From: Tessaracoccus aquimaris
GTDB taxonomy: Bacteria; Actinomycetota; Actinomycetes; Propionibacteriales; Propionibacteriaceae
NCBI RefSeq assembly: GCF_001997345.1
Contig: NZ_CP019606.1
Span: 2,976,001-3,040,000 of the forward strand
DNA length: 64,000 bases
Direction: 5' to 3'
A program made the translations under genes and the position numbers. Below, in pieces: positions 1 through 64,000 of the stretch. How positions within the stretch are numbered: position 1 is the first letter of the stretch; the number at the start of each line of letters is the position of its first letter. The notes below the pieces were generated by a model. The model ran no database searches. It saw only the letters and a list, made by a program, of their open reading frames with translations, and was not told the DNA's origin.

Positions 1-1709
1 GAGGTCGCCTCGTCCAGCACCAGGGTGTGGGGGTCGGCGATGATGAGCCGGGCCAACGCCACCTGCTGGGCCTGGGCCGGGGTGAGCGCCGTCTTGCCGT
101 GACCCAACTGAGCTTCGAGCCCGCCCTGTAGCTTCGAGACCCAGCCCCAGGCCCCGACGGTTGCGAGCGCCTGCTGCACCTCGGCGTCGGACGCGCTGGT
201 CTCGCGGGCGAGCACGACGTTGTCGCGAACGGAGCCCACGAACACGTGGTGCTCCTGCGTGACGAGCGCCACCTCGGTGCGCAGCCGGTCGAGGGGAAGG
301 TCCATCACGTCGACGCCGCCGACGGTGACCTCACCGGTGCGCGGACGGTTGACGCCGGCGACGAGGCGACCAAGCGTCGACTTCCCCGAACCAGACGGCC
401 CGACGACGGCGAGCCGCTCGCCCGGACGCAGGTCGAGGTCGACGCCGTGCAGCACGTCGACTCCCTGCCGGTAGCCGAACCGCAGGTCGCAGCCGGTCAG
501 CTTCACGCCGTCCGGCTGTGTCTCACCTGGTGTGCGGTCGTCGTCGAGCTGTGCGACGCCGATCAGGCGCGCGGTGCCGACGATGCCCAGTTGCAGGTGG
601 TCAAGGACGGCGATGACGCGGTCGAGCGGACCCTGCAACTGCGAGACGTAGAGCGCGGCCGTGGTGATCTGACCGATCGTGACCCAGCCCTGCGAGTGGC
701 CCCAGATACCGAGCAGGACGACGCCGACGAGGGGCAGCTGGAAGGACGAGTCGACCATGGCGAACAGCATGTTTCTGAGCGTCATCGTGTAGCGCTCCGC
801 CTGTGCCGACACCTCGGTGTCCTCGTCCAACTGCTCGATCCGGCGTCGACCGAGGCCGAGCGCCTCCACCGTCCTGGCGCCCTCCACCGTCTCCGTGGTG
901 GTGGAGTTGATGCCGGAGTACGACGCCGACTCGGTGATGTAGCCGGCCGTCGCCCGCCCCAGGTAGTAGCGACCGCCGAACGCCATGATCAGCGCGGTGC
1001 CGAGCATCGGAAGCGTCAGGAGCCACGAGTTCACCACCATGGCCGTGACGGTCGCCCCGATCAGCACCACCGACACGATCAGGTTCGGCAGCGCCCAGCG
1101 CGCGGCGGTGGCCATCTTGCTGACGTCAGAGGTGATCCTGGTCAGCAGGTCGCCCGACCCTGACGCCTCCACGTGCCCGAGGGGCAGCCGCAGCACGATG
1201 CGCACGACCTCCTCGCGGGCGGCGGCGAGCAGGTCGTAGCCGAAGACGGCGGAAGCCCGCCGCGCGCCGAACGTCAGGACGGCCTGCGCAACGATCAGGC
1301 CGGTGATGATTCCGGCCATGGTCGTGACGTCCGAGCGCCCGAGCGCGCCCGCCGTGACCTGGTCGATGAGTTGCCCAAGCAGCAGTGGAGCCACCAGGCC
1401 CACCCCGGCGGCCGCGAGGTTGAGCAGGATCGCCCAGACCAGCGCCGACCTGCGGCTACGCATCAGAGAGCCGAGGAACCCGGCCGCCTGGGCCGAGGTC
1501 GCAACCGGGAAGCCCTGCTTCGGGGCCCGGGCGTCCTCGTACACCGACCTCGCGTTCGCGCCTCGAACCGCATGCCGGTGCCTGAGTGACGAGAGCCGAC
1601 GTCGCAGGCCGGCACCCCTTGGCACCTCGAGCCCTGCCGGAACGCGGGGCGGCGGCGGGTCCTCACGCCAGGTATCGGCGGAGGTGATGCTCAATAGTTG
1701 TTCGCTCAT
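1..1709 (-). CDS. ABC exporter half-transporter, subunit A (3' end outside window)
   Basis: Fused membrane and nucleotide-binding half of a type I ABC exporter, truncated by the window edge after about 569 codons. The N-terminal 90 residues are cytosolic and Arg/Pro-rich, followed by the six-helix domain starting near SRRSALVWAILLNLAAAG. Walker A is intact (GPSGSGKST, near position 380), and so is Walker B (LVLDEATS, at the very edge). The signature motif, normally LSGGQ, reads LTPAQAQQ (near positions 66-90). The ATG overlaps the stop of the upstream gene (ATGA), so the two subunits are probably translationally coupled. Together they would form a heterodimeric exporter with one catalytic and one degenerate ATP site. 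The substrate is unknown; drug, peptide or lipid export is typical for the family. Confidence 0.92.
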   Translation of the reverse strand, partial: MSEQLLSITSADTWREDPPPPRVPAGLEVPRGAGLRRRLSSLRHRHAVRGANARSVYEDARAPKQGFPVATSAQAAGFLGSLMRSRRSALVWAILLNLAAAGVGLVAPLLLGQLIDQVTAGALGRSDVTTMAGIITGLIVAQAVLTFGARRASAVFGYDLLAAAREEVVRIVLRLPLGHVEASGSGDLLTRITSDVSKMATAARWALPNLIVSVVLIGATVTAMVVNSWLLTLPMLGTALIMAFGGRYYLGRATAGYITESASYSGINSTTTETVEGARTVEALGLGRRRIEQLDEDTEVSAQAERYTMTLRNMLFAMVDSSFQLPLVGVVLLGIWGHSQGWVTIGQITTAALYVSQLQGPLDRVIAVLDHLQLGIVGTARLIGVAQLDDDRTPGETQPDGVKLTGCDLRFGYRQGVDVLHGVDLDLRPGERLAVVGPSGSGKSTLGRLVAGVNRPRTGEVTVGGVDVMDLPLDRLRTEVALVTQEHHVFVGSVRDNVVLARETSASDAEVQQALATVGAWGWVSKLQGGLEAQLGHGKTALTPAQAQQVALARLIIADPHTLVLDEAT

Positions 1710-3556
1710 GGCGAGTCCTCCATCCCGCGCGCGATGACGCTGCGGTAGTCAGGATGATCGTGTAGTTCTTCATGGGTGCCGCGCGCGACCTCCCGGCCGT
1801 CGACGAGCACGGAGATCTCGTCGCAGCGGCGCAGCAGCAGCGGCGACGCCGTCACGACGACGGTGGTGCGACCCAGGCGGTGGCCAGCGAGTCGCTCCGA
1901 GATGCGCGCCTCGGTGTGTGCGTCGACCGCGGACGTCGGCTCCACAAGCACGAGGATCTCGGGATCGCGCAGCAGCGCCCGGGCGAGGACGACCCGCTGG
2001 CGCTGGCCGCCAGAAAGGCCCCTGCCCTTCTCGTCGATCCGGCCCTGCCACCCGTCGGGCAGCGACGCGTAGATGTCCTCGGCGGAAGCGACCCGCAAAG
2101 CCTCCTCGGCCTGCTGTCGGCTGTGGGTCCCCCACGGATCGACTGCGGTCTGCAGGGTTCCTGCGAACAGCATGGCTCCGGTGTGGGACACCACGATCCG
2201 CTCCCGCAGGTCGGTGACCTCGAGCAGCGAGTAGTCGACGCCGTCCGCGCTCACACCCCAGGACTTGGCTGCCGCCTCAGCATCTTCACTGGCACGGCGA
2301 CGACGCTCGGCCATCCGTTCCCGACGCGCGCGTCGCTTCGCGCGGGCCGACAGTTCGTCGTCGTCGGCGTCCTCGGGCGTCCCATCGGGCAGGTAGCGCC
2401 CGAGTCGGTCGGCAAGGGCCGCCGACGCGTCGGGATCGGCCGAGACGACGCCGAGCATTCGGCCTGGCGTGACCGTGACGCCGGAGGCTTCATCGACGAG
2501 CACCGGGCGGTCGCCTAGCTTCTGCTGGCCCGGCGCCCATGGCACGTCGGCGCTGAGCAGCGCGATCGTCTTGCCCGCGGCGACCAGGCCCTGCACCCAC
2601 TTCTGGGCGAAGTCGAAGAAGGTCTGCATCGGCGAGATCAGGAACACGGCGTAGCCGAAGAAGCTGATCAGTTCACCGACGGAGAGGGTGCCTTCGAGGA
2701 GTCGCATCGAGCCCAGGTAGACGAGCGCGACGAGCAGGAGGCCGGACAGCAGGATGCTGATGGCCTCGACCAGGGCCTGCCAGGTGCCGAGCCGGACACC
2801 GAGGCGTCGCACCTTCTGCGACTGGCGCTCGTAGTTCGCCGCGAAGGTCCGCTCGCCGCCGACCCCGCGCAGGATGCGCAGACCGGTGGCGATGTCGGTC
2901 GCGAGCGACGTCAGCGACGACGACTCGGTGCGTTCCGCCGCCTGGGCCCGCGTCAGCGGCCGCAGCACCGGCGTCGACGCACCGACAAGCAGCGGAACGG
3001 CGACGAGCACCAGGAGGCCGAGCGTGGGCGACGTCGTCAGCATGAGCACCGACGCGAGCAGGAAGCTGATCGCCGCGGCGATGGCATGCCCGAAGGCGTC
3101 GACGGTCGCGCCGAACTGGTCGCTGTCCGACGACGAGACGCTGAGGACCTCACCGGTGGGGACCCGACGGTTCAGGACGTGCCCGAGATGGACCGACTGC
3201 CGCGTGACGCGCCGCTGAATCCCGTAGATGCCGAGCAGCCACATGCGCACCGCGAACGTGTGGAAGGCGATGCCGCCGACCACCCCGATCAGGATCACGC
3301 CGAGCAGCGCGGCCACCCAGCCGAGAGAGTCAACGACCCCGTGGTTGATGCCCGTGTCGATGGCCCGGCCGAGCAGCCACGGCGTGACGGCGGCCGGGAT
3401 CAGCCAGGTCGCCGCGGAGGCCGTCATGGCAGGGACGACCCAGCCGTAGGAGCGGATCAGCCAGAACAGGAACCGGCTCGGCGACCTCGTGTCCGGGCGC
3501 GAGTCAACGGGGATGGCAGGCGGGAAGTCGAAGCGCCCGCGCTGGGTGGTGAACAT
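1706..3556 (-). CDS. ABC exporter half-transporter, subunit B (degenerate Walker A)
   Basis: 616-residue partner of the downstream half-transporter. Six membrane helices occupy roughly residues 35-320 and the nucleotide-binding domain the C-terminal half. Where Walker A should lie the sequence reads GVVSADPDASAALADRLG, with no GxxGxGKST. The Walker B aspartate is replaced (LVLVEPTSAVD) while the glutamate stays. The signature LSGGQRQR is canonical. A charged Arg/Ala-rich insert follows the broken Walker A region. These defects complement subunit A: A supplies the ATP-binding Walker motifs and B supplies the working signature. ATG start with AGGA 6 nt upstream. It is first in the operon, behind a leader ORF and a strong promoter. 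Confidence 0.93.
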   Translation of the reverse strand: MFTTQRGRFDFPPAIPVDSRPDTRSPSRFLFWLIRSYGWVVPAMTASAATWLIPAAVTPWLLGRAIDTGINHGVVDSLGWVAALLGVILIGVVGGIAFHTFAVRMWLLGIYGIQRRVTRQSVHLGHVLNRRVPTGEVLSVSSSDSDQFGATVDAFGHAIAAAISFLLASVLMLTTSPTLGLLVLVAVPLLVGASTPVLRPLTRAQAAERTESSSLTSLATDIATGLRILRGVGGERTFAANYERQSQKVRRLGVRLGTWQALVEAISILLSGLLLVALVYLGSMRLLEGTLSVGELISFFGYAVFLISPMQTFFDFAQKWVQGLVAAGKTIALLSADVPWAPGQQKLGDRPVLVDEASGVTVTPGRMLGVVSADPDASAALADRLGRYLPDGTPEDADDDELSARAKRRARRERMAERRRRASEDAEAAAKSWGVSADGVDYSLLEVTDLRERIVVSHTGAMLFAGTLQTAVDPWGTHSRQQAEEALRVASAEDIYASLPDGWQGRIDEKGRGLSGGQRQRVVLARALLRDPEILVLVEPTSAVDAHTEARISERLAGHRLGRTTVVVTASPLLLRRCDEISVLVDGREVARGTHEELHDHPDYRSVIARGMEDSP

Positions 3557-3643
3557 GAGTGAGTCCTATGTGGACGGCGTCGTCAACAACGCGAAGATCT
3601 GGAGGGTTGGGGGACGCTCAGGGCGTCGGGTGCGCAGGTCCGG

Positions 3644-3700
3644 TCAGGCGGAAAAAACGCGCGGCCGACCGAGGACAACAGTGGCGACGATGGTCAACAT
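3644..3700 (-). CDS. Candidate leader peptide upstream of ABC exporter
   Basis: An 18-codon ORF (MLTIVATVVLGRPRVFSA) in the 5' region of the ABC exporter mRNA. It starts about 27 nt downstream of the expected transcription start and has a near-perfect ribosome binding site (GGAGGAGGTG) 6-7 nt before the ATG; an in-frame GTG immediately precedes the ATG. It ends 87 nt before the exporter ATG. Its strong ribosome site contrasts with the weak one of the exporter gene, which suggests a regulatory uORF, for example arrest-mediated control by the exported compound. No convincing terminator hairpin lies between them; only a weak 5-bp stem is present. Function is inference. Confidence 0.5.
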   Translation of the reverse strand: MLTIVATVVLGRPRVFSA

Positions 3701-3727
3701 CACTGCACCTCCTCCAGATCGACAACA

Positions 3728-3779
3728 GCGCTCACACTAAGTGAAGTGGCGCCGGCATGTCAACGGACGGTGTGAGCGC
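3728..3779. promoter_or_regulatory. 10-bp inverted arms flanking the exporter promoter
   Basis: GCGCTCACAC at 3728-3737 and its exact reverse complement at 3770-3779 bracket the promoter. One arm overlaps the -10 box and the other lies just upstream of the -35. Centres are 42 bp apart, about four helical turns, which would suit a regulator binding both arms on one DNA face. No regulator gene is adjacent. Confidence 0.45.
3734..3763 (-). promoter_or_regulatory. Sigma70-type promoter of ABC exporter operon
   Basis: On the minus strand, TTGACA (3758-3763) and TAGTGT (3734-3739) are separated by 18 nt. This is the best vegetative promoter match in the window. It lies just upstream of the leader ORF ribosome binding site. 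Confidence 0.7.
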
Positions 3780-3782
3780 CGG

Positions 3783-4661
3783 CTAAGCGGAGCCGAGGCC
3801 TTTGAGCCACTCACGCACTCGCGCAGGCACAGAATTACTCCGCACCCCAACGGGCGGGGCAGAAGGCGTGAATGTCCCCGGTGCCAGCGACTCCGTCTCC
3901 GCCCGATACGGGACCGTCGGCACCGCTATCTCGCCCTCGGCCAGCGCCACGATGGTCCAGAAGCACGGCTCCGGCGCTTCGGAGTCGGGTAGGTTGCACA
4001 TCCACGTGAGCACTGCCTGCGCCTCCGCGTACGTGGGGATCAGGCCCTTATCGTTGGTGTGGATCCCTAGCTTCTCCCACACCTCGTCTGCGTAGCGGTG
4101 GCAATGCCACGAGTGGACATCCACATAGTGTTCGGCCCCAACGACCTCAAAGCCATGGACATAGCGCCCGGCATCCAAGGCCACTTGCTGACGCAGCAAG
4201 TCAAACCAAGGAGAGGACTCAGCGTCCTCGCCGGCCATCAGATCAACCGCGTCTTCGGGCACCAGAGCGACCGTGACAACCCTGGGCATTTCGCCTGTCA
4301 CGTTGGCCGCGGCACGCACCGCTTCCGCCTCGTCCTGGAACCAGTCGCCCAGCCATGGATCTGGGCGAGGGAGTTCATCCTGGATGCAATCACTGATCGA
4401 CCACAGCAGCGGCGGCAGGGTCGTCCCCTGGCATGGGGCAGTCGGTGTCGGCCTGACCAGCACCCAACCCCCGACGATCAATCTCTCCTGCACGTCTCGA
4501 TTAGACCATGGCGGCCATCGAGACTCGCTGGTCGCCGGTGGTCGAAGTCTTAGCGCGAAGCGCGCCCGGGCCACCGCTGCTGCTGTCGAGCCGCGGCCTA
4601 GTTTTTTCAAACTCATGCTCAGCACTTTGTACAGATCCGCCGCATCTCGGGTGGTGTTCAA
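3783..4661 (-). CDS. Hypothetical protein, unknown family
   Basis: Not recognised. Up to 292 residues from a TTG codon that overlaps the preceding stop (TTGA); the start is doubtful. Residues up to about 50 (MSLKKLGRGSTAAAVARA onward) look like translated intergenic repeat, so the true protein may begin nearer position 4500, around ERLIVGGWVLVRP. The body is acidic and Trp-rich, with a conserved-looking core containing HYVDVHSWHCHRYADEVWEK. No signal peptide or membrane segment is visible. Base composition is less GC-rich than the flanks, suggesting acquisition together with the neighbouring ABC system. Alternatively it joins the upstream 84-residue ORF if one T is missing near 4658. Confidence 0.5.
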   Translation of the reverse strand: MNTTRDAADLYKVLSMSLKKLGRGSTAAAVARARFALRLRPPATSESRWPPWSNRDVQERLIVGGWVLVRPTPTAPCQGTTLPPLLWSISDCIQDELPRPDPWLGDWFQDEAEAVRAAANVTGEMPRVVTVALVPEDAVDLMAGEDAESSPWFDLLRQQVALDAGRYVHGFEVVGAEHYVDVHSWHCHRYADEVWEKLGIHTNDKGLIPTYAEAQAVLTWMCNLPDSEAPEPCFWTIVALAEGEIAVPTVPYRAETESLAPGTFTPSAPPVGVRSNSVPARVREWLKGLGSA

Positions 4662-4912
4662 AGTAGCCGCCAGTCGGGCGGCGCATCATCTCGCCTCATC
4701 ATCCAGAAAGGCTGAACACCGAGCATGGTTTCTTTTGGCGCAGGGGGCCAGGTCGGAACCTCACTCAGAAACGTGACGAACTCATCATCAGCTTCGTCGA
4801 GTCGCTGCTCAGGCCACTTCCACTGGGTCGCCTGGGTGCCATCTGGCGTCATCCTGACGCCCAAGCATAGGGCGAGCGCAGTTTTCGGGAACTTCCTTCG
4901 GTTAGCAAACAC
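4658..4912 (-). CDS. Small hypothetical protein
   Basis: 84 residues from a GTG, with no well-spaced ribosome site (a GGAGG lies about 20 nt upstream). It is Trp/Pro-rich in its second half (VPTWPPAPKE, PFWMMRRDDAPPDW). No domain is recognised. The stop overlaps the next TTG start. Both frames could be parts of one gene: adding one T in the CTACTTTGAAC stretch would fuse them into roughly 376 residues. It sits in the lower-GC insert. Confidence 0.4.
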   Translation of the reverse strand: MFANRRKFPKTALALCLGVRMTPDGTQATQWKWPEQRLDEADDEFVTFLSEVPTWPPAPKETMLGVQPFWMMRRDDAPPDWRLL

Positions 4913-5010
4913 GATTCGATGGCGGAAGCCTGCCTCCTAGTGGCTGAACGTTTGGCAGCTGAAGACGGGGTGGGGCGATCCTGACCGATCTTGGAGCGGT
5001 TGAGCGAAAA

Positions 5011-5745
5011 CTAGCCGGAGAGGCTTCGGTGGTTCTCCGATCTGAGTTCGGACACGGGCATCCGGTTGAGGACCCCGTCTGCAAGATGGGCAACCTTGTC
5101 ACACGCCGCGCTGACCTGTGGGTCGTGAGTGGCGGTCAGAATCGCCATTCCATCCGAGGTGAGCGCCCTGAGCAGGGCAACCATCTCCGCGGAGGTCTCT
5201 TCGTCCAGCGCAGCGGTGGGTTCGTCGACCACCAGCAGGGCAGGCCGCTTGACGATGGCTCGAGCCAGCGCCACGCGCTGAGCCTGGCCGGTAGACAGTT
5301 CTCGGGCCCGCCTACTAGCGAGGGCAGCGATACCTGCGCGCCCAAGCGCCTCTTTGACAGCCGCAGCCCGATCGCGTTTCGCCGACCGATGGGGACCGAA
5401 CAGGAGGGGAAGTTCGACGTTGGAGGCGACCGTCTCGTGCTGATGCAAGCCGAAGCGCGGAGACGAGAGGCCGACATGGGTTCGCCGAACCAGACCGACG
5501 CCAGCCGGGTGAGAAGGGTCGAGGCTCACCCCGCAGATCTCCACGTTACCTTCCGATGGCACGAGCAGCCCGGTCACGATATGGAGAAGGGTGCTCTTCC
5601 CACTTCCTGACCGACCGGTGATGGCCACCGCTTGACCCGAGGCAACATCGACGTCAACACCTCGCAGGATGGCTAACGACGAAGTCCCGTCAGGGTAGGA
5701 GTGATGCACGCCCCGAACTCGCAGAATCGCGACTTGGTCACTCAA
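5011..5745 (-). CDS. ABC transporter ATPase, MacB/LolD-like
   Basis: 244-residue nucleotide-binding subunit. Walker A is GRSGSGKST (about residues 42-50) and Walker B LLVVDEPTAALD. The signature is ELSTGQAQR rather than LSGGQ, and an H-loop (TATHD) follows. The length and the SYPDGTSSLAILRGVDVDV start resemble the MacB/LolD/FtsE group, which pairs with FtsX-like permeases. The start is TTG with AGAGGGG upstream and overlaps the preceding permease gene by 8 nt, so the three genes form one operon. It probably energises extrusion or surface release of a substrate by the two FtsX-like proteins, possibly the small secreted protein encoded first in the operon. Confidence 0.88.
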   Translation of the reverse strand: MSDQVAILRVRGVHHSYPDGTSSLAILRGVDVDVASGQAVAITGRSGSGKSTLLHIVTGLLVPSEGNVEICGVSLDPSHPAGVGLVRRTHVGLSSPRFGLHQHETVASNVELPLLFGPHRSAKRDRAAAVKEALGRAGIAALASRRARELSTGQAQRVALARAIVKRPALLVVDEPTAALDEETSAEMVALLRALTSDGMAILTATHDPQVSAACDKVAHLADGVLNRMPVSELRSENHRSLSG

Positions 5746-6763
5746 GGTTGTCCCCTCTCGTCAATGAGGCACTCAGCCTCCGGACCCGCGCTGTGAGGTA
5801 TGCGGTGGCGATGGCGTGGAAGGCAAGCACTGGGACGAGGACCATCAGTACCCGGCCGGGGGCCAACAGCCCAGCGACATCGAAGATGATCATCAAGGCG
5901 TGCAGCCCAAGCACGACGGTGACAGCTGGCAGCGTCGCTCCCACCAAAAGCAAGCCCTGCGCACGCCACCACACCTGGCCAGCCGTGGCGCCAGCCAGCT
6001 GGTCGATGCGGAAGGCTGACTCGCGGCCATCCCAGATGCGCTGAGTCAACGCTGCGGCGACCACGGCGGCTGCAATGCTTGCGACAACGAAATGCCAACG
6101 TTCGATCACCTGGGCGCGCCGGTACATGACGCCGGTTGCAGACGGTGCGGCGTCGAGCTGCCTGGCAAAGAAGACGACTTCAGCTCCTCCCGAGGCTTCA
6201 GCCAACGACATTCGGCGCGCGAGTTCACGTCCCTCCTTGAGCGAGCAGCCGCCGCAGACAAACCCGCGAACCAGTTCGGTGGGCGTGACCGATGCTGATA
6301 CTCCCAACTCCTTGAGATCCTCGACCCCGATATCTGTATGGTTCACGGAACCGACAAGGAATGTGTGCCCGCCAAATGTCGCGGCGGCGTCGTCGCGAAC
6401 CGGACTGGCACTCACGATCAGCAGACTCGAGTGGCCATCCCCGCCGTCGCCCAGCATCGCCGGATCGACGGTCAACCGCATTCGGTCATCCTGGTTCATG
6501 GCGGAGATCAGCAACGACAGCCCTGGGTCGGCCAAGCGAGAACGCTCCAGTTCCTCAGCCGTCTCATAGTCATGCACCAGCGCAGAGCCGGTGTGAACCG
6601 CACCCAGGGTGATGCTTTGAGGATCAGATGGCTCCACCCCGAACGGGCTCTGGCTGACCTCCTCAAGCGAGAACGCGAAGCCGACAATCGACACGACCGT
6701 GAGGACCGCTGCCATCAGGGGAAGCCACGGCCCCGCCGCCCGCAAGTCACCAACAAATCTCAT
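5738..6763 (-). CDS. FtsX-like membrane protein of ABC system
   Basis: About 341 residues. One N-terminal helix (WLPLMAAVLTVVSIVGFAF) is followed by an extracytoplasmic domain of some 170 residues with a CGGC pair, then three C-terminal helices (VVASIAAAVVAAAL onward). This four-helix topology is that of FtsX/MacB-type permeases. An upstream in-frame start at 6802 exists, but ATG at 6763 gives a sensible N-terminus and only a 17-nt overlap with the preceding permease gene. It is the second of two similar halves, which suggests a heterodimeric permease. Family assignment rests on topology and context. Confidence 0.72.
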   Translation of the reverse strand: MRFVGDLRAAGPWLPLMAAVLTVVSIVGFAFSLEEVSQSPFGVEPSDPQSITLGAVHTGSALVHDYETAEELERSRLADPGLSLLISAMNQDDRMRLTVDPAMLGDGGDGHSSLLIVSASPVRDDAAATFGGHTFLVGSVNHTDIGVEDLKELGVSASVTPTELVRGFVCGGCSLKEGRELARRMSLAEASGGAEVVFFARQLDAAPSATGVMYRRAQVIERWHFVVASIAAAVVAAALTQRIWDGRESAFRIDQLAGATAGQVWWRAQGLLLVGATLPAVTVVLGLHALMIIFDVAGLLAPGRVLMVLVPVLAFHAIATAYLTARVRRLSASLTRGDNLE

Positions 6764-7766
6764 GATCAACCCGTCGTACCGCTGCCCACGCGTGGCCCGC
6801 ACCGATCAACGCCGCGATAATCAGCCCACCGAGGCTGGCGACAAGGACTTCCCACAACAACGAGCTGGGCGACGCGAGAAGGCTCAACTGGCCGATGCCC
6901 AGCGCAAGCCCCCAGAGGGATCCACATGCGATGGCGGAACCTGCGGCAGCGCTGCTGACATAGCGTGCCAACACTCGTCGCCAGGCGGCAGCTCTGGTTG
7001 CCCCGCACGAAGCCGCTATCCGCAACCACCTCGTGGCCCGCACTGAAGGTGAGCGTCCGACAACAACGAGCGCAGCCAACGATCCCACTAGAGCCAACCA
7101 GACGAAGAGGGTGTATGGGTTGCGCATCGCTAACAGAACCGCCCAACGATCCGGCGGCGGGGCGAGACCTTCGTGAACCACGTCCACCCCGTGGGCGCGC
7201 CACAGCTGATCCAGGTCTTCCTGCAGGGCATGGATGTCACCCCCGCGAGGCACAGTGAAGAGGTAGTAGCCCGAGCCGTAGGAATCCTCACCAGCCGCGG
7301 AGACGACGTTGGGTGCCACTCCCTCGACCTCGGCGAGCTTCGGAATCGTGCCCACCACCACGAAGCCACCGCCGCCCAAGTCCTCCAGGAAACCGGAGTC
7401 CGCTGACAATCGGGCGCTGACAAGGGCCTCGTACGGTTCCAGGGCAGGATACTCGCCGCCGAAGAGCCCTCCCCGATCAGTGACGAACACGAAACCTGCA
7501 TCGGGATCCCTTGTCATGGCCACAGCCGCCGAGTGCTTCTCAAGCGTGACCATCAGTGCCGCGGTCGTGTCGCGCGCATCGATCTGGGATGACAGCCCGA
7601 CCGCGACCTGCGTCAGGGAAGCTCCCGAGGCTCCGAACGCATCCGCCTTCGCCAAGTCGACGCGATCGGCCGTCTGCAAAGGGAGGAAGGCAAGCAAGGC
7701 GGTGAGGCACACGCATGAGAGAGACCAAAGCCCGAAGCCACGAAGAGCCGGAGTCCGTAGGGTCAC
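6747..7766 (-). CDS. FtsX-like membrane protein of ABC system
   Basis: 339 residues from a GTG 6 nt after the stop of the small secreted protein gene. The layout matches its downstream neighbour: one N-terminal helix (SCVCLTALLAFLPL), an extracytoplasmic domain to about residue 215, then three helices (NPYTLFVWLALVGSLAALVV and two more). The extracytoplasmic part contains repeated GGGFVVVG-like strands. Probably the partner half of a MacB-type permease pair. Confidence 0.72.
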   Translation of the reverse strand: MTLRTPALRGFGLWSLSCVCLTALLAFLPLQTADRVDLAKADAFGASGASLTQVAVGLSSQIDARDTTAALMVTLEKHSAAVAMTRDPDAGFVFVTDRGGLFGGEYPALEPYEALVSARLSADSGFLEDLGGGGFVVVGTIPKLAEVEGVAPNVVSAAGEDSYGSGYYLFTVPRGGDIHALQEDLDQLWRAHGVDVVHEGLAPPPDRWAVLLAMRNPYTLFVWLALVGSLAALVVVGRSPSVRATRWLRIAASCGATRAAAWRRVLARYVSSAAAGSAIACGSLWGLALGIGQLSLLASPSSLLWEVLVASLGGLIIAALIGAGHAWAAVRRVDHEICW

Positions 7767-7772
7767 GGCCTA

Positions 7773-8323
7773 TCAGCAGACAGACGGATGAATCGTGCCG
7801 AAATCGTAGCGGAACTTTGTCACGGGATCATTCCATCCGAGCGAGTCTGTGATGCTCTTTCTTGCCTTAGTCCCCACGGACCAGGAGCACCCAGATTGCT
7901 TTGCTCGGGATGTCTGCCAACCGATGACGTCTTTACCGTCACGCGTGTACTTGAAGCTCGCGGAGATCACTCTTTGAGTGGAGGAGTAGACGTTTCCGTA
8001 TGCCTGCGACTCACCCGTGTAGCCGACCAGCAAGTAGTGGTTGGTGGCAGCCCAACTCGTCCCCTTCGTGTACCGCTGCACGGCCATAGTAGAGACGCCC
8101 CCACAGCCGTTCCGGTGGCGTCGACTTCACCCTGTTCGGACGCGTACCCGTCAGCCGCGCCAAAAACACGTCCATCGACATCGGATATGCCTGGCGGCGG
8201 CCCCGTGTCGGGTGCAGGGTCAGCGAGGGCGGGTAAAGCGCTGAGCGAGATCAGGCAGGTGGGGGCTACGGTTACACGCATTCGGCGTCGTGACCTGGAA
8301 GCGTGTACTGAACGGGGCATCAT
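7773..8323 (-). pseudogene. Small secreted protein, frame broken by one base
   Basis: Two overlapping minus-strand frames make one sensible protein of about 183 residues. The first (from ATG 8323, AGGA 6 nt upstream) carries an Arg-rich N-terminus and a signal peptide, LISLSALPALA, with cleavage before DPAPDTG. The second gives a Tyr/Ser/Trp-rich body (YTKGTSWAATNHYLLVGYTG onward) ending HPSVC. They join if the C5 run at 8098-8102 gains one base. The gene is first in the operon with the FtsX-like ABC system, an arrangement seen for secreted bacteriocin-like proteins with dedicated transporters. I do not recognise the sequence family; a lactococcin 972-like role is a guess from context only. 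Confidence 0.55.
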
Positions 8324-8465
8324 TGCTCATCCTGCTCGACTGACCGATCCTCTGTTCAAGGATAGCCTTCGTTGGCTAGTCGCGGGCTATTTTCGAAGAC
8401 CAGCATCGCTCGACAGCTGCTCCCCTCGCACCGGCAGCCAGGCGGTCGAACGACACGCTTGTAAC

Positions 8466-8497
8466 TTATCCCCCGGTGTGGACAAAGCTGTGGATAA
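8466..8497. promoter_or_regulatory. Cluster of three DnaA-box-like sequences
   Basis: TTATCCCCC (8466-8474), TGTGGACAA (8477-8485) and TGTGGATAA (8489-8497) lie within 32 bp. The third is a perfect consensus DnaA box in reverse orientation; the others differ by one to two bases. They sit in the 266-nt gap between the small secreted protein gene and the VOC gene, which otherwise shows nothing clear. Confidence 0.5.
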
Positions 8498-8589
8498 CCG
8501 GCGGCTCAGCGGTGGATATCGTCGACGCACCGCACCGCTTGCAGGCAGTTCTACGCTTGTCGTGAGAGATCGTTCGAGGAGGCACTCTC

Positions 8590-8997
8590 ATGTCCGTGAC
8601 TATGAATCCCTACCTGAACTTCGCCGGCAACACGCGCGAGGCGATGGAGTTCTACCAATCCATCTTCGGGGGCGACCTGGCGGTCTCGTCGTTCGCCGAC
8701 TTCGGGATGGCCGACATGCCAACCGATGGCACCATGCACGCCGCGCTCACCACGCCCGACTTCGTCATCATGGCCTCCGATGCAATGCCCGGGGCCGAGG
8801 CGACTTGGGGAGGCACCCGCAACTACATCTCTCTGGGCGGCACGGACGCCGCGCAACTGCGTGGCTGGTTCGAGCGGTTGGCCGACGGAGGCAACGTCGG
8901 GATGCCGCTCGAACCACAGGTGTGGGGCGCCACGTTCGGCATCTGCATGGACAAGTTCGGCATCGAATGGATGGTCAGCATCAACCCGTCCGAGTAG
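8590..8997 (+). CDS. VOC family (PhnB/glyoxalase-like) protein
   Basis: 135 residues of the vicinal oxygen chelate superfamily, PhnB-like branch. The N-terminal pattern YLNFAGNTREAMEFYQSIFGG and the C-terminal GICMDKFGIEWMV are typical. Such proteins carry two beta-alpha-beta-beta-beta modules and often bind a metal or small ligand; the substrate cannot be told from sequence. ATG preceded by GGAGG at 7 nt. Monocistronic; the next gene follows after 50 nt. Confidence 0.9.
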   Translation: MSVTMNPYLNFAGNTREAMEFYQSIFGGDLAVSSFADFGMADMPTDGTMHAALTTPDFVIMASDAMPGAEATWGGTRNYISLGGTDAAQLRGWFERLADGGNVGMPLEPQVWGATFGICMDKFGIEWMVSINPSE

Positions 8998-9047
8998 GTC
9001 GCCCGATGACGGGATGCTGACGACCCGCTCCGGTGAGAACCTGAGCC

Positions 9048-9437
9048 ATGCTGTCCATCATCCTGGCCTTCCTGATGTCGCTCTTCGGGATCGGGCCCGC
9101 ACCGGTCGACCCGGATCCCAATCCGATCCCCTGGCAGGCGCAGGTCGCCGTCGGCGAGTCGCAACTCTTCGAGGTCGGGACCTCGAACCAGAGCGCCAGG
9201 CGACAGATGACGATCGTCACCGGCCCGGACGAGGCCGTCGCGACAGTCGAACTGACCCACGGCGAGGCCGACCCAGGCTGCGCGCCGGGTGGCTGCGAGG
9301 AGCCTGCCTACATCACGGTGACCGGCGTCGCGCCGGGCGAGACGTCCGTTGAGGTGCACCTCTGCTTCGTCGAGAGCCCGGGCGAGTGTCAGCCACTGGA
9401 CGAACCCGTGACCATCGGGATCATCGTCAACGAGTAG
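9048..9437 (+). CDS. Hypothetical secreted or membrane-anchored protein
   Basis: 129 residues with a hydrophobic N-terminus (MLSIILAFLMSLFGIG) that would act as signal or anchor, then a Pro-rich spacer and a beta-rich domain. The domain has three Cys in CAPGGCE and LCF, a fourth in GEC, and a final strand ITVTGVAPGETSVEVHLCF. This is reminiscent of small Ig-like folds such as chagasin-type protease inhibitors, but the diagnostic motifs are not clear, so no function is assigned. Confidence 0.6.
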   Translation: MLSIILAFLMSLFGIGPAPVDPDPNPIPWQAQVAVGESQLFEVGTSNQSARRQMTIVTGPDEAVATVELTHGEADPGCAPGGCEEPAYITVTGVAPGETSVEVHLCFVESPGECQPLDEPVTIGIIVNE

Positions 9438-9512
9438 CACCGGGAACAGAAGCCCTTGCCCGGGGCGGTTCGGCGGCGAAAACTGTCAGTGGGGCCGCGT
9501 AGCGTGAGGGGT

Positions 9513-11459
9513 ATGGAAGGCAGTGCACTGATCGAGGGGCGGGCCGCGGCGCAGCGGTTGCTCGACGGCGATCGTGCGCGTCGGCGGGGCGAGGCGCAGA
9601 TCATCGAGGCGCTGTGCGACCTGGCCGAGTGCTACCGGCTGGACGAGGACGAACTCACCGAGGTGCTTGTCGAGCGGCGCGTGCAGGTCGGCGGCGAAGG
9701 GACCCCGAGCGTCTCCGAGCACCTGCGCCTCGAGATCGCCGGGCTGCTCGGCTGCACTCCCCCGGCCGCGACGGGGAGGCTGGCCGACGCGCTGAACCTG
9801 AAGCACCGTCACCCCAGGCTGTACGAGGCGGTCCAACGGCTCGAACTCGACGCAGGCCGGGCGCTCAAGGCGGCCGCCAGGTGCGCGCACCTGCACCCGA
9901 TGCACGCCGACTCCGTGACCAACCAGTGGTGCAGACGCCAGGCGGGTCTCGGATGGACGGCCGCGTTCAACCTGCTCGACAAGCTCATCATCGCGGTGGA
10001 CGCCAAGCTCGCCGCCGAGCGGGAACGGAAGGCGCGAGAGGATCGCGGCGTCTGGGTCTGGGGCCTCTTCGACGGTGTGATGAACCTCACCGGTCGCCTC
10101 GACGTGCTCGATGCGCGGTTGCTCGACGAGCGGCTCGACCAGGTCGCGGCCCTCCTCGAGCCGGTGTTCCCGACGCTCACGGCGAGCCAGCGTCGCGCGA
10201 AGGCCCTGGCGGTCCTCGTCGACCCGCATCAGGCGGCGGCCCTTCTGGATGCGGCGCCGCAGCCGGAACTGCTCGACTCGTTCTTCGACGCGGCGGCTGG
10301 TGCGCATCTGCCCTGCCGTTGTCGCCGCTGCGCGTCAGCCGGGGGCGGGGTCGTCACGCCTGGCGGGATCGTCACACCTGGCGGGGTCGCGGCTGATCGC
10401 CCGGCGGTGCCGGTGGCGTCCACCGGAGGCGACGCCGGTTGGTCTGGTGAAGTCATAGGGGTGGCCGCCGCGGAACTATCGTCGAGGCCGGTCGCGGCAA
10501 CCGCCGGGAGCGCCGGCCGCCCGATCGGTGCGCCTGAGGCCCTCCGAGGGGCGCACGTTGATCTCCCCGCGAGGACGGTCCCGGCGCACGGTGGCCTGGG
10601 CTTCCCGTGGAGCGGTGTATGTGGGCCTCCCCACCAGGCATCAGTGCGCGGTGAGGGTCCCGAGCGCACCACCGCCAGACCGGTTGCCTCCTTACCCGGG
10701 AGAACTCTGCCCGGGCCCGGTTCCGAACCGACCACATGCCAATCCGGCCGCTCAGGTACTCAATCCGGTGAGGTCGGCGACCCGGCTGCGGGTCCCGACG
10801 AGGGGCCGGCGGGTCTCGACGATGGGCCTAATGGTCTCAACGATGGGCGTGAAAGGAACCGGGCGGCTGCGCATCTGCCCGGTGAACTGGCGGATGAGCC
10901 GTCGGGTGGTTCGCACTCCTCTCGCGGTCGCGGGGCCAAGGCTGGGAGCGCTCCCGGTCGTCGCCGTCCGGTGCTGCAGGTGTCGGTGCACCTGCACGCC
11001 GACGCCTTCGGCGAACTGAGCCCGGTCGCCCGGGTCGAGCGGGCGGGACACATCACGACGGCGCTGCTGCGGGAACTGCTCGGCGAGGCGGCCTTCGACG
11101 TGCGCGTCCAACCGGTGATCGACCTGCCCCGGTTCGCGCCCGCCGATCGCTACGTCCCTACCGACCGGATGCGTCGTGCGGTGACGCTGGCCTTCCCCGT
11201 CGAGCCGTTCCCGTTCTCGAACCGACGCACCGGGTCGCTCGACCAGGATCACACCATCGCCTACCGTCCTGGCGTCGCCGGGCAGACCCGGATCGGGAAC
11301 CTGGCACCCCTGTCGCGCGGGGTGCATCGGGCCAAGACGGCCGGCTTCTGGGTGCTCGACCAGCCGTCGCCCGGCCAGATGGTGTGGACCAGCCCGCTCG
11401 GTTACGCCTACGACGTCACGCCCTACGGCTCCCGACGCCGGACGACGACGTCCGCATGA
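9513..11459 (+). CDS. DUF222 / 13E12-type HNH endonuclease-domain protein
   Basis: 648 residues. The N-terminal 290 residues match the DUF222 (13E12 repeat) pattern seen in multi-copy actinobacterial proteins. A low-complexity linker of about 200 residues (around 290-490; GGVVTPGG-type repeats, DEGPAGLDDGPNGLNDG) follows, then a conserved domain ending in an HNH-like module: DQDHTI near 577 and NLAPLSRGVHRAKT near 600. The first His and the HRAK motif are present, while the usual Cys ligands are absent. ATG 9513 has no spaced Shine-Dalgarno, but TAGCGT ends 7 nt upstream, suggesting a leaderless mRNA. An extensive repeat array begins directly after the stop. The role is unproven; a homing or mobile nuclease is often suggested. 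Confidence 0.88.
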   Translation: MEGSALIEGRAAAQRLLDGDRARRRGEAQIIEALCDLAECYRLDEDELTEVLVERRVQVGGEGTPSVSEHLRLEIAGLLGCTPPAATGRLADALNLKHRHPRLYEAVQRLELDAGRALKAAARCAHLHPMHADSVTNQWCRRQAGLGWTAAFNLLDKLIIAVDAKLAAERERKAREDRGVWVWGLFDGVMNLTGRLDVLDARLLDERLDQVAALLEPVFPTLTASQRRAKALAVLVDPHQAAALLDAAPQPELLDSFFDAAAGAHLPCRCRRCASAGGGVVTPGGIVTPGGVAADRPAVPVASTGGDAGWSGEVIGVAAAELSSRPVAATAGSAGRPIGAPEALRGAHVDLPARTVPAHGGLGFPWSGVCGPPHQASVRGEGPERTTARPVASLPGRTLPGPGSEPTTCQSGRSGTQSGEVGDPAAGPDEGPAGLDDGPNGLNDGRERNRAAAHLPGELADEPSGGSHSSRGRGAKAGSAPGRRRPVLQVSVHLHADAFGELSPVARVERAGHITTALLRELLGEAAFDVRVQPVIDLPRFAPADRYVPTDRMRRAVTLAFPVEPFPFSNRRTGSLDQDHTIAYRPGVAGQTRIGNLAPLSRGVHRAKTAGFWVLDQPSPGQMVWTSPLGYAYDVTPYGSRRRTTTSA

Positions 11460-11507
11460 AGCTCACCCGGTGCCAGCGGGTTTCGACACGGCCGCGACTC
11501 CCCCGCT

Positions 11508-12622
11508 GACTGAGCCATGCGGGGCGCGGAGCGGACCGCATCGGTCGAAGTCCCCGCGACGCCACCGTCGGAACCCTCACCAGGCGGAGCAACACAGGCG
11601 TCCGGCTGCCTCCGCTTTCGGAGGCTTCGACAAGCTCAGCCAACGACCGCAACCGGTGCCAGCGGCGGCCAACAGGTCCCCGCACCGAGCGCCAGAGGGT
11701 TTCGACGCGGGCTGCGGCGCTTCGCGCCTTTGCCCGGCTCAACCAGCGACGACCGATCGTCGAGCCTGTCGAGACGTCCGCAACCACCGCCTCTCCGACG
11801 AGAGCCTCGACTCGGCCACGCGACTCCCCGCCGACTGAGCCATGCGGGACGCGGAGCGGACCGCATCGGTCGAAGTCTCCGCGACGCCACGTCGGAACCC
11901 TCACCAGGCGGAGCAACGCAGGCGTCCGGCTGCCTCCGCTTTCGGAGGCTTCGACAAGCTCAGCCAACGACCGCAACCGGTGCCAGCGGCGGCCAACAGG
12001 TCCCCGCACCGAGCGCCAGAGGGTTTCGACGCGGGCTGCGGCGCTTCGCGCCTATGCCCGGCTCAACCAGCGACGACGCCGTTCGTCGAGCCTGTCGAGA
12101 CGTCCGCAACCCACTCTCGCCCTCGGGCGCCACCGCTCTCCCTGGGCTGGCCAAAGATACGGCACGCAGCAAGACCCCGGCCCGCCGACTGAGCCATGCG
12201 GGACGCGGAGCGGACCGCATCGGTCGAAGTCCCCGACGCCGTCATCGGAAGCCGAGACCAGGCCCAGCAACACGGCCTCGGGCTGCCTCCACTTTCGGAG
12301 GCTTCGACAAGCTCAGCCAACGACTCCCAGCACCGGGCGAGAGGGTTTCGACGCGGGCTGCGGCGCTTCGCGCCTTTGCCCGGCTCAACCAGCGACGACG
12401 ACCCCGATCGTCGAGCCTGTCGAGACGTCCGCAACCCACGGCTCTCCGGCGCGAGAGGGTTTCGACGCGGGCTGCGGCGCTTCGCGCCTTTGCCCGGCTC
12501 AACCAGCGACGACGACCCCGTTCGTCGAGCCTGTCGAGACGTCCGCAACCCACGGCTCTCCGGCGCGAGAGGTTTCGACGCGGGCTGCGGCGCTTCGCGC
12601 CTTTGCCCGGCTCAACCAGCTC
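11508..12622. repeat. Composite direct-repeat array after HNH gene
   Basis: About 1.1 kb with no credible gene. Three block types recur. Block C (CTGAGCCATGCGG...GGTCGAAGTC) is near 11508, 11834 and 12187. Block A (CTTTCGGAGGCTTCGACAAG) is near 11610, 11938 and 12292. Block B (TTTCGACGCGGGCTGCGGCG onward to GAGCCTGTCGAGACGTCCGC) is near 11698, 12023, 12345, 12459 and, truncated, 12572. The order is C-A-B, C-A-B, C-A-B, B, B-partial, with periods near 326 and 353 bp. Blocks contain short inverted parts such as TCGACAAGCTCAGCC and GAGCCTGTCGAGAC. Open frames through it are by-products of GC-rich repetition. Confidence 0.85.
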
Positions 12623-12625
12623 GGC

Positions 12626-13366
12626 TCAGCCCTTCAGGCGGGTGAGGATCGCCTCGATCGCCGGGAGCGTGATCCGCTCGTCCAGGTACTCGCGGCGGAC
12701 CGCGTCGTCGTCGCTCGTCGAGAACTCCGTCGTCTCACCGTCGTGGACGTAGCGCGACGGGTCCTTCAAGCTCTTCCCGTGGTGCGGCATCGTCAACAGG
12801 ACCGTGAACGCGACCTGGCCGGTGGCGTTCGCGCACGAGTAGGCGTTCGGCAGCAGGTCGTCGCGCATGCACCTGCCGTTCTCGACCGGCACCGCCCTCG
12901 ACTCGTCGTACTCGAAGTTCAGGTCGAAGGCCGACGGCGAGCCCGCGTAGTCGAGCACCACCAGAATGTCCGACTTCGTCGAGTCCAACGCCAACATGCC
13001 AAGCGGCAACCCGAACTTCACCGTGCAGCGCGAGTCGGGCACCTCGACCTCAGTGCCCTGGCCGGCCAGCGGGTCGTCGACCGAGTGGAACCGGAACGTC
13101 TGCGACTCGGGCGTCTTGACGATCGACTCGGTCTGCGGAAGCAGCGACTGAACCACCTCGTCGGTCAGCAGACCACATGCGTCGGGCCAGTCGACAAGGG
13201 CGCCGGTGTCGGCGACCTTCCCAGTCAGGTCGATCGGCGCGCCTAAGTCGGCGGGCAGGCTTCCGATCTCGACCGGGTCCGTCTGCTTCGACCCGGAGCA
13301 GCCCATCAGTGCGACCCCAGCGAGAACGGCCGCCGCGGCGACCCCGATCCTTCGCGTGCGTCCCAT
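12626..13366 (-). CDS. Putative lipoprotein, unknown function
   Basis: 246 residues. The start at 13366 is supported by GGAGG 8 nt upstream and by the lipoprotein signal that follows: basic MGRTRR, a hydrophobic stretch, and lipobox ALMGC with Cys 23. The mature part resembles small actinobacterial surface lipoproteins of the DUF3558 type (WPDACGLLTDEVVQSLLP near the start, further Cys residues downstream), though this link is tentative. It abuts the repeat array at its 3' end and is transcribed alone. Confidence 0.75.
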   Translation of the reverse strand: MGRTRRIGVAAAAVLAGVALMGCSGSKQTDPVEIGSLPADLGAPIDLTGKVADTGALVDWPDACGLLTDEVVQSLLPQTESIVKTPESQTFRFHSVDDPLAGQGTEVEVPDSRCTVKFGLPLGMLALDSTKSDILVVLDYAGSPSAFDLNFEYDESRAVPVENGRCMRDDLLPNAYSCANATGQVAFTVLLTMPHHGKSLKDPSRYVHDGETTEFSTSDDDAVRREYLDERITLPAIEAILTRLKG

Positions 13367-13456
13367 CCGGTCAACCTCCGAGCGACTCGTCCCGACAAGC
13401 ACACTACGGACGGACCGGCTCACCCGAGCGGGCAGGACAGGGACGGTAACGGCCGG

Positions 13457-14473
13457 TCAGGCGACGAAACGCACCCAGTTCGGGCCGCTACCGGTGTGGA
13501 TCCGGTCAAGTGCGACCAGCCGGCCGTCGCGCTCCAACCGGTACAGCGCGGCGTGATCGGAGGCCTCCCCCGCGACGACGACGTGGCGACCGTCCGGTGC
13601 CACGGCCAACCCGCGCGGTTGCTTCTCGACGTGGGTCAGCACGACGGTGTCGGTCAGGCGACCGTCGCCGTCAAGCCGCACGGCCGCGACGGTGGACTCG
13701 GTGCGCTCGGTGCACAGCAGCCACCCGTCGGCGAGCGCCACGTCGGCGCCCCAGATCAGGTGGTCCGCTCGCGGATCACGGCCGTAAGCGCTGATGCCGA
13801 GCCCGGAAGCGGCGTCGAAGGCCTGGACGTCCTCAGCCTTGTCGAGCCTGCCGCCCTCGCTGCGGTCGAAGCGGACAGCCTGCCCCGTGAACTCGGTGAT
13901 CAGGTAGGCGTTACGGTCGTCGGCAGAGACCACGAGGTGCCGCGGGCCGTCGCCGGGCGTCACCCGGACGAAGGGGGCGGACAGTTCGACGAGTTCGCCG
14001 TCCGTTGCGATCGAGTATTGGGCGATCAGGTCGTCGCCGAGCGAGACGAAGTAGGCGTTGCGGCCCTTCGGGTCGGGGACGGCGGCGTGCATGTTGCGGT
14101 GCGACATCCGCCCCATCTCGGGGCCGACGACGCCGTCGACCACCTGATAGCTGGTTCCCCAGCCGCCGTGGTACGACGCCGCGAGCAGCGCGTTCGGCGT
14201 GATCGCGAGGTAGGCAAGCGGGTCGTCGACGGGGCGACGTGCGATCTCGGTGAGGCCACCGGTCGACCTGTCCAGGCGCAGCGTCAGGATGGCCGGCTCC
14301 GGATCCTTGACGGCGCAGTACACCAGGTCACGCGCGGGGTCGACGGCGAAGGTGCTGCATCCGAGGCCGACCTCGGTCACCGCCTCCTCGACCAACCGGT
14401 CACCGTCGAGACGCAGGGCCGAGATGGTCCCGCCCTTGTCATTTCCAACCAGGATCAGGGCCTCATCAGACAT
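13457..14473 (-). CDS. Lactonase family beta-propeller protein
   Basis: 338 residues of the 6-phosphogluconolactonase-like (Pgl/YbhE) seven-bladed propeller family. Recurrent blade motifs include DPARDLVYCAVKDPEPAILTL, GPRHLVVSADDRNAYLITE and PRGLAVAPDGRHVVVAGE, with a closing GSGPNWVRF. Members hydrolyse 6-phosphogluconolactone in the oxidative pentose phosphate pathway or act on related sugar lactones; which one is not decided by sequence. No signal peptide, so cytosolic. TAGGAT ends 6 nt before the ATG with no Shine-Dalgarno, suggesting a leaderless mRNA. Confidence 0.85.
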   Translation of the reverse strand: MSDEALILVGNDKGGTISALRLDGDRLVEEAVTEVGLGCSTFAVDPARDLVYCAVKDPEPAILTLRLDRSTGGLTEIARRPVDDPLAYLAITPNALLAASYHGGWGTSYQVVDGVVGPEMGRMSHRNMHAAVPDPKGRNAYFVSLGDDLIAQYSIATDGELVELSAPFVRVTPGDGPRHLVVSADDRNAYLITEFTGQAVRFDRSEGGRLDKAEDVQAFDAASGLGISAYGRDPRADHLIWGADVALADGWLLCTERTESTVAAVRLDGDGRLTDTVVLTHVEKQPRGLAVAPDGRHVVVAGEASDHAALYRLERDGRLVALDRIHTGSGPNWVRFVA

Positions 14474-14492
14474 GCCCTCATCCTACGGCTCA

Positions 14493-15062
14493 CTACCCCG
14501 CCTTGGCCCCGTAGTCGCGCACCAGTGCGGGCGGGCCGCCCGGATAGGCGGTCGCCGTGACCTTGCCCATCCAACGGTTCCCGGCCCGATCAAGCGTCCA
14601 CAACGTGATGCACTGCGCGTCGAGCTGGGTGGGCGTCGGATGCTGGTAGACGTACATGGTCTCGCCGGTGGCAAGATCCATCGCCCGGGTCCGCAACGTG
14701 CCCATCTCCCGCAGCGTGGTGCCTTGCTTCAGCGCCGACATCGCGATGACGACGCGGCTCACGTCTGGGTTCATGGTCGAGAAGTCCAGCATGATCTGCG
14801 CCCGGTCCGGGCCGATCGACTGGCCGGGCGCGAGGTAGGCAAGGAACGCGCTGCGGTCGGGGGTGGTGCGCCGGTTGCGGTACAGGAAGTCCTGCTCCGA
14901 CGGCACCCGGTAGCCGGTCCCGTGCCTGGTCAGCAGTAGCGCGCACATGTCGACGTCGACGTTGGTCGCCGACCACGTCGCCCCGATCAGCACCCGCTGG
15001 ACGGGCTCGTCGCCCGTGTTGATGAGGCCGACGGCGGCCCCCTGCAGCAGCCTTCTCGGCAT
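14493..15062 (-). CDS. TerD-like protein, last gene of GTPase/vWA operon
   Basis: 189 residues with a TerD-type fold: GLINTGDEPVQRVLIGATW, then NVDVDMCALLL, corresponding to the Asp-containing first strands of TerD calcium-binding domains, then VPSEQDFLYRN and MLDFSTMNPDVSRVVIAMS. TerD proteins bind calcium and recur in tellurite/stress and predicted phage-defence complexes with vWA and GTPase proteins. The ATG shares one base with the stop of the GTPase gene (TGATG). It is the last gene of a ten-gene operon. Cytosolic; no signal peptide. Confidence 0.8.
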   Translation of the reverse strand: MPRRLLQGAAVGLINTGDEPVQRVLIGATWSATNVDVDMCALLLTRHGTGYRVPSEQDFLYRNRRTTPDRSAFLAYLAPGQSIGPDRAQIMLDFSTMNPDVSRVVIAMSALKQGTTLREMGTLRTRAMDLATGETMYVYQHPTPTQLDAQCITLWTLDRAGNRWMGKVTATAYPGGPPALVRDYGAKAG

Positions 15063-16033
15063 CAGCGCACCCCGATCTTCTTGGTCAACGCGGCCTGCAG
15101 CACGTCCAGCACCCGGAACGGCACGATCCCGCCGCGGCCGATCGTGGCGGCGTTCGGCTCGGCCCCCAGCGCGGAGGTCGCGAAGAGGCGGTACGGAATC
15201 TGCGCGTCGGAGGCGGCGGTCAGCAGCATCGACGCGCCCAACTGGCCGAGCAGTCCGTTGAGCTCGTGCTGCAGCAGGTCGGCGTCGTTGCGGTTGTCGA
15301 AGGCGCTGACCATCGACGGGTCGCGCTGCAGGGTCGAGCCGGGCCGGTTGAAGATCGACTGCCACGGCGACGCGGACAGGTCCCGCATCCGCTGCAGCAC
15401 GTCGAACTTGCTGAGCACGATGCCGAGCACCTGGTCGGGGCCGCCCTGCTGACGGTGCGCGGCGCGGGCCGCGAGCACCGAGCGCATCACCTCGAGGTCG
15501 TGGCCGGAGCCGCGGGGCACCGTGACGACGCCCTCAAGCACTGCCGCGACGCCGGGCACCTTCAGCGGGTCGACCATCGCGACGATCAGGTCGCTGAAGC
15601 CGAGGTAGCGGAACCGGGCGTCCGACGGCGCGAGCGACTCGAAGTCCTCGCCCGCCGCGTCGATGATGGAGAGGCAGACCGCCTGTTCGCCGTACTCGAA
15701 GCTCCACAGCAGCGGCTCGAGTTGCTCGTCGCGGGCGGGAGGTGTCGGGCGAAGCAGGTTGCGCTGCTCGAAGAGCGGCACCCGGTACTTCTGGTGGAAG
15801 CGCTCCTTGGTGGACCCGAGCGGGGTCAGGAAGCTCTGGTGCTGCTGGCCCAGGAAGTACTCGAACTGGTCCATCATGACGCCGATCAGCACCGACTTAC
15901 CCGCGGTGCGGGCGCCGGTGATGGCGATCGCGAGTTGCGTCGACGTCAACCATTCGACTGGCACGTCGAAGTGGCAGTTGGGGCACTCGCCGGACCTGGC
16001 GACCTGCTGGTAGCAGCGCGGACACACCGTCAT
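15062..16033 (-). CDS. Double-GTPase 2-like (DO-GTPase2) P-loop GTPase with zinc ribbon
   Basis: 323 residues. An N-terminal C4 zinc ribbon (CPRC at 4-7, CPNC at 17-20) precedes a TRAFAC-type GTPase: P-loop GARTAGKS (40-47), switch II-like IIDAAGEDF (about 122-130; DxxG), and SKFD (near 209) in place of NKxD. The arrangement matches the DO-GTPase2 group described from comparative genomics as the switch of vWA/GAP1-linked conflict systems. ATG overlaps the preceding stop (ATGA). Likely a cytosolic nucleotide-dependent regulator that works with the adjacent GAP1-like and vWA proteins. Confidence 0.85.
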   Translation of the reverse strand: MTVCPRCYQQVARSGECPNCHFDVPVEWLTSTQLAIAITGARTAGKSVLIGVMMDQFEYFLGQQHQSFLTPLGSTKERFHQKYRVPLFEQRNLLRPTPPARDEQLEPLLWSFEYGEQAVCLSIIDAAGEDFESLAPSDARFRYLGFSDLIVAMVDPLKVPGVAAVLEGVVTVPRGSGHDLEVMRSVLAARAAHRQQGGPDQVLGIVLSKFDVLQRMRDLSASPWQSIFNRPGSTLQRDPSMVSAFDNRNDADLLQHELNGLLGQLGASMLLTAASDAQIPYRLFATSALGAEPNAATIGRGGIVPFRVLDVLQAALTKKIGVR

Positions 16034-17049
16034 GAGGCGACCTTCGGGAACAGGGCATCCGCCAGGCTCGCGGCATCCTCGACGGCGCCCGCCAGGTCGG
16101 CGGTCGCGACGAGGCGCACGTTCTCCAGCGCGGCAAGCCCATCGAGCGCGGCCAGTTCCTCGTCCCAGAACTGTGCCGGGCGATCCTCGGGTCGCAGCCC
16201 GTGGCGGGAGCGTCCGACGGCGACAACCAGCATCGGCGTCCCCGAGGAGGCGGCGAAGGCCTCCAACTCGCGGTAGTCGACGGGGACCCCGTCGAGCAGC
16301 AGCGCGACGCTGCGGCCACCCTTCGCGGCCGTCTCGACGGCGCGCGTCACCCGCGGCCAGGGAGCCGGGTCGTGGCCGAGCGCGTCGTTCCAGTCGATGG
16401 CGTCCGCGTCCAGCGCGGCGACCGAATCACGCACCGGCTCCGTTGCGACCAGCACCGAGCCTGGCAGGTTCCCGTACCCGGTCGCGGCGATCCCGATCAG
16501 CGTCTCGACGAAGGTGCCGATCGCGGCGCGGCGCTCCTCGACGAGCACCGAGGCGGACGCGTCGAGCACCAGCGCCCAGTCGACGTCGCGGGTGGTCGAG
16601 TCCTGGTGATTGACGTGGTACGCGTACTCACCGGGGCGCAGCCAGGCGCGCGACCAGGCGCCCTCGTCCGCGCGCCGGGCGTCTGCGAACAGGTCGGTCA
16701 GCGTGCCGTCGGCACTCAGCCGCACCAGGTGCACGCTGTGATGCCCCCCGACCTCGACGGCGGGCCGGACGATCTCGCCGCCCGCGCCTCCGGGGCTGCG
16801 GAACGACATGCCGAGCCGGGTGCCGGAGGCGAACGGCTGCCCCGTGGCGGAGCGGGCGCCGATCAGGAGTTCCTGGCCGGGCACCACGACGACCTCGTTG
16901 GCCGAGACGCGGAACTGCGGCTCGACGACCTCGCCGTCGGGTCGGGTCAGCAGCACCTGGGCGGGGGCGGTGGTGCTCAGCTTGATCGACACCGCCCCGG
17001 CGGGCGCCTGCGCGGTGCCGCCGGCAGCGAGCTGGACGATTCCGGCCAT
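16030..17049 (-). CDS. vWA-domain protein of GTPase operon
   Basis: 339 residues. The N-terminal 150 form a beta-rich domain (VQLAAGGTAQAPAGAV, PGQELLIGA). The C-terminal vWA fold starts near residue 155 with VDWALVLDASASV, an intact DxSxS metal-ion site, and ends in FPKVAS. No membrane segment. It lies between the GAP1-like and GTPase genes with 1-nt and 4-nt overlaps, implying a stable complex of the three products. Distinct from the large membrane vWA protein earlier in the operon. Confidence 0.82.
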   Translation of the reverse strand: MAGIVQLAAGGTAQAPAGAVSIKLSTTAPAQVLLTRPDGEVVEPQFRVSANEVVVVPGQELLIGARSATGQPFASGTRLGMSFRSPGGAGGEIVRPAVEVGGHHSVHLVRLSADGTLTDLFADARRADEGAWSRAWLRPGEYAYHVNHQDSTTRDVDWALVLDASASVLVEERRAAIGTFVETLIGIAATGYGNLPGSVLVATEPVRDSVAALDADAIDWNDALGHDPAPWPRVTRAVETAAKGGRSVALLLDGVPVDYRELEAFAASSGTPMLVVAVGRSRHGLRPEDRPAQFWDEELAALDGLAALENVRLVATADLAGAVEDAASLADALFPKVAS

Positions 17050-18416
17050 CAGAGGTCCTCTCCATGGATGGTTGCGTGTGGTTCAAGGGCCGCCACGATG
17101 TCGCGCATCGCCTGGCGGAGCTCCTCCGGCTGTTCGTCGATGCGCTCGGCGAGGCCGCCCTCGGCGAGCAACCGTTCGACGTCGACGCCAGCCTTGCCGA
17201 GCGCGGCCGCCCCGATCAGCGCGGCCTCGAGCCCGGTCGGTTCGTCGTCGACCTGCCACGGGTCGACCACCTCGGGGGCCATCGAGTAGACGCTGACGTC
17301 TTCGGCGGGTGAGTCGGTCGGGACGGGCACGCCGACCTCGGTGGCGAGGGCCGCGAACTCGTCCCAGCGCCGGATCTCGTCGGAGACGCTGTCGAGCAGG
17401 AACCTGATCGGCTCGGAGCGGGCGAGCACCTGCGCCCCGGGCGTCGTCAGCCAGGCGGCCTGCAGGAACGCCAGGTAGTCCTTCGGCTGGAACTCGTTGC
17501 CCGCGTCGAGGTAACGCGCGATGAACTCGTCACGCTTGGCGAACACCGCAAGCGCGACGTCGGGCTCCGCGTAGGCGAGGTCGACGACAAGGCCCGCCGC
17601 GTTGGAGCGGCCAGCGACGCTGCCGTCGGGCAGGCGCCAGCGGGCGCCGTCGTCGGTGGACTCCTGCTCGACGTGCCAGCTGAGATCCATCTGGGGCACG
17701 CCGCGCAGCGTCTTCGGGTCAAGGGGCGCGGTGACAGCCACCACGACGGGGATCGTCGCCAACTGCTCGATGGCGCTGCGGGGGTCCTCGCCGATGCAGA
17801 TCCGCACCAGGTTGGCTGTGCCCGGGTCAAGGACCCAGCTCAGCATCGAGATCCAGTGCGCGCACTCCGCGGCGGTCGGGCCGACCAAGACGAGCCGCTC
17901 CTGCCCCAGCAGTTGCGTCAGCGCGAGGTCGACGACCCACCTGATCCGCGCGGTGCGCGACGGGTCGGCCCGCAGCCAGGCGGCGGTGTCCTCCCAGCCG
18001 CGCGGCGCGGGAAGCTCCGCCGGGGGAACCGCCTCGGCGACCTGACGCGACCCGTAGGGCGTCACCCACCCCGGCGAGAAGAACCAGTCGACCGGACGCA
18101 GCGTCGGCCGGGCGTCGATCACCGCGCAGTGCGACACCACGTTGCCCGGTCGGCCGGTGTGGTCGGTGCCCGCCTCCACGCTGCGGCAGGCAGCGAAGCC
18201 CTCGCCGAGCGGGCCGATCCGGAACCGGACGGCGCGCTGCTGCAACTGCTGGGCCGACGGGAACTGCGGCAGCGTCGAGGGCATCGCGACGCTGGTCAGC
18301 TTCAGCAGCGCCTCGCCCTCCTCCTGGCCGATGCCGCCGGTGGTGTGAAGCACGCCCCACCCGCCGACGTCGCGGCCCGCGATCTGGTCGGCGCTGCCGT
18401 AGACGAGTTGCTTCAT
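17049..18416 (-). CDS. GTPase-associated protein 1 (GAP1)-like
   Basis: 455 residues. The N-terminal domain starts MKQLVYGSADQIAGRDVGGW, continues with a TTGGIG turn, and has TDHTGRPGNVVSHCAVI near residue 95. This matches my recollection of the GAP1 N-terminal type 2 domain, followed by the predicted middle and C-terminal parts. GAP1 proteins accompany double-GTPases and are thought to be their partners or regulators. A DPW tripeptide (VVDPWQVDDE) near residue 390 echoes the DPWG repeats of the membrane vWA protein. ATG overlaps the upstream stop (ATGA). Family call from motif memory, not from a search. Confidence 0.75.
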   Translation of the reverse strand: MKQLVYGSADQIAGRDVGGWGVLHTTGGIGQEEGEALLKLTSVAMPSTLPQFPSAQQLQQRAVRFRIGPLGEGFAACRSVEAGTDHTGRPGNVVSHCAVIDARPTLRPVDWFFSPGWVTPYGSRQVAEAVPPAELPAPRGWEDTAAWLRADPSRTARIRWVVDLALTQLLGQERLVLVGPTAAECAHWISMLSWVLDPGTANLVRICIGEDPRSAIEQLATIPVVVAVTAPLDPKTLRGVPQMDLSWHVEQESTDDGARWRLPDGSVAGRSNAAGLVVDLAYAEPDVALAVFAKRDEFIARYLDAGNEFQPKDYLAFLQAAWLTTPGAQVLARSEPIRFLLDSVSDEIRRWDEFAALATEVGVPVPTDSPAEDVSVYSMAPEVVDPWQVDDEPTGLEAALIGAAALGKAGVDVERLLAEGGLAERIDEQPEELRQAMRDIVAALEPHATIHGEDL

Positions 18417-20626
18417 GACACCACCACCTCGAGCGTGTAGACGGGCGGGTCGAGCACGGCGACAGCGCCGCAGTCGGCGGGGGGCAGGTTCACGAACGCC
18501 CGGATGAACGCCACCGTGTTCCCGGCGGGCAACTCCGCGATGGGGTGGGGACCCCGGCCTGCAGCGAGACGACAGGCTGCGCGAGGATCCGGCCGTCCTG
18601 CGGGTGCAACGGAAGCCGGGTGAGCTGCCCGACGATGGCGAGCGGCGTGTCGTGCAACTCGTCGTCGACCTCGGCGAAGATCCGGTACGACGCGGGCCGC
18701 GCACCCGGCTGGGACGGCATGCCGTCGTGGCCGTATGGCACCACCTGGTAGTCGAGCCGGGTGATGCCCGGGTAGTCGAGGCTGGTGGCCTCGGAGTACA
18801 TCGGCCTGCCGTCGAGGTAGACGACGCCGTACAGGTGCAGCGCGCAGCCGTTCGACGGGAGCGTGCGGGTGATCCGCATGCCGCCCATCCGGATGTACTC
18901 GTCGCTGGTCAACTGCGCGATCGGCTCGGACTCCCGCGGGTCGAGCGTCTGGCCACGCGGGCCCTGGTAGGCCTGCACCACCGTGACGCCCTCGGGCCAC
19001 GAGAAGGTGACGATCTCCGAGTCGACCCGCTCGACGATCTCGGCGTAGGTCGGCGCGTGGGGGTCACCATCGAGACGGCGGGGCCGACCCACACCGACTC
19101 CTCCGACACCCAGTGGACGGCCACGAAGTGGGCCCGCACCCAGGTCGGGTCGACCACGTAGTCCTTGATGGTCATCAACCCGCCGAGGTCGGAGGGCGGG
19201 TAGTTGATCCGACGCTCCCGCGTCAGGCCCTGCCCCTCGATGATCTCCGCGGTGCGCGACTCGTTCTCCAACCCGTGCGGCGGATGCTCCGGCGTGGCGT
19301 ACAGGTAGACCTTGCCGTGGCTCGGCCGCAGCCAGGAGATGTTGTAGGCCCCGGGGTCGACTCCGAGCGGGACACCTGCACCTTGATCTGCTGGACCTCC
19401 GGCGTGACGTGCGCGACGGCGGTCAGCGGCGCAGACACCATCGACTGCCCGTCGGCCAGTTCGGCGACGCAGAACGCGGCGTAGACGATGTCGTCGCCCA
19501 TCGGCGGGTTCAGGTCCCGGAAGCCGGTCGAGGAGACCAGTTCGCGGTCGATCTCACGGTTGATGTCGTAGCTGATCGTGGCGCCCTTGGGGAACCGCTG
19601 CACCTCGACGCGGCTGCCCTCCGGCGCCGACAGCAGCGCGGCGACCGTGCGGTTCGCCGTCACCTGCACGCTCAGTTCCTTGGGCGGCCACACGACCTGC
19701 CCGACGCCCACCAGCCGCGGCTGCGAATGCGCGGCCGCGAGCAGCGTGTCGCCCTGGTTCACCCAGACGGCGAGGTACGTGACTGGCCCGGCAGGGTGCA
19801 ACTGCGCAGTTCCGGAGTTGGAGCGGGTGACGCCGACGAGGCCACCCAGTTCGGGGGCGCCGCTCGGCCAGTTCGACGTCGACTCGACGATCCGGTACAG
19901 CGTCACCGGCGCGCGCTCAGGCGCGGGGGTCCAGGCGAGCCGGACCCCGTCGTCCTCGAGATCGGCCGACAGATGTCCGAACGCCGTCGCCGGGCCGTCC
20001 GCCCACGAGAAGGGCACGAACTGCGGCACCTTCTCCCAGTCGAACGGAGCGTACGGGTCGAGCAGTTCCGGCTCGGGCGCGGCGACGGGCACCGGCTCCG
20101 GCTCCGGTTCGGGCTCCGGCTGCGGAGCGGGTCCGACGGCGTCGGGGCCGCCCAGGAAGTAGGCGATCTGGTCGGCGTACAGCGCGACGAGTTCAGCGGC
20201 GGTCAACCGGGCCGCGGCCTGTTCGACCTCGGCCTCTGTGACGGCACCGCTCGAGGCAACGCGCGCGAGGTCCTGGTCGCCGATGGTGGCGACCTTCGGG
20301 TCTTGGTGCCCGCCCCGCCACTCCATCAACCTGCCGAAGCGGGCCTCCGGGCGCTGGTCGAGCCCGGGCTGCGGCTCGGGAGCCTGCCTGGCGGGCGGCG
20401 CCGACCGGGGCTCGGGCTGCGGCTCGGGGCCGTCCATCGCGGGCACCAGGTCGTCGAACGAGCGCAGCAGCGCGTCGCGGTTCTCCCAGAGGATGTGCTC
20501 GGCCACGGTGCGCAGCCGGATGTCGAGGTGCCCCCACAGTTCGAGGTCGCGCTGCGAGATCCCCTCGCCCCCGCGGGCCTGCGCAGCCTCGATCAGCCAA
20601 CGGGAGCGTTGCAGTCCGGTGCTCAC
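18413..20626 (-). pseudogene. Large GTPase-operon protein, frame broken three times
   Basis: GTG at 20626 overlaps the stop of the membrane protein gene (GTGA). The reading frame then breaks at about 19369-19371 (C3), 19059-19063 (C5) and 18542-18545 (C4). Adding one C at each restores a single protein of about 738 residues ending NLPPADCGAVAVLD...VVVS with an ATGA overlap to the GAP1-like gene. Visible parts: an N-terminal helical domain, a Pro/Glu-rich linker (PEPEPEPEPVP near 175) and a C-terminal half of repeated beta-sandwich segments resembling fibronectin type III-like strands (LAWTPAPERAPVTLYRIVE). No known family recognised. The precise operon overlaps at both ends argue that the gene is functional and the breaks are errors. 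Confidence 0.7.
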
Positions 20627-21399
20627 CAGGTCGTCCCCGGTCCGGACGGGCGCTGCCTACCCGGCGTCGGGCCGCCGCCCCACTGCTGCTGCGGCGGCGG
20701 GGGCTGCGGCTGGTTCCACTGCGGCTGAGGCATCACCGGCGGCGCGATGGGTCGCACCTGGCGCACCTTCAGCCCGAAAGGCACCACGAGCACCGCGACG
20801 TAGGCCGTCACGAGCGCGACGATCGCCAGCTTGGCTCCGGCGCCGAGTTCGACGTTCAGGTCGACGCCGGTGCGCGCTTCGCTGAGGAACAGGCCGGCGG
20901 GTCCGAAGAGGTAGTAGCTGACGGCGATGATGCCCCCGATCGAGGCGACAAGGATCCCCGTCACCAGTGCGACCGTGAAGCCGCCGCGGAACAGCAGGCC
21001 GATGGAGCTGAGGATCATCCCCAGCGCCAGCAGCCACACCAGGATTGCGGCGAACACGACCTCGTTCGGCGAGTACTCGAACGAGCCGGACTGCCCGTTG
21101 ACGGTGCCGCTGCCGTTGACCCACGGCAGCCAGATCGAGATCAGCACCAGGATCCCCGCCACGAACAGCATCACCATCGAGTAGCGGGCGGGGCCGGTGA
21201 CGTACGGCTCGCCGTCGGGCTGCCTGTTGAGGAAGAGCAGGCCGAGCCACGGCAGGAAGAACGCGGGAAGCAGTCCGTGCCACCAGGGGCGGCCGGAGCG
21301 CCGCGCAAGCGCGATCCCGAACAGCGAGGAGGGCACCGCGTTGATCAGGTAGAAGATCACCACGGCGGTGAAGAAGTCGGCGTTGAGCCACTCAGGCAT
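20623..21399 (-). CDS. Polytopic membrane protein of GTPase operon
   Basis: 258 residues from ATG 21399 with AGGAGA 9 nt upstream. About six hydrophobic segments (ADFFTAVVIFYLINAVPS, YSMVMLFVAGILVLISIWLP, VVFAAILVWLLALGMILSS, VALVTGILVASIGGIIAVSY, KLAIVALVTAYVAVLVV). It ends in a Pro/Gln/Trp-rich cytosolic tail (PQPQWNQPQPPPPQQQWGG), similar in composition to the tail of the membrane vWA protein. No domain name known. Its stop overlaps the GTG of the next gene. Probably a membrane platform component of the system. Confidence 0.78.
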   Translation of the reverse strand: MPEWLNADFFTAVVIFYLINAVPSSLFGIALARRSGRPWWHGLLPAFFLPWLGLLFLNRQPDGEPYVTGPARYSMVMLFVAGILVLISIWLPWVNGSGTVNGQSGSFEYSPNEVVFAAILVWLLALGMILSSIGLLFRGGFTVALVTGILVASIGGIIAVSYYLFGPAGLFLSEARTGVDLNVELGAGAKLAIVALVTAYVAVLVVPFGLKVRQVRPIAPPVMPQPQWNQPQPPPPQQQWGGGPTPGRQRPSGPGTTW

Positions 21400-21410
21400 G
21401 TGCGTGTCTC

Positions 21411-24044
21411 CTAGATGAACGAGTCCGACGACGACTGGAGCGACTGCGGCTCCTCCGGCGGGCGCTGCGCGCCAGCGAACTTCGAGGGGTCGTAGGCGCC
21501 GCCGAGTTGGACGACGACGAGGGCGACGTCGAGGCCGGTCGCGTCCTCCTGGGCGAGCGTGTGTCGCACCGAACGGATGTCGACGACGCCGCCCGCCGCG
21601 TTGAACATGCCCGGCTGGAAGGAGCCGGACATCTCGGCGCGGTCGAGGCCCTCGATGAACGAGGTCCGCGACACCTCCTGCGGGCGGCCGGACGAGTCGC
21701 GCACCAGCACCCGGCTGAGCAGCCGGTCGCGGGCCTCCGCGTCGCTGCGGGTGAGTTCGACGATGCGCTGCGAGGTCGCCTGCGGCAGCCGCCTGGTGCC
21801 GACCGAGTCGGCAAGCGCGGTGCTCCACCTGGTCAGCACCGGCACCCCGTCGATGGCGGGGTCGTTGCCGAGCAGGTTCGGATCCTGCTGCAGGTGGTGG
21901 CGAAGGTTGCCGAGGCTGGCCGGCAGGTCGGTGACGAAGGCGCGCCACGCGTCGGAGAGCCAGCCGATCCTGAACAGCTCGCCGCGCCACCGGTTGGCGA
22001 CGTCCTCCACGGCCTCGTCATCGGGGACGGCGACGCCGACGGCGAGGTTGAGCGGCATGCCCTGCCCGACGTGCAACTGGCGCTCGGTCGACGACGTGGT
22101 CTGGCCGAGCGGGGCATGGATGAACGCGCCGAACGCGCGGGACCAGTCGAGGTACTGCCGATAGGCACGGCTGATCCGACGCAGGTCCTCCAGCGCCTCC
22201 ATCCGGTGCCGGGTGGCGTCCTCGAGTTCAGTGGTGGCTGCCCGCAACTTGTTGAGGTAGGCGTACACCTTGGCCGAGGACTTCATGTGCAGCCACGCCC
22301 CGACACCCGCCCAGGCGCCGACGGTGAGCAGCACCATCAGGATCAGCCAGGGCCAGCCGAGCACCGACAGCGCGGTCAGCGCCACGAAGATCGCGATCAG
22401 CGACAGCGAGACGGCCGACATCACGCGCACGTGGCTTGCCAGTTCGTCCTGCTCCTGCTGGATGGCCTCGGGCGCCGGCGGCTTCGCGCCGAGCCTGTCC
22501 ACCAGGTCGGTCAGTTCCTGCACCTCGGCGATGGTGGCGCGGTGCGCGTCGCCGAGCCTGCGGCCGATGTGGCCCGAGTACGAGCCGCGGACCCGGTTGG
22601 CCCACTCCCGCAGCCGGTTGCGTTCGGCGCTGACGGCCTGCCCCAGGTGCGGCTGCGTCTGCGCCAGGTGGTCGAGGCGCTCGAAGAGCCGCCCGACGGC
22701 GATGTCATCGCCCGCCTCGATCCGCCAGTTCGGCAGGAACGCGGCCAGGTTCGACGGCAGCATGAACGCGTCGGACGGGTCGACGCCGACCCGGTCGGTG
22801 GTCGTGATGACGGCACGCTGCGAGCCGAGCGTGCGGGGCGGCAGTTCCGCCGACCTGCTGCCCGCGTCGAGCAGCGTCATGCCGCCGTCGACGAAGTCGT
22901 GCCACAGTTGCGGCTTCTGGGGAACCGGTTCGAGTTCGCCGTGCTGCGCCGCCCTGCGGATCACCGAATCGAGCGACTGCTCGTACTCGGCCCACGTCGC
23001 CGACGACCCGTCGGCGCGCACGCCCCGCACCACCACGGCGAAGCCGGAGTCGGCCCCGCCGAAGACGGCATTCTGGACGGCGCTTGCGGTGGCCTGCGAC
23101 ACGGAGCGGTTGAGCGCGTCGACGGCGTTGCGCGGCGCGGAGGCCAGCGCCTTGCCCGCGAACACCACGAACTGCTTGATCGCCTCCCACGCGCCGACCT
23201 TCTGCGGCGCGGGCGGCGGCGTGCGGTGCCTGACGCGCGGCATCACGTCGACGTGCTTCGTCAGCAATTGGTCGGCCATCGACACGGCGGACGCGGCCTC
23301 GTCGTCGATCGACAGCGCGTAACTGGAGTCGACGCGCGGCGTCGGGTAGCGGTCGTGCACCGACACGAGCCGGGTCGCGAGCGCGTCCTGCACCGAGCCG
23401 GACGACAGCGACCGGCTGAAGGCGCGGACGGGCACGATCAGGCCGCCGCTCGGGGCCTGCCTCTCGTCGAACGGGGCGTTTGCCTGCCCCGGCCACAGCC
23501 CCGTCAGCGAGCACAGCGTCCCGGTCAGCAGCAGCAGCCAGCGCGGGTCGTCGAGCGAGCGGACCAGGGCCGCGGAGCCCTGCGCCGGCGAGACGGACTC
23601 CTCGGGGGAGATCGCCAGGTTGTGCCAGCCGAACACGGCGAGCGCACGGCCGCCCCATTCGGCCTCCGGGCTGCCCGCCGACACGTTGAGTTGCACGATC
23701 GGCACGCTCGGCACCGTCTGCCTGATCGCCTCGAGGACGGCGGCGGCCTGCCGTGGCGCGACGGCCGTCTCGTCCTCGTCGACGACGCCGACCACAGCGA
23801 GCCGGATCCGGCCGACCCGGGTGTGCGCCAGATCCTGCTGCAGCGCGACCGTGCGGACGGAGCCGTCAGGCTCCAGCACCCCGGCCGGGATCGCCGGCTG
23901 ACCGTCGACGATCGAGTCGAGGTCGACGATCCGGCACGGATTGACCAGCCCCTGGACCGTCCAGTCGTGCAGCACCGCCTGCAGCGCGACGGCGACCGGC
24001 CGCCGCGCCGCGATCACGACAATGTCAGACCCAGACCACGTCAT
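21411..24044 (-). CDS. Large membrane-anchored protein of GTPase operon, unknown family
   Basis: 877 residues. ATG 24044 (GAGGGAG 6-8 nt upstream) is preferred over the in-frame ATG at 24059; it overlaps the tubulin-like gene by 20 nt. The N-terminal 180 residues have a Rossmann-like pattern (DIVVIAARRPVAVALQAVLH, IRLAVVGVVDEDE). A helical middle holds two adjacent membrane helices near 540-588 (AVSLSLIAIFVALTALSVLG, WLILMVLLTVGAWAGVGAW), flanked by heptad-like coiled-coil stretches. A C-terminal domain follows. No family recognised. It may tether the tubulin-like polymer or the GTPase complex to the membrane; this is inference from position and topology. Confidence 0.8.
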   Translation of the reverse strand: MTWSGSDIVVIAARRPVAVALQAVLHDWTVQGLVNPCRIVDLDSIVDGQPAIPAGVLEPDGSVRTVALQQDLAHTRVGRIRLAVVGVVDEDETAVAPRQAAAVLEAIRQTVPSVPIVQLNVSAGSPEAEWGGRALAVFGWHNLAISPEESVSPAQGSAALVRSLDDPRWLLLLTGTLCSLTGLWPGQANAPFDERQAPSGGLIVPVRAFSRSLSSGSVQDALATRLVSVHDRYPTPRVDSSYALSIDDEAASAVSMADQLLTKHVDVMPRVRHRTPPPAPQKVGAWEAIKQFVVFAGKALASAPRNAVDALNRSVSQATASAVQNAVFGGADSGFAVVVRGVRADGSSATWAEYEQSLDSVIRRAAQHGELEPVPQKPQLWHDFVDGGMTLLDAGSRSAELPPRTLGSQRAVITTTDRVGVDPSDAFMLPSNLAAFLPNWRIEAGDDIAVGRLFERLDHLAQTQPHLGQAVSAERNRLREWANRVRGSYSGHIGRRLGDAHRATIAEVQELTDLVDRLGAKPPAPEAIQQEQDELASHVRVMSAVSLSLIAIFVALTALSVLGWPWLILMVLLTVGAWAGVGAWLHMKSSAKVYAYLNKLRAATTELEDATRHRMEALEDLRRISRAYRQYLDWSRAFGAFIHAPLGQTTSSTERQLHVGQGMPLNLAVGVAVPDDEAVEDVANRWRGELFRIGWLSDAWRAFVTDLPASLGNLRHHLQQDPNLLGNDPAIDGVPVLTRWSTALADSVGTRRLPQATSQRIVELTRSDAEARDRLLSRVLVRDSSGRPQEVSRTSFIEGLDRAEMSGSFQPGMFNAAGGVVDIRSVRHTLAQEDATGLDVALVVVQLGGAYDPSKFAGAQRPPEEPQSLQSSSDSFI

Positions 24045-27000
24045 GCTTGGCTCCCTCATCGTCGACCCCGGCGGCCTTCACCAGCGTCTTGAGCCGGTCC
24101 AGGGCGGGGATCGCGATGGGTGCCAACTCGGAGAACAGCGACATGCGGCGCATCGCGTCGACGTCGAGCTTCAACTGCAGGGCCTTGACGGCGCCCTCGT
24201 CCGGGCGACCGCTCGCGTCGCGCTGCCCCCACTCGCCCGCGAGCATCGCCTTGAGACCGTCGATCCACGCCAGCGTCGCCTCGACACGCGCGGCGGCCGT
24301 CTCGGCGGGGGTCGCCCCGGCTGGCACCGACGTCAGCACCTGCGACGGGCCGTCGCCCTCTAGCTTGACGCCACCCACCTCGAGCGGCTTGTCGTAGAAC
24401 GCGGCGTGCAGCAGTTGGGTGCCGTTGATGGTCTCGTCGGGCCTCGACTGCTCGTTGCTGTCGGCGCCGTCGACAAGCAGGCGCAGCGCCTCGTACGGGG
24501 CGAGCGGCGTCAGGTCGGGGTCGCCGACGCAGCCGACGAAGGCACGCGTGTGGCTCATCAGGACGCCCGCGAGCACGTCGTGCGGCGTGCGGATCGACGT
24601 CTCCTCGGAGGTGAGCAGCTCACCGAAGCGGACCCAGCCGCGCGGGGTCCGGACCTCCGCGGTTCCGTAGGCGTCCTGCCGGACCAGGCCGACGAGGCGA
24701 CCGAGGTACCAGCCCGCGATGATCGTCTCGACCTCCTCGGGCGACATGCCGAGCGCCGCGTACAGCGGCCTGGTGCGCTTCCACTGCCACAGGTCACGCT
24801 GCGCCGTCACCGGCGACATCGCCCAACGGGCGTTGATCGGCTCAAGCAGCGAGGTGTAGCACATCGGCGAGACCTTCTGGTACGAGCCGAACACGTTGAC
24901 CTTGCCCGCGGTCGACAGCGCGCCCGACAGGGCCCGCTTGAAGTTCTCCACCGAGGTGACCTCCAGTTCGGGCTTGGCGCCCAACTGCTGCACGACCTGC
25001 TCGGCGACGGGGTGGGTCGCCTCAAGCGGGATCTCGGAGAACGAGTAGACGTAGCGGATCTCGGTGTTGTGGAGCCGCTTCGCCATCGGGATGTCGACGC
25101 CGACGACGGGCCGGGCCTTGTCCATGGTCTCGATCAGCTTGGCCGCGAAGCCCTCGTGGCGCTGCTGCCTGTCGATGGGGGTGACGGCGGGATCGTCGAG
25201 GTAGTCGGAGATCGACGCGCCTGCGAAGTTGGCGAACACGTCGCCGATCGCCGCCAGGCGGAGCGTGCCGCGCGACAGCAGTTCGAACGAGTCCATCCGA
25301 AGCGAGTACACCGGCTTCGCCTCAGGCGTCGGGGTGCCGTCGCTCGCGCGGTTGGGCAGCACGCCCGGTCGCCAGTGGCTGACCTGCTGCAGCACGTCCT
25401 GCGTGACCTTCGATCCGGTCGTCTCCCAATGCCCGGAGACGGCCTCGGCGCGCAGCTTCGACAGGCCCTGGCCGTAGTCGGCCCCGCCGCCTGCGGAGGC
25501 GACGACGTCGCTGCGGAACTGCGCCGGGAAGTCGTCCGCGGTGGTCAGCAGGATCTCGTTCTCGGCGTGGTTGAAGCGCAGCGGCACCCGGTCAGTCTCG
25601 TCGGGCCAGTCGGCGAAGATCGCCGAGTTGAGCTGCGCGAGGCCGGCGCCGCCGGAGTCCTTCGCGCGCTCCACCTCGAGGGTGCGCAGCGAGTCGTTGG
25701 CTGCCTTCTCGAGGCCGCCGAGCACGTCGGCCGCGTAGGCGCGCAGCACGCCTGCCGCGACCCGGGCGCCCTCACGACGCAGCACGTTCTCCATGGAGGA
25801 CTGCAGCGCGCGGGCGGCGAGTTGGCCGAGCGGATGCGTGATGTCGACGGTCTTCTTGCCGAGCGTCTGGGCCTGCTGGCCGACGGCGGCGTCGAGCGCG
25901 ACCGGGTCTGCCCCGTCAGCGGTGGCTCCCGCCTGCGCGAGTTGGCCGATGATCTGGTCGGAGAGCGAGCGGACGCGGCTCATCAGTTCGCGCGCGTAGG
26001 GCAGGCCGAACTCGGCGACCACGCGCAGGAACTCAGCCTTGGTCGCCGCCTCGAGCTGGTAGGCCCACTGCTCGGCCCACGCGTAGGCAGAATGCTGCAA
26101 CTGGTAGCGGGCCTGGTCGCGCATCGCGCCGACCGAGGACGCGACGGTCGAGACCCACTGCGCAGCGGGAGCCGAGCCCGAGTTACCCATCATGGCGACG
26201 CCGGGTGCTGCGGCGTCACGGGCAGCGGCCTCCCAGTGCGGGCGCGGGAACGCGACACTCTGGAACCAGTCGGGCACCTGCTGGCCGAGGTAGGGCAGCC
26301 CCATGGCGCTCAGCGAGGCGCCGATCTGGTTGTCCATCAGCATCCGCAACTGGTCATTGCCTGGAAGCTGACTCGTCGGGTTGAGATGGCCCTCGACGAG
26401 GTGATCGGAGGCGTTGCGGGAAAGGCGCTGCGCCGCGTAGTCGAGGTAGCGGTCGCGGCCGAGCGACAGGCTCGCGAAGCCGAGCGAGCCGAACGGCAGG
26501 GCGCGTCGGTCGGCCCGCCAGCCGAACTTGCTCGTCATCGAGTCGAGGGGCTGCGGGTTGCCGAGCATGAAGTCGACGTACTGGCTGGTCGCCGCCTCCG
26601 ACAGCATGGTGCCCGCAAGCGCGCGGGCGATGCCGCGGTAGACGCCGTCCGCGGAGCCGTCGCCGAAGTAGGCGCCGTCGCCGCCGATGCGTCGACCGAT
26701 CGGGAAGACGCGCCCGAAGGGCGGGTTCCCCGAGGTGAACGGCACGCCGAGGCGCTGGTAGGTCTCGCGGTCGAACGGCTCGCTGAGGCGGGTGATCGCG
26801 CCGAGGATCTCGGGAAGCGCGCCCATCGCGTTGCCCTCCACGTTGGCGCGCAGGCCAGAGGGGAGCTCGGCGAACACGTCGGCCGTGTACAGGAAACAGC
26901 CGATGTTCTGCGGCTTGACGCCGGGCAGCGAGCCGAGCACGCGGCACACGTCGAGGAACATCGACGCGCCGGAGCCGCCCGCCATCGAGCCGACCACGAT

Positions 27001-27507
27001 CGGGATGATGACGTTGCTCGTCTGCTCCTTGCGGGGAATGTCGCCCCAGGCGTTGGGCGCCACGGCTCGCGCCTGCGACCCGACGAGGGTCTCGTGCAGC
27101 GCGCCGAGCCGGGGAAGCGTCAGCATCCGGCCGACAGCGCGGTACTGGCCCGCGCCGTTGTTGACGGGGATGCCGTTGGCGGTCTCCCTGTCGCGCGGGG
27201 CCCAGCCCATGATGGGGGCGAAGTTGTTGCCCTTGCTCGCGAGCTGAGCCTCGACGGCGGCCGCGGTTGCGAGGTAGGTGTTGGTCGGCGAGGAGAACGA
27301 CACGTACTGGCCGCCCAGGTCGCGGATGCTGCCGAGCGGGGCGGGACCCTTGTCGGGGTCCACTGGCACGTCGATGTGGACGAACTGCCAGGCGTCCGGG
27401 AGTTGGCTGATGCCGCGGGCGCGCAGGTCGGCGCGCAACTGGTCGATCAGGAGTCGGACGGTACGGCCACCGGAGCCGCCACAGCCGACGATCAGAAACC
27501 TACGCAC
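24025..27507 (-). CDS. Tubulin-like GTPase of GTPase/vWA operon
   Basis: 1160 residues, far longer than FtsZ or tubulin (about 400-450). The N-terminus has the tubulin/FtsZ-type nucleotide-binding start FLIVGCGGSGGRTVRLLID. Near residue 172, VGSMAGGSGASMFLDVCRVL corresponds to the G-box (GGGTGS) loop. About 600 further residues form a helix-rich extension. It fits the Pfam tubulin-like group (Tubulin_2) found beside vWA proteins in actinobacteria. No membrane segment. It lies 20 nt downstream of the membrane vWA gene. It may polymerise or act as a nucleotide-dependent scaffold; untested. Confidence 0.85.
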   Translation of the reverse strand: MRRFLIVGCGGSGGRTVRLLIDQLRADLRARGISQLPDAWQFVHIDVPVDPDKGPAPLGSIRDLGGQYVSFSSPTNTYLATAAAVEAQLASKGNNFAPIMGWAPRDRETANGIPVNNGAGQYRAVGRMLTLPRLGALHETLVGSQARAVAPNAWGDIPRKEQTSNVIIPIVVGSMAGGSGASMFLDVCRVLGSLPGVKPQNIGCFLYTADVFAELPSGLRANVEGNAMGALPEILGAITRLSEPFDRETYQRLGVPFTSGNPPFGRVFPIGRRIGGDGAYFGDGSADGVYRGIARALAGTMLSEAATSQYVDFMLGNPQPLDSMTSKFGWRADRRALPFGSLGFASLSLGRDRYLDYAAQRLSRNASDHLVEGHLNPTSQLPGNDQLRMLMDNQIGASLSAMGLPYLGQQVPDWFQSVAFPRPHWEAAARDAAAPGVAMMGNSGSAPAAQWVSTVASSVGAMRDQARYQLQHSAYAWAEQWAYQLEAATKAEFLRVVAEFGLPYARELMSRVRSLSDQIIGQLAQAGATADGADPVALDAAVGQQAQTLGKKTVDITHPLGQLAARALQSSMENVLRREGARVAAGVLRAYAADVLGGLEKAANDSLRTLEVERAKDSGGAGLAQLNSAIFADWPDETDRVPLRFNHAENEILLTTADDFPAQFRSDVVASAGGGADYGQGLSKLRAEAVSGHWETTGSKVTQDVLQQVSHWRPGVLPNRASDGTPTPEAKPVYSLRMDSFELLSRGTLRLAAIGDVFANFAGASISDYLDDPAVTPIDRQQRHEGFAAKLIETMDKARPVVGVDIPMAKRLHNTEIRYVYSFSEIPLEATHPVAEQVVQQLGAKPELEVTSVENFKRALSGALSTAGKVNVFGSYQKVSPMCYTSLLEPINARWAMSPVTAQRDLWQWKRTRPLYAALGMSPEEVETIIAGWYLGRLVGLVRQDAYGTAEVRTPRGWVRFGELLTSEETSIRTPHDVLAGVLMSHTRAFVGCVGDPDLTPLAPYEALRLLVDGADSNEQSRPDETINGTQLLHAAFYDKPLEVGGVKLEGDGPSQVLTSVPAGATPAETAAARVEATLAWIDGLKAMLAGEWGQRDASGRPDEGAVKALQLKLDVDAMRRMSLFSELAPIAIPALDRLKTLVKAAGVDDEGAKHDVVWV

Positions 27508-27527
27508 TGATGATTCTCCTCATTCGG

Positions 27528-30263
27528 TTATCGATTACCACGAGCTGGGGCCGCTGGAGGGTCGTCCCCCGGCGGGTTGCCCCACGGATCGTTTGCTGGT
27601 GGGTTCTGGGGTGGGAGCGGTTGTTGGGGCATCTGCTGCTGGGGCGGCTGCTGCTGCGGGACCGTCGGGGACGACCCCCACGGGTCGCTGGCGGGTGCCT
27701 TCGGCGTCGCCCACGGATCGGCCGCCGGGGCGGAGCCGCCACCGCCGCCTCCCCAGGGGTCGCTCGACGGGCCGGCCTGGTCGGGCGGCAGCCCCTCGCG
27801 GAGCTTGGCGACCGAGGTGCGGATGTTGGCGCGGACGTCCTCGAGCAGGTCCTTGAAGCCGGGCGAGCCGGGCGCGGTGAACACCGTCACCTCGACGGGG
27901 CCGCTCATCGGACGCTGCGGATCGAGCGCGACCATCCAGTTGCCCTGCACCGCGAGCGGGAGCTTCGCGTTGCCCTTCACGGACTGCAGCGAGGTGCGGC
28001 CGCCCGCGGACGGGCCGGGGGTTTCGACCTCGACGTGGCCGGGCTCGGTCAGCGCCATGCCCATCTTCGCCTTGAGCGTCTTGCCCGCGACGGTGACCTC
28101 TCGCCTGTTGTTGGTCAGGTGCGCCACCGTCAGGTTGGCGACGCCCAGCGGCACGCCGTTGTCGGTGAAGGCCCCGTGATCGTCGACGGGGCCGGAGACG
28201 CTGCCCGCGAGGACGGCGTTGCCCGGGATCTTGGAGGTGAGGAACTTCACCAGGTAGAGGATGCCGACGGGGATCGCGACGCCGAGCAGGATCACGCCGA
28301 TCAGGGTGGTCCACAGCACGGGCTGCGACACGGGGCGGGTCTGGCTGAGGTCGAACGCGAGGTCGACGGCGACCGGCTCGGCGGTCGAGTCCTTCGCGGC
28401 GAGCATCACGGTGGTGGTGCCGGTGAAGGAGCCGTTGCCGAGGCCGCCGGGGTCGAGGGTTAGTTCGAGGTTGCCGGAGGCGCAGGAGTCCTTGCCCGAG
28501 GCGGGCGAGAAGAGCTTGGCCTTGTCGAGCCCCTCGGGGTATCCGGTGAACTTCGTCTCGCCCGCCAGCCAGGCGCAGCCCTCACCGTCGAGTGGGACCT
28601 GGACGGTGACGGGGTCGGGCTTCTCGGTGGACCCGAAGCTGATCCTGTCGGGGATCGACGGGAAGTTGACGGGCGGCAGGATGTTGAGCGGGATCGAGGC
28701 GTGGCGCGGCTCCAGCTTGGTGCCGGGGATCGTCTCGCCGCCCTCCTGCCACGACTCGGTGGTGACGTCGAGCGTCAGGACCAGTTCGGCGACGCCTGGC
28801 TTGAGGTCGTCCAGGTTCAGCTCCAGCGGCTTCTCGATGTCCGCCTTCTTCAGGCCGGACGCGAGCGCCGTCGTCTCGCCGCCGCTGAACAGCTTGACGT
28901 CCATGGTGGTCTCGTTTGACAGCGTGGTCGGGTCGATCCGCTCACCGTTGCGGTCGACGGTGCCGAGCTTCAGTTCGACGGGCGCCTCGCCGATGCGGGG
29001 GGCAAGGTCGGCGCGGTTCGCCAGGATCGGCGAGATGTCGCCCTTCAGGGTGATCGACGACTTGGCCAGTTCGTCGCTCTTCTGGTCTGCGACGAACACG
29101 ATGCCCCACGGGCCGGCCCAGTTGTCTGGACTCTTGCGGGTCAGGTCGAAGGTGAGCACGCGCGGCGTCACCCACTCCCACGTCAACGTCGAGCCGCCGA
29201 GGTCCTTCTCGCCCTTGCCCTGCGTCAGTTCGAGGCTCTCGCCGGTGCGGGTCTTCAGGTAAATCCGGGTGCCGTCGATGGGGGCCTTCGCGGTGGCGTT
29301 GACGGCGCCGATGGAGCCGTCGAGCACGAAGGTGCGGGTGCCCTCGGGGCACTCGGAGTCGACACAGACGGGGTTCTCGCCGCCCTTGCCCTCCTCGAGC
29401 GCCGTGATGAAGGTGAAGATCAGGTCGTCGACGTCGGTGGCCATCAGGAACTCGCCGGGCGTCGGCGTCGTCTGCTCGCCGCACGCGGTGCCCTGGCCGG
29501 TGCTGATGCCCTTCATCAGGTTGAAGCTCTCCGGGGGCGCGTCGACGGCGAGGCCGAGGCCGACGGTGATGATGTCGAGCGAGCGGACCTGGTCGGCGAG
29601 GCCGCCGGGTCGGCAGAGGTCGTTCTGGCCGGAGGTGAGTGCCTCCTGCACGGCGGACTTGCTGCGCAGCCGGTTGTCGGGGGCCCACGGCTTGACGCCG
29701 CCCCAGCGCTGCACGTCGCTGTCGCTCTTGCGGACGTTGAGCGAGAACTCGCCGTCGGAGAACCACAGCAGCATGTTGCAGGAGTTCGCCTGGTCCTTGG
29801 TGCGGGCCGAGAACTCCTTGCGGACGCCGTCCATGGCGGACCAGTAGTCGGTGTCGACGCCGTTGTTCTTCGACGCGTAGGACTCGATGTCCGAGTTGAT
29901 CTTGCCCGTCGACTCGGGCGTCAGGGGCGTCCAGTCGAGGGTGCGCTCGTAGCCGGTGCTGAACCCGGCGACGGCCATGTCGACCTTGATGCCCTGGGTC
30001 TCGGCGAGCGACTCGGCGAGGCGGTTGACGGTGACGCTTGCGGCCTTCACGCGGCCGGCCTGGGGGTCGGTGTCGCGCAGCGAGCCGGACATGTCCATCA
30101 GCATCAGGACGTTGCCCTGGCCGCCGCCGTTGACGCAGGCGGCGAACCGCTGCACTGGCGTCAGTTCGGGGTCCTCGGCGTGTGCGACGGGGCTGAACAC
30201 GCCGCCGATGCCGACGAGGGCGCCCGCGACTGCGGCGCCGAGCGCCGCCTTCCAGCCCCTCAT
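27528..30263 (-). CDS. Membrane vWA-domain protein of GTPase operon
   Basis: 911 residues from ATG 30263, which overlaps the stop of the preceding gene (ATGA). Signal peptide MRGWKAALGAAVAGALVGIG ending AHA (cleavage near 29). A vWA domain with intact metal site DMSGS (Asp 57) spans about 50-280, with Cys-containing extracytoplasmic regions. Beta-sandwich repeats run to about 640. One membrane helix at 648-676 is followed by a cytosolic domain and a Pro/Gln-rich tail with DPWG/DPWA repeats. The protein thus presents the vWA outside and a DPW-rich tail inside. Likely sensor or assembly platform; inference. Confidence 0.88.
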   Translation of the reverse strand: MRGWKAALGAAVAGALVGIGGVFSPVAHAEDPELTPVQRFAACVNGGGQGNVLMLMDMSGSLRDTDPQAGRVKAASVTVNRLAESLAETQGIKVDMAVAGFSTGYERTLDWTPLTPESTGKINSDIESYASKNNGVDTDYWSAMDGVRKEFSARTKDQANSCNMLLWFSDGEFSLNVRKSDSDVQRWGGVKPWAPDNRLRSKSAVQEALTSGQNDLCRPGGLADQVRSLDIITVGLGLAVDAPPESFNLMKGISTGQGTACGEQTTPTPGEFLMATDVDDLIFTFITALEEGKGGENPVCVDSECPEGTRTFVLDGSIGAVNATAKAPIDGTRIYLKTRTGESLELTQGKGEKDLGGSTLTWEWVTPRVLTFDLTRKSPDNWAGPWGIVFVADQKSDELAKSSITLKGDISPILANRADLAPRIGEAPVELKLGTVDRNGERIDPTTLSNETTMDVKLFSGGETTALASGLKKADIEKPLELNLDDLKPGVAELVLTLDVTTESWQEGGETIPGTKLEPRHASIPLNILPPVNFPSIPDRISFGSTEKPDPVTVQVPLDGEGCAWLAGETKFTGYPEGLDKAKLFSPASGKDSCASGNLELTLDPGGLGNGSFTGTTTVMLAAKDSTAEPVAVDLAFDLSQTRPVSQPVLWTTLIGVILLGVAIPVGILYLVKFLTSKIPGNAVLAGSVSGPVDDHGAFTDNGVPLGVANLTVAHLTNNRREVTVAGKTLKAKMGMALTEPGHVEVETPGPSAGGRTSLQSVKGNAKLPLAVQGNWMVALDPQRPMSGPVEVTVFTAPGSPGFKDLLEDVRANIRTSVAKLREGLPPDQAGPSSDPWGGGGGGSAPAADPWATPKAPASDPWGSSPTVPQQQPPQQQMPQQPLPPQNPPANDPWGNPPGDDPPAAPARGNR

Positions 30264-30706
30264 CGCCACATCCCACGGGCGACGTCGTTGGCGATGAACC
30301 AGGCGCAGAGCGTCACGGCGAGCAGCGCAAGCACGATCAGGATCCGGCGGCCCCAGTCGGCGAGGTCGGACGGCGCGTACCAGCCGGACTCGCGCTTCTT
30401 GGCGTCGGCGACCGCGAACATCGCGACTGCGCCGATCGCGAGCGGTCCGGCGAGCACCCAGCCGATCAGTCCGGTGGTGGCGCTCTGCCCGATCAGGGCG
30501 AGTACGACGGCGGCGACGGTCAGGATCAGGCCGATGCCGAGCCACAACATCGGGGGCTTGTTCGGCGTCACCAACTCGATCTGGGGTCCGCCCCCGAAGC
30601 CGTCGGCTGCCTGCCGGTCGTCGAAGCGGGTCGGTGGAGCCGACCAGCCGTCGGGCGATGAGCCTTGACCGGAGGCCGCTCCCTGTCCTGGCTGCGCCCA
30701 ATTCAT
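30260..30706 (-). CDS. Small membrane protein, first gene of GTPase operon
   Basis: 148 residues. A Gly/Pro-rich cytosolic N-terminus (NWAQPGQGAASGQGSSPDGW) precedes three hydrophobic segments (PPMLWLGIGLILTVAAVVLA, LIGWVLAGPLAIGAVAMFA, ILIVLALLAVTLCAWFI). A longer in-frame start at 30856 exists but runs back through the promoter region. At 30706, TACATT ends exactly 7 nt before the ATG and no Shine-Dalgarno is present, which suggests a leaderless transcript. No family recognised. Confidence 0.72.
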   Translation of the reverse strand: MNWAQPGQGAASGQGSSPDGWSAPPTRFDDRQAADGFGGGPQIELVTPNKPPMLWLGIGLILTVAAVVLALIGQSATTGLIGWVLAGPLAIGAVAMFAVADAKKRESGWYAPSDLADWGRRILIVLALLAVTLCAWFIANDVARGMWR

Positions 30707-30713
30707 GGCCCCA

Positions 30714-30719
30714 AATGTA
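30714..30719 (-). promoter_or_regulatory. Candidate -10 box of the GTPase/vWA operon
   Basis: TACATT on the minus strand lies 7 nt before the first ATG of the ten-gene operon. No good -35 is seen. The divergent CPBP gene begins about 200 nt away, so this gap holds both promoters. Confidence 0.4.
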
Positions 30720-30915
30720 GCCCAGTAGTTGTTCACGGTCGCGAGGCGTGCGGCCATTCTCAGGGCACGCCCAGGGATGCCCCTCGCCCCGGTCCCGCAC
30801 GCTGGGGCACGGTACGGCACTGAGGCGCGACGCGAGCAATCCTTCGTGGGGACCACCCGGGGCGGGTGGCGACCTCGGACCAGTTCGCGGACGATTCCTG
30901 GCTAGCCTCCCAGGC

Positions 30916-31848
30916 ATGACGATCAGCCATCCGGACAAGGGCCACCCCACCGTCGCGGAGTCGCACCCCCAGGAGCAACCAGGCGGCCGCCTGCCTCCGG
31001 TGCAGGCGCTTCTGGGCATCGTCGTGTTCCTCGGCGCCCAGGTGCTGGCAGGCCTCGCGGCGGCGGGCGTCGGGCCGCTCATCAAGGAGCCAGGCACCAC
31101 CACGCTGTTCTTTGCCGCCTATGCCGCCCTGTCGCTCCTTGGCCTCGCCGCGCTGCTGCGCGGCCTCGCCCGCGCCGACCTGCGCGTCACGTTTGCTCGG
31201 GCGGGCATCGCCCGGGAGGTGGGGCTCGGGACGCTGATCGGCGCGGGACTGATCGGCGTCGGCGGCCTCGTGATGTTCGCGGCGGGCGCCTACCGGGGCA
31301 CCGATCCTTCGCTGAACGCCGGGATCCTGCTCGGGTTGATGCTCGCCGTCGGCACCGCCGTTGGCGAGGAGGTCCTCTTCCGGGGCGTCCTGCTGCGGGT
31401 GCTGAACGCCCGGTTCGGCTCGAGCGTCGCGGTCGCGGCGCTCAGCGTCCTGTTCGGCCTCGCGCATGTCGGCAACGCAGGGGCGGGGGTCCTCGGCGCG
31501 GTCGCCATCGCGATCAGCGCCGGCCTGCTGCTGAACGTCGCCTACCTGCTGACGGGTCGGCTGTGGCTGGCGATCGGGATCCACTTCGGCTGGAACGCGA
31601 TGCAGTCGGCCTTCTTCGGCACAGACGTGTCTGGCACCGGCTCGGGCAGGGGTCTGTTCGCGGGCCACCTGTCGGGGCCAGGGTGGCTCTCGGGCGGCGC
31701 CATGGGGATGGAGGGGTCGTGGGTGATCATGGCGCTTGGCCTCGGCGCGGGCATCGCGCTGACGGTTCTTGCCGTCCGGCGCGGGCGGTGGCGCTCGTGG
31801 TCCACCGCCCGGGCCGAGACGGCGCAGGCCAAGGCCGGTCTCGCCTAG
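30916..31848 (+). CDS. CPBP family intramembrane metalloprotease
   Basis: 310 residues, about eight membrane helices. The CPBP (CAAX protease / Abi) motifs are all visible: EEVLFRG (EExxxR) near residue 155, a LFGLAHVGN stretch, and HFGWNAMQS (HxxxN) near 220. Such proteases cleave within membranes and are linked to bacteriocin immunity or protein maturation. TAGCCT ends 7 nt before ATG 30916, which suggests a leaderless mRNA. It is divergent from the GTPase operon and convergent with the phosphatase gene, overlapping its 3' end by 4 nt. Confidence 0.9.
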   Translation: MTISHPDKGHPTVAESHPQEQPGGRLPPVQALLGIVVFLGAQVLAGLAAAGVGPLIKEPGTTTLFFAAYAALSLLGLAALLRGLARADLRVTFARAGIAREVGLGTLIGAGLIGVGGLVMFAAGAYRGTDPSLNAGILLGLMLAVGTAVGEEVLFRGVLLRVLNARFGSSVAVAALSVLFGLAHVGNAGAGVLGAVAIAISAGLLLNVAYLLTGRLWLAIGIHFGWNAMQSAFFGTDVSGTGSGRGLFAGHLSGPGWLSGGAMGMEGSWVIMALGLGAGIALTVLAVRRGRWRSWSTARAETAQAKAGLA

Positions 31849-33739
31849 CGGCCGGTCGAGGGCAGCCCCGGGCGAGACGGCGGCGTCGACGGGCTGGCGC
31901 TGACCGTCGGCGACGGAGTCGGGGTCGGCGCGGGGCCGCCCTTGACGAGCGAGAGGACCCCGTCGCGGACCTCGAGCGCGTAGCCCTCGGCGCCGATCAC
32001 CTCGACGGTGTCGAAGGCGCCGGTGTAGGACGCCGCCCGCAGCACGGGGATGACGTCGGGCAGGTCGGTCGCTGCCCTTGCGCGCGCCGCGGAGCCGAGG
32101 CCGGTCACGTCGACGACGATGGCGCCGTCCAGGTCGGCCACCCCCTCGACGGTGAGCGCCGGGGTGCCCGCGTTCTCGACGCCCAATTCGAGTCGGGCGT
32201 CGGAGCGCAGGTCGCCGCCGATGGCGACGGGGTCGGCGGAGTCCTCGTCGAGCACGCCGCCGAGCAGCGCGACATCGCCGGTGCCGAGCGCCGTCGCGGT
32301 CGTGATCGCCAGCGTGCCACCGGTGACGGTGGTGCCTCCCGAGTAGCTGTTGAGGCCCGCGAGCGTGAGCGCCCCGCTGCCCGCCTTGGTCAGCGCGCCC
32401 GCGCCGTCGATGTCATTGAGCCAGACGTCGGCGGCCGAGAAGCCGCCGTCAGCGGCGTCCATGGTGACGGCCACGTCGCGGTCGAAGGACCCGAATCCGT
32501 GCGAGGCGGCGAACAGGTTGAGGCGACCCCAGCCCTCCGCGTCGTCGAGGATCGGATAGCCCGACTCGAGCGCGGTGGAGTACAGCACCCAGCGCACCTG
32601 GTCGTCTTCGAGGTAGGGCAGCCGCGAGTCGAGCAGCACCTCTGCGCCCTTGGGGACGCGCGGCGCGACGGTCGCGGGGCCGACGGCGCCTGGCTCATAG
32701 TCGAAGGTGACGTTCTCGAGGAACTGCGCGAGTTGATCCTGGTAGGCGTCGCGGTCGGTCGAAGTCGGCGTCGCGGGCCCGACGAGTTCCTCGACATCTG
32801 CCTGGGCGCGCGCGAGCAGGTCGGCGTTGGCGGGGTCGGCGAGCACGGACGCCGCGATCCCGGTCGCGAGGACCCGGCCGCCCATCACGTCGATGGCGTT
32901 GTGCATGCCTGCCACGACGCGGCTCTCGCCGAGTTCGGAGGCCCGAAGCATCAGTTCTGCGTAGTGCTCGGGGTGGCGGCCGCCATCGCGTAGCCGGCGA
33001 GGAAGGCCGCGTTGGTGTGGCCGCTCGGGAAGCCGCCGTCGCCCAGGGCCTCGGAGTCGGGCTTCTGCGCGGGCCGCAGTGCGGGAAGCACGTCGACGTC
33101 GGTGCTCCACCGGAAGGGCCGCATGTACTGGTAGTACTCCTTTGCCCGGTTGCTGGTGGCGGCCGGGCCGCGGACGGTGTTGACGAGTTCGACGAAGCTG
33201 CCGAGCGTGGAGTCCGCGTCGCCCCACTCGCCGTTCGCGTTGCCGGCGTCGTCGTACTTGACGGTGGTGGCGTCGGCAGGGATCTGGTCGGCGATGGTGG
33301 TGCCCGCGTTGATCAATTCGGAGATCCGCGCCTGGTCGACGCCGAGGCCCTCGAGCATCGAGTAGTTCTGGTTGCGGCGGTCGCTGAGGTAGGCCTGAAT
33401 CCCCTCCTCGGTGCTGCGGTTGCTGGTGAGCCGCTCAACGATGGCGATGTTTTGGTCAAGGACCTCCGCGTTGAGCTTGGTGCCGTCATTCCAGGACTCG
33501 CCCGGCGTCCAGAGCTTGAGCATCTGGGCGAGCACCCCGATGGCCGGATTCGACTCCGGGGTCATGTTCTGGGTGGTGTTCTGGCCATAGGTGTCCAGGT
33601 AGTAGCCGTAATCGGCTGTGTGCGGCGCGATGGCATCGACCGGGGTGAGGTCGTCGGCTGCCGCGGGCGCGAGGAGGGTCGTGGAGGCCAGGGCTGCGGC
33701 GCTCAGCCCGGCGATGGCTCTGCGGTGATATCGGTGCAT
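31845..33739 (-). pseudogene. Secreted PAP2 acid phosphatase with beta-strand repeats, frame broken once
   Basis: Repaired length about 631 residues. ATG 33739 with AGAGGA upstream starts a signal peptide (IAGLSAAALASTTLLAPAAA). The PAP2 phosphatase signature is split by a frameshift: KEYYQYMRPFR and GFPSGHTNAAFLAG are in the first frame, SRVVAGMHNAIDVMGG in the second. Adding one C to the run at 32970-32973 joins them (AMAAATPEHYAELML). The C-terminal third has autotransporter-associated beta-strand repeats (LTKAGSGALTLAGLNSYSGG), then a Pro/Ser/Thr linker and LPSTGR at the very end, a sortase-like motif without the usual hydrophobic tail. Predicted extracellular. Confidence 0.8.
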
Positions 33740-33908
33740 GGGGTCCTCTTGGTCTGCGGTGATCATCGGGGTCAGGACTGATAGTGCACGACTTTCCGAG
33801 CGTGGGCAAGCGTTTTCCCAGATTGCGCAGGAAGTCTGAGTAAACACTTTCCGCCGATGTCACCGTGCCCACCGCGCTACGCTCGGAGTGGTACACCGAG
33901 GAGCGACG

Positions 33909-35330
33909 ATGCCCAGGTTCATCCACGTTTCGACCCTTCAGGCGCCGCGGCGGCGGGTCTTCGACTGGCACACGCGGCCCGGTAGCTTCGTGCGCGAGAC
34001 CCCGCCGGGAATGGCGACGCTGCTGAGCGGCCCGACCGACGGCATCAATCCAGGCTCCGAACTACGGCTGAGGATCTCCTCGCCGCTGATCGCGGCGCTG
34101 CTCCCCCACCTCGGCGGCGGCCCGATCGGCGTCGGCTGGCACGTCCGCCACGTCGAACTCGTGCCCGGCAGCCGCTTCGTCGACGAACAGGTCAATGGGC
34201 CGTTCTACCACTGGCGCCACGAACACGACTTCGCCGACGGAGCTGACGGCACGACGGTGCTGACCGACACCGTCACCTGGGACGCCCCTCAGGGCATCCC
34301 GGACGAGTGGGTCGAGGCGCACCTGCGTGCGCTGTTCCGCTTCCGGGAGCGCCAACTGCGCGACGACCTCGACCTGTTCGGTCGGCTCGACGCGGCCCCG
34401 ACGACCGTGGTGATGTCGGGCTCGTCCGGCCTGGTCGGCACCCAACTGCGGGCGCTGCTGACGGCCGCGGGGCACCGCGTGGTGCGGCTGGTGCGACGCG
34501 ACCCGACCGGCCCGGACGAGGTCCGTTGGGACCCGCGGACGCTGTGGCTGCCAAAGGGCACGCTGCGGGACGTAGGGGTCGTGATCAACCTGGCCGGCGA
34601 GACGATCGGCGGTCGCTTCACGCGCGCCAGGAAGGCGGAGATCCTCAGCTCGCGGGTCGACGCGACCACGACGCTCGCCGAGGCGATGGCCAGGGAGGCG
34701 CCGCACGCGTCGCTGATCCAGGCCTCCGCGATCGGCATCTACGGGCCCCGCCGCCCCGGTGAACTGCTCGACGAGTCGTCGCCTCGGGGTCAGGGCTTCC
34801 TCGCCGACGTCGTCGACGCCTGGGAGCGGGCGGCAGCTCCCGCGACGCGCGCGGGCGTGCGGACAGTCTTCATGAGGACGGGGATCGTACTGAGCGGCGT
34901 CGGGGGTGCCCTGCCGCCGCAGGTCCCGTTGTACCTGGTGGGCTTGGGCGGAAGGATGGCGTCGGCCGACGCGGTGCTGAGCTGGGTCGGCCTGGACGAC
35001 CTTGCGCTCGCCTACGCCCACGCGGCCTTCACCCACACGCTGTCCGGGCCGGTTCCCGCGGTCGGGCCCAACCCGGTCACGCAGGCGGAGTTCGCGCGGG
35101 CGCTCGGCGGGGCGCTGCATCGTCCGGCCCTGCTGCCGACGCCGTCATTCGGGCCGAGGCTGGTGCTCGGGAGCGAGGCCTACGACCAGTTGATCGACAC
35201 GGATCAGCGGGTCAGCGCCGCCAAGCTGATCGGCTCCGGCTTCCGCTTCGGGCAGGTCACCGTCGATGAGGCGCTGCGCCACGCGCTGCTCAAGCCAGCT
35301 GCAACGCCCGCGTCACGACCAGCCCGATGA
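33909..35330 (+). CDS. SRPBCC domain fused to TIGR01777-type NAD-dependent epimerase
   Basis: 473 residues. Residues 1-150 form a START/SRPBCC-like lipid-binding domain (FIHVSTLQAPRRRVFDWHTR, YHWRHEHDF). From about 165 follows a Rossmann-fold SDR of the TIGR01777 sugar epimerase-like family: VVMSGSSGLVGTQL (GxxGxxG), VVINLAGETIGGRFT, and ASAIGIYGPR with the Tyr of the active site. This fusion is common in actinobacteria; the substrate is unknown. ATG 33909 has GAGGAG upstream and TACGCT further up as a -10. Convergent with the rhomboid gene, overlapping by 41 nt. Confidence 0.88.
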   Translation: MPRFIHVSTLQAPRRRVFDWHTRPGSFVRETPPGMATLLSGPTDGINPGSELRLRISSPLIAALLPHLGGGPIGVGWHVRHVELVPGSRFVDEQVNGPFYHWRHEHDFADGADGTTVLTDTVTWDAPQGIPDEWVEAHLRALFRFRERQLRDDLDLFGRLDAAPTTVVMSGSSGLVGTQLRALLTAAGHRVVRLVRRDPTGPDEVRWDPRTLWLPKGTLRDVGVVINLAGETIGGRFTRARKAEILSSRVDATTTLAEAMAREAPHASLIQASAIGIYGPRRPGELLDESSPRGQGFLADVVDAWERAAAPATRAGVRTVFMRTGIVLSGVGGALPPQVPLYLVGLGGRMASADAVLSWVGLDDLALAYAHAAFTHTLSGPVPAVGPNPVTQAEFARALGGALHRPALLPTPSFGPRLVLGSEAYDQLIDTDQRVSAAKLIGSGFRFGQVTVDEALRHALLKPAATPASRPAR

Positions 35331-36189
35331 ACACGGCGGCCACCAGGCCGACGAGCGGCCACTGCAGGTTCCGCTTGTCCTTCGGCAGGTAGACGAGGAT
35401 CGCGGCGACCAGCGCTCCGCCGAGCAGGCCGCCGAAGTGTCCCTGCCAGGAGATGCCGGGGAATGTGAACGAGATGGCCACGTTGATGCCGAGCCAGATC
35501 AGGATCTGCTGCACGTTGCCCTTGTAGCGCACCGCGAGCACCACGAGGGCGCCCATCAGGCCGTAAATCGCGCCGGAGGCGCCGAGCGTTGCGGTCTCGG
35601 GGTCGGAGAACAACATCACGGCCGCCGAGCCGCCGAGCAGGGCAACCAGGTAGACGGCCAGGTAGCGGACCCGGCCGAGATTCTGCTCCATGTTGGGGCC
35701 CAGCATCCACAGCACCAGCATGTTGAAGCCGATGTGGGTGATGCCGACGTGCGTGAAGCCCGAGGTGATGACCTGCCAGAACGCGCCGCTCGCGACGCCG
35801 TCCGACCACTCGAATCCGGGGATCGTGCAGGTCGCGGGGGTGGCTCCGGGGACGTACTGGTCGGGGCTGGCGCAGACCCCATTGGGCGTCAGGGCAAGCA
35901 GGTTCACGAGCCGACTGTTGGACCATCCGGTGAGCAGGATCGCGACCCAGACGGCCACGTTGATGCCGATCAGCGCGATCGACGTGCCGCGCGGGTTGGC
36001 GCTGCGCTTGCCGCCGTGGGGCAGTTCGTTCTGCCTGGTCTCCTTCATGCCGCGCGCCACGCACTCGGGGCACTGGAATCCGACCGAGCCGGGCACCATG
36101 CACTGGGGGCAGATCGGACGGTCGCACCGCTGGCACCTGATCCGGGTCGGCTGGTCCGGGTGGCGGTAGCAGGTTGACGCGTCGTCCAT
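35290..36189 (-). CDS. Rhomboid family intramembrane serine protease with zinc ribbon
   Basis: 299 residues. The N-terminal 50 hold a Cys/His cluster resembling a B-box zinc finger (CYRHPDQPTRIRCQRCDRPI, then CPQC, CPEC). After about residue 70 six membrane helices carry the rhomboid serine protease signature: HIGFNMLVLWMLG, catalytic Ser in GASGAIYGLMG, and a His in HFGGLLGG. Predicted to cleave membrane proteins. TATCCT ends 6 nt before the ATG, suggesting a leaderless mRNA. A long insertion between helices 1 and 2 faces outside. Confidence 0.93.
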   Translation of the reverse strand: MDDASTCYRHPDQPTRIRCQRCDRPICPQCMVPGSVGFQCPECVARGMKETRQNELPHGGKRSANPRGTSIALIGINVAVWVAILLTGWSNSRLVNLLALTPNGVCASPDQYVPGATPATCTIPGFEWSDGVASGAFWQVITSGFTHVGITHIGFNMLVLWMLGPNMEQNLGRVRYLAVYLVALLGGSAAVMLFSDPETATLGASGAIYGLMGALVVLAVRYKGNVQQILIWLGINVAISFTFPGISWQGHFGGLLGGALVAAILVYLPKDKRNLQWPLVGLVAAVFIGLVVTRALQLA

Positions 36190-36211
36190 GCTGGGAGGAT
36201 ACCGGTGAACC

Positions 36212-37474
36212 TCAAGCCGGCTCGACCGGAGCGGCCCCTTCCGCGGCGTCTACGCCCTCGTCGTCGTCGCCGTGCTTCGGGCCGGTGGCCAGCACCTTGG
36301 CGGGGCCGACCGTCATGGCCGCGATGCCGGTGGTGATCGGCACGGACAGGATCAGCCCGATGGCCGAGGCGAAGGTGCGCACACCCTCCCCGGCGAACAT
36401 CTCCATGGTGAACAACGCAAGGGGCTCGCGGGCGGTGAAGAACAGCATCAGAAGCACCGTCAGGGCGGCGCCCGCGTAGGCGAACACGATGGTGTAGATC
36501 GTGGAGGCGATGTGGTCGCGGCCGATCCTCATGCCCGCGGCGAAGACCTTGCTGCGGGTCCATTCGGGGGCGGCGGCGCGCAGTTCCCAGACGGCGGAGG
36601 CCTGCGTGATGGTGACGTCGTTGAGGACGCCGAGGCCGCCGATGATGATGCCGACCATCAGCAGGTCCTGGAAGTTGATGGCGGGCGCGAGTTGGGCGAG
36701 GTCGTACTCGTTCTCGTCGGCGAACCCGGACAGCCTGGCCGCGTGCACGGCCAGCGCGCCGAGCGCGGTCGTGACGGCGAGCCCGATCAGCGTGCCCGCC
36801 AGTGCAGCGGAGGTGCGCATCGAGATGCCGTGCGCCACGTAGAGGACGATGAACATGATGGCCGTCGAGCCCGCGAGGGCGACGGCCATGCCTGGTTTGC
36901 CGACGATGACGGCGGGCAGCATGAAGCCGATCAGCACCCAGGCCGCGACCCCCAGGCCGACCATCGCCATCAGGCCGCGCAACCGCGCGACGGCGAGCAC
37001 CGCGACGACGAAGAGCACGGCCAGCGTGATGAGGACGGGCAACCGGTTCACGCCGCTGAACGAGTAGTGGACGCCGTCCGCGGTGTCGACTCGGGCGACC
37101 TCGATCCGGTCCCCCGCCTGGAGGCCGTTGTGCACGTTGGCGCCGGTCAACTCGACGGTGTTCTGGGTGCCGGCGTCGGGGCCGGAGGCGATGTCGATGG
37201 CAACCGTCAGGCAGGCCGCGGTGCCCGACGGTGTCTCGATGGAGGACTCGCAGCCCTCCGTCACGCTGGTGATGGTGGCGTCGGCGTAACTGACCCCCGG
37301 GGCGTCGACGACCTTGGTGAGGGCGCCATCCATCTCGGCGCCGCTCGGCCACAGCCAGATCATGCCCGCGACCGCGAACACGGCGAACACCGCGAGCAAC
37401 CCGATCAGGTACGTCCGCGCGCGCTGCCCGACCTCGACGACGCCATGGCTTCCGTGCGAATGTCCGTGACCCAT
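36212..37474 (-). CDS. YibE/F family membrane protein
   Basis: 420 residues. A His-rich start (MGHGHSHGSHG) precedes one membrane helix, an extracytoplasmic domain of about 90 residues and seven or so C-terminal helices. The core shows YibE/F features: HGISMRTSAALAGTLIGL, and INFQDLLMVGIIIGGLGVLN followed by DVTITQASAVWEL. The family is uncharacterised, a predicted permease. The His-rich N-terminus could bind metal. TAGGTT ends 6 nt before ATG, suggesting a leaderless mRNA. It is divergent from the small Cys protein. Confidence 0.88.
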   Translation of the reverse strand: MGHGHSHGSHGVVEVGQRARTYLIGLLAVFAVFAVAGMIWLWPSGAEMDGALTKVVDAPGVSYADATITSVTEGCESSIETPSGTAACLTVAIDIASGPDAGTQNTVELTGANVHNGLQAGDRIEVARVDTADGVHYSFSGVNRLPVLITLAVLFVVAVLAVARLRGLMAMVGLGVAAWVLIGFMLPAVIVGKPGMAVALAGSTAIMFIVLYVAHGISMRTSAALAGTLIGLAVTTALGALAVHAARLSGFADENEYDLAQLAPAINFQDLLMVGIIIGGLGVLNDVTITQASAVWELRAAAPEWTRSKVFAAGMRIGRDHIASTIYTIVFAYAGAALTVLLMLFFTAREPLALFTMEMFAGEGVRTFASAIGLILSVPITTGIAAMTVGPAKVLATGPKHGDDDEGVDAAEGAAPVEPA

Positions 37475-37540
37475 GCCGACAACCTACAGTCGAGCCGTGC
37501 GACTCGCCCATGCCGAGCCTCGGGTGGCGAAGACGATTGG

Positions 37541-37562
37541 TTACTACAGAATGTAGGGGTAA
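37541..37562. promoter_or_regulatory. Imperfect palindrome in divergent YibE/F gap
   Basis: TTACTACAGAATGTAGGGGTAA contains CTACA-GAA-TGTAG within outer TTAC/GTAA arms, reminiscent of TACAnnTGTA operators of the BlaI/CopY repressor family, though with a 3-nt spacer. It lies 14 nt before the small Cys protein start. Confidence 0.35.
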
Positions 37563-37575
37563 AGTCGGGGGCGCC

Positions 37576-37764
37576 ATGACTGCCCCTCCCGCCGCCAAGA
37601 AGGCGACCAGGCGCCCGCCCGATCCGAAGTGCCCACTGCGCCCCGGAGAGCCGTGCACCCTCTGCCAGGCGAGCGTCACCGGCCCGCAGGACTGCGGGCT
37701 GGTCTACCTGATCATGGACGACCCCGAGGCACGCGAGGCGTTCAACGCGTCACGACGCCGCTGA
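37576..37764 (+). CDS. Small conserved Cys-rich protein
   Basis: 62 residues from ATG 37576. Four Cys in CPLRPGEPCTLC and DCG suggest a metal site. The phrase VTGPQDCGLVYLIMDDPE recurs, as I recall, in short conserved actinobacterial proteins of unknown function. Basic N-terminus (MTAPPAAKKATRR). It is short, but strongly biased codons and the downstream spacing support it. No function can be given. Confidence 0.7.
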   Translation: MTAPPAAKKATRRPPDPKCPLRPGEPCTLCQASVTGPQDCGLVYLIMDDPEAREAFNASRRR

Positions 37765-37805
37765 ACCCGCGTCGATGACGCCCCGCCGCGGGCTAGGCTG
37801 ACGCG

Positions 37806-39026
37806 GTGCCCCACGCCCTTGACCCCACCTATGTCGCGACGGTGCGGCGGCGCTCCCTCCTCGTCCTGTCGCTCGGCCAGGTGCTGGGCGGCGTCGCGTT
37901 CGGGGCCACCGTCTCGCTCGGCGCGCTGCTGGCCGCGGAGGTCTCCGGCGACGAGGGCCTCTCCGGCCTCGCGACCGCCGCCGTGACGCTCGGCACCGCC
38001 GCCTTCGCCGTCCCGCTGGCCGCGCTCGCTCGACGGTCCGGGCGTCGCCCGGCGCTCGCCACCGGAATGCTGATCGCGCTTGTCGGGGTCGCGCTCGTCG
38101 TGCTTGCGCGCGCCGTCGACCAGTTCCCGCTGCTGTTGGCCGCGTTCGCGCTGATCGGGGCGGGGCAGGCCGCGAACCTGCAGTCGCGCTTCGCAGCGAG
38201 CGACCTCGCTACCGACGCGACCCGCAGCCGCGACCTGTCGCTGGTCGTCTGGGCCACCACGATCGGCGCGGTGCTCGGCCCCAACCTCGTCGGCCCCGGC
38301 GAGGCCCTCGGCAGGCTCGTCGGGATGCCGAGCCTGACCGGCCCGTACCTCTTCACCGTCGCGGCCCAACTACTCGGCGTCGCCATGTACCTGATCTTCC
38401 TGCGCCCCGACCCGCTTGTCCTTGCGCAGCGGGTGGCCCGCGACGGCGGCACGAGCGTGAGCACCGTCAGGGACCATCCGGCGATGGCCAGGTTCGCGAT
38501 CCTCGCCGTCGCGGGGTCGCACGCGGTGATGGTGTCGGTGATGGCGATGACGCCGATCCACTTGATGCACCACGGTGCCGAGATCACCGTCGTCGGGCTG
38601 ACCATCAGCCTGCACATCGCGGGCATGTACGCGCTGTCGCCGGTGTTCGGGGTGCTGTCGGACCGGATGGGGCGCATCCCGACGATCCTGCTCGGCCAGG
38701 CGATCCTGGTCGCGTCGCTGCTGCTCGCCTTCGCGGGGCAGGCCTCGGTGCTCGCGGTCGGCATCGCGCTGGTGCTGCTCGGCCTCGGCTGGAGCGCCTC
38801 GACGGTTGCGGGGGCCGCGCTCCTGACGGAGTCGTCCTCGCCGGAGATGCGCGTCGCCCGGCAGGGTCGCAGCGACCTGACGATGAGCCTGGTGGGCGCG
38901 GCTGGCGCGATCGGCGCGGGCGTGCTGCTCGGCTGGATCGGCTACGGCGGGCTGGCCCTGGTGTCGCTGATCGTGGTCGCCGCGGTGGTCGCGGCCGCGT
39001 TGGTCGCCCGGCAACTCGACCGCTGA
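37806..39026 (+). CDS. MFS transporter
   Basis: 406 residues, twelve predicted helices. The loop 2-3 motif appears as LARRSGRRPALATG and the loop 8-9 counterpart as GVLSDRMGRIPTILLGQ, both typical of major facilitator efflux proteins. GTG start with TAGGCT ending 6 nt upstream, which suggests a leaderless mRNA. Substrate unknown; drug or metabolite export is the usual role. Convergent with the small membrane protein downstream. Confidence 0.9.
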   Translation: MPHALDPTYVATVRRRSLLVLSLGQVLGGVAFGATVSLGALLAAEVSGDEGLSGLATAAVTLGTAAFAVPLAALARRSGRRPALATGMLIALVGVALVVLARAVDQFPLLLAAFALIGAGQAANLQSRFAASDLATDATRSRDLSLVVWATTIGAVLGPNLVGPGEALGRLVGMPSLTGPYLFTVAAQLLGVAMYLIFLRPDPLVLAQRVARDGGTSVSTVRDHPAMARFAILAVAGSHAVMVSVMAMTPIHLMHHGAEITVVGLTISLHIAGMYALSPVFGVLSDRMGRIPTILLGQAILVASLLLAFAGQASVLAVGIALVLLGLGWSASTVAGAALLTESSSPEMRVARQGRSDLTMSLVGAAGAIGAGVLLGWIGYGGLALVSLIVVAAVVAAALVARQLDR

Positions 39027-39040
39027 AGCGCGGCGCGAGG

Positions 39041-39313
39041 TCAGCCGCCCAGCACTCCGAGCACGAGGGTCGCGACGGCCCCGGCGGCGAGCCCGCCGAG
39101 CAGCAGCGGGACGGCGTGCTTCAGGAACCGCACGACAAGGGCCGACCCGCCCACGATCAGGACGACGGCGACCGCCAGTTTGAGCCACCACGCCGAGGTG
39201 ACGGCGTCGGGCGACACGGAGACGAGCCGCACCAGAATCCCGGGGAACGCGCCGAGCGCCGCCCCGACGAGCGCGAGGATCCAGCGACCCCAGGTCGGCA
39301 CTTCGGAGAACAC
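39041..39313 (-). CDS. Small membrane protein
   Basis: 90 residues from a GTG. Three hydrophobic segments (WILALVGAALGAFPGILVRL, LKLAVAVVLIVGGSALVV, VPLLLGGLAAGAVATLVLGV). No recognised family. It lies downstream of the iron operon on the same strand, 46 nt after the NifU-like gene, and could be cotranscribed with it. Confidence 0.55.
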   Translation of the reverse strand: MFSEVPTWGRWILALVGAALGAFPGILVRLVSVSPDAVTSAWWLKLAVAVVLIVGGSALVVRFLKHAVPLLLGGLAAGAVATLVLGVLGG

Positions 39314-39359
39314 GCAGCCATCCTCCCACGCACCCAGCGGCGCGGTGCGGCGGTGCGGG

Positions 39360-39926
39360 TCAGCGACCCCGACCCGGTACGGGTAGTCCGAGCCAACCAG
39401 ACGTCGACGGGTGGCCGCCCTCGAGTCGCTCGACCCGGGTCAGCCCCGGGTAGCGCTGCTTGACGGTCGCCTCGATGCGGTCGTGCAGCGTCGACCCGGC
39501 GGCGGGGCAGTCCTCGCAGGCGCCGCCGAAGTCGAGGGTCAGCACGTCGGGGGTCGCGTCGGAGACGGTGATGTGGCCGCCGTGCGACGCGACGTAACTG
39601 CTGAGCTCGCCCTCCAGCACCTCGCGGGCGATCAGGCCGAGCAGTTCGGCCGATCCCTCCTCGATCTCCCAACCGTCAAGGTCGACGGCCTGGCCGATCG
39701 CGTCGCGGATCCGGGGGCCGTGCTCGGTCCACGTCTGCGACGGGTCGAGCCACGTCCACACGCCGCCGCGCTCCACGAAGGCCTTGGTGAGGACGCCGTA
39801 TTCGAGCATCGGGCCGATGGTGCCCGGCGCCTTGACGACGCGCCCGACGGGAATCTCGACGTCGGTGACCCAGCGGATCGCCTGCGGTTCGCCGGGGACG
39901 GCTTGGGGGTGCAGCGTGCGTTTCAT
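39360..39926 (-). CDS. NifU-like C-terminal domain protein in feo operon
   Basis: 188 residues. The C-terminal half is the NifU scaffold domain with the Fe-S-binding CxxC: DFGGACEDCPAAGSTL near 140, then TVKQRYPGLTRVERL. The N-terminal part (about 90 residues) is not recognised, but MLEYGVLTKAFVERGGVWTW resembles the Nfu N-terminal domain. ATG overlaps the feoB stop (ATGA). Its place after feoA and feoB, where many bacteria have FeoC, suggests an iron or Fe-S sensing or delivery role linked to ferrous uptake. Confidence 0.85.
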   Translation of the reverse strand: MKRTLHPQAVPGEPQAIRWVTDVEIPVGRVVKAPGTIGPMLEYGVLTKAFVERGGVWTWLDPSQTWTEHGPRIRDAIGQAVDLDGWEIEEGSAELLGLIAREVLEGELSSYVASHGGHITVSDATPDVLTLDFGGACEDCPAAGSTLHDRIEATVKQRYPGLTRVERLEGGHPSTSGWLGLPVPGRGR

Positions 39927-41853
39927 GTCAGTGCTCCGACGACGGTGTGCGCGAGGAGGGCCATCACCCAGGCCGTCACGCCGAGATAGGTGAACGCGAT
40001 GGCGGGCCATCGCCAGGTGCCGGTCTCGCGGCGCATCACGGCGAGCGTCGACATGCACTGCAGCGCATAGACGAAGAACACCAGCAGCGCGGCGATGGTG
40101 GGCGGGGTGAAGACCTTCTCGCCCTTGTGCGGGCCGCTGTCGTGGGTCATCCCGGCCAGCGCGGAGGACGGGTTCTCCGGGTCGGACGCCGAGGCGACCT
40201 GGCCGAGCGTCGAGACGAACACCTCGCGGGCGGCGAGCGAGGAGAGCACGCCGATGTTGACGCGCCAGTCGAAGCCGAGCGGCTCGAAGACCGGTTCGAC
40301 GGCGTGCCCGACCCACGCTGCGGCCGAGTGGTCGAGCGTGTAGGCGGTGACGGCGACGTCGTCGGTCGGGTCGATCCCGGCGTCGACGAGTTCGGCGGTG
40401 CCGCGGACGGGGAGGTTGAGCAGCGCCCAGAGGACGACGGTGGTGAGCAGGATGATCGAGGTGACCTTGCGCAGGAACGCCTTGCACGCGTCCCACACCG
40501 AGATGGCGACGGTCTTCAGCCGCGGCAGCCGGTATGAGGGCATCTCCATGTAGAACGGCAGCCCGACGCCGGAGCGCCCGACGATCCGCTTGAAGAACCA
40601 CGCGGACGTCATCGCGGAGGCCGCGCCGAGCAGGTACAGGCCGAACATGATGGCGCCCTGCGCACGGAACGGGCCCCAGCCGAGTTCCGGCGGCACCAGC
40701 ATGCCGATCATCAGCACGTAGACGGGAAGCCGCGCGGAGCAGGTCATCAGCGGCGCGGCCATCATCGTCGCCAACCGGTCCTTGGCGGACGGAAGGGTCC
40801 TGGTCGCCATGATGCCGGGGATCGCACAGGCCAGGGAGCTGAGCAGCGCCACGAACGCGCGACCCTCCAGGCCCGCCGTCGCCATGATGCGGTCCATCAG
40901 GTAGGCGGCCCGCGAGAGGTAGCCGCTGCCCTCGAGCAGCGAGATCAGCACGAACAGCAGCGAGATCTGTGGCAGGAACACCAGCACGCCGCCGACGCCG
41001 CCGATCAGCGCGTCTGCCACGAAACTGGCGAGCCAGCCGATCGGGATGGTGGCGCGGGCGACCTCGCCGAGCCAGGCGAAGCCCTGTTCGATCCAGCCCT
41101 GCAGCGGCGCGGCGACCGCGAAGATCGTCTGGAAGAACAGGAACATCGTGACGAAGAAGATGATGCTGCCGAGCACGGGGTGCAGCAGGATCGCGTCGAG
41201 TTTCCCGGTGCGCGAGTCGGGGTCCGGCGGCGCGTAGTGGGCCGACTTCAGGACGGACTGGGCCCAGCCGACGACGTCCTCCGGTTCGGTGGGGGCGGGA
41301 ACGGCGGCTTGGCCCAGCCGGACGGGTCGGCCAGCACCTCGCGAAGCGCCTCGACGCCCCGCCGTTCGCCCGCGACGACGGGAAGCACTTTCAGCCCGAG
41401 CGCCCGGCCGAGCGCCTCCGGGTCGACCCGGCCGCCCCGCCGAACCAGTTCGTCGACGAAGGTCAGCACGACGGCGGTCGGAAGGCCGGCCTGCAGCACC
41501 TGCGTGACGAGGCCGAGGCCGCGGCGCAGGTTGGTCGCGTCGACCACCAGCAGCACGCCGGAGAGTTCGTCGGCCTCCTCAAGCACCGCGGCGACGATCT
41601 GCTCGTCGGGGCTGATCGGGTCGAGCGAGTAGGTGCCTGGCAGGTCCTCGACGACGACGGGGCCAGCGGTCGTCTCGACGGCGCCCTCGTAGCGGGCGAC
41701 CGTGACACCGGGATAGTTGCCGGTCTTGGCGCGCAGGCCGGTCAGGCCGTTGAACAGCGTGGTCTTTCCCGCGTTGGGCGACCCAACAAGCGCGACCCGG
41801 GCGGCGCCCTGCACGCTTGGCGCGGCGGGCGCTCCGTGGTGGTGATGCGTCAT
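39923..41853 (-). pseudogene. feoB: Ferrous iron transporter FeoB, frame broken once
   Basis: About 643 residues when repaired. The N-terminal G domain has P-loop GSPNAGKTTLFN, LPGTYSLDPISPDEQI as G3 and switch, and VVDATNLRRG. The usual NxxD (G4) appears as LTFVDE. The C-terminal membrane domain has the Gate motifs (FLPQISLLFVLISLLEGSGY, LSSLACAIPGIMATR, TCSARLPVYVL). The frames part near 41291-41295, where a G5 run (C5 on the coding strand) needs one more base to give PFPPPTEPEDVVGWAQ. N-terminal MTHHHHG is His-rich. The start overlaps the feoA stop by 4 nt. Confidence 0.9.
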
Positions 41854-42140
41854 GCAGCGACCAGGATGCGGTGTGCCTCCGCGCGACGCAGCACGATCTC
41901 GATGCCGCCGACGCGGAACATCAGGGGGTCGCCAAGCGGGGCGCGGCGCAGCCTCTCGACGGTCTCGCCGGGCGTGAACCCGAGGTCGAACAGGCGCCTG
42001 GCAACGACGTCGTCGGAGTCGAACCCGACGATGGCGGAGGTCTCGCCCGCGGGCAGCACGTCCAGGGTGCGGGTCGACTGCGCGGCGAGTGCCTTCGCGG
42101 TCGTGCAGCGCCTGGCGGCGAAGCGTTCGACGAGGGTCAT
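41850..42140 (-). CDS. feoA: FeoA family protein (SH3-like)
   Basis: 96 residues. It has the FeoA domain: residues SAIVGFDSDDVVARRLFDLG, GFTPGETVERL, and GDPLMFRVGGIEIVLRRAEA, a small beta-barrel that partners FeoB in ferrous iron uptake. The N-terminal 30 residues are an extension. First gene of feoA-feoB-NifU-like; the stop overlaps the feoB ATG. A candidate iron box lies 52 nt upstream. Confidence 0.93.
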   Translation of the reverse strand: MTLVERFAARRCTTAKALAAQSTRTLDVLPAGETSAIVGFDSDDVVARRLFDLGFTPGETVERLRRAPLGDPLMFRVGGIEIVLRRAEAHRILVAA

Positions 42141-42191
42141 GGGAATTACGCTAACACCGCATCCCCAAATGCCGATCCCCGGGTCCGGATA

Positions 42192-42210
42192 GTTGGTGAG
42201 GCTTGCCTCA
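42192..42210. promoter_or_regulatory. Candidate DtxR/IdeR iron box
   Basis: GTTGGTGAGGCTTGCCTCA contains a perfect TGAGGC-TT-GCCTCA inverted repeat and matches about 13 of 19 positions of the consensus TTAGGTTAGSCTAACCTAA. It sits between the divergent feoA and CDF transporter starts, so it could control either. Confidence 0.45.
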
Positions 42211-42268
42211 TCGAGGTGCAGGAACGGGGCGTGACACGGGTTTACGCTTGGCGGGGAGAGGGGTGCCC

Positions 42269-43258
42269 ATGACCGTCGTGATCGCCTTCGTGGCGAACAT
42301 CCTGGTGGCGATCGCCAAGTCGATCGCCGCGTTCCTCACGGGCTCGGCGGCGATGGTCGCCGAGGCCGCCCACTCGTGGGCCGACGCTGGCAACGAGATC
42401 TTCCTGCTGATCGCCGACCGGGCGGGGGCACGGAAGAAGGACGCCAAGCATCCGTTCGGGTACGGCCGCAGTTCCTTCGTGTGGAGCCTGATCGCTGCGT
42501 TCGGCATCTTCACCGCCGGGTCGATCGTGTCGATCACCCACGGCATCACGGAACTGCGCAACCCCGCCCCCGTGGAAAGCCCCGGCATCGCCTACCTGGT
42601 GCTCGGCATCGCCTTCGTGCTGGAGGGGGCGTCGTTCACGCAGGCCCTGCTCAAGTCACGCAAGCTCGCGAGGCGACGCGGGCGCAGCACCTGGGACTAC
42701 GTCCTCGGCACCTCCGACACCACGCTGCGCGCCGTCTTCTTCGAGGACGCCGCTGCCCTGGTCGGCCTGCTCCTCGCGGGCGGCGCGATCGCTCTGCATC
42801 AGGTGACCGGATACGCCTACTGGGACGCCATCGGCTCGATCGCCGTCGGCGTGCTGCTCGGCATCGTCGCCGTGGTCCTGATCCAGCGCAACCTTGCGTT
42901 CCTCGTCGGCACCTCCATCTCCACCGAACTGCGCGACGCCGCGGGTCGCGCGCTGCTGTCGTCGCCCGGCGTCTCGCGGGTGACGTACCTGCACATCGAG
43001 TACGTCGGTCCGAACCGCCTGTTCCTGGTCGCTGAGGTCGACCTGACGGGCGATCAGGCCGAGCACGACGTCGCCCGTCGACTGCGCGACATCGAGCGCC
43101 AGATCGAGGACCACGAACTGATCGAGGCGGTGGTGCTGTCGCTCTCGGTCGACGACGAACCGTCGCTCACCTTCGACGGTCCGGTCGGCAAGGCCTCGAC
43201 GCTCATGACCGGCCTGGCCGAAGCGGACCCCGACCGGGACCCCGAGCCGCGGGATTGA
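42269..43258 (+). CDS. Cation diffusion facilitator family transporter
   Basis: 329 residues; six helices then a cytosolic metal-sensing domain. Metal-site motifs of CDF proteins are visible: EAAHSWADAGNEIFLLI in helix 2 and FFEDAAALVGLLLAGG in helix 5. ATG 42269 has GGGGAGAGGGG upstream. The product probably exports zinc, iron or manganese. It is divergent from the feo operon across a candidate iron box, which hints at iron efflux, but no residue decides the metal. Confidence 0.9.
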   Translation: MTVVIAFVANILVAIAKSIAAFLTGSAAMVAEAAHSWADAGNEIFLLIADRAGARKKDAKHPFGYGRSSFVWSLIAAFGIFTAGSIVSITHGITELRNPAPVESPGIAYLVLGIAFVLEGASFTQALLKSRKLARRRGRSTWDYVLGTSDTTLRAVFFEDAAALVGLLLAGGAIALHQVTGYAYWDAIGSIAVGVLLGIVAVVLIQRNLAFLVGTSISTELRDAAGRALLSSPGVSRVTYLHIEYVGPNRLFLVAEVDLTGDQAEHDVARRLRDIERQIEDHELIEAVVLSLSVDDEPSLTFDGPVGKASTLMTGLAEADPDRDPEPRD

Positions 43259-43291
43259 GCCGCGGGGTTGGGCCTGGTGACGGCCCTGCGA

Positions 43292-44666
43292 TGAGCATGT
43301 TTGGTGTCTCGTTGCGCGACACGCCGGGCGGGCTCAGGTGGTGGGTGCAACAACTTGGTTGGAGGGTTGTTGTGTCGTATCCGGGTGTGGTTCGGGAGAT
43401 GGTGTTAGCCAGGATCGCTGGGGGTGAGTCTGGGTTCGCGGTAGCGCGGGAGACCGGGATTGGTCACGCGAGTGTGCGGAGGTGGGCCAAGCTCGCTGGT
43501 ATGAGTTTCCAAGTTGGCCGTTTAGGTGGTGTCCCAGGAGCGGCGGAGCATCGACGTAAACGTCCCCTGCAACGGATCGAGCCTCAGATCGAGGAGGCTG
43601 ACTGGGTCGACCCGCGAGGGTGTTTGACCCGGGAAGCTCGGGTCGTGATCGAGGTCCGACTCCGGGACGGCTGGTCCCAATCGAAGATTGCTGCCGTGCT
43701 CGGGGTGCATCGGTCAACGGTGTCGCGTGAGGTTCGACGGGTTCCTGGCCGGTATCGGGCCAGACCCGCCCAGCGCGCCAGGCAGGCTGCCGCTCGACGA
43801 CCACGACCCTCGAAGCTTGGTCCCGGGACACCACTGCGCCGGGAGGTGATCACCGGTTTGAGCGGGCGGTACTCTCCCGAACAGATCGCTGGACGACTGA
43901 AACGACAGTTCCCTGACCGGCAGGATATGTGGGTGAGCCACGAAACGATCTATCAGGCGCTCTACGTTCAAGGGGCTGGCGCGCTCCGGCATGAACTGAC
44001 CGTGGAGAAGGCACTCCGGTCAGGCCGGAAGAGCCGCAAACCGCAGTCGAAACTGGTCGGCGCGCCGGTGTCGTCCAGGTCCTGGATCGGGCCTGACACG
44101 ATCATCACTGCCCGACCAGTCGAAGCCCTCGATCGGGCAGTACCTGGCCATTGGGAAGGTGACCTCGTGATCGGCCGCGACTCGCGTTCGGCGTTGATCA
44201 CCCTGAACGAACGCGCTTCACGGTTCACGCTGATCTCCAGGCTCGATACCCATGACTCGGTCACCGTCACTGACCGGCTGCAGGAGATGATCCACCGGCT
44301 CCCCGCCGCGGCGTTCAAGACGTTGACCTGGGACCAAGGAGTCGAGATGGCCCGGCATGCTCAGTTCACGATCGCGAGCGGTATCCGGGTGTTCTTCTGT
44401 GATCCTCACTCGCCCTGGCAGCGGCCCACCAACGAGAACGGGAACGGACTCATCAGAGATTTCTTCCCGAAGGGCACTGATTTCACCACCGTGACCGATC
44501 AAGAGATCGCCGACATGGAGACCAGCCTCAACAACAGACCCCGCAAGGTCTTGAACTTCGCCACCCCCGCTGAAACACTCCAACAAATACTCAACGTTGC
44601 GTCGACCACTTGAAACCGCCCCGGGAGTTCGCGGCAGATCTGACAACGAGTAACCAAACATGCTCA
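43292..44666 (+). mobile_element. IS30-family insertion sequence
   Basis: A 1375-bp element bounded by 23-bp inverted repeats: left end TGAGCATGTTTGGT-GT-CTCGTTG (43292-43314) and right end, read inward, TGAGCATGTTTGGT-TA-CTCGTTG (44644-44666), differing at two bases. It carries one transposase gene. Short target duplications could not be defined with confidence. It inserted 33 nt after the CDF transporter stop and about 70 nt before the sirtuin gene. Confidence 0.9.
43372..44613 (+). CDS. IS30 family transposase
   Basis: 413 residues from GTG 43372, chosen because GGAGGG lies 5-6 nt upstream; earlier in-frame ATGs at 43255 and 43291 fall before or within the left inverted repeat. There are two N-terminal HTH segments (GFAVARETGIGHASVRRWAK; QSKIAAVLGVHRSTVSREVR). 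The IS30 DDE core follows: GHWEGDLVIGR, LTWDQGVEMARH, and the Glu in NENGNGLIRDFFPKGTDF. The frame appears intact, so the element may be active. Confidence 0.93.
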   Translation: MSYPGVVREMVLARIAGGESGFAVARETGIGHASVRRWAKLAGMSFQVGRLGGVPGAAEHRRKRPLQRIEPQIEEADWVDPRGCLTREARVVIEVRLRDGWSQSKIAAVLGVHRSTVSREVRRVPGRYRARPAQRARQAAARRPRPSKLGPGTPLRREVITGLSGRYSPEQIAGRLKRQFPDRQDMWVSHETIYQALYVQGAGALRHELTVEKALRSGRKSRKPQSKLVGAPVSSRSWIGPDTIITARPVEALDRAVPGHWEGDLVIGRDSRSALITLNERASRFTLISRLDTHDSVTVTDRLQEMIHRLPAAAFKTLTWDQGVEMARHAQFTIASGIRVFFCDPHSPWQRPTNENGNGLIRDFFPKGTDFTTVTDQEIADMETSLNNRPRKVLNFATPAETLQQILNVASTT

Positions 44667-44734
44667 AGGTCTGACCCTCTCACCGGCACCTGCATCACGC
44701 CGCGCGGTTGGGGCAGGCTGACTAGATTGGTCCC

Positions 44735-45490
44735 ATGGGCAAGGTCACATCTCTCGCCGATGCCACCAGGATCGTGATCCTGAGCGGCGCTGGACTGTCG
44801 ACGGCGGCCGGAATACCCGACTTCCGCGGGCCGAACGGGCTCTGGACGCGCGACCCGTTCGCCGAACTCGTCTCCAATCTCTCCTGGTACCTCCGCGACG
44901 AGGACGTCCGGAAGTCGGCATGGCAGCGCCGCGCCGACCCGGCCGCCTGGGCCGCGAAGCCGACGCCCGCCCACGAGGCGATCGTCGAACTGGAGCGGCA
45001 GGGCCGCCTCCGGGCCGTCATCACGCAGAACACCGACGGCCTGCAGCAGGTCGCCGGGTCATCGCCGCGCCTCGTGCACGAGATCCACGGGTCGATGCGC
45101 ACCTGGCGCTGCGAGATGTGCGGCAAGGGCGGCCCCATGGAGGAGATGGTCGCCCGGGTCCAAGCCGGGGAGGACGACCCCCGCTGCCCGCACTGCGGCG
45201 GCATCACCCGCGCCACCGTCATCCTCTTCGAGGAGGTCCTCGACGCGGACGTGCTGGAGGCCTCGGTGAAGGCCGCGGAGGACTGCGACGCCATCATCGC
45301 CGTCGGCACCACGCTGAGCGTGTACCCGGTCGCGGCGCTGTTCCCGCTCGCCAAGGAGCGGGGCGCCTACACGGTGATCGTCAACGACTCCCCCACCGCC
45401 TACGACGACGAGGCGGACGAGGTGATCAGGGGCGACCTGGACGAGACACTTCCCCGCCTTCTCGGCCTTGAGGTCGGCTCGTCGACATGA
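44735..45490 (+). CDS. Sir2 family NAD-dependent protein deacylase
   Basis: 251 residues of the sirtuin family. NAD-binding GAGLSTAAGIPDFRG (18-32), QNTDGLQQ, catalytic His in HEIHGS, and a four-Cys zinc module (CEMC and CPHC about 20 residues apart) are all present. It removes acyl groups from lysine using NAD+; the Ala in STAAG rather than Ser is common in class III bacterial sirtuins. TAGATT ends 6 nt before ATG, suggesting a leaderless mRNA. The stop overlaps the next gene start by 4 nt. Confidence 0.95.
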   Translation: MGKVTSLADATRIVILSGAGLSTAAGIPDFRGPNGLWTRDPFAELVSNLSWYLRDEDVRKSAWQRRADPAAWAAKPTPAHEAIVELERQGRLRAVITQNTDGLQQVAGSSPRLVHEIHGSMRTWRCEMCGKGGPMEEMVARVQAGEDDPRCPHCGGITRATVILFEEVLDADVLEASVKAAEDCDAIIAVGTTLSVYPVAALFPLAKERGAYTVIVNDSPTAYDDEADEVIRGDLDETLPRLLGLEVGSST

Positions 45491-45852
45491 TCCCGCCACG
45501 CCACGCCGGCACCTTCGAGACCCTCGCAGAACGCGTCCTGCAGGCGGTCGAACAGGTGCCGACGGGCAGCGTGGTCTCCTACGGCGACGTGGCCGGGATC
45601 GTCGGGACGACCCCGCGGATCGTCGGCTCCGTGATGAGCCAGTACGGCTCCGGCGTTGCCTGGTGGCGCGTCACGAACCGCGACGGCCAACTGCCTGCGC
45701 ACCTGCTGGAGGAGGCGCGTCGGCACTGGGCCGAGGAGGGCATCGCTGCGGGCGAGGGCGGTTGCCGGATCCGGCAGCACCGCGCCGACCTGGACGAGGT
45801 CGCGGCGCGCTACGAGGACGCGATCGCCGCGCTCGGCCTCGAGCCCGCTTAG
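45487..45852 (+). CDS. Alkyltransferase-like (MGMT-related) DNA-binding protein
   Basis: 121 residues with the MGMT C-terminal DNA-binding fold: VPTGSVVSYGDVAGIVGT, then SGVAWWRVTNRDGQLP. The catalytic PCHR of true O6-methylguanine methyltransferases is replaced by WWRV, so it cannot accept alkyl groups and belongs with ATL/YbaZ-like proteins, which flag O6-alkylguanine for nucleotide excision repair. ATG overlaps the sirtuin stop, so the two are translationally coupled. Confidence 0.9.
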   Translation: MIPPRHAGTFETLAERVLQAVEQVPTGSVVSYGDVAGIVGTTPRIVGSVMSQYGSGVAWWRVTNRDGQLPAHLLEEARRHWAEEGIAAGEGGCRIRQHRADLDEVAARYEDAIAALGLEPA

Positions 45853-45859
45853 GAGCGCG

Positions 45860-46975
45860 TCAGGCGGCCTTCGCGCCATGGCCGGTGAGCACCGCAACGG
45901 TGGACACCTTCGTCGAGGCGAACCGCGAAGCCGCCGATAGGGCGGCGGCGGCCGATGGCTCGACCCAGATCCCGGCCGAGAACAGCGCGGCCTCCGCGGC
46001 GGCGATCTGCTCGTCCGTGACCGTCACGACGCGCCCGCGGGTCGCCGCGACGGCCGCGAGCGTGATGAGGCCCTGCCGCTCGTAGCCGCGCAGGGCGTCG
46101 GCGATGGCCCCCGCCCTTGTCGTCGACCAGCGGCCACCCGCCCCGAGCGCCCCCTCCCACTGCTCGGGCGTGTCCCCCGCGGCCCACGCCGCGGCCAACG
46201 GGGCGACCGCGGCGGACTGGACGGCGATCATGGCGGGCACCCGCCGCGCGGCCCCGACGGCGACGAGGTCGGCGAAACCCTGCGCGATGCCCCTCAGCAG
46301 CGGCCCGGCTCCGACCGGGACCACCACACGGTCCGGGGTGTGACCGAGGTCGGCGACCAACTCCGCGGCGATGCCCCGGTAGGCCTCCGCTGTGATCGGG
46401 TTCTGGTACGTCGTCGTCACGTTGACGACCCCCGGCCCCTCCGCCTGCTCGGCGCGACGGTAGGCGTCGCTGTAGTCGCCGTCGACCCGGGCGACCCGGG
46501 CGCCGAAGCGGGCGGCGGCGCGCACCTTCTCGGCTGCTCCCGGGCTGTCTCCGACGATGATCCGGCAGCCGAGTCCCGCAGCGGCGGCGTAGGCGGCGGC
46601 CGAGGCTGCGGCGTTGCCCGTGGAGGCGACCACCAGCGACTCGGCGCCCGCGTCGACGGCGGCGGAGACGGCCAGGGCCATGCCGCGGTCCTTGAAAGAG
46701 AGGGTGGGGTTCATCGACTCGAGTTTCAGCCACAGCCGCGGGGCACCGCCCCATTCGACGCTCGGGGTATTGCCCTCGCCGAGCGTGATCCTCGTCGTGG
46801 TCGCGGGCAGCATGGCCGCGTGCCGCCAGATCCCCGACGCCCGCTCAGGCGACGGCGCGGCGGTCAGGGGCGCGAGGTCGAGCACGGCGCAGCCCCCACA
46901 GGTCGCACAGCGACGCCCATCGGTGGGGACGCCGCACAGCCCGCACACGGCCCTCCAGGCGCGTCCGGCCGTCAC
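45860..46975 (-). CDS. Threonine synthase-like PLP enzyme with zinc ribbon
   Basis: 371 residues from GTG 46975. An N-terminal C4 ribbon (CGLC, CATC) precedes a fold type II PLP domain: LTLGEGNTPS-like ITLGEGNTPSV, the PLP-Lys in NPTLSFKDRGMALAVSAA, STGNAAASAAAYAAA, and a phosphate-binding VPVGAGPLL. It matches threonine synthase (final step of threonine synthesis) and close paralogues that act on other beta-substituted amino acids. Convergent with the ATL gene, 7 nt apart; divergent from the M20 peptidase. Confidence 0.82.
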   Translation of the reverse strand: MTAGRAWRAVCGLCGVPTDGRRCATCGGCAVLDLAPLTAAPSPERASGIWRHAAMLPATTTRITLGEGNTPSVEWGGAPRLWLKLESMNPTLSFKDRGMALAVSAAVDAGAESLVVASTGNAAASAAAYAAAAGLGCRIIVGDSPGAAEKVRAAARFGARVARVDGDYSDAYRRAEQAEGPGVVNVTTTYQNPITAEAYRGIAAELVADLGHTPDRVVVPVGAGPLLRGIAQGFADLVAVGAARRVPAMIAVQSAAVAPLAAAWAAGDTPEQWEGALGAGGRWSTTRAGAIADALRGYERQGLITLAAVAATRGRVVTVTDEQIAAAEAALFSAGIWVEPSAAAALSAASRFASTKVSTVAVLTGHGAKAA

Positions 46976-47121
46976 CGACTGGCCCCTTTGGTGGTGCTTA
47001 GCGGGTCGTCGATGGCCATGGCACCCTCCGAAACGGTGTGGCGGTCTAGCGCACTTTGCCGGATTCTGGAACAGAATTCTGACATTGCGGCAGTGTCGCC
47101 GCCACCCCCGAATGGAGCCCC

Positions 47122-48306
47122 ATGGACGTCCTCGACCTCACCGCTCAACTCGTCGCCATCGATTCGCAGAACCCGGGCGCGGGAGAGGCGGAGATCGCAG
47201 CCTTCGTCCAGGACTGGGCGACCACCCGGGGCTTCGACGCCACCCGCCTGGAGTTCGAGGCCGGACGGCCGAACGTGCTGATCACCGCCGACCTGGGCAA
47301 CGGGCCCCACCTCGGGCTCACCGGCCACCTCGACACCAAGCCGATCGGCGATGCGATCAGCCAGTGGGCGACGCCCCCGCTGACCCTCACCGTGGACGGC
47401 GACACCGCATACGGGCTCGGTGCGACCGACATGAAGGGCGCCGTCGCGGCCATGCTGATCGCGTTGGAGCGGTTCACCGCCGCGCCCTCCGGGGGGCTCG
47501 GCAAGGTGTCGGTGATCCTCACGGCCGACGAGGAGCAGGGCTCCGACGCGGGCGCGCAGTCCCTGATCGGGTCGTCCGACTGGGCGCGACCCGACGCCCT
47601 GGTGATCGGGGAGCCCAGCGGCATCGACGACCCGTGGGAGGCGATGTTCCTCGTCTCGCGCGGGATCTGCTGCTTCGAGATCGACATCGAGACGACGCAG
47701 GGGCACTCTGGGCTCTCACCCCGACTCGGCCGCAACGCGATGCTGGTGGCCGCGGACGTGCTGCGCGCGTTCGAGGCATTCGACCCTCCGGTCGCCCGGC
47801 CCGGCAGGACGCCCGCGGTCGCCACCGTCAACCCGGGGATGCTGATCTCCGGCGGCGTCTGCTTCGGCGTCTGGCCGGGTCGCTGCACCGTCGGCGTCGA
47901 GATCCGCACAGTGCCTGGCATGATGCGCGACGAGGTCCGCGCGGCCGTCGCCGACCTCGTCGAGCGCACCGTCGGCGGGCAGGGGCGGGCCACCATCCGG
48001 TACGCCGAGGGGTCGCTCGGCTGGATGCCTGCCACGGAGATCGACCCGGAGCATCCGGCGGTGACGGCGGCCTCCGCGGCCGCGCGGGCGGTGCTCGGCA
48101 GGCGACTCCCGTTCGCCGCCTACCCCGGTGGAACGGACGCGGCCTACTTCATGGGCGAGGCCGCCATCCCGACGGTGGTGAGCCTCGGACCCGGCTGGCT
48201 GAGCGTCGCGCACGGCGCCAACGAGAAGGTCGGCGTCGGCCACCTGGACGACGCGACCCGTCTGTACGAGCACCTGCTGCGCGAGTATCGCCACGATCTA
48301 GAGTGA
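47122..48306 (+). CDS. M20 family metallopeptidase/deacetylase (ArgE/DapE type)
   Basis: 394 residues. Dinuclear-zinc hydrolase motifs: TGHLDTKP (HxD), ATDMKGA (bridging Asp), and DEEQGSD (Glu-Glu). A dimerisation domain lies between about 180 and 290, and PGGTDAAYF near 335 provides the last ligands. Acts on N-acyl amino acids or peptides; substrate unknown. It starts a plus-strand operon with a GntR regulator 4 nt after its stop and an MBL hydrolase. Confidence 0.92.
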   Translation: MDVLDLTAQLVAIDSQNPGAGEAEIAAFVQDWATTRGFDATRLEFEAGRPNVLITADLGNGPHLGLTGHLDTKPIGDAISQWATPPLTLTVDGDTAYGLGATDMKGAVAAMLIALERFTAAPSGGLGKVSVILTADEEQGSDAGAQSLIGSSDWARPDALVIGEPSGIDDPWEAMFLVSRGICCFEIDIETTQGHSGLSPRLGRNAMLVAADVLRAFEAFDPPVARPGRTPAVATVNPGMLISGGVCFGVWPGRCTVGVEIRTVPGMMRDEVRAAVADLVERTVGGQGRATIRYAEGSLGWMPATEIDPEHPAVTAASAAARAVLGRRLPFAAYPGGTDAAYFMGEAAIPTVVSLGPGWLSVAHGANEKVGVGHLDDATRLYEHLLREYRHDLE

Positions 48307-48310
48307 CCTG

Positions 48311-49012
48311 GTGATCGCACCCAAGTACCAGCGGATAGCAACGACGCTCCGCAAGAGATACCGGGCCTCGCCGGAGGGCGAGCGGCTGCCATCGGAACGC
48401 ACCCTCGCTGCGGAGTTCGACGTCAGCCTCATGACCGTCAGGCAGGCGCTGAACCTGCTCCAGGACGACGGCCTGGTGCTCCGCGTGCTGGGAAAGGGCA
48501 CCTTCGTGCGGCACGGCGTGATCGCGAAGGGAAACTCGCTGACCTCCTTCACGGAGGAGATGCGGGTCAAGGGCCTCGAGCCGAGCACCCGCCTGCTCGG
48601 GGTCGAGTTCGTGCGACCGGACGACGACGCGGTCCGCGCGCTGCAACTCTCGCGGAACGAGCGGGTGTTGTGGATGGAGAGACTGCGACTGGCCGACGGC
48701 GAGCCGATCTGCGTGGAGGTGTCCCAGATCCCCGAGCGCCTCGCCGACGGGCTCATCGAGGCGGGCGAGCGCTCGCTGCACGAGGCGCTTGCCGCCAACG
48801 ACGCACGACCCATGACCGCGGAGCGCCGGATCAGGGCGACGCTCGCCAGCGACCGCGAGGCGCGGATCCTCCGCGTCCCCCCGCAGGACGCGATCCTCAA
48901 CATCCGCCACCTCTTCGCCGACGGCAAGGGCCGCCTCGTGCAACTGGCCGACTCCTCCTACCGCGCCGACCGCTATCAGGTCCTCGGCACCATCAACCGG
49001 CCAACGCCGTGA
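48311..49012 (+). CDS. GntR family regulator with UTRA domain
   Basis: 233 residues from GTG. N-terminal winged HTH (LPSERTLAAEFDVSLMTVRQ, then GKGTFVR) and a C-terminal UTRA ligand domain (ERVLWMERLRLADGEPICVE, DSSYRADRYQ). HutC subgroup. It sits between the M20 peptidase and MBL genes and its stop overlaps the next GTG, so it probably regulates this small operon in response to an acylated amino acid or sugar. Confidence 0.93.
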   Translation: MIAPKYQRIATTLRKRYRASPEGERLPSERTLAAEFDVSLMTVRQALNLLQDDGLVLRVLGKGTFVRHGVIAKGNSLTSFTEEMRVKGLEPSTRLLGVEFVRPDDDAVRALQLSRNERVLWMERLRLADGEPICVEVSQIPERLADGLIEAGERSLHEALAANDARPMTAERRIRATLASDREARILRVPPQDAILNIRHLFADGKGRLVQLADSSYRADRYQVLGTINRPTP

Positions 49013-49755
49013 CCGCCGTCCGCCTCACCCCCACCGTCTGGCAGGTCGGCGGCGCCGACGGCCCCGCCGCCACCGACGGGTACGACGCCAACCTCTACCT
49101 CGTCTGGGACGGTAGGTGCGGGATGCTGATCGACGCGGGCACGGGACGCGGGGCGAGGCGTTGGCTCGACAACATCGTCGAGGTGACCGGAGACCTCCGC
49201 GCGGTCGAGGCGGTGCTCATCACGCACTACCACGCCGACCACGCCGGAGGGGCTCAGCGGGCGGCAGGCGCACTGTTCTCCGTGCTCGGCAGCGAGCGCA
49301 CCGTCGCCGCCCTGCTTGCCGCCGACGAGGAGGCGACATCACTGGCGAGGGCGCGTCGGGCGGGCGTCTACCCGGACGACTACCGCCTCGTCGCCTGCCC
49401 GTCGGCGCGCGCGGTGCACGGCCCTGTCGGCGTCGGCTCATTGCTGTTCGACGTGCGGCCCGCGCCCGGCCACTGCGACGGGCACATCGTCGTCGAGTTG
49501 CACGAACCGGGCGGGGTGTCGCTGTTCACCGGCGACGTGGTGTTCCCCGGCGGCACCGTCAGCGTCCAACCGCTGCCCGACTGCAGGCTGAGCGACTACG
49601 CCGACACCGTCGCCCGACTCGCCGAGCGCCCAGTCGACGCGATCTTCCCGGGGCACGGTCCCGTCGAACTGGATGCGGACCGCTGCCGCGCGTCGCTGCG
49701 GTCGGCCGCGGACGCCTTCGGCCGACTGCGCCTTCCCCCGAACTTCATCAGTTGA
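49009..49755 (+). CDS. MBL-fold metallo-hydrolase
   Basis: 248 residues from GTG 49009 (GTGA overlap). Metal-binding THYHADHAGG (HxHxDH), a later His in APGHCDGH, TGDVVFPGG and PGHGPV complete the metallo-beta-lactamase site, as in glyoxalase II-like hydrolases. Cytosolic. Grouped with an M20 hydrolase and GntR regulator. The 3' end overlaps the convergent dehydrogenase gene by 8 nt. Confidence 0.9.
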   Translation: MTAVRLTPTVWQVGGADGPAATDGYDANLYLVWDGRCGMLIDAGTGRGARRWLDNIVEVTGDLRAVEAVLITHYHADHAGGAQRAAGALFSVLGSERTVAALLAADEEATSLARARRAGVYPDDYRLVACPSARAVHGPVGVGSLLFDVRPAPGHCDGHIVVELHEPGGVSLFTGDVVFPGGTVSVQPLPDCRLSDYADTVARLAERPVDAIFPGHGPVELDADRCRASLRSAADAFGRLRLPPNFIS

Positions 49756-50761
49756 GGTCGACGGGGGCGCCGGTGGCCAGCGAGGCGGTCATCGCCTCCG
49801 CGAGGTCGATGCCCCACACGGCCTCCCACATCGGCATCAGGTCGTTCGGGCGGCGGCCCGCGAACACGTCGGTCGCGTAGTCGACCTCGGCGCGGATCGC
49901 CCCGCCGACCCGGCCGTCGACGAGCGGCCACAGGAACGGGTTGGGCGACCAGGAGGCGTCGTTCCACAGCGTGAAGCCGTCGCTCAGCAGCCGTTGCCGG
50001 GCGACCCCGGCCGACCCGTGCGCCTCGGCCTCGGCGACGATCGCACCGGGCAGTTCGAGGGCCCCGGACTCGGTCTGGGGTGCGCCCGGCGGGATGGTCC
50101 AGGCCGTCTCGACGGTGACGAGGACGCCCCCGGTGAACTCGATCAGGGCGCTCGCGACCGAGGGTGCCGCCGATCCGGCGGCGGCGCTACGGGCGGCGTA
50201 GACGCGCCGCGCAGGCTGCCTGAGGATCGAGATGGCGATGTCGAGGTCGTGGATGCACGACTCCCACACCGGATCGACCCTGCCGCCGAAGGACGCGTAC
50301 CACTCGCGGGAGAAGTCGCGGCGCAGTCGCAGCGACCACAGGTCGCCCACCCGGCCGTCGGCGATCGAGGTCCGCAGTTGCCGGTACGGGGCGGCGAAAC
50401 GGGAGATGTGGCCCGCCACGATCTCGCGGCTGGCGTCCTCCGCTGCGGAGGCAAGGCCTGCGGCCTCTGCTGCGCTGACGGCGAATGGCTTCTCGACGAG
50501 GACGTGGCAGCCGGCGGCGAGCGCCTGGAGCGCGAGCGGGGCGTGCGATGGCTCGTCGGTCGCGACCACGACGGCGTCGGCTGGCACCCGCGCAAGCAGG
50601 CCCGCCAGGTCGTCGCCGGAGACGGCCCCGGCCGCGAGGGTCGCGGCACGCTCGGGGTCGAGGTCAACCACCCCGACGATCTCGGCCCCTCCCTCTCGCC
50701 ACACCCGCGCGTGCAAGGTCCCGAACCGCCCAGCCCCGGCGATCACCACCCGCAGCCCCAT
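49748..50761 (-). CDS. Gfo/Idh/MocA family oxidoreductase
   Basis: 337 residues. Rossmann start VVIAGAGRFGTLHA, then DLDPERA, and the conserved LVEKPFAVS (EKP) near 95. A C-terminal alpha/beta domain has HDLDIAISILRQP. NAD(P)-dependent dehydrogenases of this family act on sugars and cyclitols. Last gene of the nine-gene uptake/catabolic operon, 7 nt after IclR. Confidence 0.9.
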   Translation of the reverse strand: MGLRVVIAGAGRFGTLHARVWREGGAEIVGVVDLDPERAATLAAGAVSGDDLAGLLARVPADAVVVATDEPSHAPLALQALAAGCHVLVEKPFAVSAAEAAGLASAAEDASREIVAGHISRFAAPYRQLRTSIADGRVGDLWSLRLRRDFSREWYASFGGRVDPVWESCIHDLDIAISILRQPARRVYAARSAAAGSAAPSVASALIEFTGGVLVTVETAWTIPPGAPQTESGALELPGAIVAEAEAHGSAGVARQRLLSDGFTLWNDASWSPNPFLWPLVDGRVGGAIRAEVDYATDVFAGRRPNDLMPMWEAVWGIDLAEAMTASLATGAPVDLN

Positions 50762-50768
50762 CGTCGAC

Positions 50769-51602
50769 CTACTCTCTGACTGCTATGTCACGGATCCGGC
50801 GGGCCTCGTCGGCCGTCAGGTGGCCGAGGCCTCGGGAGATCTCCTGTGCCGCGCCGCGCACGGCCGCCCCCAGCGCGTCGATGCGCTCAAAATCGAATCG
50901 TTCGGTCGGGGTGGAGACGCTGATCGCCGCCACCGCCCTTCCGGTGCTGTCGAAGATCGGCGCTCCGACGCAGCAGATGCCCCGCTCGTTCTCCTCGAGA
51001 TCGGTGCTGTAGCCACGCTCCCTGTCGCGCCCCAACTCCTCGCGGAACTGGTCGGCGTCGAGGCCCGAGCCCAGTTGCCGGACGCTGTCCTCGAGCACCC
51101 GCTCGACCGTCTCGTCGGAGGAGTTCGCAAGGATCGCCTTGCCCATCGCGGTGCGCACGGCAGGCATCACCGCGCCCACCTGCGAGAACATCCGCACGGG
51201 ATGGCTGCTGTCGATCTTGTCGATGTAGACCATGTGGGGCGAGGCGAGGGTGCCGAGGTGCACCGTCTCGTTGGTGGAGGCGTTCAGCGACGCCAGGTGT
51301 GCCGTGGCCTCGCGTCGCAGTTCGACGCCGTCGAGGAAGGCGCCCGCGAGCACCAGGGTGCCGAGCCCCAGCGCGTGCAGGCCGCCGCTGGTCTCCCGGA
51401 CGAGTTCCTTGGTCCGCAGCGCGGCGAGCATCCGGTGCACGGTCGGCATCGTCAGGCCCGTCTCCCTCGACAGGTCGGCCAGCGACATGCCGTCGGGGTG
51501 GGCGGCGAGCGTGTACAGGATGCTCGTCGCCCTGTCGAGCGCCCGCAGGCCCTCCGGTCCTCGTCGGCCTGCCTTGACCTCGGTGTCTGGCGCGTCCTGC
51601 AT
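50769..51602 (-). CDS. IclR family transcriptional regulator
   Basis: 277 residues. N-terminal winged HTH (MSLADLSRETGLTMPTVHRM) and an IclR effector domain (MVYIDKIDSSHPVRMFSQVG, VRTAMGKAILA, NERGICCVGAPIF). ATG has GGAGG upstream. Encoded inside the catabolic operon, so probably its local repressor or activator, sensing the substrate or an intermediate. Confidence 0.93.
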   Translation of the reverse strand: MQDAPDTEVKAGRRGPEGLRALDRATSILYTLAAHPDGMSLADLSRETGLTMPTVHRMLAALRTKELVRETSGGLHALGLGTLVLAGAFLDGVELRREATAHLASLNASTNETVHLGTLASPHMVYIDKIDSSHPVRMFSQVGAVMPAVRTAMGKAILANSSDETVERVLEDSVRQLGSGLDADQFREELGRDRERGYSTDLEENERGICCVGAPIFDSTGRAVAAISVSTPTERFDFERIDALGAAVRGAAQEISRGLGHLTADEARRIRDIAVRE

Positions 51603-51617
51603 GGCGATCCTCCGGTG

Positions 51618-52370
51618 CTAGTCGGCCCTTGTTCCTACGATACGGCGCAGGGTCTGGGCCACCCGTTCTACGGCTGCACTGAAGATACCCGCTCCCTTCG
51701 CCTCGTCTGCGAGCCGGGGGTCGCCAACGATCCCGTCGGGGCCGAACTCCTCGAAGCGCCGGTGCCTCACGACGCCCGCGGTGCTGAAGAGCGACGGGTC
51801 GGGATAGGCGGGTGCGCCTGGCCGCGCCGGGATCCGGTCCCCTCTGACGAGGTCGGGCCACAGCGACAGCGAGATGGAGGTCTCCAACGCGCAGGCGTGG
51901 CCCATGCTGTCGGCCGGGAACGCCTGGCGCGCCTCGTCGCCGATCCGCTCGAAATACGTGACGGCCCAGGCACCCACGCCCCGCTCCAGCAGTTCCTGCA
52001 GCGCGGCGTTCAGTGGGCCGCGGTTGCCGCCGTGGCCGTTGACGAACACAGGGACGAAGCCGTCGGCCGCGAGGCTCCCGGCGACGTCGGCGACGAGGTC
52101 CATGAACGTGCGGACCCGCAGCGACACGGTGCCGGGGAAGCTGCGGTGATGCTCCGAACAGCCGATCGGAAGCGGGTCGAGCAGCAGGGTGCCCTCGACC
52201 CGCAACACGGCGGCCTCCGCGACGCCGGCGGCGATCCGGATGTCGGTGCCGAGCGGCAGGTGGGGGCCGTGTTGCTCCACGGCCCCGACCGGCACGACCA
52301 CCACGGCTCCGCGACGCTCGGCCGCCTCGTCCGTGGTGAGTTCGGCGAGCCTGATCCGGGGTTGGTTCAC
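51618..52370 (-). CDS. Creatininase family amidohydrolase
   Basis: 250 residues from GTG (GTGA overlap with the ALDH stop). Metal-site motifs VPVGAVEQHGPHLPLGTD and NGHGGNRG match the creatininase family, whose members hydrolyse cyclic amides (creatinine, mycofactocin-related peptide, formamides). The role is not creatinine breakdown by context. Lies between aldehyde dehydrogenase and IclR in the sugar-type operon, so may act on an amide or lactam intermediate. Confidence 0.88.
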   Translation of the reverse strand: MNQPRIRLAELTTDEAAERRGAVVVVPVGAVEQHGPHLPLGTDIRIAAGVAEAAVLRVEGTLLLDPLPIGCSEHHRSFPGTVSLRVRTFMDLVADVAGSLAADGFVPVFVNGHGGNRGPLNAALQELLERGVGAWAVTYFERIGDEARQAFPADSMGHACALETSISLSLWPDLVRGDRIPARPGAPAYPDPSLFSTAGVVRHRRFEEFGPDGIVGDPRLADEAKGAGIFSAAVERVAQTLRRIVGTRAD

Positions 52371-53811
52371 CGCAGTTCCAGGCTGAAGGTCTGGATCTCC
52401 GTCATCTCCATCACCGACCAGGGCCCTCCGGATCGTCCGATGCCGCTTGCGGCCCCCGCGGCGCCGCCCGCCGGGATCGAGGGCTCCCAGTAGGCGCTGG
52501 TGTCGTTGATGTTGACGTGTCCGACGCGCAGGCTCTCCCCAGCGTCAACGCCTTCTCGACGTCGCGGGAGAAGATGCCGGAGTGGAGCCCGAACCGGCTG
52601 GCGCTGAGCAGGCTGCCCAGCTCGTCGTCGGTGTCGAAGTGCACGAGCGGGGCGACGGGGCCGAAGGTCTCGGCGCGGTGCAGGTCCGAGTCGGCTGGGA
52701 CGTCGTCGACGACGGTCGGCAGCACGTAGTTGGAGGTGGGCGCGCCCTGCAGTCGCTCGCCGCCGATGACGACCCGGGCGCCCGATTCGACGGCGCGGCT
52801 CACCTGCCCGAGCACCGTCTCGGCGAGTTCGGAGCGGTGCACGGGGCCCATGGTTGTGGCGGCGTCGAACGGGTCGCCGAGCACGAACCGCTTCGACTGT
52901 TCGGCGATGGCCTCCGCGAGTTGTGCGGCGATCGAGCCGTGCACGAGGATCCGGCCCGAGGCGGTGCAGATCTGTCCGGCGTTGGTGAAGCTACCCGTCG
53001 CGATCTTCTCGGCCGCTCGCTCGATGTCGGCGTCGGCCAGCACGATGGTCGGCCCGTTGCCGCCGAGTTCGAGGAAGCTCGGCTTGCCGACGGCGGCGAT
53101 CTGCACCGCGTTGCCGACCGGGGTGGAGCCGGTGAAGCCGACGGCGTCGACACCCGGGTGCGAGGCGAGCGCCTGCCCGACGACCGGCCCGTCTCCCGTG
53201 ATGAAGTTCAGCGCGCCTGCCGGCCACAGGCCCGCGATGATCTGGGCGAGCAGAGCGTGCGTCGAGTTCACCGACGGCGCCCCGACCCACACCATGGTGT
53301 TGCCCGCCGCAAGGCCCGGCCCGAAGTAGTACTGCGTCGCGATCCCGAGCGGGAAGTTCCACGGCGTGAGGATGCCGTAGACGCCGCGCGGCCGGCGGAC
53401 GGTGAGGAGCCGCTTGCCCGGCGTCGACAGGGGGTAGTGCGCCTCGGTCAGCCAGCGCGCCTGCCCTCCTGCTGCCTCGAGGGCCGCCGCGCTCGCCTCG
53501 ACCTCGCCGGGCGCGTCGCCGTGGTAGGTCTTGCCGTGTTCCAGCGCCAGCAGGTCGGCGAACTCGGACGCGTGCGCCCGGATCGACGCCGCGGTGGCGC
53601 GCAGCAGGTCGCCGCGCTCGTCCAGCGTCAGGGCGGCGACCGCGGGAAGTGCGGCGCGCGCTGCGGCGACGGCGAGGTCGACGTCCTCCGGGGTGCCGAG
53701 CAGGATCTCCGAGACGGCGTCGCCCTTGGACGGTGAGGTGTAGGTCCTGGTCTCGCGGCGCGGCGAGTGCTGCCGGCCCGCGATCAGCATCTGGGGGTGG
53801 TGGAGGGTCAT
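52367..53811 (-). pseudogene. Aldehyde dehydrogenase, frame broken once near C-terminus
   Basis: About 481 residues when repaired. Active-site motifs FLELGGNGPTIV (Glu) and FTNAGQICTASGRILV (Cys) and the early GVYGILTPWNFPLGI are intact. At 52537-52540 a C4 run (G4 in the gene) lacks one base; adding it gives GESLRVGHVNIND and the usual ending GRSGGPWSVMEMTEIQTF...LELR, whose stop overlaps the creatininase GTG. This end makes sense, so the break is probably an error. Oxidises an aldehyde intermediate of the pathway. Confidence 0.9.
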
Positions 53812-53814
53812 GGT

Positions 53815-54917
53815 TCAGGTCCTTTCGAGGTGGTGATCGACGGCGAGGAGGGTCTCGACGGCCCGGTCCGCGTCGTCGGTGGTGGAGTAGAGATGGAAGC
53901 CGATCCGGAGGCGGCCGAGCCGGATCGCCGCGCGGAGCCCGGCGGCCTCGAGCGCCTCGGCGACGGGGTGCGGGTCGCGCAGCGGGACGGACACGATCGG
54001 CGAGGCGACCTCGGTGGGGAGCGTCGCGACGCCGCCCTCCGCCAGGGCGTCGGAGAGGCGCGCGGCAAGGCCGGTCGCGTGGGACTCGATCAGTGCTGGG
54101 TCGAGGCTCTCGAGCAGTTCGAGCCCGCACTCCGCACCCGCCCAACTGAGCCAACTCGGGGACTGGCTCAGCCCGTGCCCGCCCGGCAACGGCTCCGCGG
54201 GGAAGCCGTAGGAGCCGCGCCCGCTGGGCGTCATGCCGTAGGGGCTGGCAGCGAAGATCGGTGGCAGCGCGAGGCCCTCGGCCACGTAGACGTAGCCGGT
54301 GCCCCTGGCCGACAGGAGGCCCTTGTAGCCGGCGACCGCCAACGCGGCGAGCCGCCGGGCGTGGCAGCCGAGGCCGACGATGCCCGCCGACTGGGTCGCG
54401 TCGACCACGACCTGGGCGCCGACCGCCTCTGCGGCGTCGAGCACCCGCTCCAGGTCGACCCGCTCGCCGGTGGCCGAGGAGATCGACGACAGCGCCACCA
54501 CGCCGCAGCCCTTCGAGATGGCCCGAATGAAGGTCTCGCTGGTGTAGGGGCCGGCGACCCGTCTGACGCGGTCCCCGAAGGCGGCGCTCGCGGGCAGCGC
54601 GATCGACTGGAACTCATCGTCGTGGAGCACGACATCGCCCTGGCGTCGGGCAAGGGCGACGAACACCCCGGCCAGCGGCGGCACGACCGACGAGGTCGTC
54701 CCGACGAGGCGCTCCGGCACGCCCGCCATCCTGGCCCAGCGCTGCCTGGAGCGCTCCATGTCGGCCTCCCAGCGGGAGTAGTGGACGCCCGCGACGGCCC
54801 ACGCGTCGAGGGCCTCCCTCGTCGCGGCGACCGTCGCGATGGTCGGCAGCCCCATGCTCGGGTGTCAAGGTAGCCGGATGGCACCGTGAACCGGTCGCGC
54901 ACGTCGAGGGAGGTCAT
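53815..54917 (-). pseudogene. Class V aminotransferase, frame broken once near N-terminus
   Basis: About 367 residues when repaired. ATG 54917 (TSLDVRDRFTVPSGYLDT) leads into an out-of-frame body (MGLPTIATVAATREALDAW); adding one C at 54860-54862 joins them as YLDTPSMGLPT. PLP-binding VVVDATQSAGIVG and the Schiff-base Lys in AVAGYKGLLSARGTG (about 199 in the repaired chain) are intact. It resembles isopenicillin-N-epimerase/cysteine desulfurase-like proteins. Separated by 2-3 nt from its neighbours in the catabolic operon. Confidence 0.85.
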
Positions 54918-54919
54918 GG

Positions 54920-55930
54920 TCAGATCTGTTCCACGTCCTCCGGCACCCCGGAGTCGACCGAGCGCAGGATGGCGTCGTTGACGGCGACGTCGCGCAACGC
55001 CTCCTCGACGGTGATGACGAACGGCTTGTCGTGCGCGACGGCGTCGACGAAGTGGGCGACCTCCGCGGCCAGGTCGCCGCCGATCAGCCCGTTGACCTCG
55101 GGCCAGTGGAGCGCGTCCGGCAGTTCGAATGCGTCCTTGCCGTAGATCTTCATGCCGTGGTCGCGCACGTCGATCTCGACGATGCCCTCGGTTCCGAACA
55201 GTTCGAGGCGGCCGTCGATCTGCACCGGGGTGTCCTCGGGGCGGGTCCAGCCGTTGAACAGTTCGCCGACGCCGCCGTTGGCGAGGTCGACGACCGACAA
55301 GATGGCGTCCTCAGACTCGACGCCGAGCGATGGCATCAGCTTGCGAACCGCGCGCGAGTAGACGCGGGTGATGGGCTGTCCGGTGATCCACTGCACGGCG
55401 TCGACGTCGTGGATGCCGACGTAGAACAGCACGCTGGAGGAGCCGTTCATCCGGGTGCCGACGGCGCGACTGGCGATCCTGCCCGCCTTGAAGTGCAGCG
55501 GTTCGCCGATCTTGCCGTCGCGTACCGCGGCGGCGGCGCCCGCGTAGCGGGGGTCGAACCGCATGATCTGCCCGACCATCAGCCGGGCGCCGCCCTCCTC
55601 GGCGGCCGCGGCGATCCGGCGGGCCACCTCGAGGGTGTGGGCCATCGGCTTCTCGAGCAGCACTGGCTTGCCCGCGCGGAGGATCTCGACGGCGGCGTCC
55701 TCGTGCAGTTTGTCCGGAAGAGCCACGATGAACGCGTCGACCGTCCCGCCCGCGAGCGCCTCGGCGACCGACGGGAGGTAGGCGACGCCCAGGCCTTCGG
55801 CGACCGGACGGCCGACCGTCTCGTTCAGGTCGACGACGCCGACCAGCGTCGCCGCGGTCGACTCCTTGACGGTGCGCGCGTGCAGCTCGCCCATGAAGCC
55901 GGCCCCGACCACTGCGATGTTGAGGGACAT
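54920..55930 (-). CDS. Gfo/Idh/MocA family oxidoreductase (inositol dehydrogenase-like)
   Basis: 336 residues. Rossmann start AVVGAGFMGELHA, DLNETVG, and LLEKPMAHTLE (EKP). HDVDAVQWITGQ in the C-terminal domain is the inositol/sugar dehydrogenase signature with the catalytic His-Asp. Probably oxidises the sugar or cyclitol imported by the ABC system encoded just upstream. 22 nt after the permease stop. Confidence 0.92.
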   Translation of the reverse strand: MSLNIAVVGAGFMGELHARTVKESTAATLVGVVDLNETVGRPVAEGLGVAYLPSVAEALAGGTVDAFIVALPDKLHEDAAVEILRAGKPVLLEKPMAHTLEVARRIAAAAEEGGARLMVGQIMRFDPRYAGAAAAVRDGKIGEPLHFKAGRIASRAVGTRMNGSSSVLFYVGIHDVDAVQWITGQPITRVYSRAVRKLMPSLGVESEDAILSVVDLANGGVGELFNGWTRPEDTPVQIDGRLELFGTEGIVEIDVRDHGMKIYGKDAFELPDALHWPEVNGLIGGDLAAEVAHFVDAVAHDKPFVITVEEALRDVAVNDAILRSVDSGVPEDVEQI

Positions 55931-55952
55931 GGGTTTCCTTTCGGTAGGGTTC

Positions 55953-56951
55953 TCAGGCGCTTTCGCGCTTGTCGAGGAAGCGGATGGCGGCGTCGATCAT
56001 CACGGCGCCGACGATGGTGACGCCCTTGAAGAAGTTGACGCTCTCCGCGCTGACGCCGAGCACGACGAGGCTCGTCGAGATCAGCGAGATGATGACGGCG
56101 CCCGTGATGGTGCCGATGACGGAGCCCTTGCCTCCGAAGAGGCTGGTGCCGCCGATGATGGTCGCCGCGAAGGCGTCGAGCAGCAGGTTGGTGTTGGCGA
56201 TGTTGGTGTCGACGATCTGCACCTTGGCGACCAGCAGGATCGCCGTCAGCGCGACCATCAGGCCCCCGAACAGGTAGACGAGCAGGGTCTGGCTGAGCAC
56301 CGGGGCGCCCCGTGCGGCCATCGCGTGCTTGTTCGACCCGAGCCCGTAGGTGTAGAGCCCGAACCGGGACCAGCGGGCCAGGGCGGCGACGGCCACCGCG
56401 ATCAACGCCGCGACGATCACCAGCAGCGGGATGCCGAGGGGTCGGACGCTGCCGAGCCCGGACAGCACCGGGTCGTTGATGATCACCGTGCCCTGCTTGC
56501 CGAGCAGCAGCACGATGCCCTGCACGGCCGCCATGGTCGCGAGCGTCGCGATGAACGGGGGCATCGCGAGGACCGAGACGAGCAACCCGTTGATGAGGCC
56601 GAGCGCGAGGCCGGCCGCGATGCACATCAGCAGGGTCACGACCAGCGGTTGGCCCTGCTGGATGCCGCCGCCGAGCACCAGGGCGCACATCGCCACCCCG
56701 AAGCCCGCCGACAGGTCGAGCCCGCCGGCGATCAGGATCCACATCGCGCCGAGGCCGAGCACCGCGATGGGCACTGCGTTGAGCGCGATGTTGACGAGGT
56801 TGTTGGGGCTGATGGTCACGGGGTTGATCAGCGCCACCCCGATCAGCAGCAGGATCAGCAGCAGTTGCGGCGCGAACCGCACGATGAGGGCGCGGACCCG
56901 CTCCCCTGCCGGGGCGGCGGGCGTCGCGCGCGTGGCGGCAACGGCACTCAC
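55953..56951 (-). CDS. Sugar ABC transporter permease (RbsC-like)
   Basis: 332 residues; about ten helices of the ribose/xylose-type (BPD_transp_2) permease family, with ILIAGGLDLSAGFGVAMCAL, NGLLVSVLAMPPFIATLATM and IIGGTSLFGGKGSVIGT. The ATG overlaps the stop of the permease-ATPase fusion. It provides the second membrane domain, beside the one fused to the ATPase. Confidence 0.93.
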   Translation of the reverse strand: MSAVAATRATPAAPAGERVRALIVRFAPQLLLILLLIGVALINPVTISPNNLVNIALNAVPIAVLGLGAMWILIAGGLDLSAGFGVAMCALVLGGGIQQGQPLVVTLLMCIAAGLALGLINGLLVSVLAMPPFIATLATMAAVQGIVLLLGKQGTVIINDPVLSGLGSVRPLGIPLLVIVAALIAVAVAALARWSRFGLYTYGLGSNKHAMAARGAPVLSQTLLVYLFGGLMVALTAILLVAKVQIVDTNIANTNLLLDAFAATIIGGTSLFGGKGSVIGTITGAVIISLISTSLVVLGVSAESVNFFKGVTIVGAVMIDAAIRFLDKRESA

Positions 56952-59533
56952 TTCGACTCCTTCTCGTCGGCCTGGATGACCTCTGCCACCAGGCGTTCGC
57001 CCTCTTCACCGAAGGCGTCTTGCATGACCCGCTCCTCCGTCACGCCGCCGGGATGTTCGGCGACGGTGACGCCGTCGCGCAGCACGATGACGCGGTCGGC
57101 GAGCGCGAGCACCTCCGGGATTTCCGAGGAGGTGACCACGACGCCGGCGCCCTTGGCCGTGAAGTCGGCGATCAGCGCGTGGATCTCGGCCTTTGCGCCG
57201 ACGTCGACGCCGCGGGTGGGGTCGTCGAGCAGGATCAGCCTCGGGTCGAGCGCGAGCCACTTGCCGAGCACGACCTTCTGCTGGTTGCCTCCGGAGAGGT
57301 TCTTGATCCGGATCGCCGGGTCGTCGGGGCGCACGGAGAGGCGCGACTTCATCTCGGCGACCAGGTCGCGCTCGGCCCGCTGCGGGAGCAGCCCCATCGG
57401 GGCGTTGCGGCGAAGCCACAGCAGGCTCATGTTCTCCGCGACCGACATCTCGGGGAAGATGCCGTCGTGGTGGCGGTCCTCGGGAACGTAGGCGAGGCCG
57501 TCGATCGACAACTCGTTGAGCGAGCGTCGCTCGACCGGGCGGTCGAACACCTCGACGGTGCCCTCGGTCGGCTTGTTCAGCCCCGCGATGGCCTGGATCA
57601 GTTCCGTGCGACCAGAGCCCATCAGGCCGACGAGGCCGACCACCTCGCCGGAGCGGACCACCAGGGACGCGTCGTTGAGCCTGCGGCCGTCGGCGATGGA
57701 GTCGATTACGACAAGCGGGGCGCCCGGCTCGCCCGTTGGCGAGTAGGACATCTCCGCCAGTTCGCGCCCGACCATCATCGAAACGAGGGCCGCGGAGTCG
57801 GTGTCGGCGAGCGACGGCGCACCCACGACGAGGCCGTCGCGCATCACGACCGCGCGCGAGCACAGGTGGTAGATCTCGTCCATCTTGTGCGAGATGTAGA
57901 GGATCGCGGTGTTCCTGGCCTTGAGTCGTTCGATCAACTCGTACAGGTGGTCACGTTCCCTGGACGACAGCGCGGAGGTCGGCTCGTCCATGATGACCAG
58001 CCACGCGTCCTCGCGGACCGCGCGGACGATCTCGATCATCTGGCGGTGCCCGACCGAGAGCGAACTGACGGTGTCGCCCGCGTTGAACGGCATCTCGAGT
58101 TCGACGAGCAGTTCCTGCGTCGCCTTGCGCATCGCGCGCCTGCGCAGCGGCCCGAACCGGCCGAGCCGCAACTCCTGCCCGAGGAACATGTTCTGTGCGA
58201 CGTCGAGTTCCGGCACCAGGCTGAAGTGCTGGTGGATCACGGCGATGCCCAACTTGCGGGCGTCCTCCGGGCCGGCGAGCGTGACGGGGCTGCCGTCGAT
58301 GGCGATGTGGCCGGTGGTCGGCTGGTGGTTGCCAGCCAGCACCTTGACGAGCGTCGACTTCCCGGCGCCGTTCTCGCCCATCAGGGCCACGATCTCGCCC
58401 GGGACCAGGTCGAAGCTGACGCCCTTGAGGGCCTCCACCCCGGAGAAGACCTTCCGGACGTTGACGACGTCGAGCCTCCCGGGAACCGGTCGTGCGGCGC
58501 CGCCGGTGGCGTGCTGTTTCCGGAACGATCTGGAGCGAAGCGAGTTGGCCATGAACCGGCCGTTCTCTCGGATCTCGCGCAGCACCTCGCGCTGCGAGAC
58601 GATCACCGCGAGGACGGTGAGCAGGCCGGTGCTGACGTAGATCATCGACTGGTCGACGCCCGCGAAGGACAGGCCGGAGGAGAGCAGGCCGACGAAGATC
58701 GAGCCGAGGAATGTCGAGACCATCGACCCGCGTCCGCCGGCGAGGCTCGCCCCGCCGATGACGGCGGCGGTGATCGCCGAGAACTCGAGGCCGAGGCCTG
58801 CCATCGGCTGGGCGGAGCCGGTGCGACCGATGGTCAGCAGTGCCCCGAGGCCGACGACGACGCCGACCAGCACGAAGGCGAGCAGCGTGACCGTCTTCGT
58901 CGGCACGCCGGAGGCGACCGCCGCGTTCTCGTTGCCGCCGACGGCGAAGAACCAGCGGCCGAGCAGCGTGCGGCGCAGCAGGAACCAGAAGGCGACGAGC
59001 ACGAGGAGGGTGACGAGCACCGAGACGGGGATCCCCAGGATCGACTCGCGGCCGAGGAACAGCAGCGCCGGGTCGGTCACGGGCACCGCGTTGCCGCCGG
59101 AGATGCTGATGGCGGCGCCCCGTGCGAGCGCGAACATGCCGAGCGTCGCCATGAAGGCGTTGACCCGCAGCACCGAGATCAGGAAGCCGTTGAACGCTGC
59201 GACCGCGATGGCGGTGGCGAGGATCGTCAGGACGGTGAGCGGGGCGCTCGAGGTCGCCGTCAGCACGCTCGCCCCGACGACGGAGGCGAGGGCGAGCGAG
59301 GAACCGACGGAGAGGTCGATGCCGCGCACGATGATGACGCCGGTCATGCCGAAGGCGATCAGCGAGATCACTGCCGTCTGGACGGCGATGCTCGACAGGT
59401 TGAACGGGCTGAGGAAGCCGGGGAAGAGGACGCCGAGGACCACGGTGGCGACGACGATGGCCGTGATCAGGATGACGGTGGTGCGGTTCTGGTCGTCGCG
59501 GAGGATCCGCGAGACCCCGGAGCGGGTGCTCAT
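56948..59533 (-). CDS. Sugar ABC permease fused to tandem ATPase (RbsC-RbsA fusion)
   Basis: 861 residues from ATG 59533. Residues 1-335 are an RbsC-like permease (IIVRGIDLSVGSSLALASVV, VIGGASLAGGRGSMVST). From about 370 two ATPase domains follow as in RbsA: the first with Walker A GENGAGKST, the second with GLMGSGRTE and signature NLSGGNQQKV. The usual separate rbsA and rbsC genes are joined here. With the second permease and the binding protein it forms a complete carbohydrate importer. Confidence 0.9.
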   Translation of the reverse strand: MSTRSGVSRILRDDQNRTTVILITAIVVATVVLGVLFPGFLSPFNLSSIAVQTAVISLIAFGMTGVIIVRGIDLSVGSSLALASVVGASVLTATSSAPLTVLTILATAIAVAAFNGFLISVLRVNAFMATLGMFALARGAAISISGGNAVPVTDPALLFLGRESILGIPVSVLVTLLVLVAFWFLLRRTLLGRWFFAVGGNENAAVASGVPTKTVTLLAFVLVGVVVGLGALLTIGRTGSAQPMAGLGLEFSAITAAVIGGASLAGGRGSMVSTFLGSIFVGLLSSGLSFAGVDQSMIYVSTGLLTVLAVIVSQREVLREIRENGRFMANSLRSRSFRKQHATGGAARPVPGRLDVVNVRKVFSGVEALKGVSFDLVPGEIVALMGENGAGKSTLVKVLAGNHQPTTGHIAIDGSPVTLAGPEDARKLGIAVIHQHFSLVPELDVAQNMFLGQELRLGRFGPLRRRAMRKATQELLVELEMPFNAGDTVSSLSVGHRQMIEIVRAVREDAWLVIMDEPTSALSSRERDHLYELIERLKARNTAILYISHKMDEIYHLCSRAVVMRDGLVVGAPSLADTDSAALVSMMVGRELAEMSYSPTGEPGAPLVVIDSIADGRRLNDASLVVRSGEVVGLVGLMGSGRTELIQAIAGLNKPTEGTVEVFDRPVERRSLNELSIDGLAYVPEDRHHDGIFPEMSVAENMSLLWLRRNAPMGLLPQRAERDLVAEMKSRLSVRPDDPAIRIKNLSGGNQQKVVLGKWLALDPRLILLDDPTRGVDVGAKAEIHALIADFTAKGAGVVVTSSEIPEVLALADRVIVLRDGVTVAEHPGGVTEERVMQDAFGEEGERLVAEVIQADEKESK

Positions 59534-59563
59534 GGGTGTGCAGGCCTTTCGTGGGGTGAGCGT

Positions 59564-59589
59564 GGGCGGGCCCGTCACCGGGCCCGCCC
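59564..59589. other. Stem-loop after binding-protein gene
   Basis: GGGCGGGCCCG-TCAC-CGGGCCCGCCC, a perfect 11-bp stem with a 4-nt loop, without a T run. It lies between the binding-protein and fusion genes, 6 nt after the stop. Such loops stabilise binding-protein mRNA relative to the transporter genes in other operons. Confidence 0.7.
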
Positions 59590-59595
59590 GTCGGC

Positions 59596-60663
59596 TCAGC
59601 CGACCGTCATATCGCCGTCCGACTTCGCCTTGCCGAACTCGGCGACGTAGTCGGTGGCGAGCTTGGTCGCCTCTTCCGTGGTGATGGTCGCGACATCGAG
59701 CCCGGCGTCCTTGACCGCCTGCGCGCCCTTCTCGGCGGCGATGGTGTAGGTGGGCATGAACAGGTCGTTGTCGAAGCTTGCGCCCGTCGCGAGGCGCGCG
59801 GCCACGGCGGTGTTCCAGGCGCCGACCCGGTAGGAGCCGGTGATGACGTCGGTGAGCACGCGGCCCGAGTCGATGTAGGGGAAGATCGCGGCGTCGCCGT
59901 CGTTGCTGACGAACGGGATGTCCAGGTTGGCCTGCTCGACCACCTTGATGGCGGGTAGCGTCAGGCCGTCGGAGATGCTGGCGACGGCAGCGAGGTCGGG
60001 GTTGTTCGAGATCACCGTCTGGGTGACCGAGCCGGCCTTCGAGCTATCGAAGTCAGTGGGCTGCGTGATGACCTCGATGTCGGGGAACTCGGCCGCCATG
60101 GTCTCCTCAAACGCCTTCTGGCGCGTGTCGGAGACGTAGTTGCCGACGGCGCCGATCAGGAAGAGCACCTTGCCCTTGCCTCCGACGGCGTTGCCGATCA
60201 CCCGGGCCGACTGCACCCAGTTGTCGTGGTCGGGGTACAGCGTGTTGAAGTTCTGCTCGCCGCCGACCTTGTTGCCCATCGTGATGACCTTCACGCCTGC
60301 GTCGGAGGCCTTGTTGACGACGTCGACGATCGCATCGGCGTTGATCGGGTCGATCAGGATGACGTCCTTGCCCTGCGCGACGAAGCTCTCGATCGAGGAG
60401 ATCTGCTTCTCGATGGAGCCGTCAGCGCTCTGCCAGGTCACGTCGACCCCGTAGTCCTTAGCGATGGCCTGCGAGGCCTCCTCCATCTGGACGAAGAAGG
60501 GAAGCGACAGGTTGATCTCGGCGACGCCGACCGACGGCTTGCCGCCCGAGTCAGAGCCCGGCTCGCTCGAGGTGCCGGGCTGTGAGCCCCCGCTGCAGCC
60601 GGCAAGCAGAGCGGCGAGGGCGACCGTGGCAACCACCAAGCCACGGGACCGAAATATCTTCAT
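59596..60663 (-). CDS. Sugar ABC transporter substrate-binding lipoprotein
   Basis: 355 residues. Lipoprotein signal MKIFRSRGLVVATVALAALL followed by AGC (Cys 23), then a Gly/Ser linker and a type I periplasmic-binding fold of the ribose-binding group (VGVAEINLSLPFFVQMEEAS, VILIDPINADAIVDVVNKAS, AVASISDGLTLPAI). ATG has GGAGG upstream. First gene of the nine-gene operon, so its supply is set by the promoter in the preceding gap. Confidence 0.93.
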   Translation of the reverse strand: MKIFRSRGLVVATVALAALLAGCSGGSQPGTSSEPGSDSGGKPSVGVAEINLSLPFFVQMEEASQAIAKDYGVDVTWQSADGSIEKQISSIESFVAQGKDVILIDPINADAIVDVVNKASDAGVKVITMGNKVGGEQNFNTLYPDHDNWVQSARVIGNAVGGKGKVLFLIGAVGNYVSDTRQKAFEETMAAEFPDIEVITQPTDFDSSKAGSVTQTVISNNPDLAAVASISDGLTLPAIKVVEQANLDIPFVSNDGDAAIFPYIDSGRVLTDVITGSYRVGAWNTAVAARLATGASFDNDLFMPTYTIAAEKGAQAVKDAGLDVATITTEEATKLATDYVAEFGKAKSDGDMTVG

Positions 60664-60762
60664 GATTCCTCCACATTTTTGACTTCGTCGTCATGGCTGC
60701 TCGCAGAGAACCAGCCTCGCCCCACGGTTTTGGAAGGGACTTTTGGAGAGTACGTGATTGAT

Positions 60763-60776
60763 CTATCCCCGGATAG
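60763..60776. promoter_or_regulatory. Short palindrome upstream of binding-protein gene
   Basis: CTATCC-CC-GGATAG, a 6+2+6 inverted repeat about 100 nt before the binding-protein ATG, in the 245-nt gap that also holds the terminator. It may be an operator for the IclR protein encoded in the operon. Confidence 0.3.
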
Positions 60777-60856
60777 GGTGGCTCCGCCGCGAGGCACGTC
60801 TCGGCAGCTCGGCGTGGCGTCGCAATTTCCGCCGCGTCACACCTTGTCACGGCGCG

Positions 60857-60894
60857 AAAAAGGGTGCCAGGACGAAGCGTCCTGGCACCCTTTT
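60857..60894. terminator. Intrinsic terminator after xylose isomerase gene
   Basis: A perfect 13-bp stem (GGGTGCCAGGACG and its complement) with a 3-nt loop at 60862-60890, flanked by A5 and T4. On the minus strand it ends in a T5 run, 19 nt past the xylA stop. The strongest terminator in the window; it could also stop plus-strand transcripts. Confidence 0.9.
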
Positions 60895-60908
60895 GGTGGA
60901 ACGAAAAA

Positions 60909-62084
60909 CTACCCGATCAGGTGACGCAGCGCGGCCTGGTACAGCTCGACGAAGCGGTACTCACGGGCGCCCGCGGCGTCGGCGTCGAAGTCCTCGACGT
61001 TGGCGCGGAAGTCGGCGACCGACTCGCCCTCGCCGAGGGTCGGCAGCGCGAGCTGGTCGACGGCGTTCTCCCTGAGCAGCTTGTCGACCTCGGGGTCGGA
61101 GCGGAAGGCGCGGGCCTTGTCGGCCAGCATCAGGTAGGTCTCCATGTTGGCCTTGGCGGAGTCCCAGATGCCCTGCATGCCCTCGGTGCGCGACGGCTTG
61201 TAGTCGAAGTGGACGGGGCCGTCGTAGCGGGGCGCGTCGGGCGAGAAGGGGAAGCCGTTGACGAGCAGGTCGACGGTGAAGAAGGCGCTCAGCAGGTCGC
61301 CGTGGCCGAAGACCAGGTCCTGGTCGTACTTGAGGCCCTTCTGGCCGTTGAGGTCGATGTGGAACAGCTTGTTGCTGAACAGCGCCTGGGCGATGCCGTG
61401 GGTGTAGTTCAGGTTCGCCATCTGCTCGTGGCCGACCTCGGGGTTCAGGCCGACGATGTCGCCGTGCTCCAGCTCGGCGATCAGGCCGAGAGCGTGCCCG
61501 ATCGACGGCAGGAAGATGTCGCCGCGGGGCTCGTTGGGCTTGGGCTCCAGGCCGATCCGCAGATCGTAGCCCTGCGACTTGATGTAGCCGGCGACGGTGT
61601 CGAGGCCCTCCTTGTAGCGCTCGAGCGCGGCGTAGAGATCCTTGGACGAGTCGTACTCGGCGCCCTCACGGCCGCCCCACATCACGAACATGGAGGCGCC
61701 GCACTCGGCGGCGGTGTCGACGGCGTCGAGGACCTTGCGCAGGCCGAAGCGGCGCACGGAGCGGTCGTTGGCCGTCAGCCCGCCGTCCTTGAAGCAGGGG
61801 TGCGTGAAGGTGTTGGTGGTGACCATCTCGATGGTGAGGCCGGCCTTGGCCGCCGCGTCCCTCAGGTGGCCGATGCGCTCGTTGCGCACCTCCTTGGTGG
61901 CATCGAACGCGTAGACGTCGTTGTCATGGAAGGTGATGCCCCATGCGCCCAGCTCGGCGAGCTTGTCGGCGTACTCCCACGGGTCGAGAGCCGGGCGGGT
62001 GTTGGTGCCGAAGGGGTCGGTTCCGGTCCATCCGACGGTCCAGAGACCGAAGGAGAACTTGTCGTCTTTGGTGGGGGTGCGCAT
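60909..62084 (-). CDS. xylA: Xylose isomerase
   Basis: 391 residues from ATG 62084 with GAGGAA upstream. Catalytic His in GITFHDNDV near 50, the metal-site Glu-Lys in [13 protein letters not shown] near 180, HEQM, and [19 protein letters not shown] with the Asp ligands. Interconverts D-xylose and D-xylulose; also acts on glucose. The length matches actinobacterial XylA. Transcribed away from the ROK regulator and followed by a strong terminator; no xylB lies next to it. Confidence 0.97.
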
Positions 62085-62104
62085 TTGTTCCTCGCTGATT
62101 GTTG

Positions 62105-62175
62105 TTGTTTGGACGACGACGTCCCTATTAGTTTCAGTATAATACTTATCTCGTCGCGGGTTAGTGTCAACCCCG
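62105..62175. promoter_or_regulatory. AT-rich promoter/operator between xylA and ROK gene
   Basis: An AT-rich island in GC-rich DNA. The 11-bp perfect palindrome AGTATAATACT (62136-62146) sits near a minus-strand TTGACA (62165-62170), consistent with a xylA promoter covered by an operator. TTAGTTTC borders it. Likely the ROK protein binding region. Confidence 0.55.
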
Positions 62176-62198
62176 GGGAAGTTGAGCATTGGAGCCAC

Positions 62199-63395
62199 AT
62201 GACACCGCAGGATCCCTCGGCCGCGAAGATGACACAGTCCTCTGTGCGCTCGGCCAACCTCGCCCTGGTCCTCAGTCGGATTCCCGGCGAGGAGGGTTCC
62301 GTGTCCCGCGCCGACATCGCGGCCCAACTCGGCATGACCCGCTCGACCGTCTCCAGGCTGATCGACGACCTGATCGTCGGCCGCCTCGTGCGCGAGGGCG
62401 AGACCTCCGCTGGCGGCAGGGGGCGCCCGGCGGTCCCGCTGAACCTGCAGCGCCGCTCGGTGGTCTCCCTCGGGCTGGAGGTCAACGTCGAGCGCCTCGT
62501 CGCGACCCTCGTCGACCTGACGGGCGAGGTCCTCGTCGTGCGGCAGCGCGATCTCGACGTCGTCGCCCTCGATCCCGCGGACGCCATGGGTCAGTTGGCC
62601 GAACTGGCGACCGAGGCCCTCGAAGGCAGGCCGGCCGGATCGCGGCTGACCGGGGCGACCCTCGCGCTGCCCGGCCTGCTCGACCGCTCCGGGACGCGCG
62701 TGCTGCGCGCTCCGAACCTCGGCTGGGAGGGCGTCGAGCCGTCCGCGCTGTGGCGGTTGAGCGTCGACGGCGAGCCGGTTGCGCTCCGCTCGGCCAACGA
62801 CATCGACTGCTCCGCCCTGACGGTGCTGCGCGACGACCCGCAGGCCTCCTTCATCTACGTCACGGGCGAGGTCGGCATCGGCTCCGCCGTCGCCATCAAC
62901 GGCGAGATCCTCGCGGGCCGCAGCGGCTGGGCCGCGGAACTCGGCCACGTCTGTGTCGACCCGCACGGCCACCTGTGCGGCTGCGGGTCGATCGGCTGCC
63001 TCGAGTCGGTCGCGGGCGCGCGGGGCCTGCTGCGCGACAGCGGACAGCCCGGCGTCGCCAGCCTGATCGCGGCCGCGGAGGCGGACGAGGACTTGGCGCT
63101 CGCCACGATCGAGGGCGCCGCCGACGCGCTCGGGATCGCGCTGAGCGCCGCCCTGAACCTCCTCGACGTCGAGAACATCCGACTGGGCGGGCACCTGGGC
63201 CAACTCGAGCCATTCATGCGTGACCGGCTCGCGGCCGTGCTGAACCAGCGCGTGCTGTGGGCACGACACTCCGGCATCGAGGTGGAGGTGGTGGAACGCG
63301 CCCCGCTGCGCGCCGCGATGGGCGCGGGGCTCGCCGGGCTCGGCCAGGTGATCGCCGACCCTGCGACCTGGATCGACGAGTTGCTGGCCGACTGA
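62199..63395 (+). CDS. ROK family transcriptional regulator (XylR-like)
   Basis: 398 residues from ATG 62199 (GGAG 4-5 nt upstream). N-terminal winged HTH ([20 protein letters not shown]) then a ROK domain. The ATP-binding DxGGT of ROK kinases is replaced ([17 protein letters not shown]), while the zinc-binding [11 protein letters not shown] and GEVGIGSAV are kept. A repressor rather than a kinase. Divergent from xylA across an AT-rich palindrome, so probably the xylose-responsive repressor of xylA and perhaps of the sugar ABC operon. Confidence 0.92.
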
Positions 63396-63402
63396 GCGGC
63401 GC

Positions 63403-64000
63403 TCAGGCGTCGAAGGTGGTGCGCCCCGTCGGCTCGGGGACCTGATGCCAGGTGCCGTCTGACGCCGAGGCCGCCGCCGCGCTTGCGATGCCCGCAGCCA
63501 CGAGCCCATCCGCGACGCTCGGCGCGAGTTGGCGACCGGTCGCGATCGACTCGAGGAACAGCTTCGCCTCGATCGTCTTGAGGTCGTCGAAGCTCAGCCC
63601 CATGCCGCCGCCGGGCTGGAAGCGGCCGAACTCGCCGAAGCCGGGCTCGGTCATCGTCCGGGTGAAGCCGTAGCCGCGCTCCCCCGCGAGGCACACGTCC
63701 ACCTCGTTCATCCGCTCGAAGTTCCACTTGGCGGAGCCGAGGCTGCCGAACAGTTCGAACCCGTAGTCGCAGCGCGCGCCGATGGCGATCCGCGACGACT
63801 CGAAGGTGCCCATGGTGCCCGACCCGAAGCGGGCGATCACCGCGGCGTAGTCCTCGTTCTCGACGGGGAGCGCTGGCGCGTCGGGGTCGGCCCGCACGCC
63901 GTGGCCCTGACCGCCCGCCAGCGGAGCGGGGCGCTCGCTGATGAACGTGCGGGTCGCGGAGGTGACCCCGCGGATCGGCCCGACCAGGTACTGCGCCAGG
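63403..64000 (-). CDS. Gfo/Idh/MocA family oxidoreductase (5' end outside window)
   Basis: C-terminal 198 codons only; the N-terminal Rossmann part lies beyond the edge. The visible region is the alpha/beta substrate domain: [40 protein letters not shown], and [15 protein letters not shown] near the end, as in inositol and sugar dehydrogenases. Third gene of this family in the region. Convergent with the ROK gene, 7 nt apart. Confidence 0.88.

Follow-up and report, generated by a model that had tools for sequence, protein, structure and literature searches.

A ten-gene operon of Tessaracoccus aquimaris with a tubulin-like protein, a predicted GTPase switch and TerD

The stretch of DNA analysed here (64,000 nt, hereafter the window) covers positions 2976001-3040000 of the single-contig, 3.93 Mb genome of Tessaracoccus aquimaris. 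On its minus strand, ten genes (g0-g9) run from 30706 down to 14493 and form one tight operon. Seven of the nine junctions are overlaps (1, 1, 4, 4, 4 and 4 nt, plus 20 or 35 nt between g2 and g3, depending on the start chosen), and at the remaining two the genes stand 20 nt (g1/g2) and 11 nt (g3/g4) apart. This arrangement had been proposed in an earlier note on the same DNA and is borne out by the reading frames, the junctions and the gene order conserved in relatives. A scan for promoters and terminators returned nothing above chance. On the same strand, 19 nt after g9, lies a gene for a lactonase-like propeller protein (13457..14473, Pfam), which delimits the site on its far side and is outside the conserved operon. 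Further along, a 114-nt tandem repeat (12333-12620; 2.5 copies, 98% match) lies close to a stretch rich in repeats (11.4-12.0 kb). On the g0 side, a CAAX (Rce1-like) protease gene (30748-31848, plus strand) diverges from the operon; since its closest match among the other 38 genomes searched in the genus reaches only 47%, it is probably a lineage-specific addition.

Hydrophobic segments were found by hydropathy in g0, g1, g3 and g4, which supports the membrane tether that the earlier note had suggested. The first gene, g0 (30260..30706, minus strand like all that follow), encodes a small membrane protein of 148 aa with two to three such segments; it had no Pfam match and is 52-83% identical to its counterparts in seven relatives. 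The 911-aa product of g1 (27528..30263) matches VWA_2 (33.8 bits, cut-off 27) and combines a signal-peptide-like start, a vWA domain with a DMSGS MIDAS motif, a TM helix at ~645-677 and a Pro-rich tail, and is predicted to be an outside-facing membrane vWA protein with an intact MIDAS. By reading frame and hydropathy, g4 (20623..21399, 258 aa) encodes a polytopic membrane protein, while g3 (21411..24059; 882 aa, or 876 with the start that most relatives use) encodes a helical membrane protein to which we return below.

The central gene, g2 (24025..27507, 1160 aa), encodes a Tubulin_2 protein (PF13809, 137.7 bits) of the FtsZl1 type, in which Pfam, sequence and model all place an FtsZ/tubulin GTP-binding domain with a G-rich loop. 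In the predicted structure, a helical arm (~383-615) is inserted into a complete tubulin fold; among known structures, archaeal CetZ matches it best, on a par with tubulins. A search of PDB sequences with the g2 profile gave nothing meaningful. The single marginal hydropathy peak (1.62) lies inside the domain core. Among seven named loci compared, the closest tubulin is that of Tessaracoccus bendigoensis, with 88% identity.

Downstream, g6 (17049..18416, 455 aa) carries a GAP1-N2 domain (PF20013; 66.2 bits, cut-off 24); its GAP1-M match is sub-threshold (15.7 bits, cut-off 24), and no GAP1-C was among the Pfam matches listed. The 323-aa product of g8 (15062..16033) scored 24.7 bits for DO-GTPase2 (PF19993), just below the cut-off of 27. 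Six of the seven other genomes with the same, close type of operon that were searched exceed this cut-off (G105, G151, G153, G112, G148 and G171, the last with neighbouring genes in frame; G150 was left out), and G160 falls under it. Given its motifs (GARTAGKS, DAAGED and an N-terminal CPRC...CPNC), we assign g8 to the TRAFAC DO-GTPases with a Glu in Walker B and a predicted zinc ribbon, one and not two, whose own Pfam score is sub-threshold at 15 bits. The last gene, g9 (14493..15062, 189 aa), encodes a TerD-domain protein (PF02342, 53.7 bits). The earlier note had named most of these families correctly, in that Tubulin_2, GAP1-N2, TerD and VWA_2 are all above their Pfam cut-offs; its P-loop GTPase with zinc ribbon stands as a family through the relatives, yet not by the score of the window copy, and of its 'soluble vWA', g7 (16030..17049, 339 aa), there stands the DASAS (DxSxS) motif, by which solely this protein is possibly vWA-like, but no Pfam or PDB sequence match was found. 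A protein search with g7 retrieved 15 homologues. Besides, the statement that no toxin or nuclease is visible holds: Pfam detected no nuclease, NADase, protease, pore or toxin domain in the operon proteins, and PADLOC, run on nine operon ORFs (g0 and g1 left out), gave two sub-threshold matches (E 0.065 and 0.069). NCBIfam returned for nine operon ORFs only one match, far below its cut-off.

The remaining gene, g5 (18413..20626), is frame-broken. Its reading frame changes three times, at about 19349-19355, 19059-19062 and 18520-18598, each time in the same sense and at short G/C runs, whereas its place is taken by one open frame of 744-898 aa in G153, G148, G151 and G171. Two other genes in the window are split in the same sense, namely FeoB (39923-41853), divided between two frames, and a PAP2/PATR-repeat gene (31845-33847), present as two overlapping ORFs that each hold part of the PAP2 domain; these splits suggest scattered single-base losses in the assembly. 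As the breaks sit at G/C runs, other genes are broken in the same sense and the relatives are unbroken, the state of g5 is probably an assembly error, with real decay as the alternative. Programmed frameshifting was set aside on the same three grounds. We regard g5 as FNIII-like by its position and by a sub-threshold fn3 match (E 0.084) in the G171 copy; the G148 copy gave none, and no HRDC domain was detected by Pfam in the g5 copies.

The same genes occur in the same order in eight other genomes of the genus (the G150 copy is fragmented, and g4 of G112 was found only under a more permissive search), and a related gene order is also found in other genera. Absence of such co-occurrence had been named in the earlier note as a result that would tell against it; the comparison was run, and co-occurrence was found. 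Overall, the DO-GTPase is present in 10 of the 39 genomes of the genus, one of them (G152) with a distant type, and 29 gave no GTPase match, including G134, in which nothing more than a weak and distantly related tubulin/vWA pair was found. The distant version in G152 (~31% tubulin) occupies another place (G152:C1, about 2585191-2600700) and is without TerD. In all nine close-type genomes (the window's is one of them), the same rhomboid gene is found no more than ~8.4 kb from g0, YibE/F follows in eight of them (rhomboid protease and YibE/F at 35290-37474 in the window), and the lactonase gene is on the other side in five. YibE/F itself is present in 38 of the 39 genomes, with or without the operon. 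Two operon-less genomes (G155 and G095) have matched stretches of the epimerase and the lactonase, which flank the operon on either side in other genomes, ~130 nt apart and hence represent empty sites; in the others, the far side differs or gave no match.

On a YibE/F tree of 37 genomes (without the fragmentary G150 and without G160, which had no YibE/F match), the presence of the operon requires four changes (4-5 over bootstraps) and falls in two deep groups, with the starred branches forcing two changes. The simplest reading is a single old site from which the block was lost repeatedly, while recombination in the flanks may instead have brought it in more than once. Against G153, G148 and G151, the most alike genes are g2 (83-92% identity) and g8 (83-89%), and the least alike are GAP1 (47-65%), g4 (49-70%) and the N part of g5 (52-69%), compared with 79-86% for YibE/F, 69-74% for the lactonase and 58-75% for the rhomboid protein; the fast operon parts are thus just somewhat faster than the fastest flank, so that we make no claim of diversifying selection. 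TerD exceeds its cut-off in all nine genomes with the close type, and none of the 30 remaining genomes of the genus reaches it (G036 has one match under the cut-off, 19.6 bits); these counts are not independent events because the genomes are related.

In the family, g2 was found in 23 of 147 genomes, a count that includes weak and partial matches. In a sample of the class (344 genomes), GAP1-N2 matched in 44 genomes, Tubulin_2 in 24 and both in 10, of which four have the two within 10 kb and six on different contigs. Corynebacterium glutamicum, a candidate laboratory host, matches the Tubulin_2, GAP1-N2 and DO-GTPase2 families (presence only). A g3 profile, searched against 39 tubulin-bearing genomes (24 of the class sample and 15 of the family), matched in 17 and always next to the tubulin; g3 was present in all four genomes with GAP1-N2 and Tubulin_2 within 10 kb and in none of the six with separate contigs. 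It adjoins g2 in 26 of the 27 loci that were read, a biased set in that many were chosen since g3 or the operon was already known there. Single loci deviate: G262 has Tubulin_2 without g3, G236 has g3 without a GAP1-N2 match, and in G410 g3 was missed by the genome search and appeared weakly (E 1.9e-11) among local ORFs only.

The model of g3, which the earlier note had seen as a 'membrane scaffold', displays a possible tubulin-like fold, visible only by modelling, with a long arm that bears a TM hairpin (~540-591) and without Gly-rich GTP loops. The first 19 rows of its structural alignment are tubulin chains, judged by entry titles and chain lengths; this alignment took only Foldseek's top-ranked chains, and other folds could be missed. 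Of the sequence marks of the tubulin superfamily, profile similarity to g2 or GTP-binding glycine loops, neither was found in g3. Profile comparison with g2, whole and domain by domain (29/32, then 54/59 sequences), gave no signal, and the score of 13.0 between the N-domains fell short of the 14.9-18.5 reached by the best ten among 30 column-shuffled controls. Besides, the g3 profile found nothing meaningful among PDB sequences, and Pfam over 29 g3 relatives yielded scattered weak matches only, mostly of TM type. We tentatively propose, at somewhat less than even chances, that g3 may be a GTP-dead, TM-anchored tubulin-fold partner of g2, so that the two would form a membrane-rooted two-tubulin filament, set by DO-GTPase and GAP1 and coupled to the outside by the vWA protein.

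Gene set and order, co-inheritance in the genus, domain matches, hydrophobic segments and predicted folds are what was observed, and from them we infer an assembly, its anchoring by g3, its switch and its purpose. Our preferred reading, to which we give about even odds, is that the products of the operon form a tubulin scaffold that is attached to the membrane, is controlled by GTP and braces or remodels the envelope under stress. The outside-facing g1 as well as g0 and g4 would sit in the membrane; g2 would bind GTP inside the cell and assemble; and g3 would tie this assembly to the membrane through the hairpin in its arm. The zinc-ribbon DO-GTPase (g8) together with GAP1 (g6) would act as the switch that starts or stops assembly, with g5, g7 and TerD as putative adaptor or sensor parts. 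The outcome would be local bracing or remodelling of the envelope, and the stress may be physical, chemical or phage.

Phage defence, raised in the earlier note, may instead be the very purpose of the operon, though we hold it to be rather unlikely. Kaur, Burroughs, Iyer and Aravind (2020, PMC7159879) proposed conflict systems in which GAP1 and FNIII proteins sense an invader and a DO-GTPase sets the threshold; tubulin assembly would then contain the infection or kill the cell. The gene set described there is well represented in the operon, and the patchy presence in genus and family, the distant copy elsewhere in G152 and the g2 relatives carried by two Rhodococcus megaplasmids (31.5% identity, E <= 1e-5; 72,556 plasmid records searched) fit such a role. 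However, the close type keeps to one conserved chromosomal site in the genus rather than looking mobile, no relative of g2 turned up among 50,697 phage records (E <= 1e-5), and neither an effector domain (nuclease, NADase, protease or pore) nor, for the nine operon ORFs run, a PADLOC match better than E 0.065 was found. Of nine other window proteins run against PADLOC, two match, by ATPase-type models only.

An accessory cytoskeleton for cell shape or division, working in ordinary growth like CetZ, seems improbable. The CetZ match of g2 and the membrane remodelling proposed for FtsZl1 operons (Makarova and Koonin 2010, PMC2875224) agree with it, but within the genus 29 of the 39 genomes lack a GTPase match, and the operon contains GAP1 and TerD. 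A system centred on TerD against tellurite or metal stress, with borrowed GTPase parts, is very improbable: within the genus, TerD and the close-type operon go strictly together, and TerD is found just downstream of the DO-GTPase in G506, a member of another family, yet this is the only one of 16 tubulin-bearing genomes outside the close type to have it. To our knowledge, no known division system has GAP1 and TerD.

If the assembly of our preferred reading is real, the operon would represent a bacterial tubulin cytoskeleton anchored in the membrane through one of its own subunits and controlled by a distinct GTPase switch. This is directly open to testing, given the list of parts, their co-inheritance and the sites that naturally lack the block. 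FtsZl1 and tubulin-theme systems were predicted in 2010 and 2020, apparently without experiment since; we found no experimental paper on FtsZl1 tubulins or tubulin-theme GAP1-N2 systems, where a component under another name could escape such a search. What the present work adds is the constancy of TerD in the genus, inheritance at a single site of which empty examples exist, and a hint that g3 may be a second, membrane-anchored tubulin.

Among known systems, the operon belongs, by its gene content, to the actinobacterial tubulin theme of the GAP1-N2 GTPase-centric systems, which makes up ~52% of GAP1-N2 neighbourhoods (PMC7159879), and its predicted tubulin is FtsZl1. The earlier note was right in linking the locus to published GAP1/DO-GTPase conflict systems and was silent on the older reading of the tubulin family. 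Both papers rest on comparative genomics, and the functions they give are predictions; elsewhere, Tubulin_2 sequences are set aside from the main trees (PMC9871819) and the DO-GTPase family is named once (PMC11237479). In common with the theme, as Kaur et al. set it out, are GAP1-N2, the zinc-ribbon DO-GTPase, one Tubulin_2, a membrane vWA, TM components and, tentatively, an FNIII-like protein, and the helical region in the g2 model matches the theme's 'C-terminal helical region'. Kaur et al. also give GAP1 the domains GAP1-M and GAP1-C and treat the theme as mutually exclusive with VMAP systems. In contrast, the theme's main-text account does not name TerD as a constant member (its one mention is in another section), and it lists FNIII-repeat proteins, one fused to HRDC, and mobile neighbourhoods, while in the operon TerD is constant, HRDC was not detected, and the close type holds one site in the genus, with the distant version elsewhere in G152. 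Compared with BtubA/BtubB (PDB 5o09, 7quq, 2btq, 2bto), g3 differs in lacking GTP loops, in its TM arm and in having no sequence similarity to g2. With the FtsZl1 operons (PMC2875224), which have vWA and GTPase partners, the locus shares the FtsZ-like N-terminal domain, the helical middle, a MIDAS vWA partner, a GTPase and TM proteins, but neither the kinase nor the OmpA domain was found in the operon; and where that paper reports no detected similarity of the C-terminal part to FtsZ/tubulin C-terminal domains, the g2 model predicts a whole tubulin fold into which the helical part is inserted.
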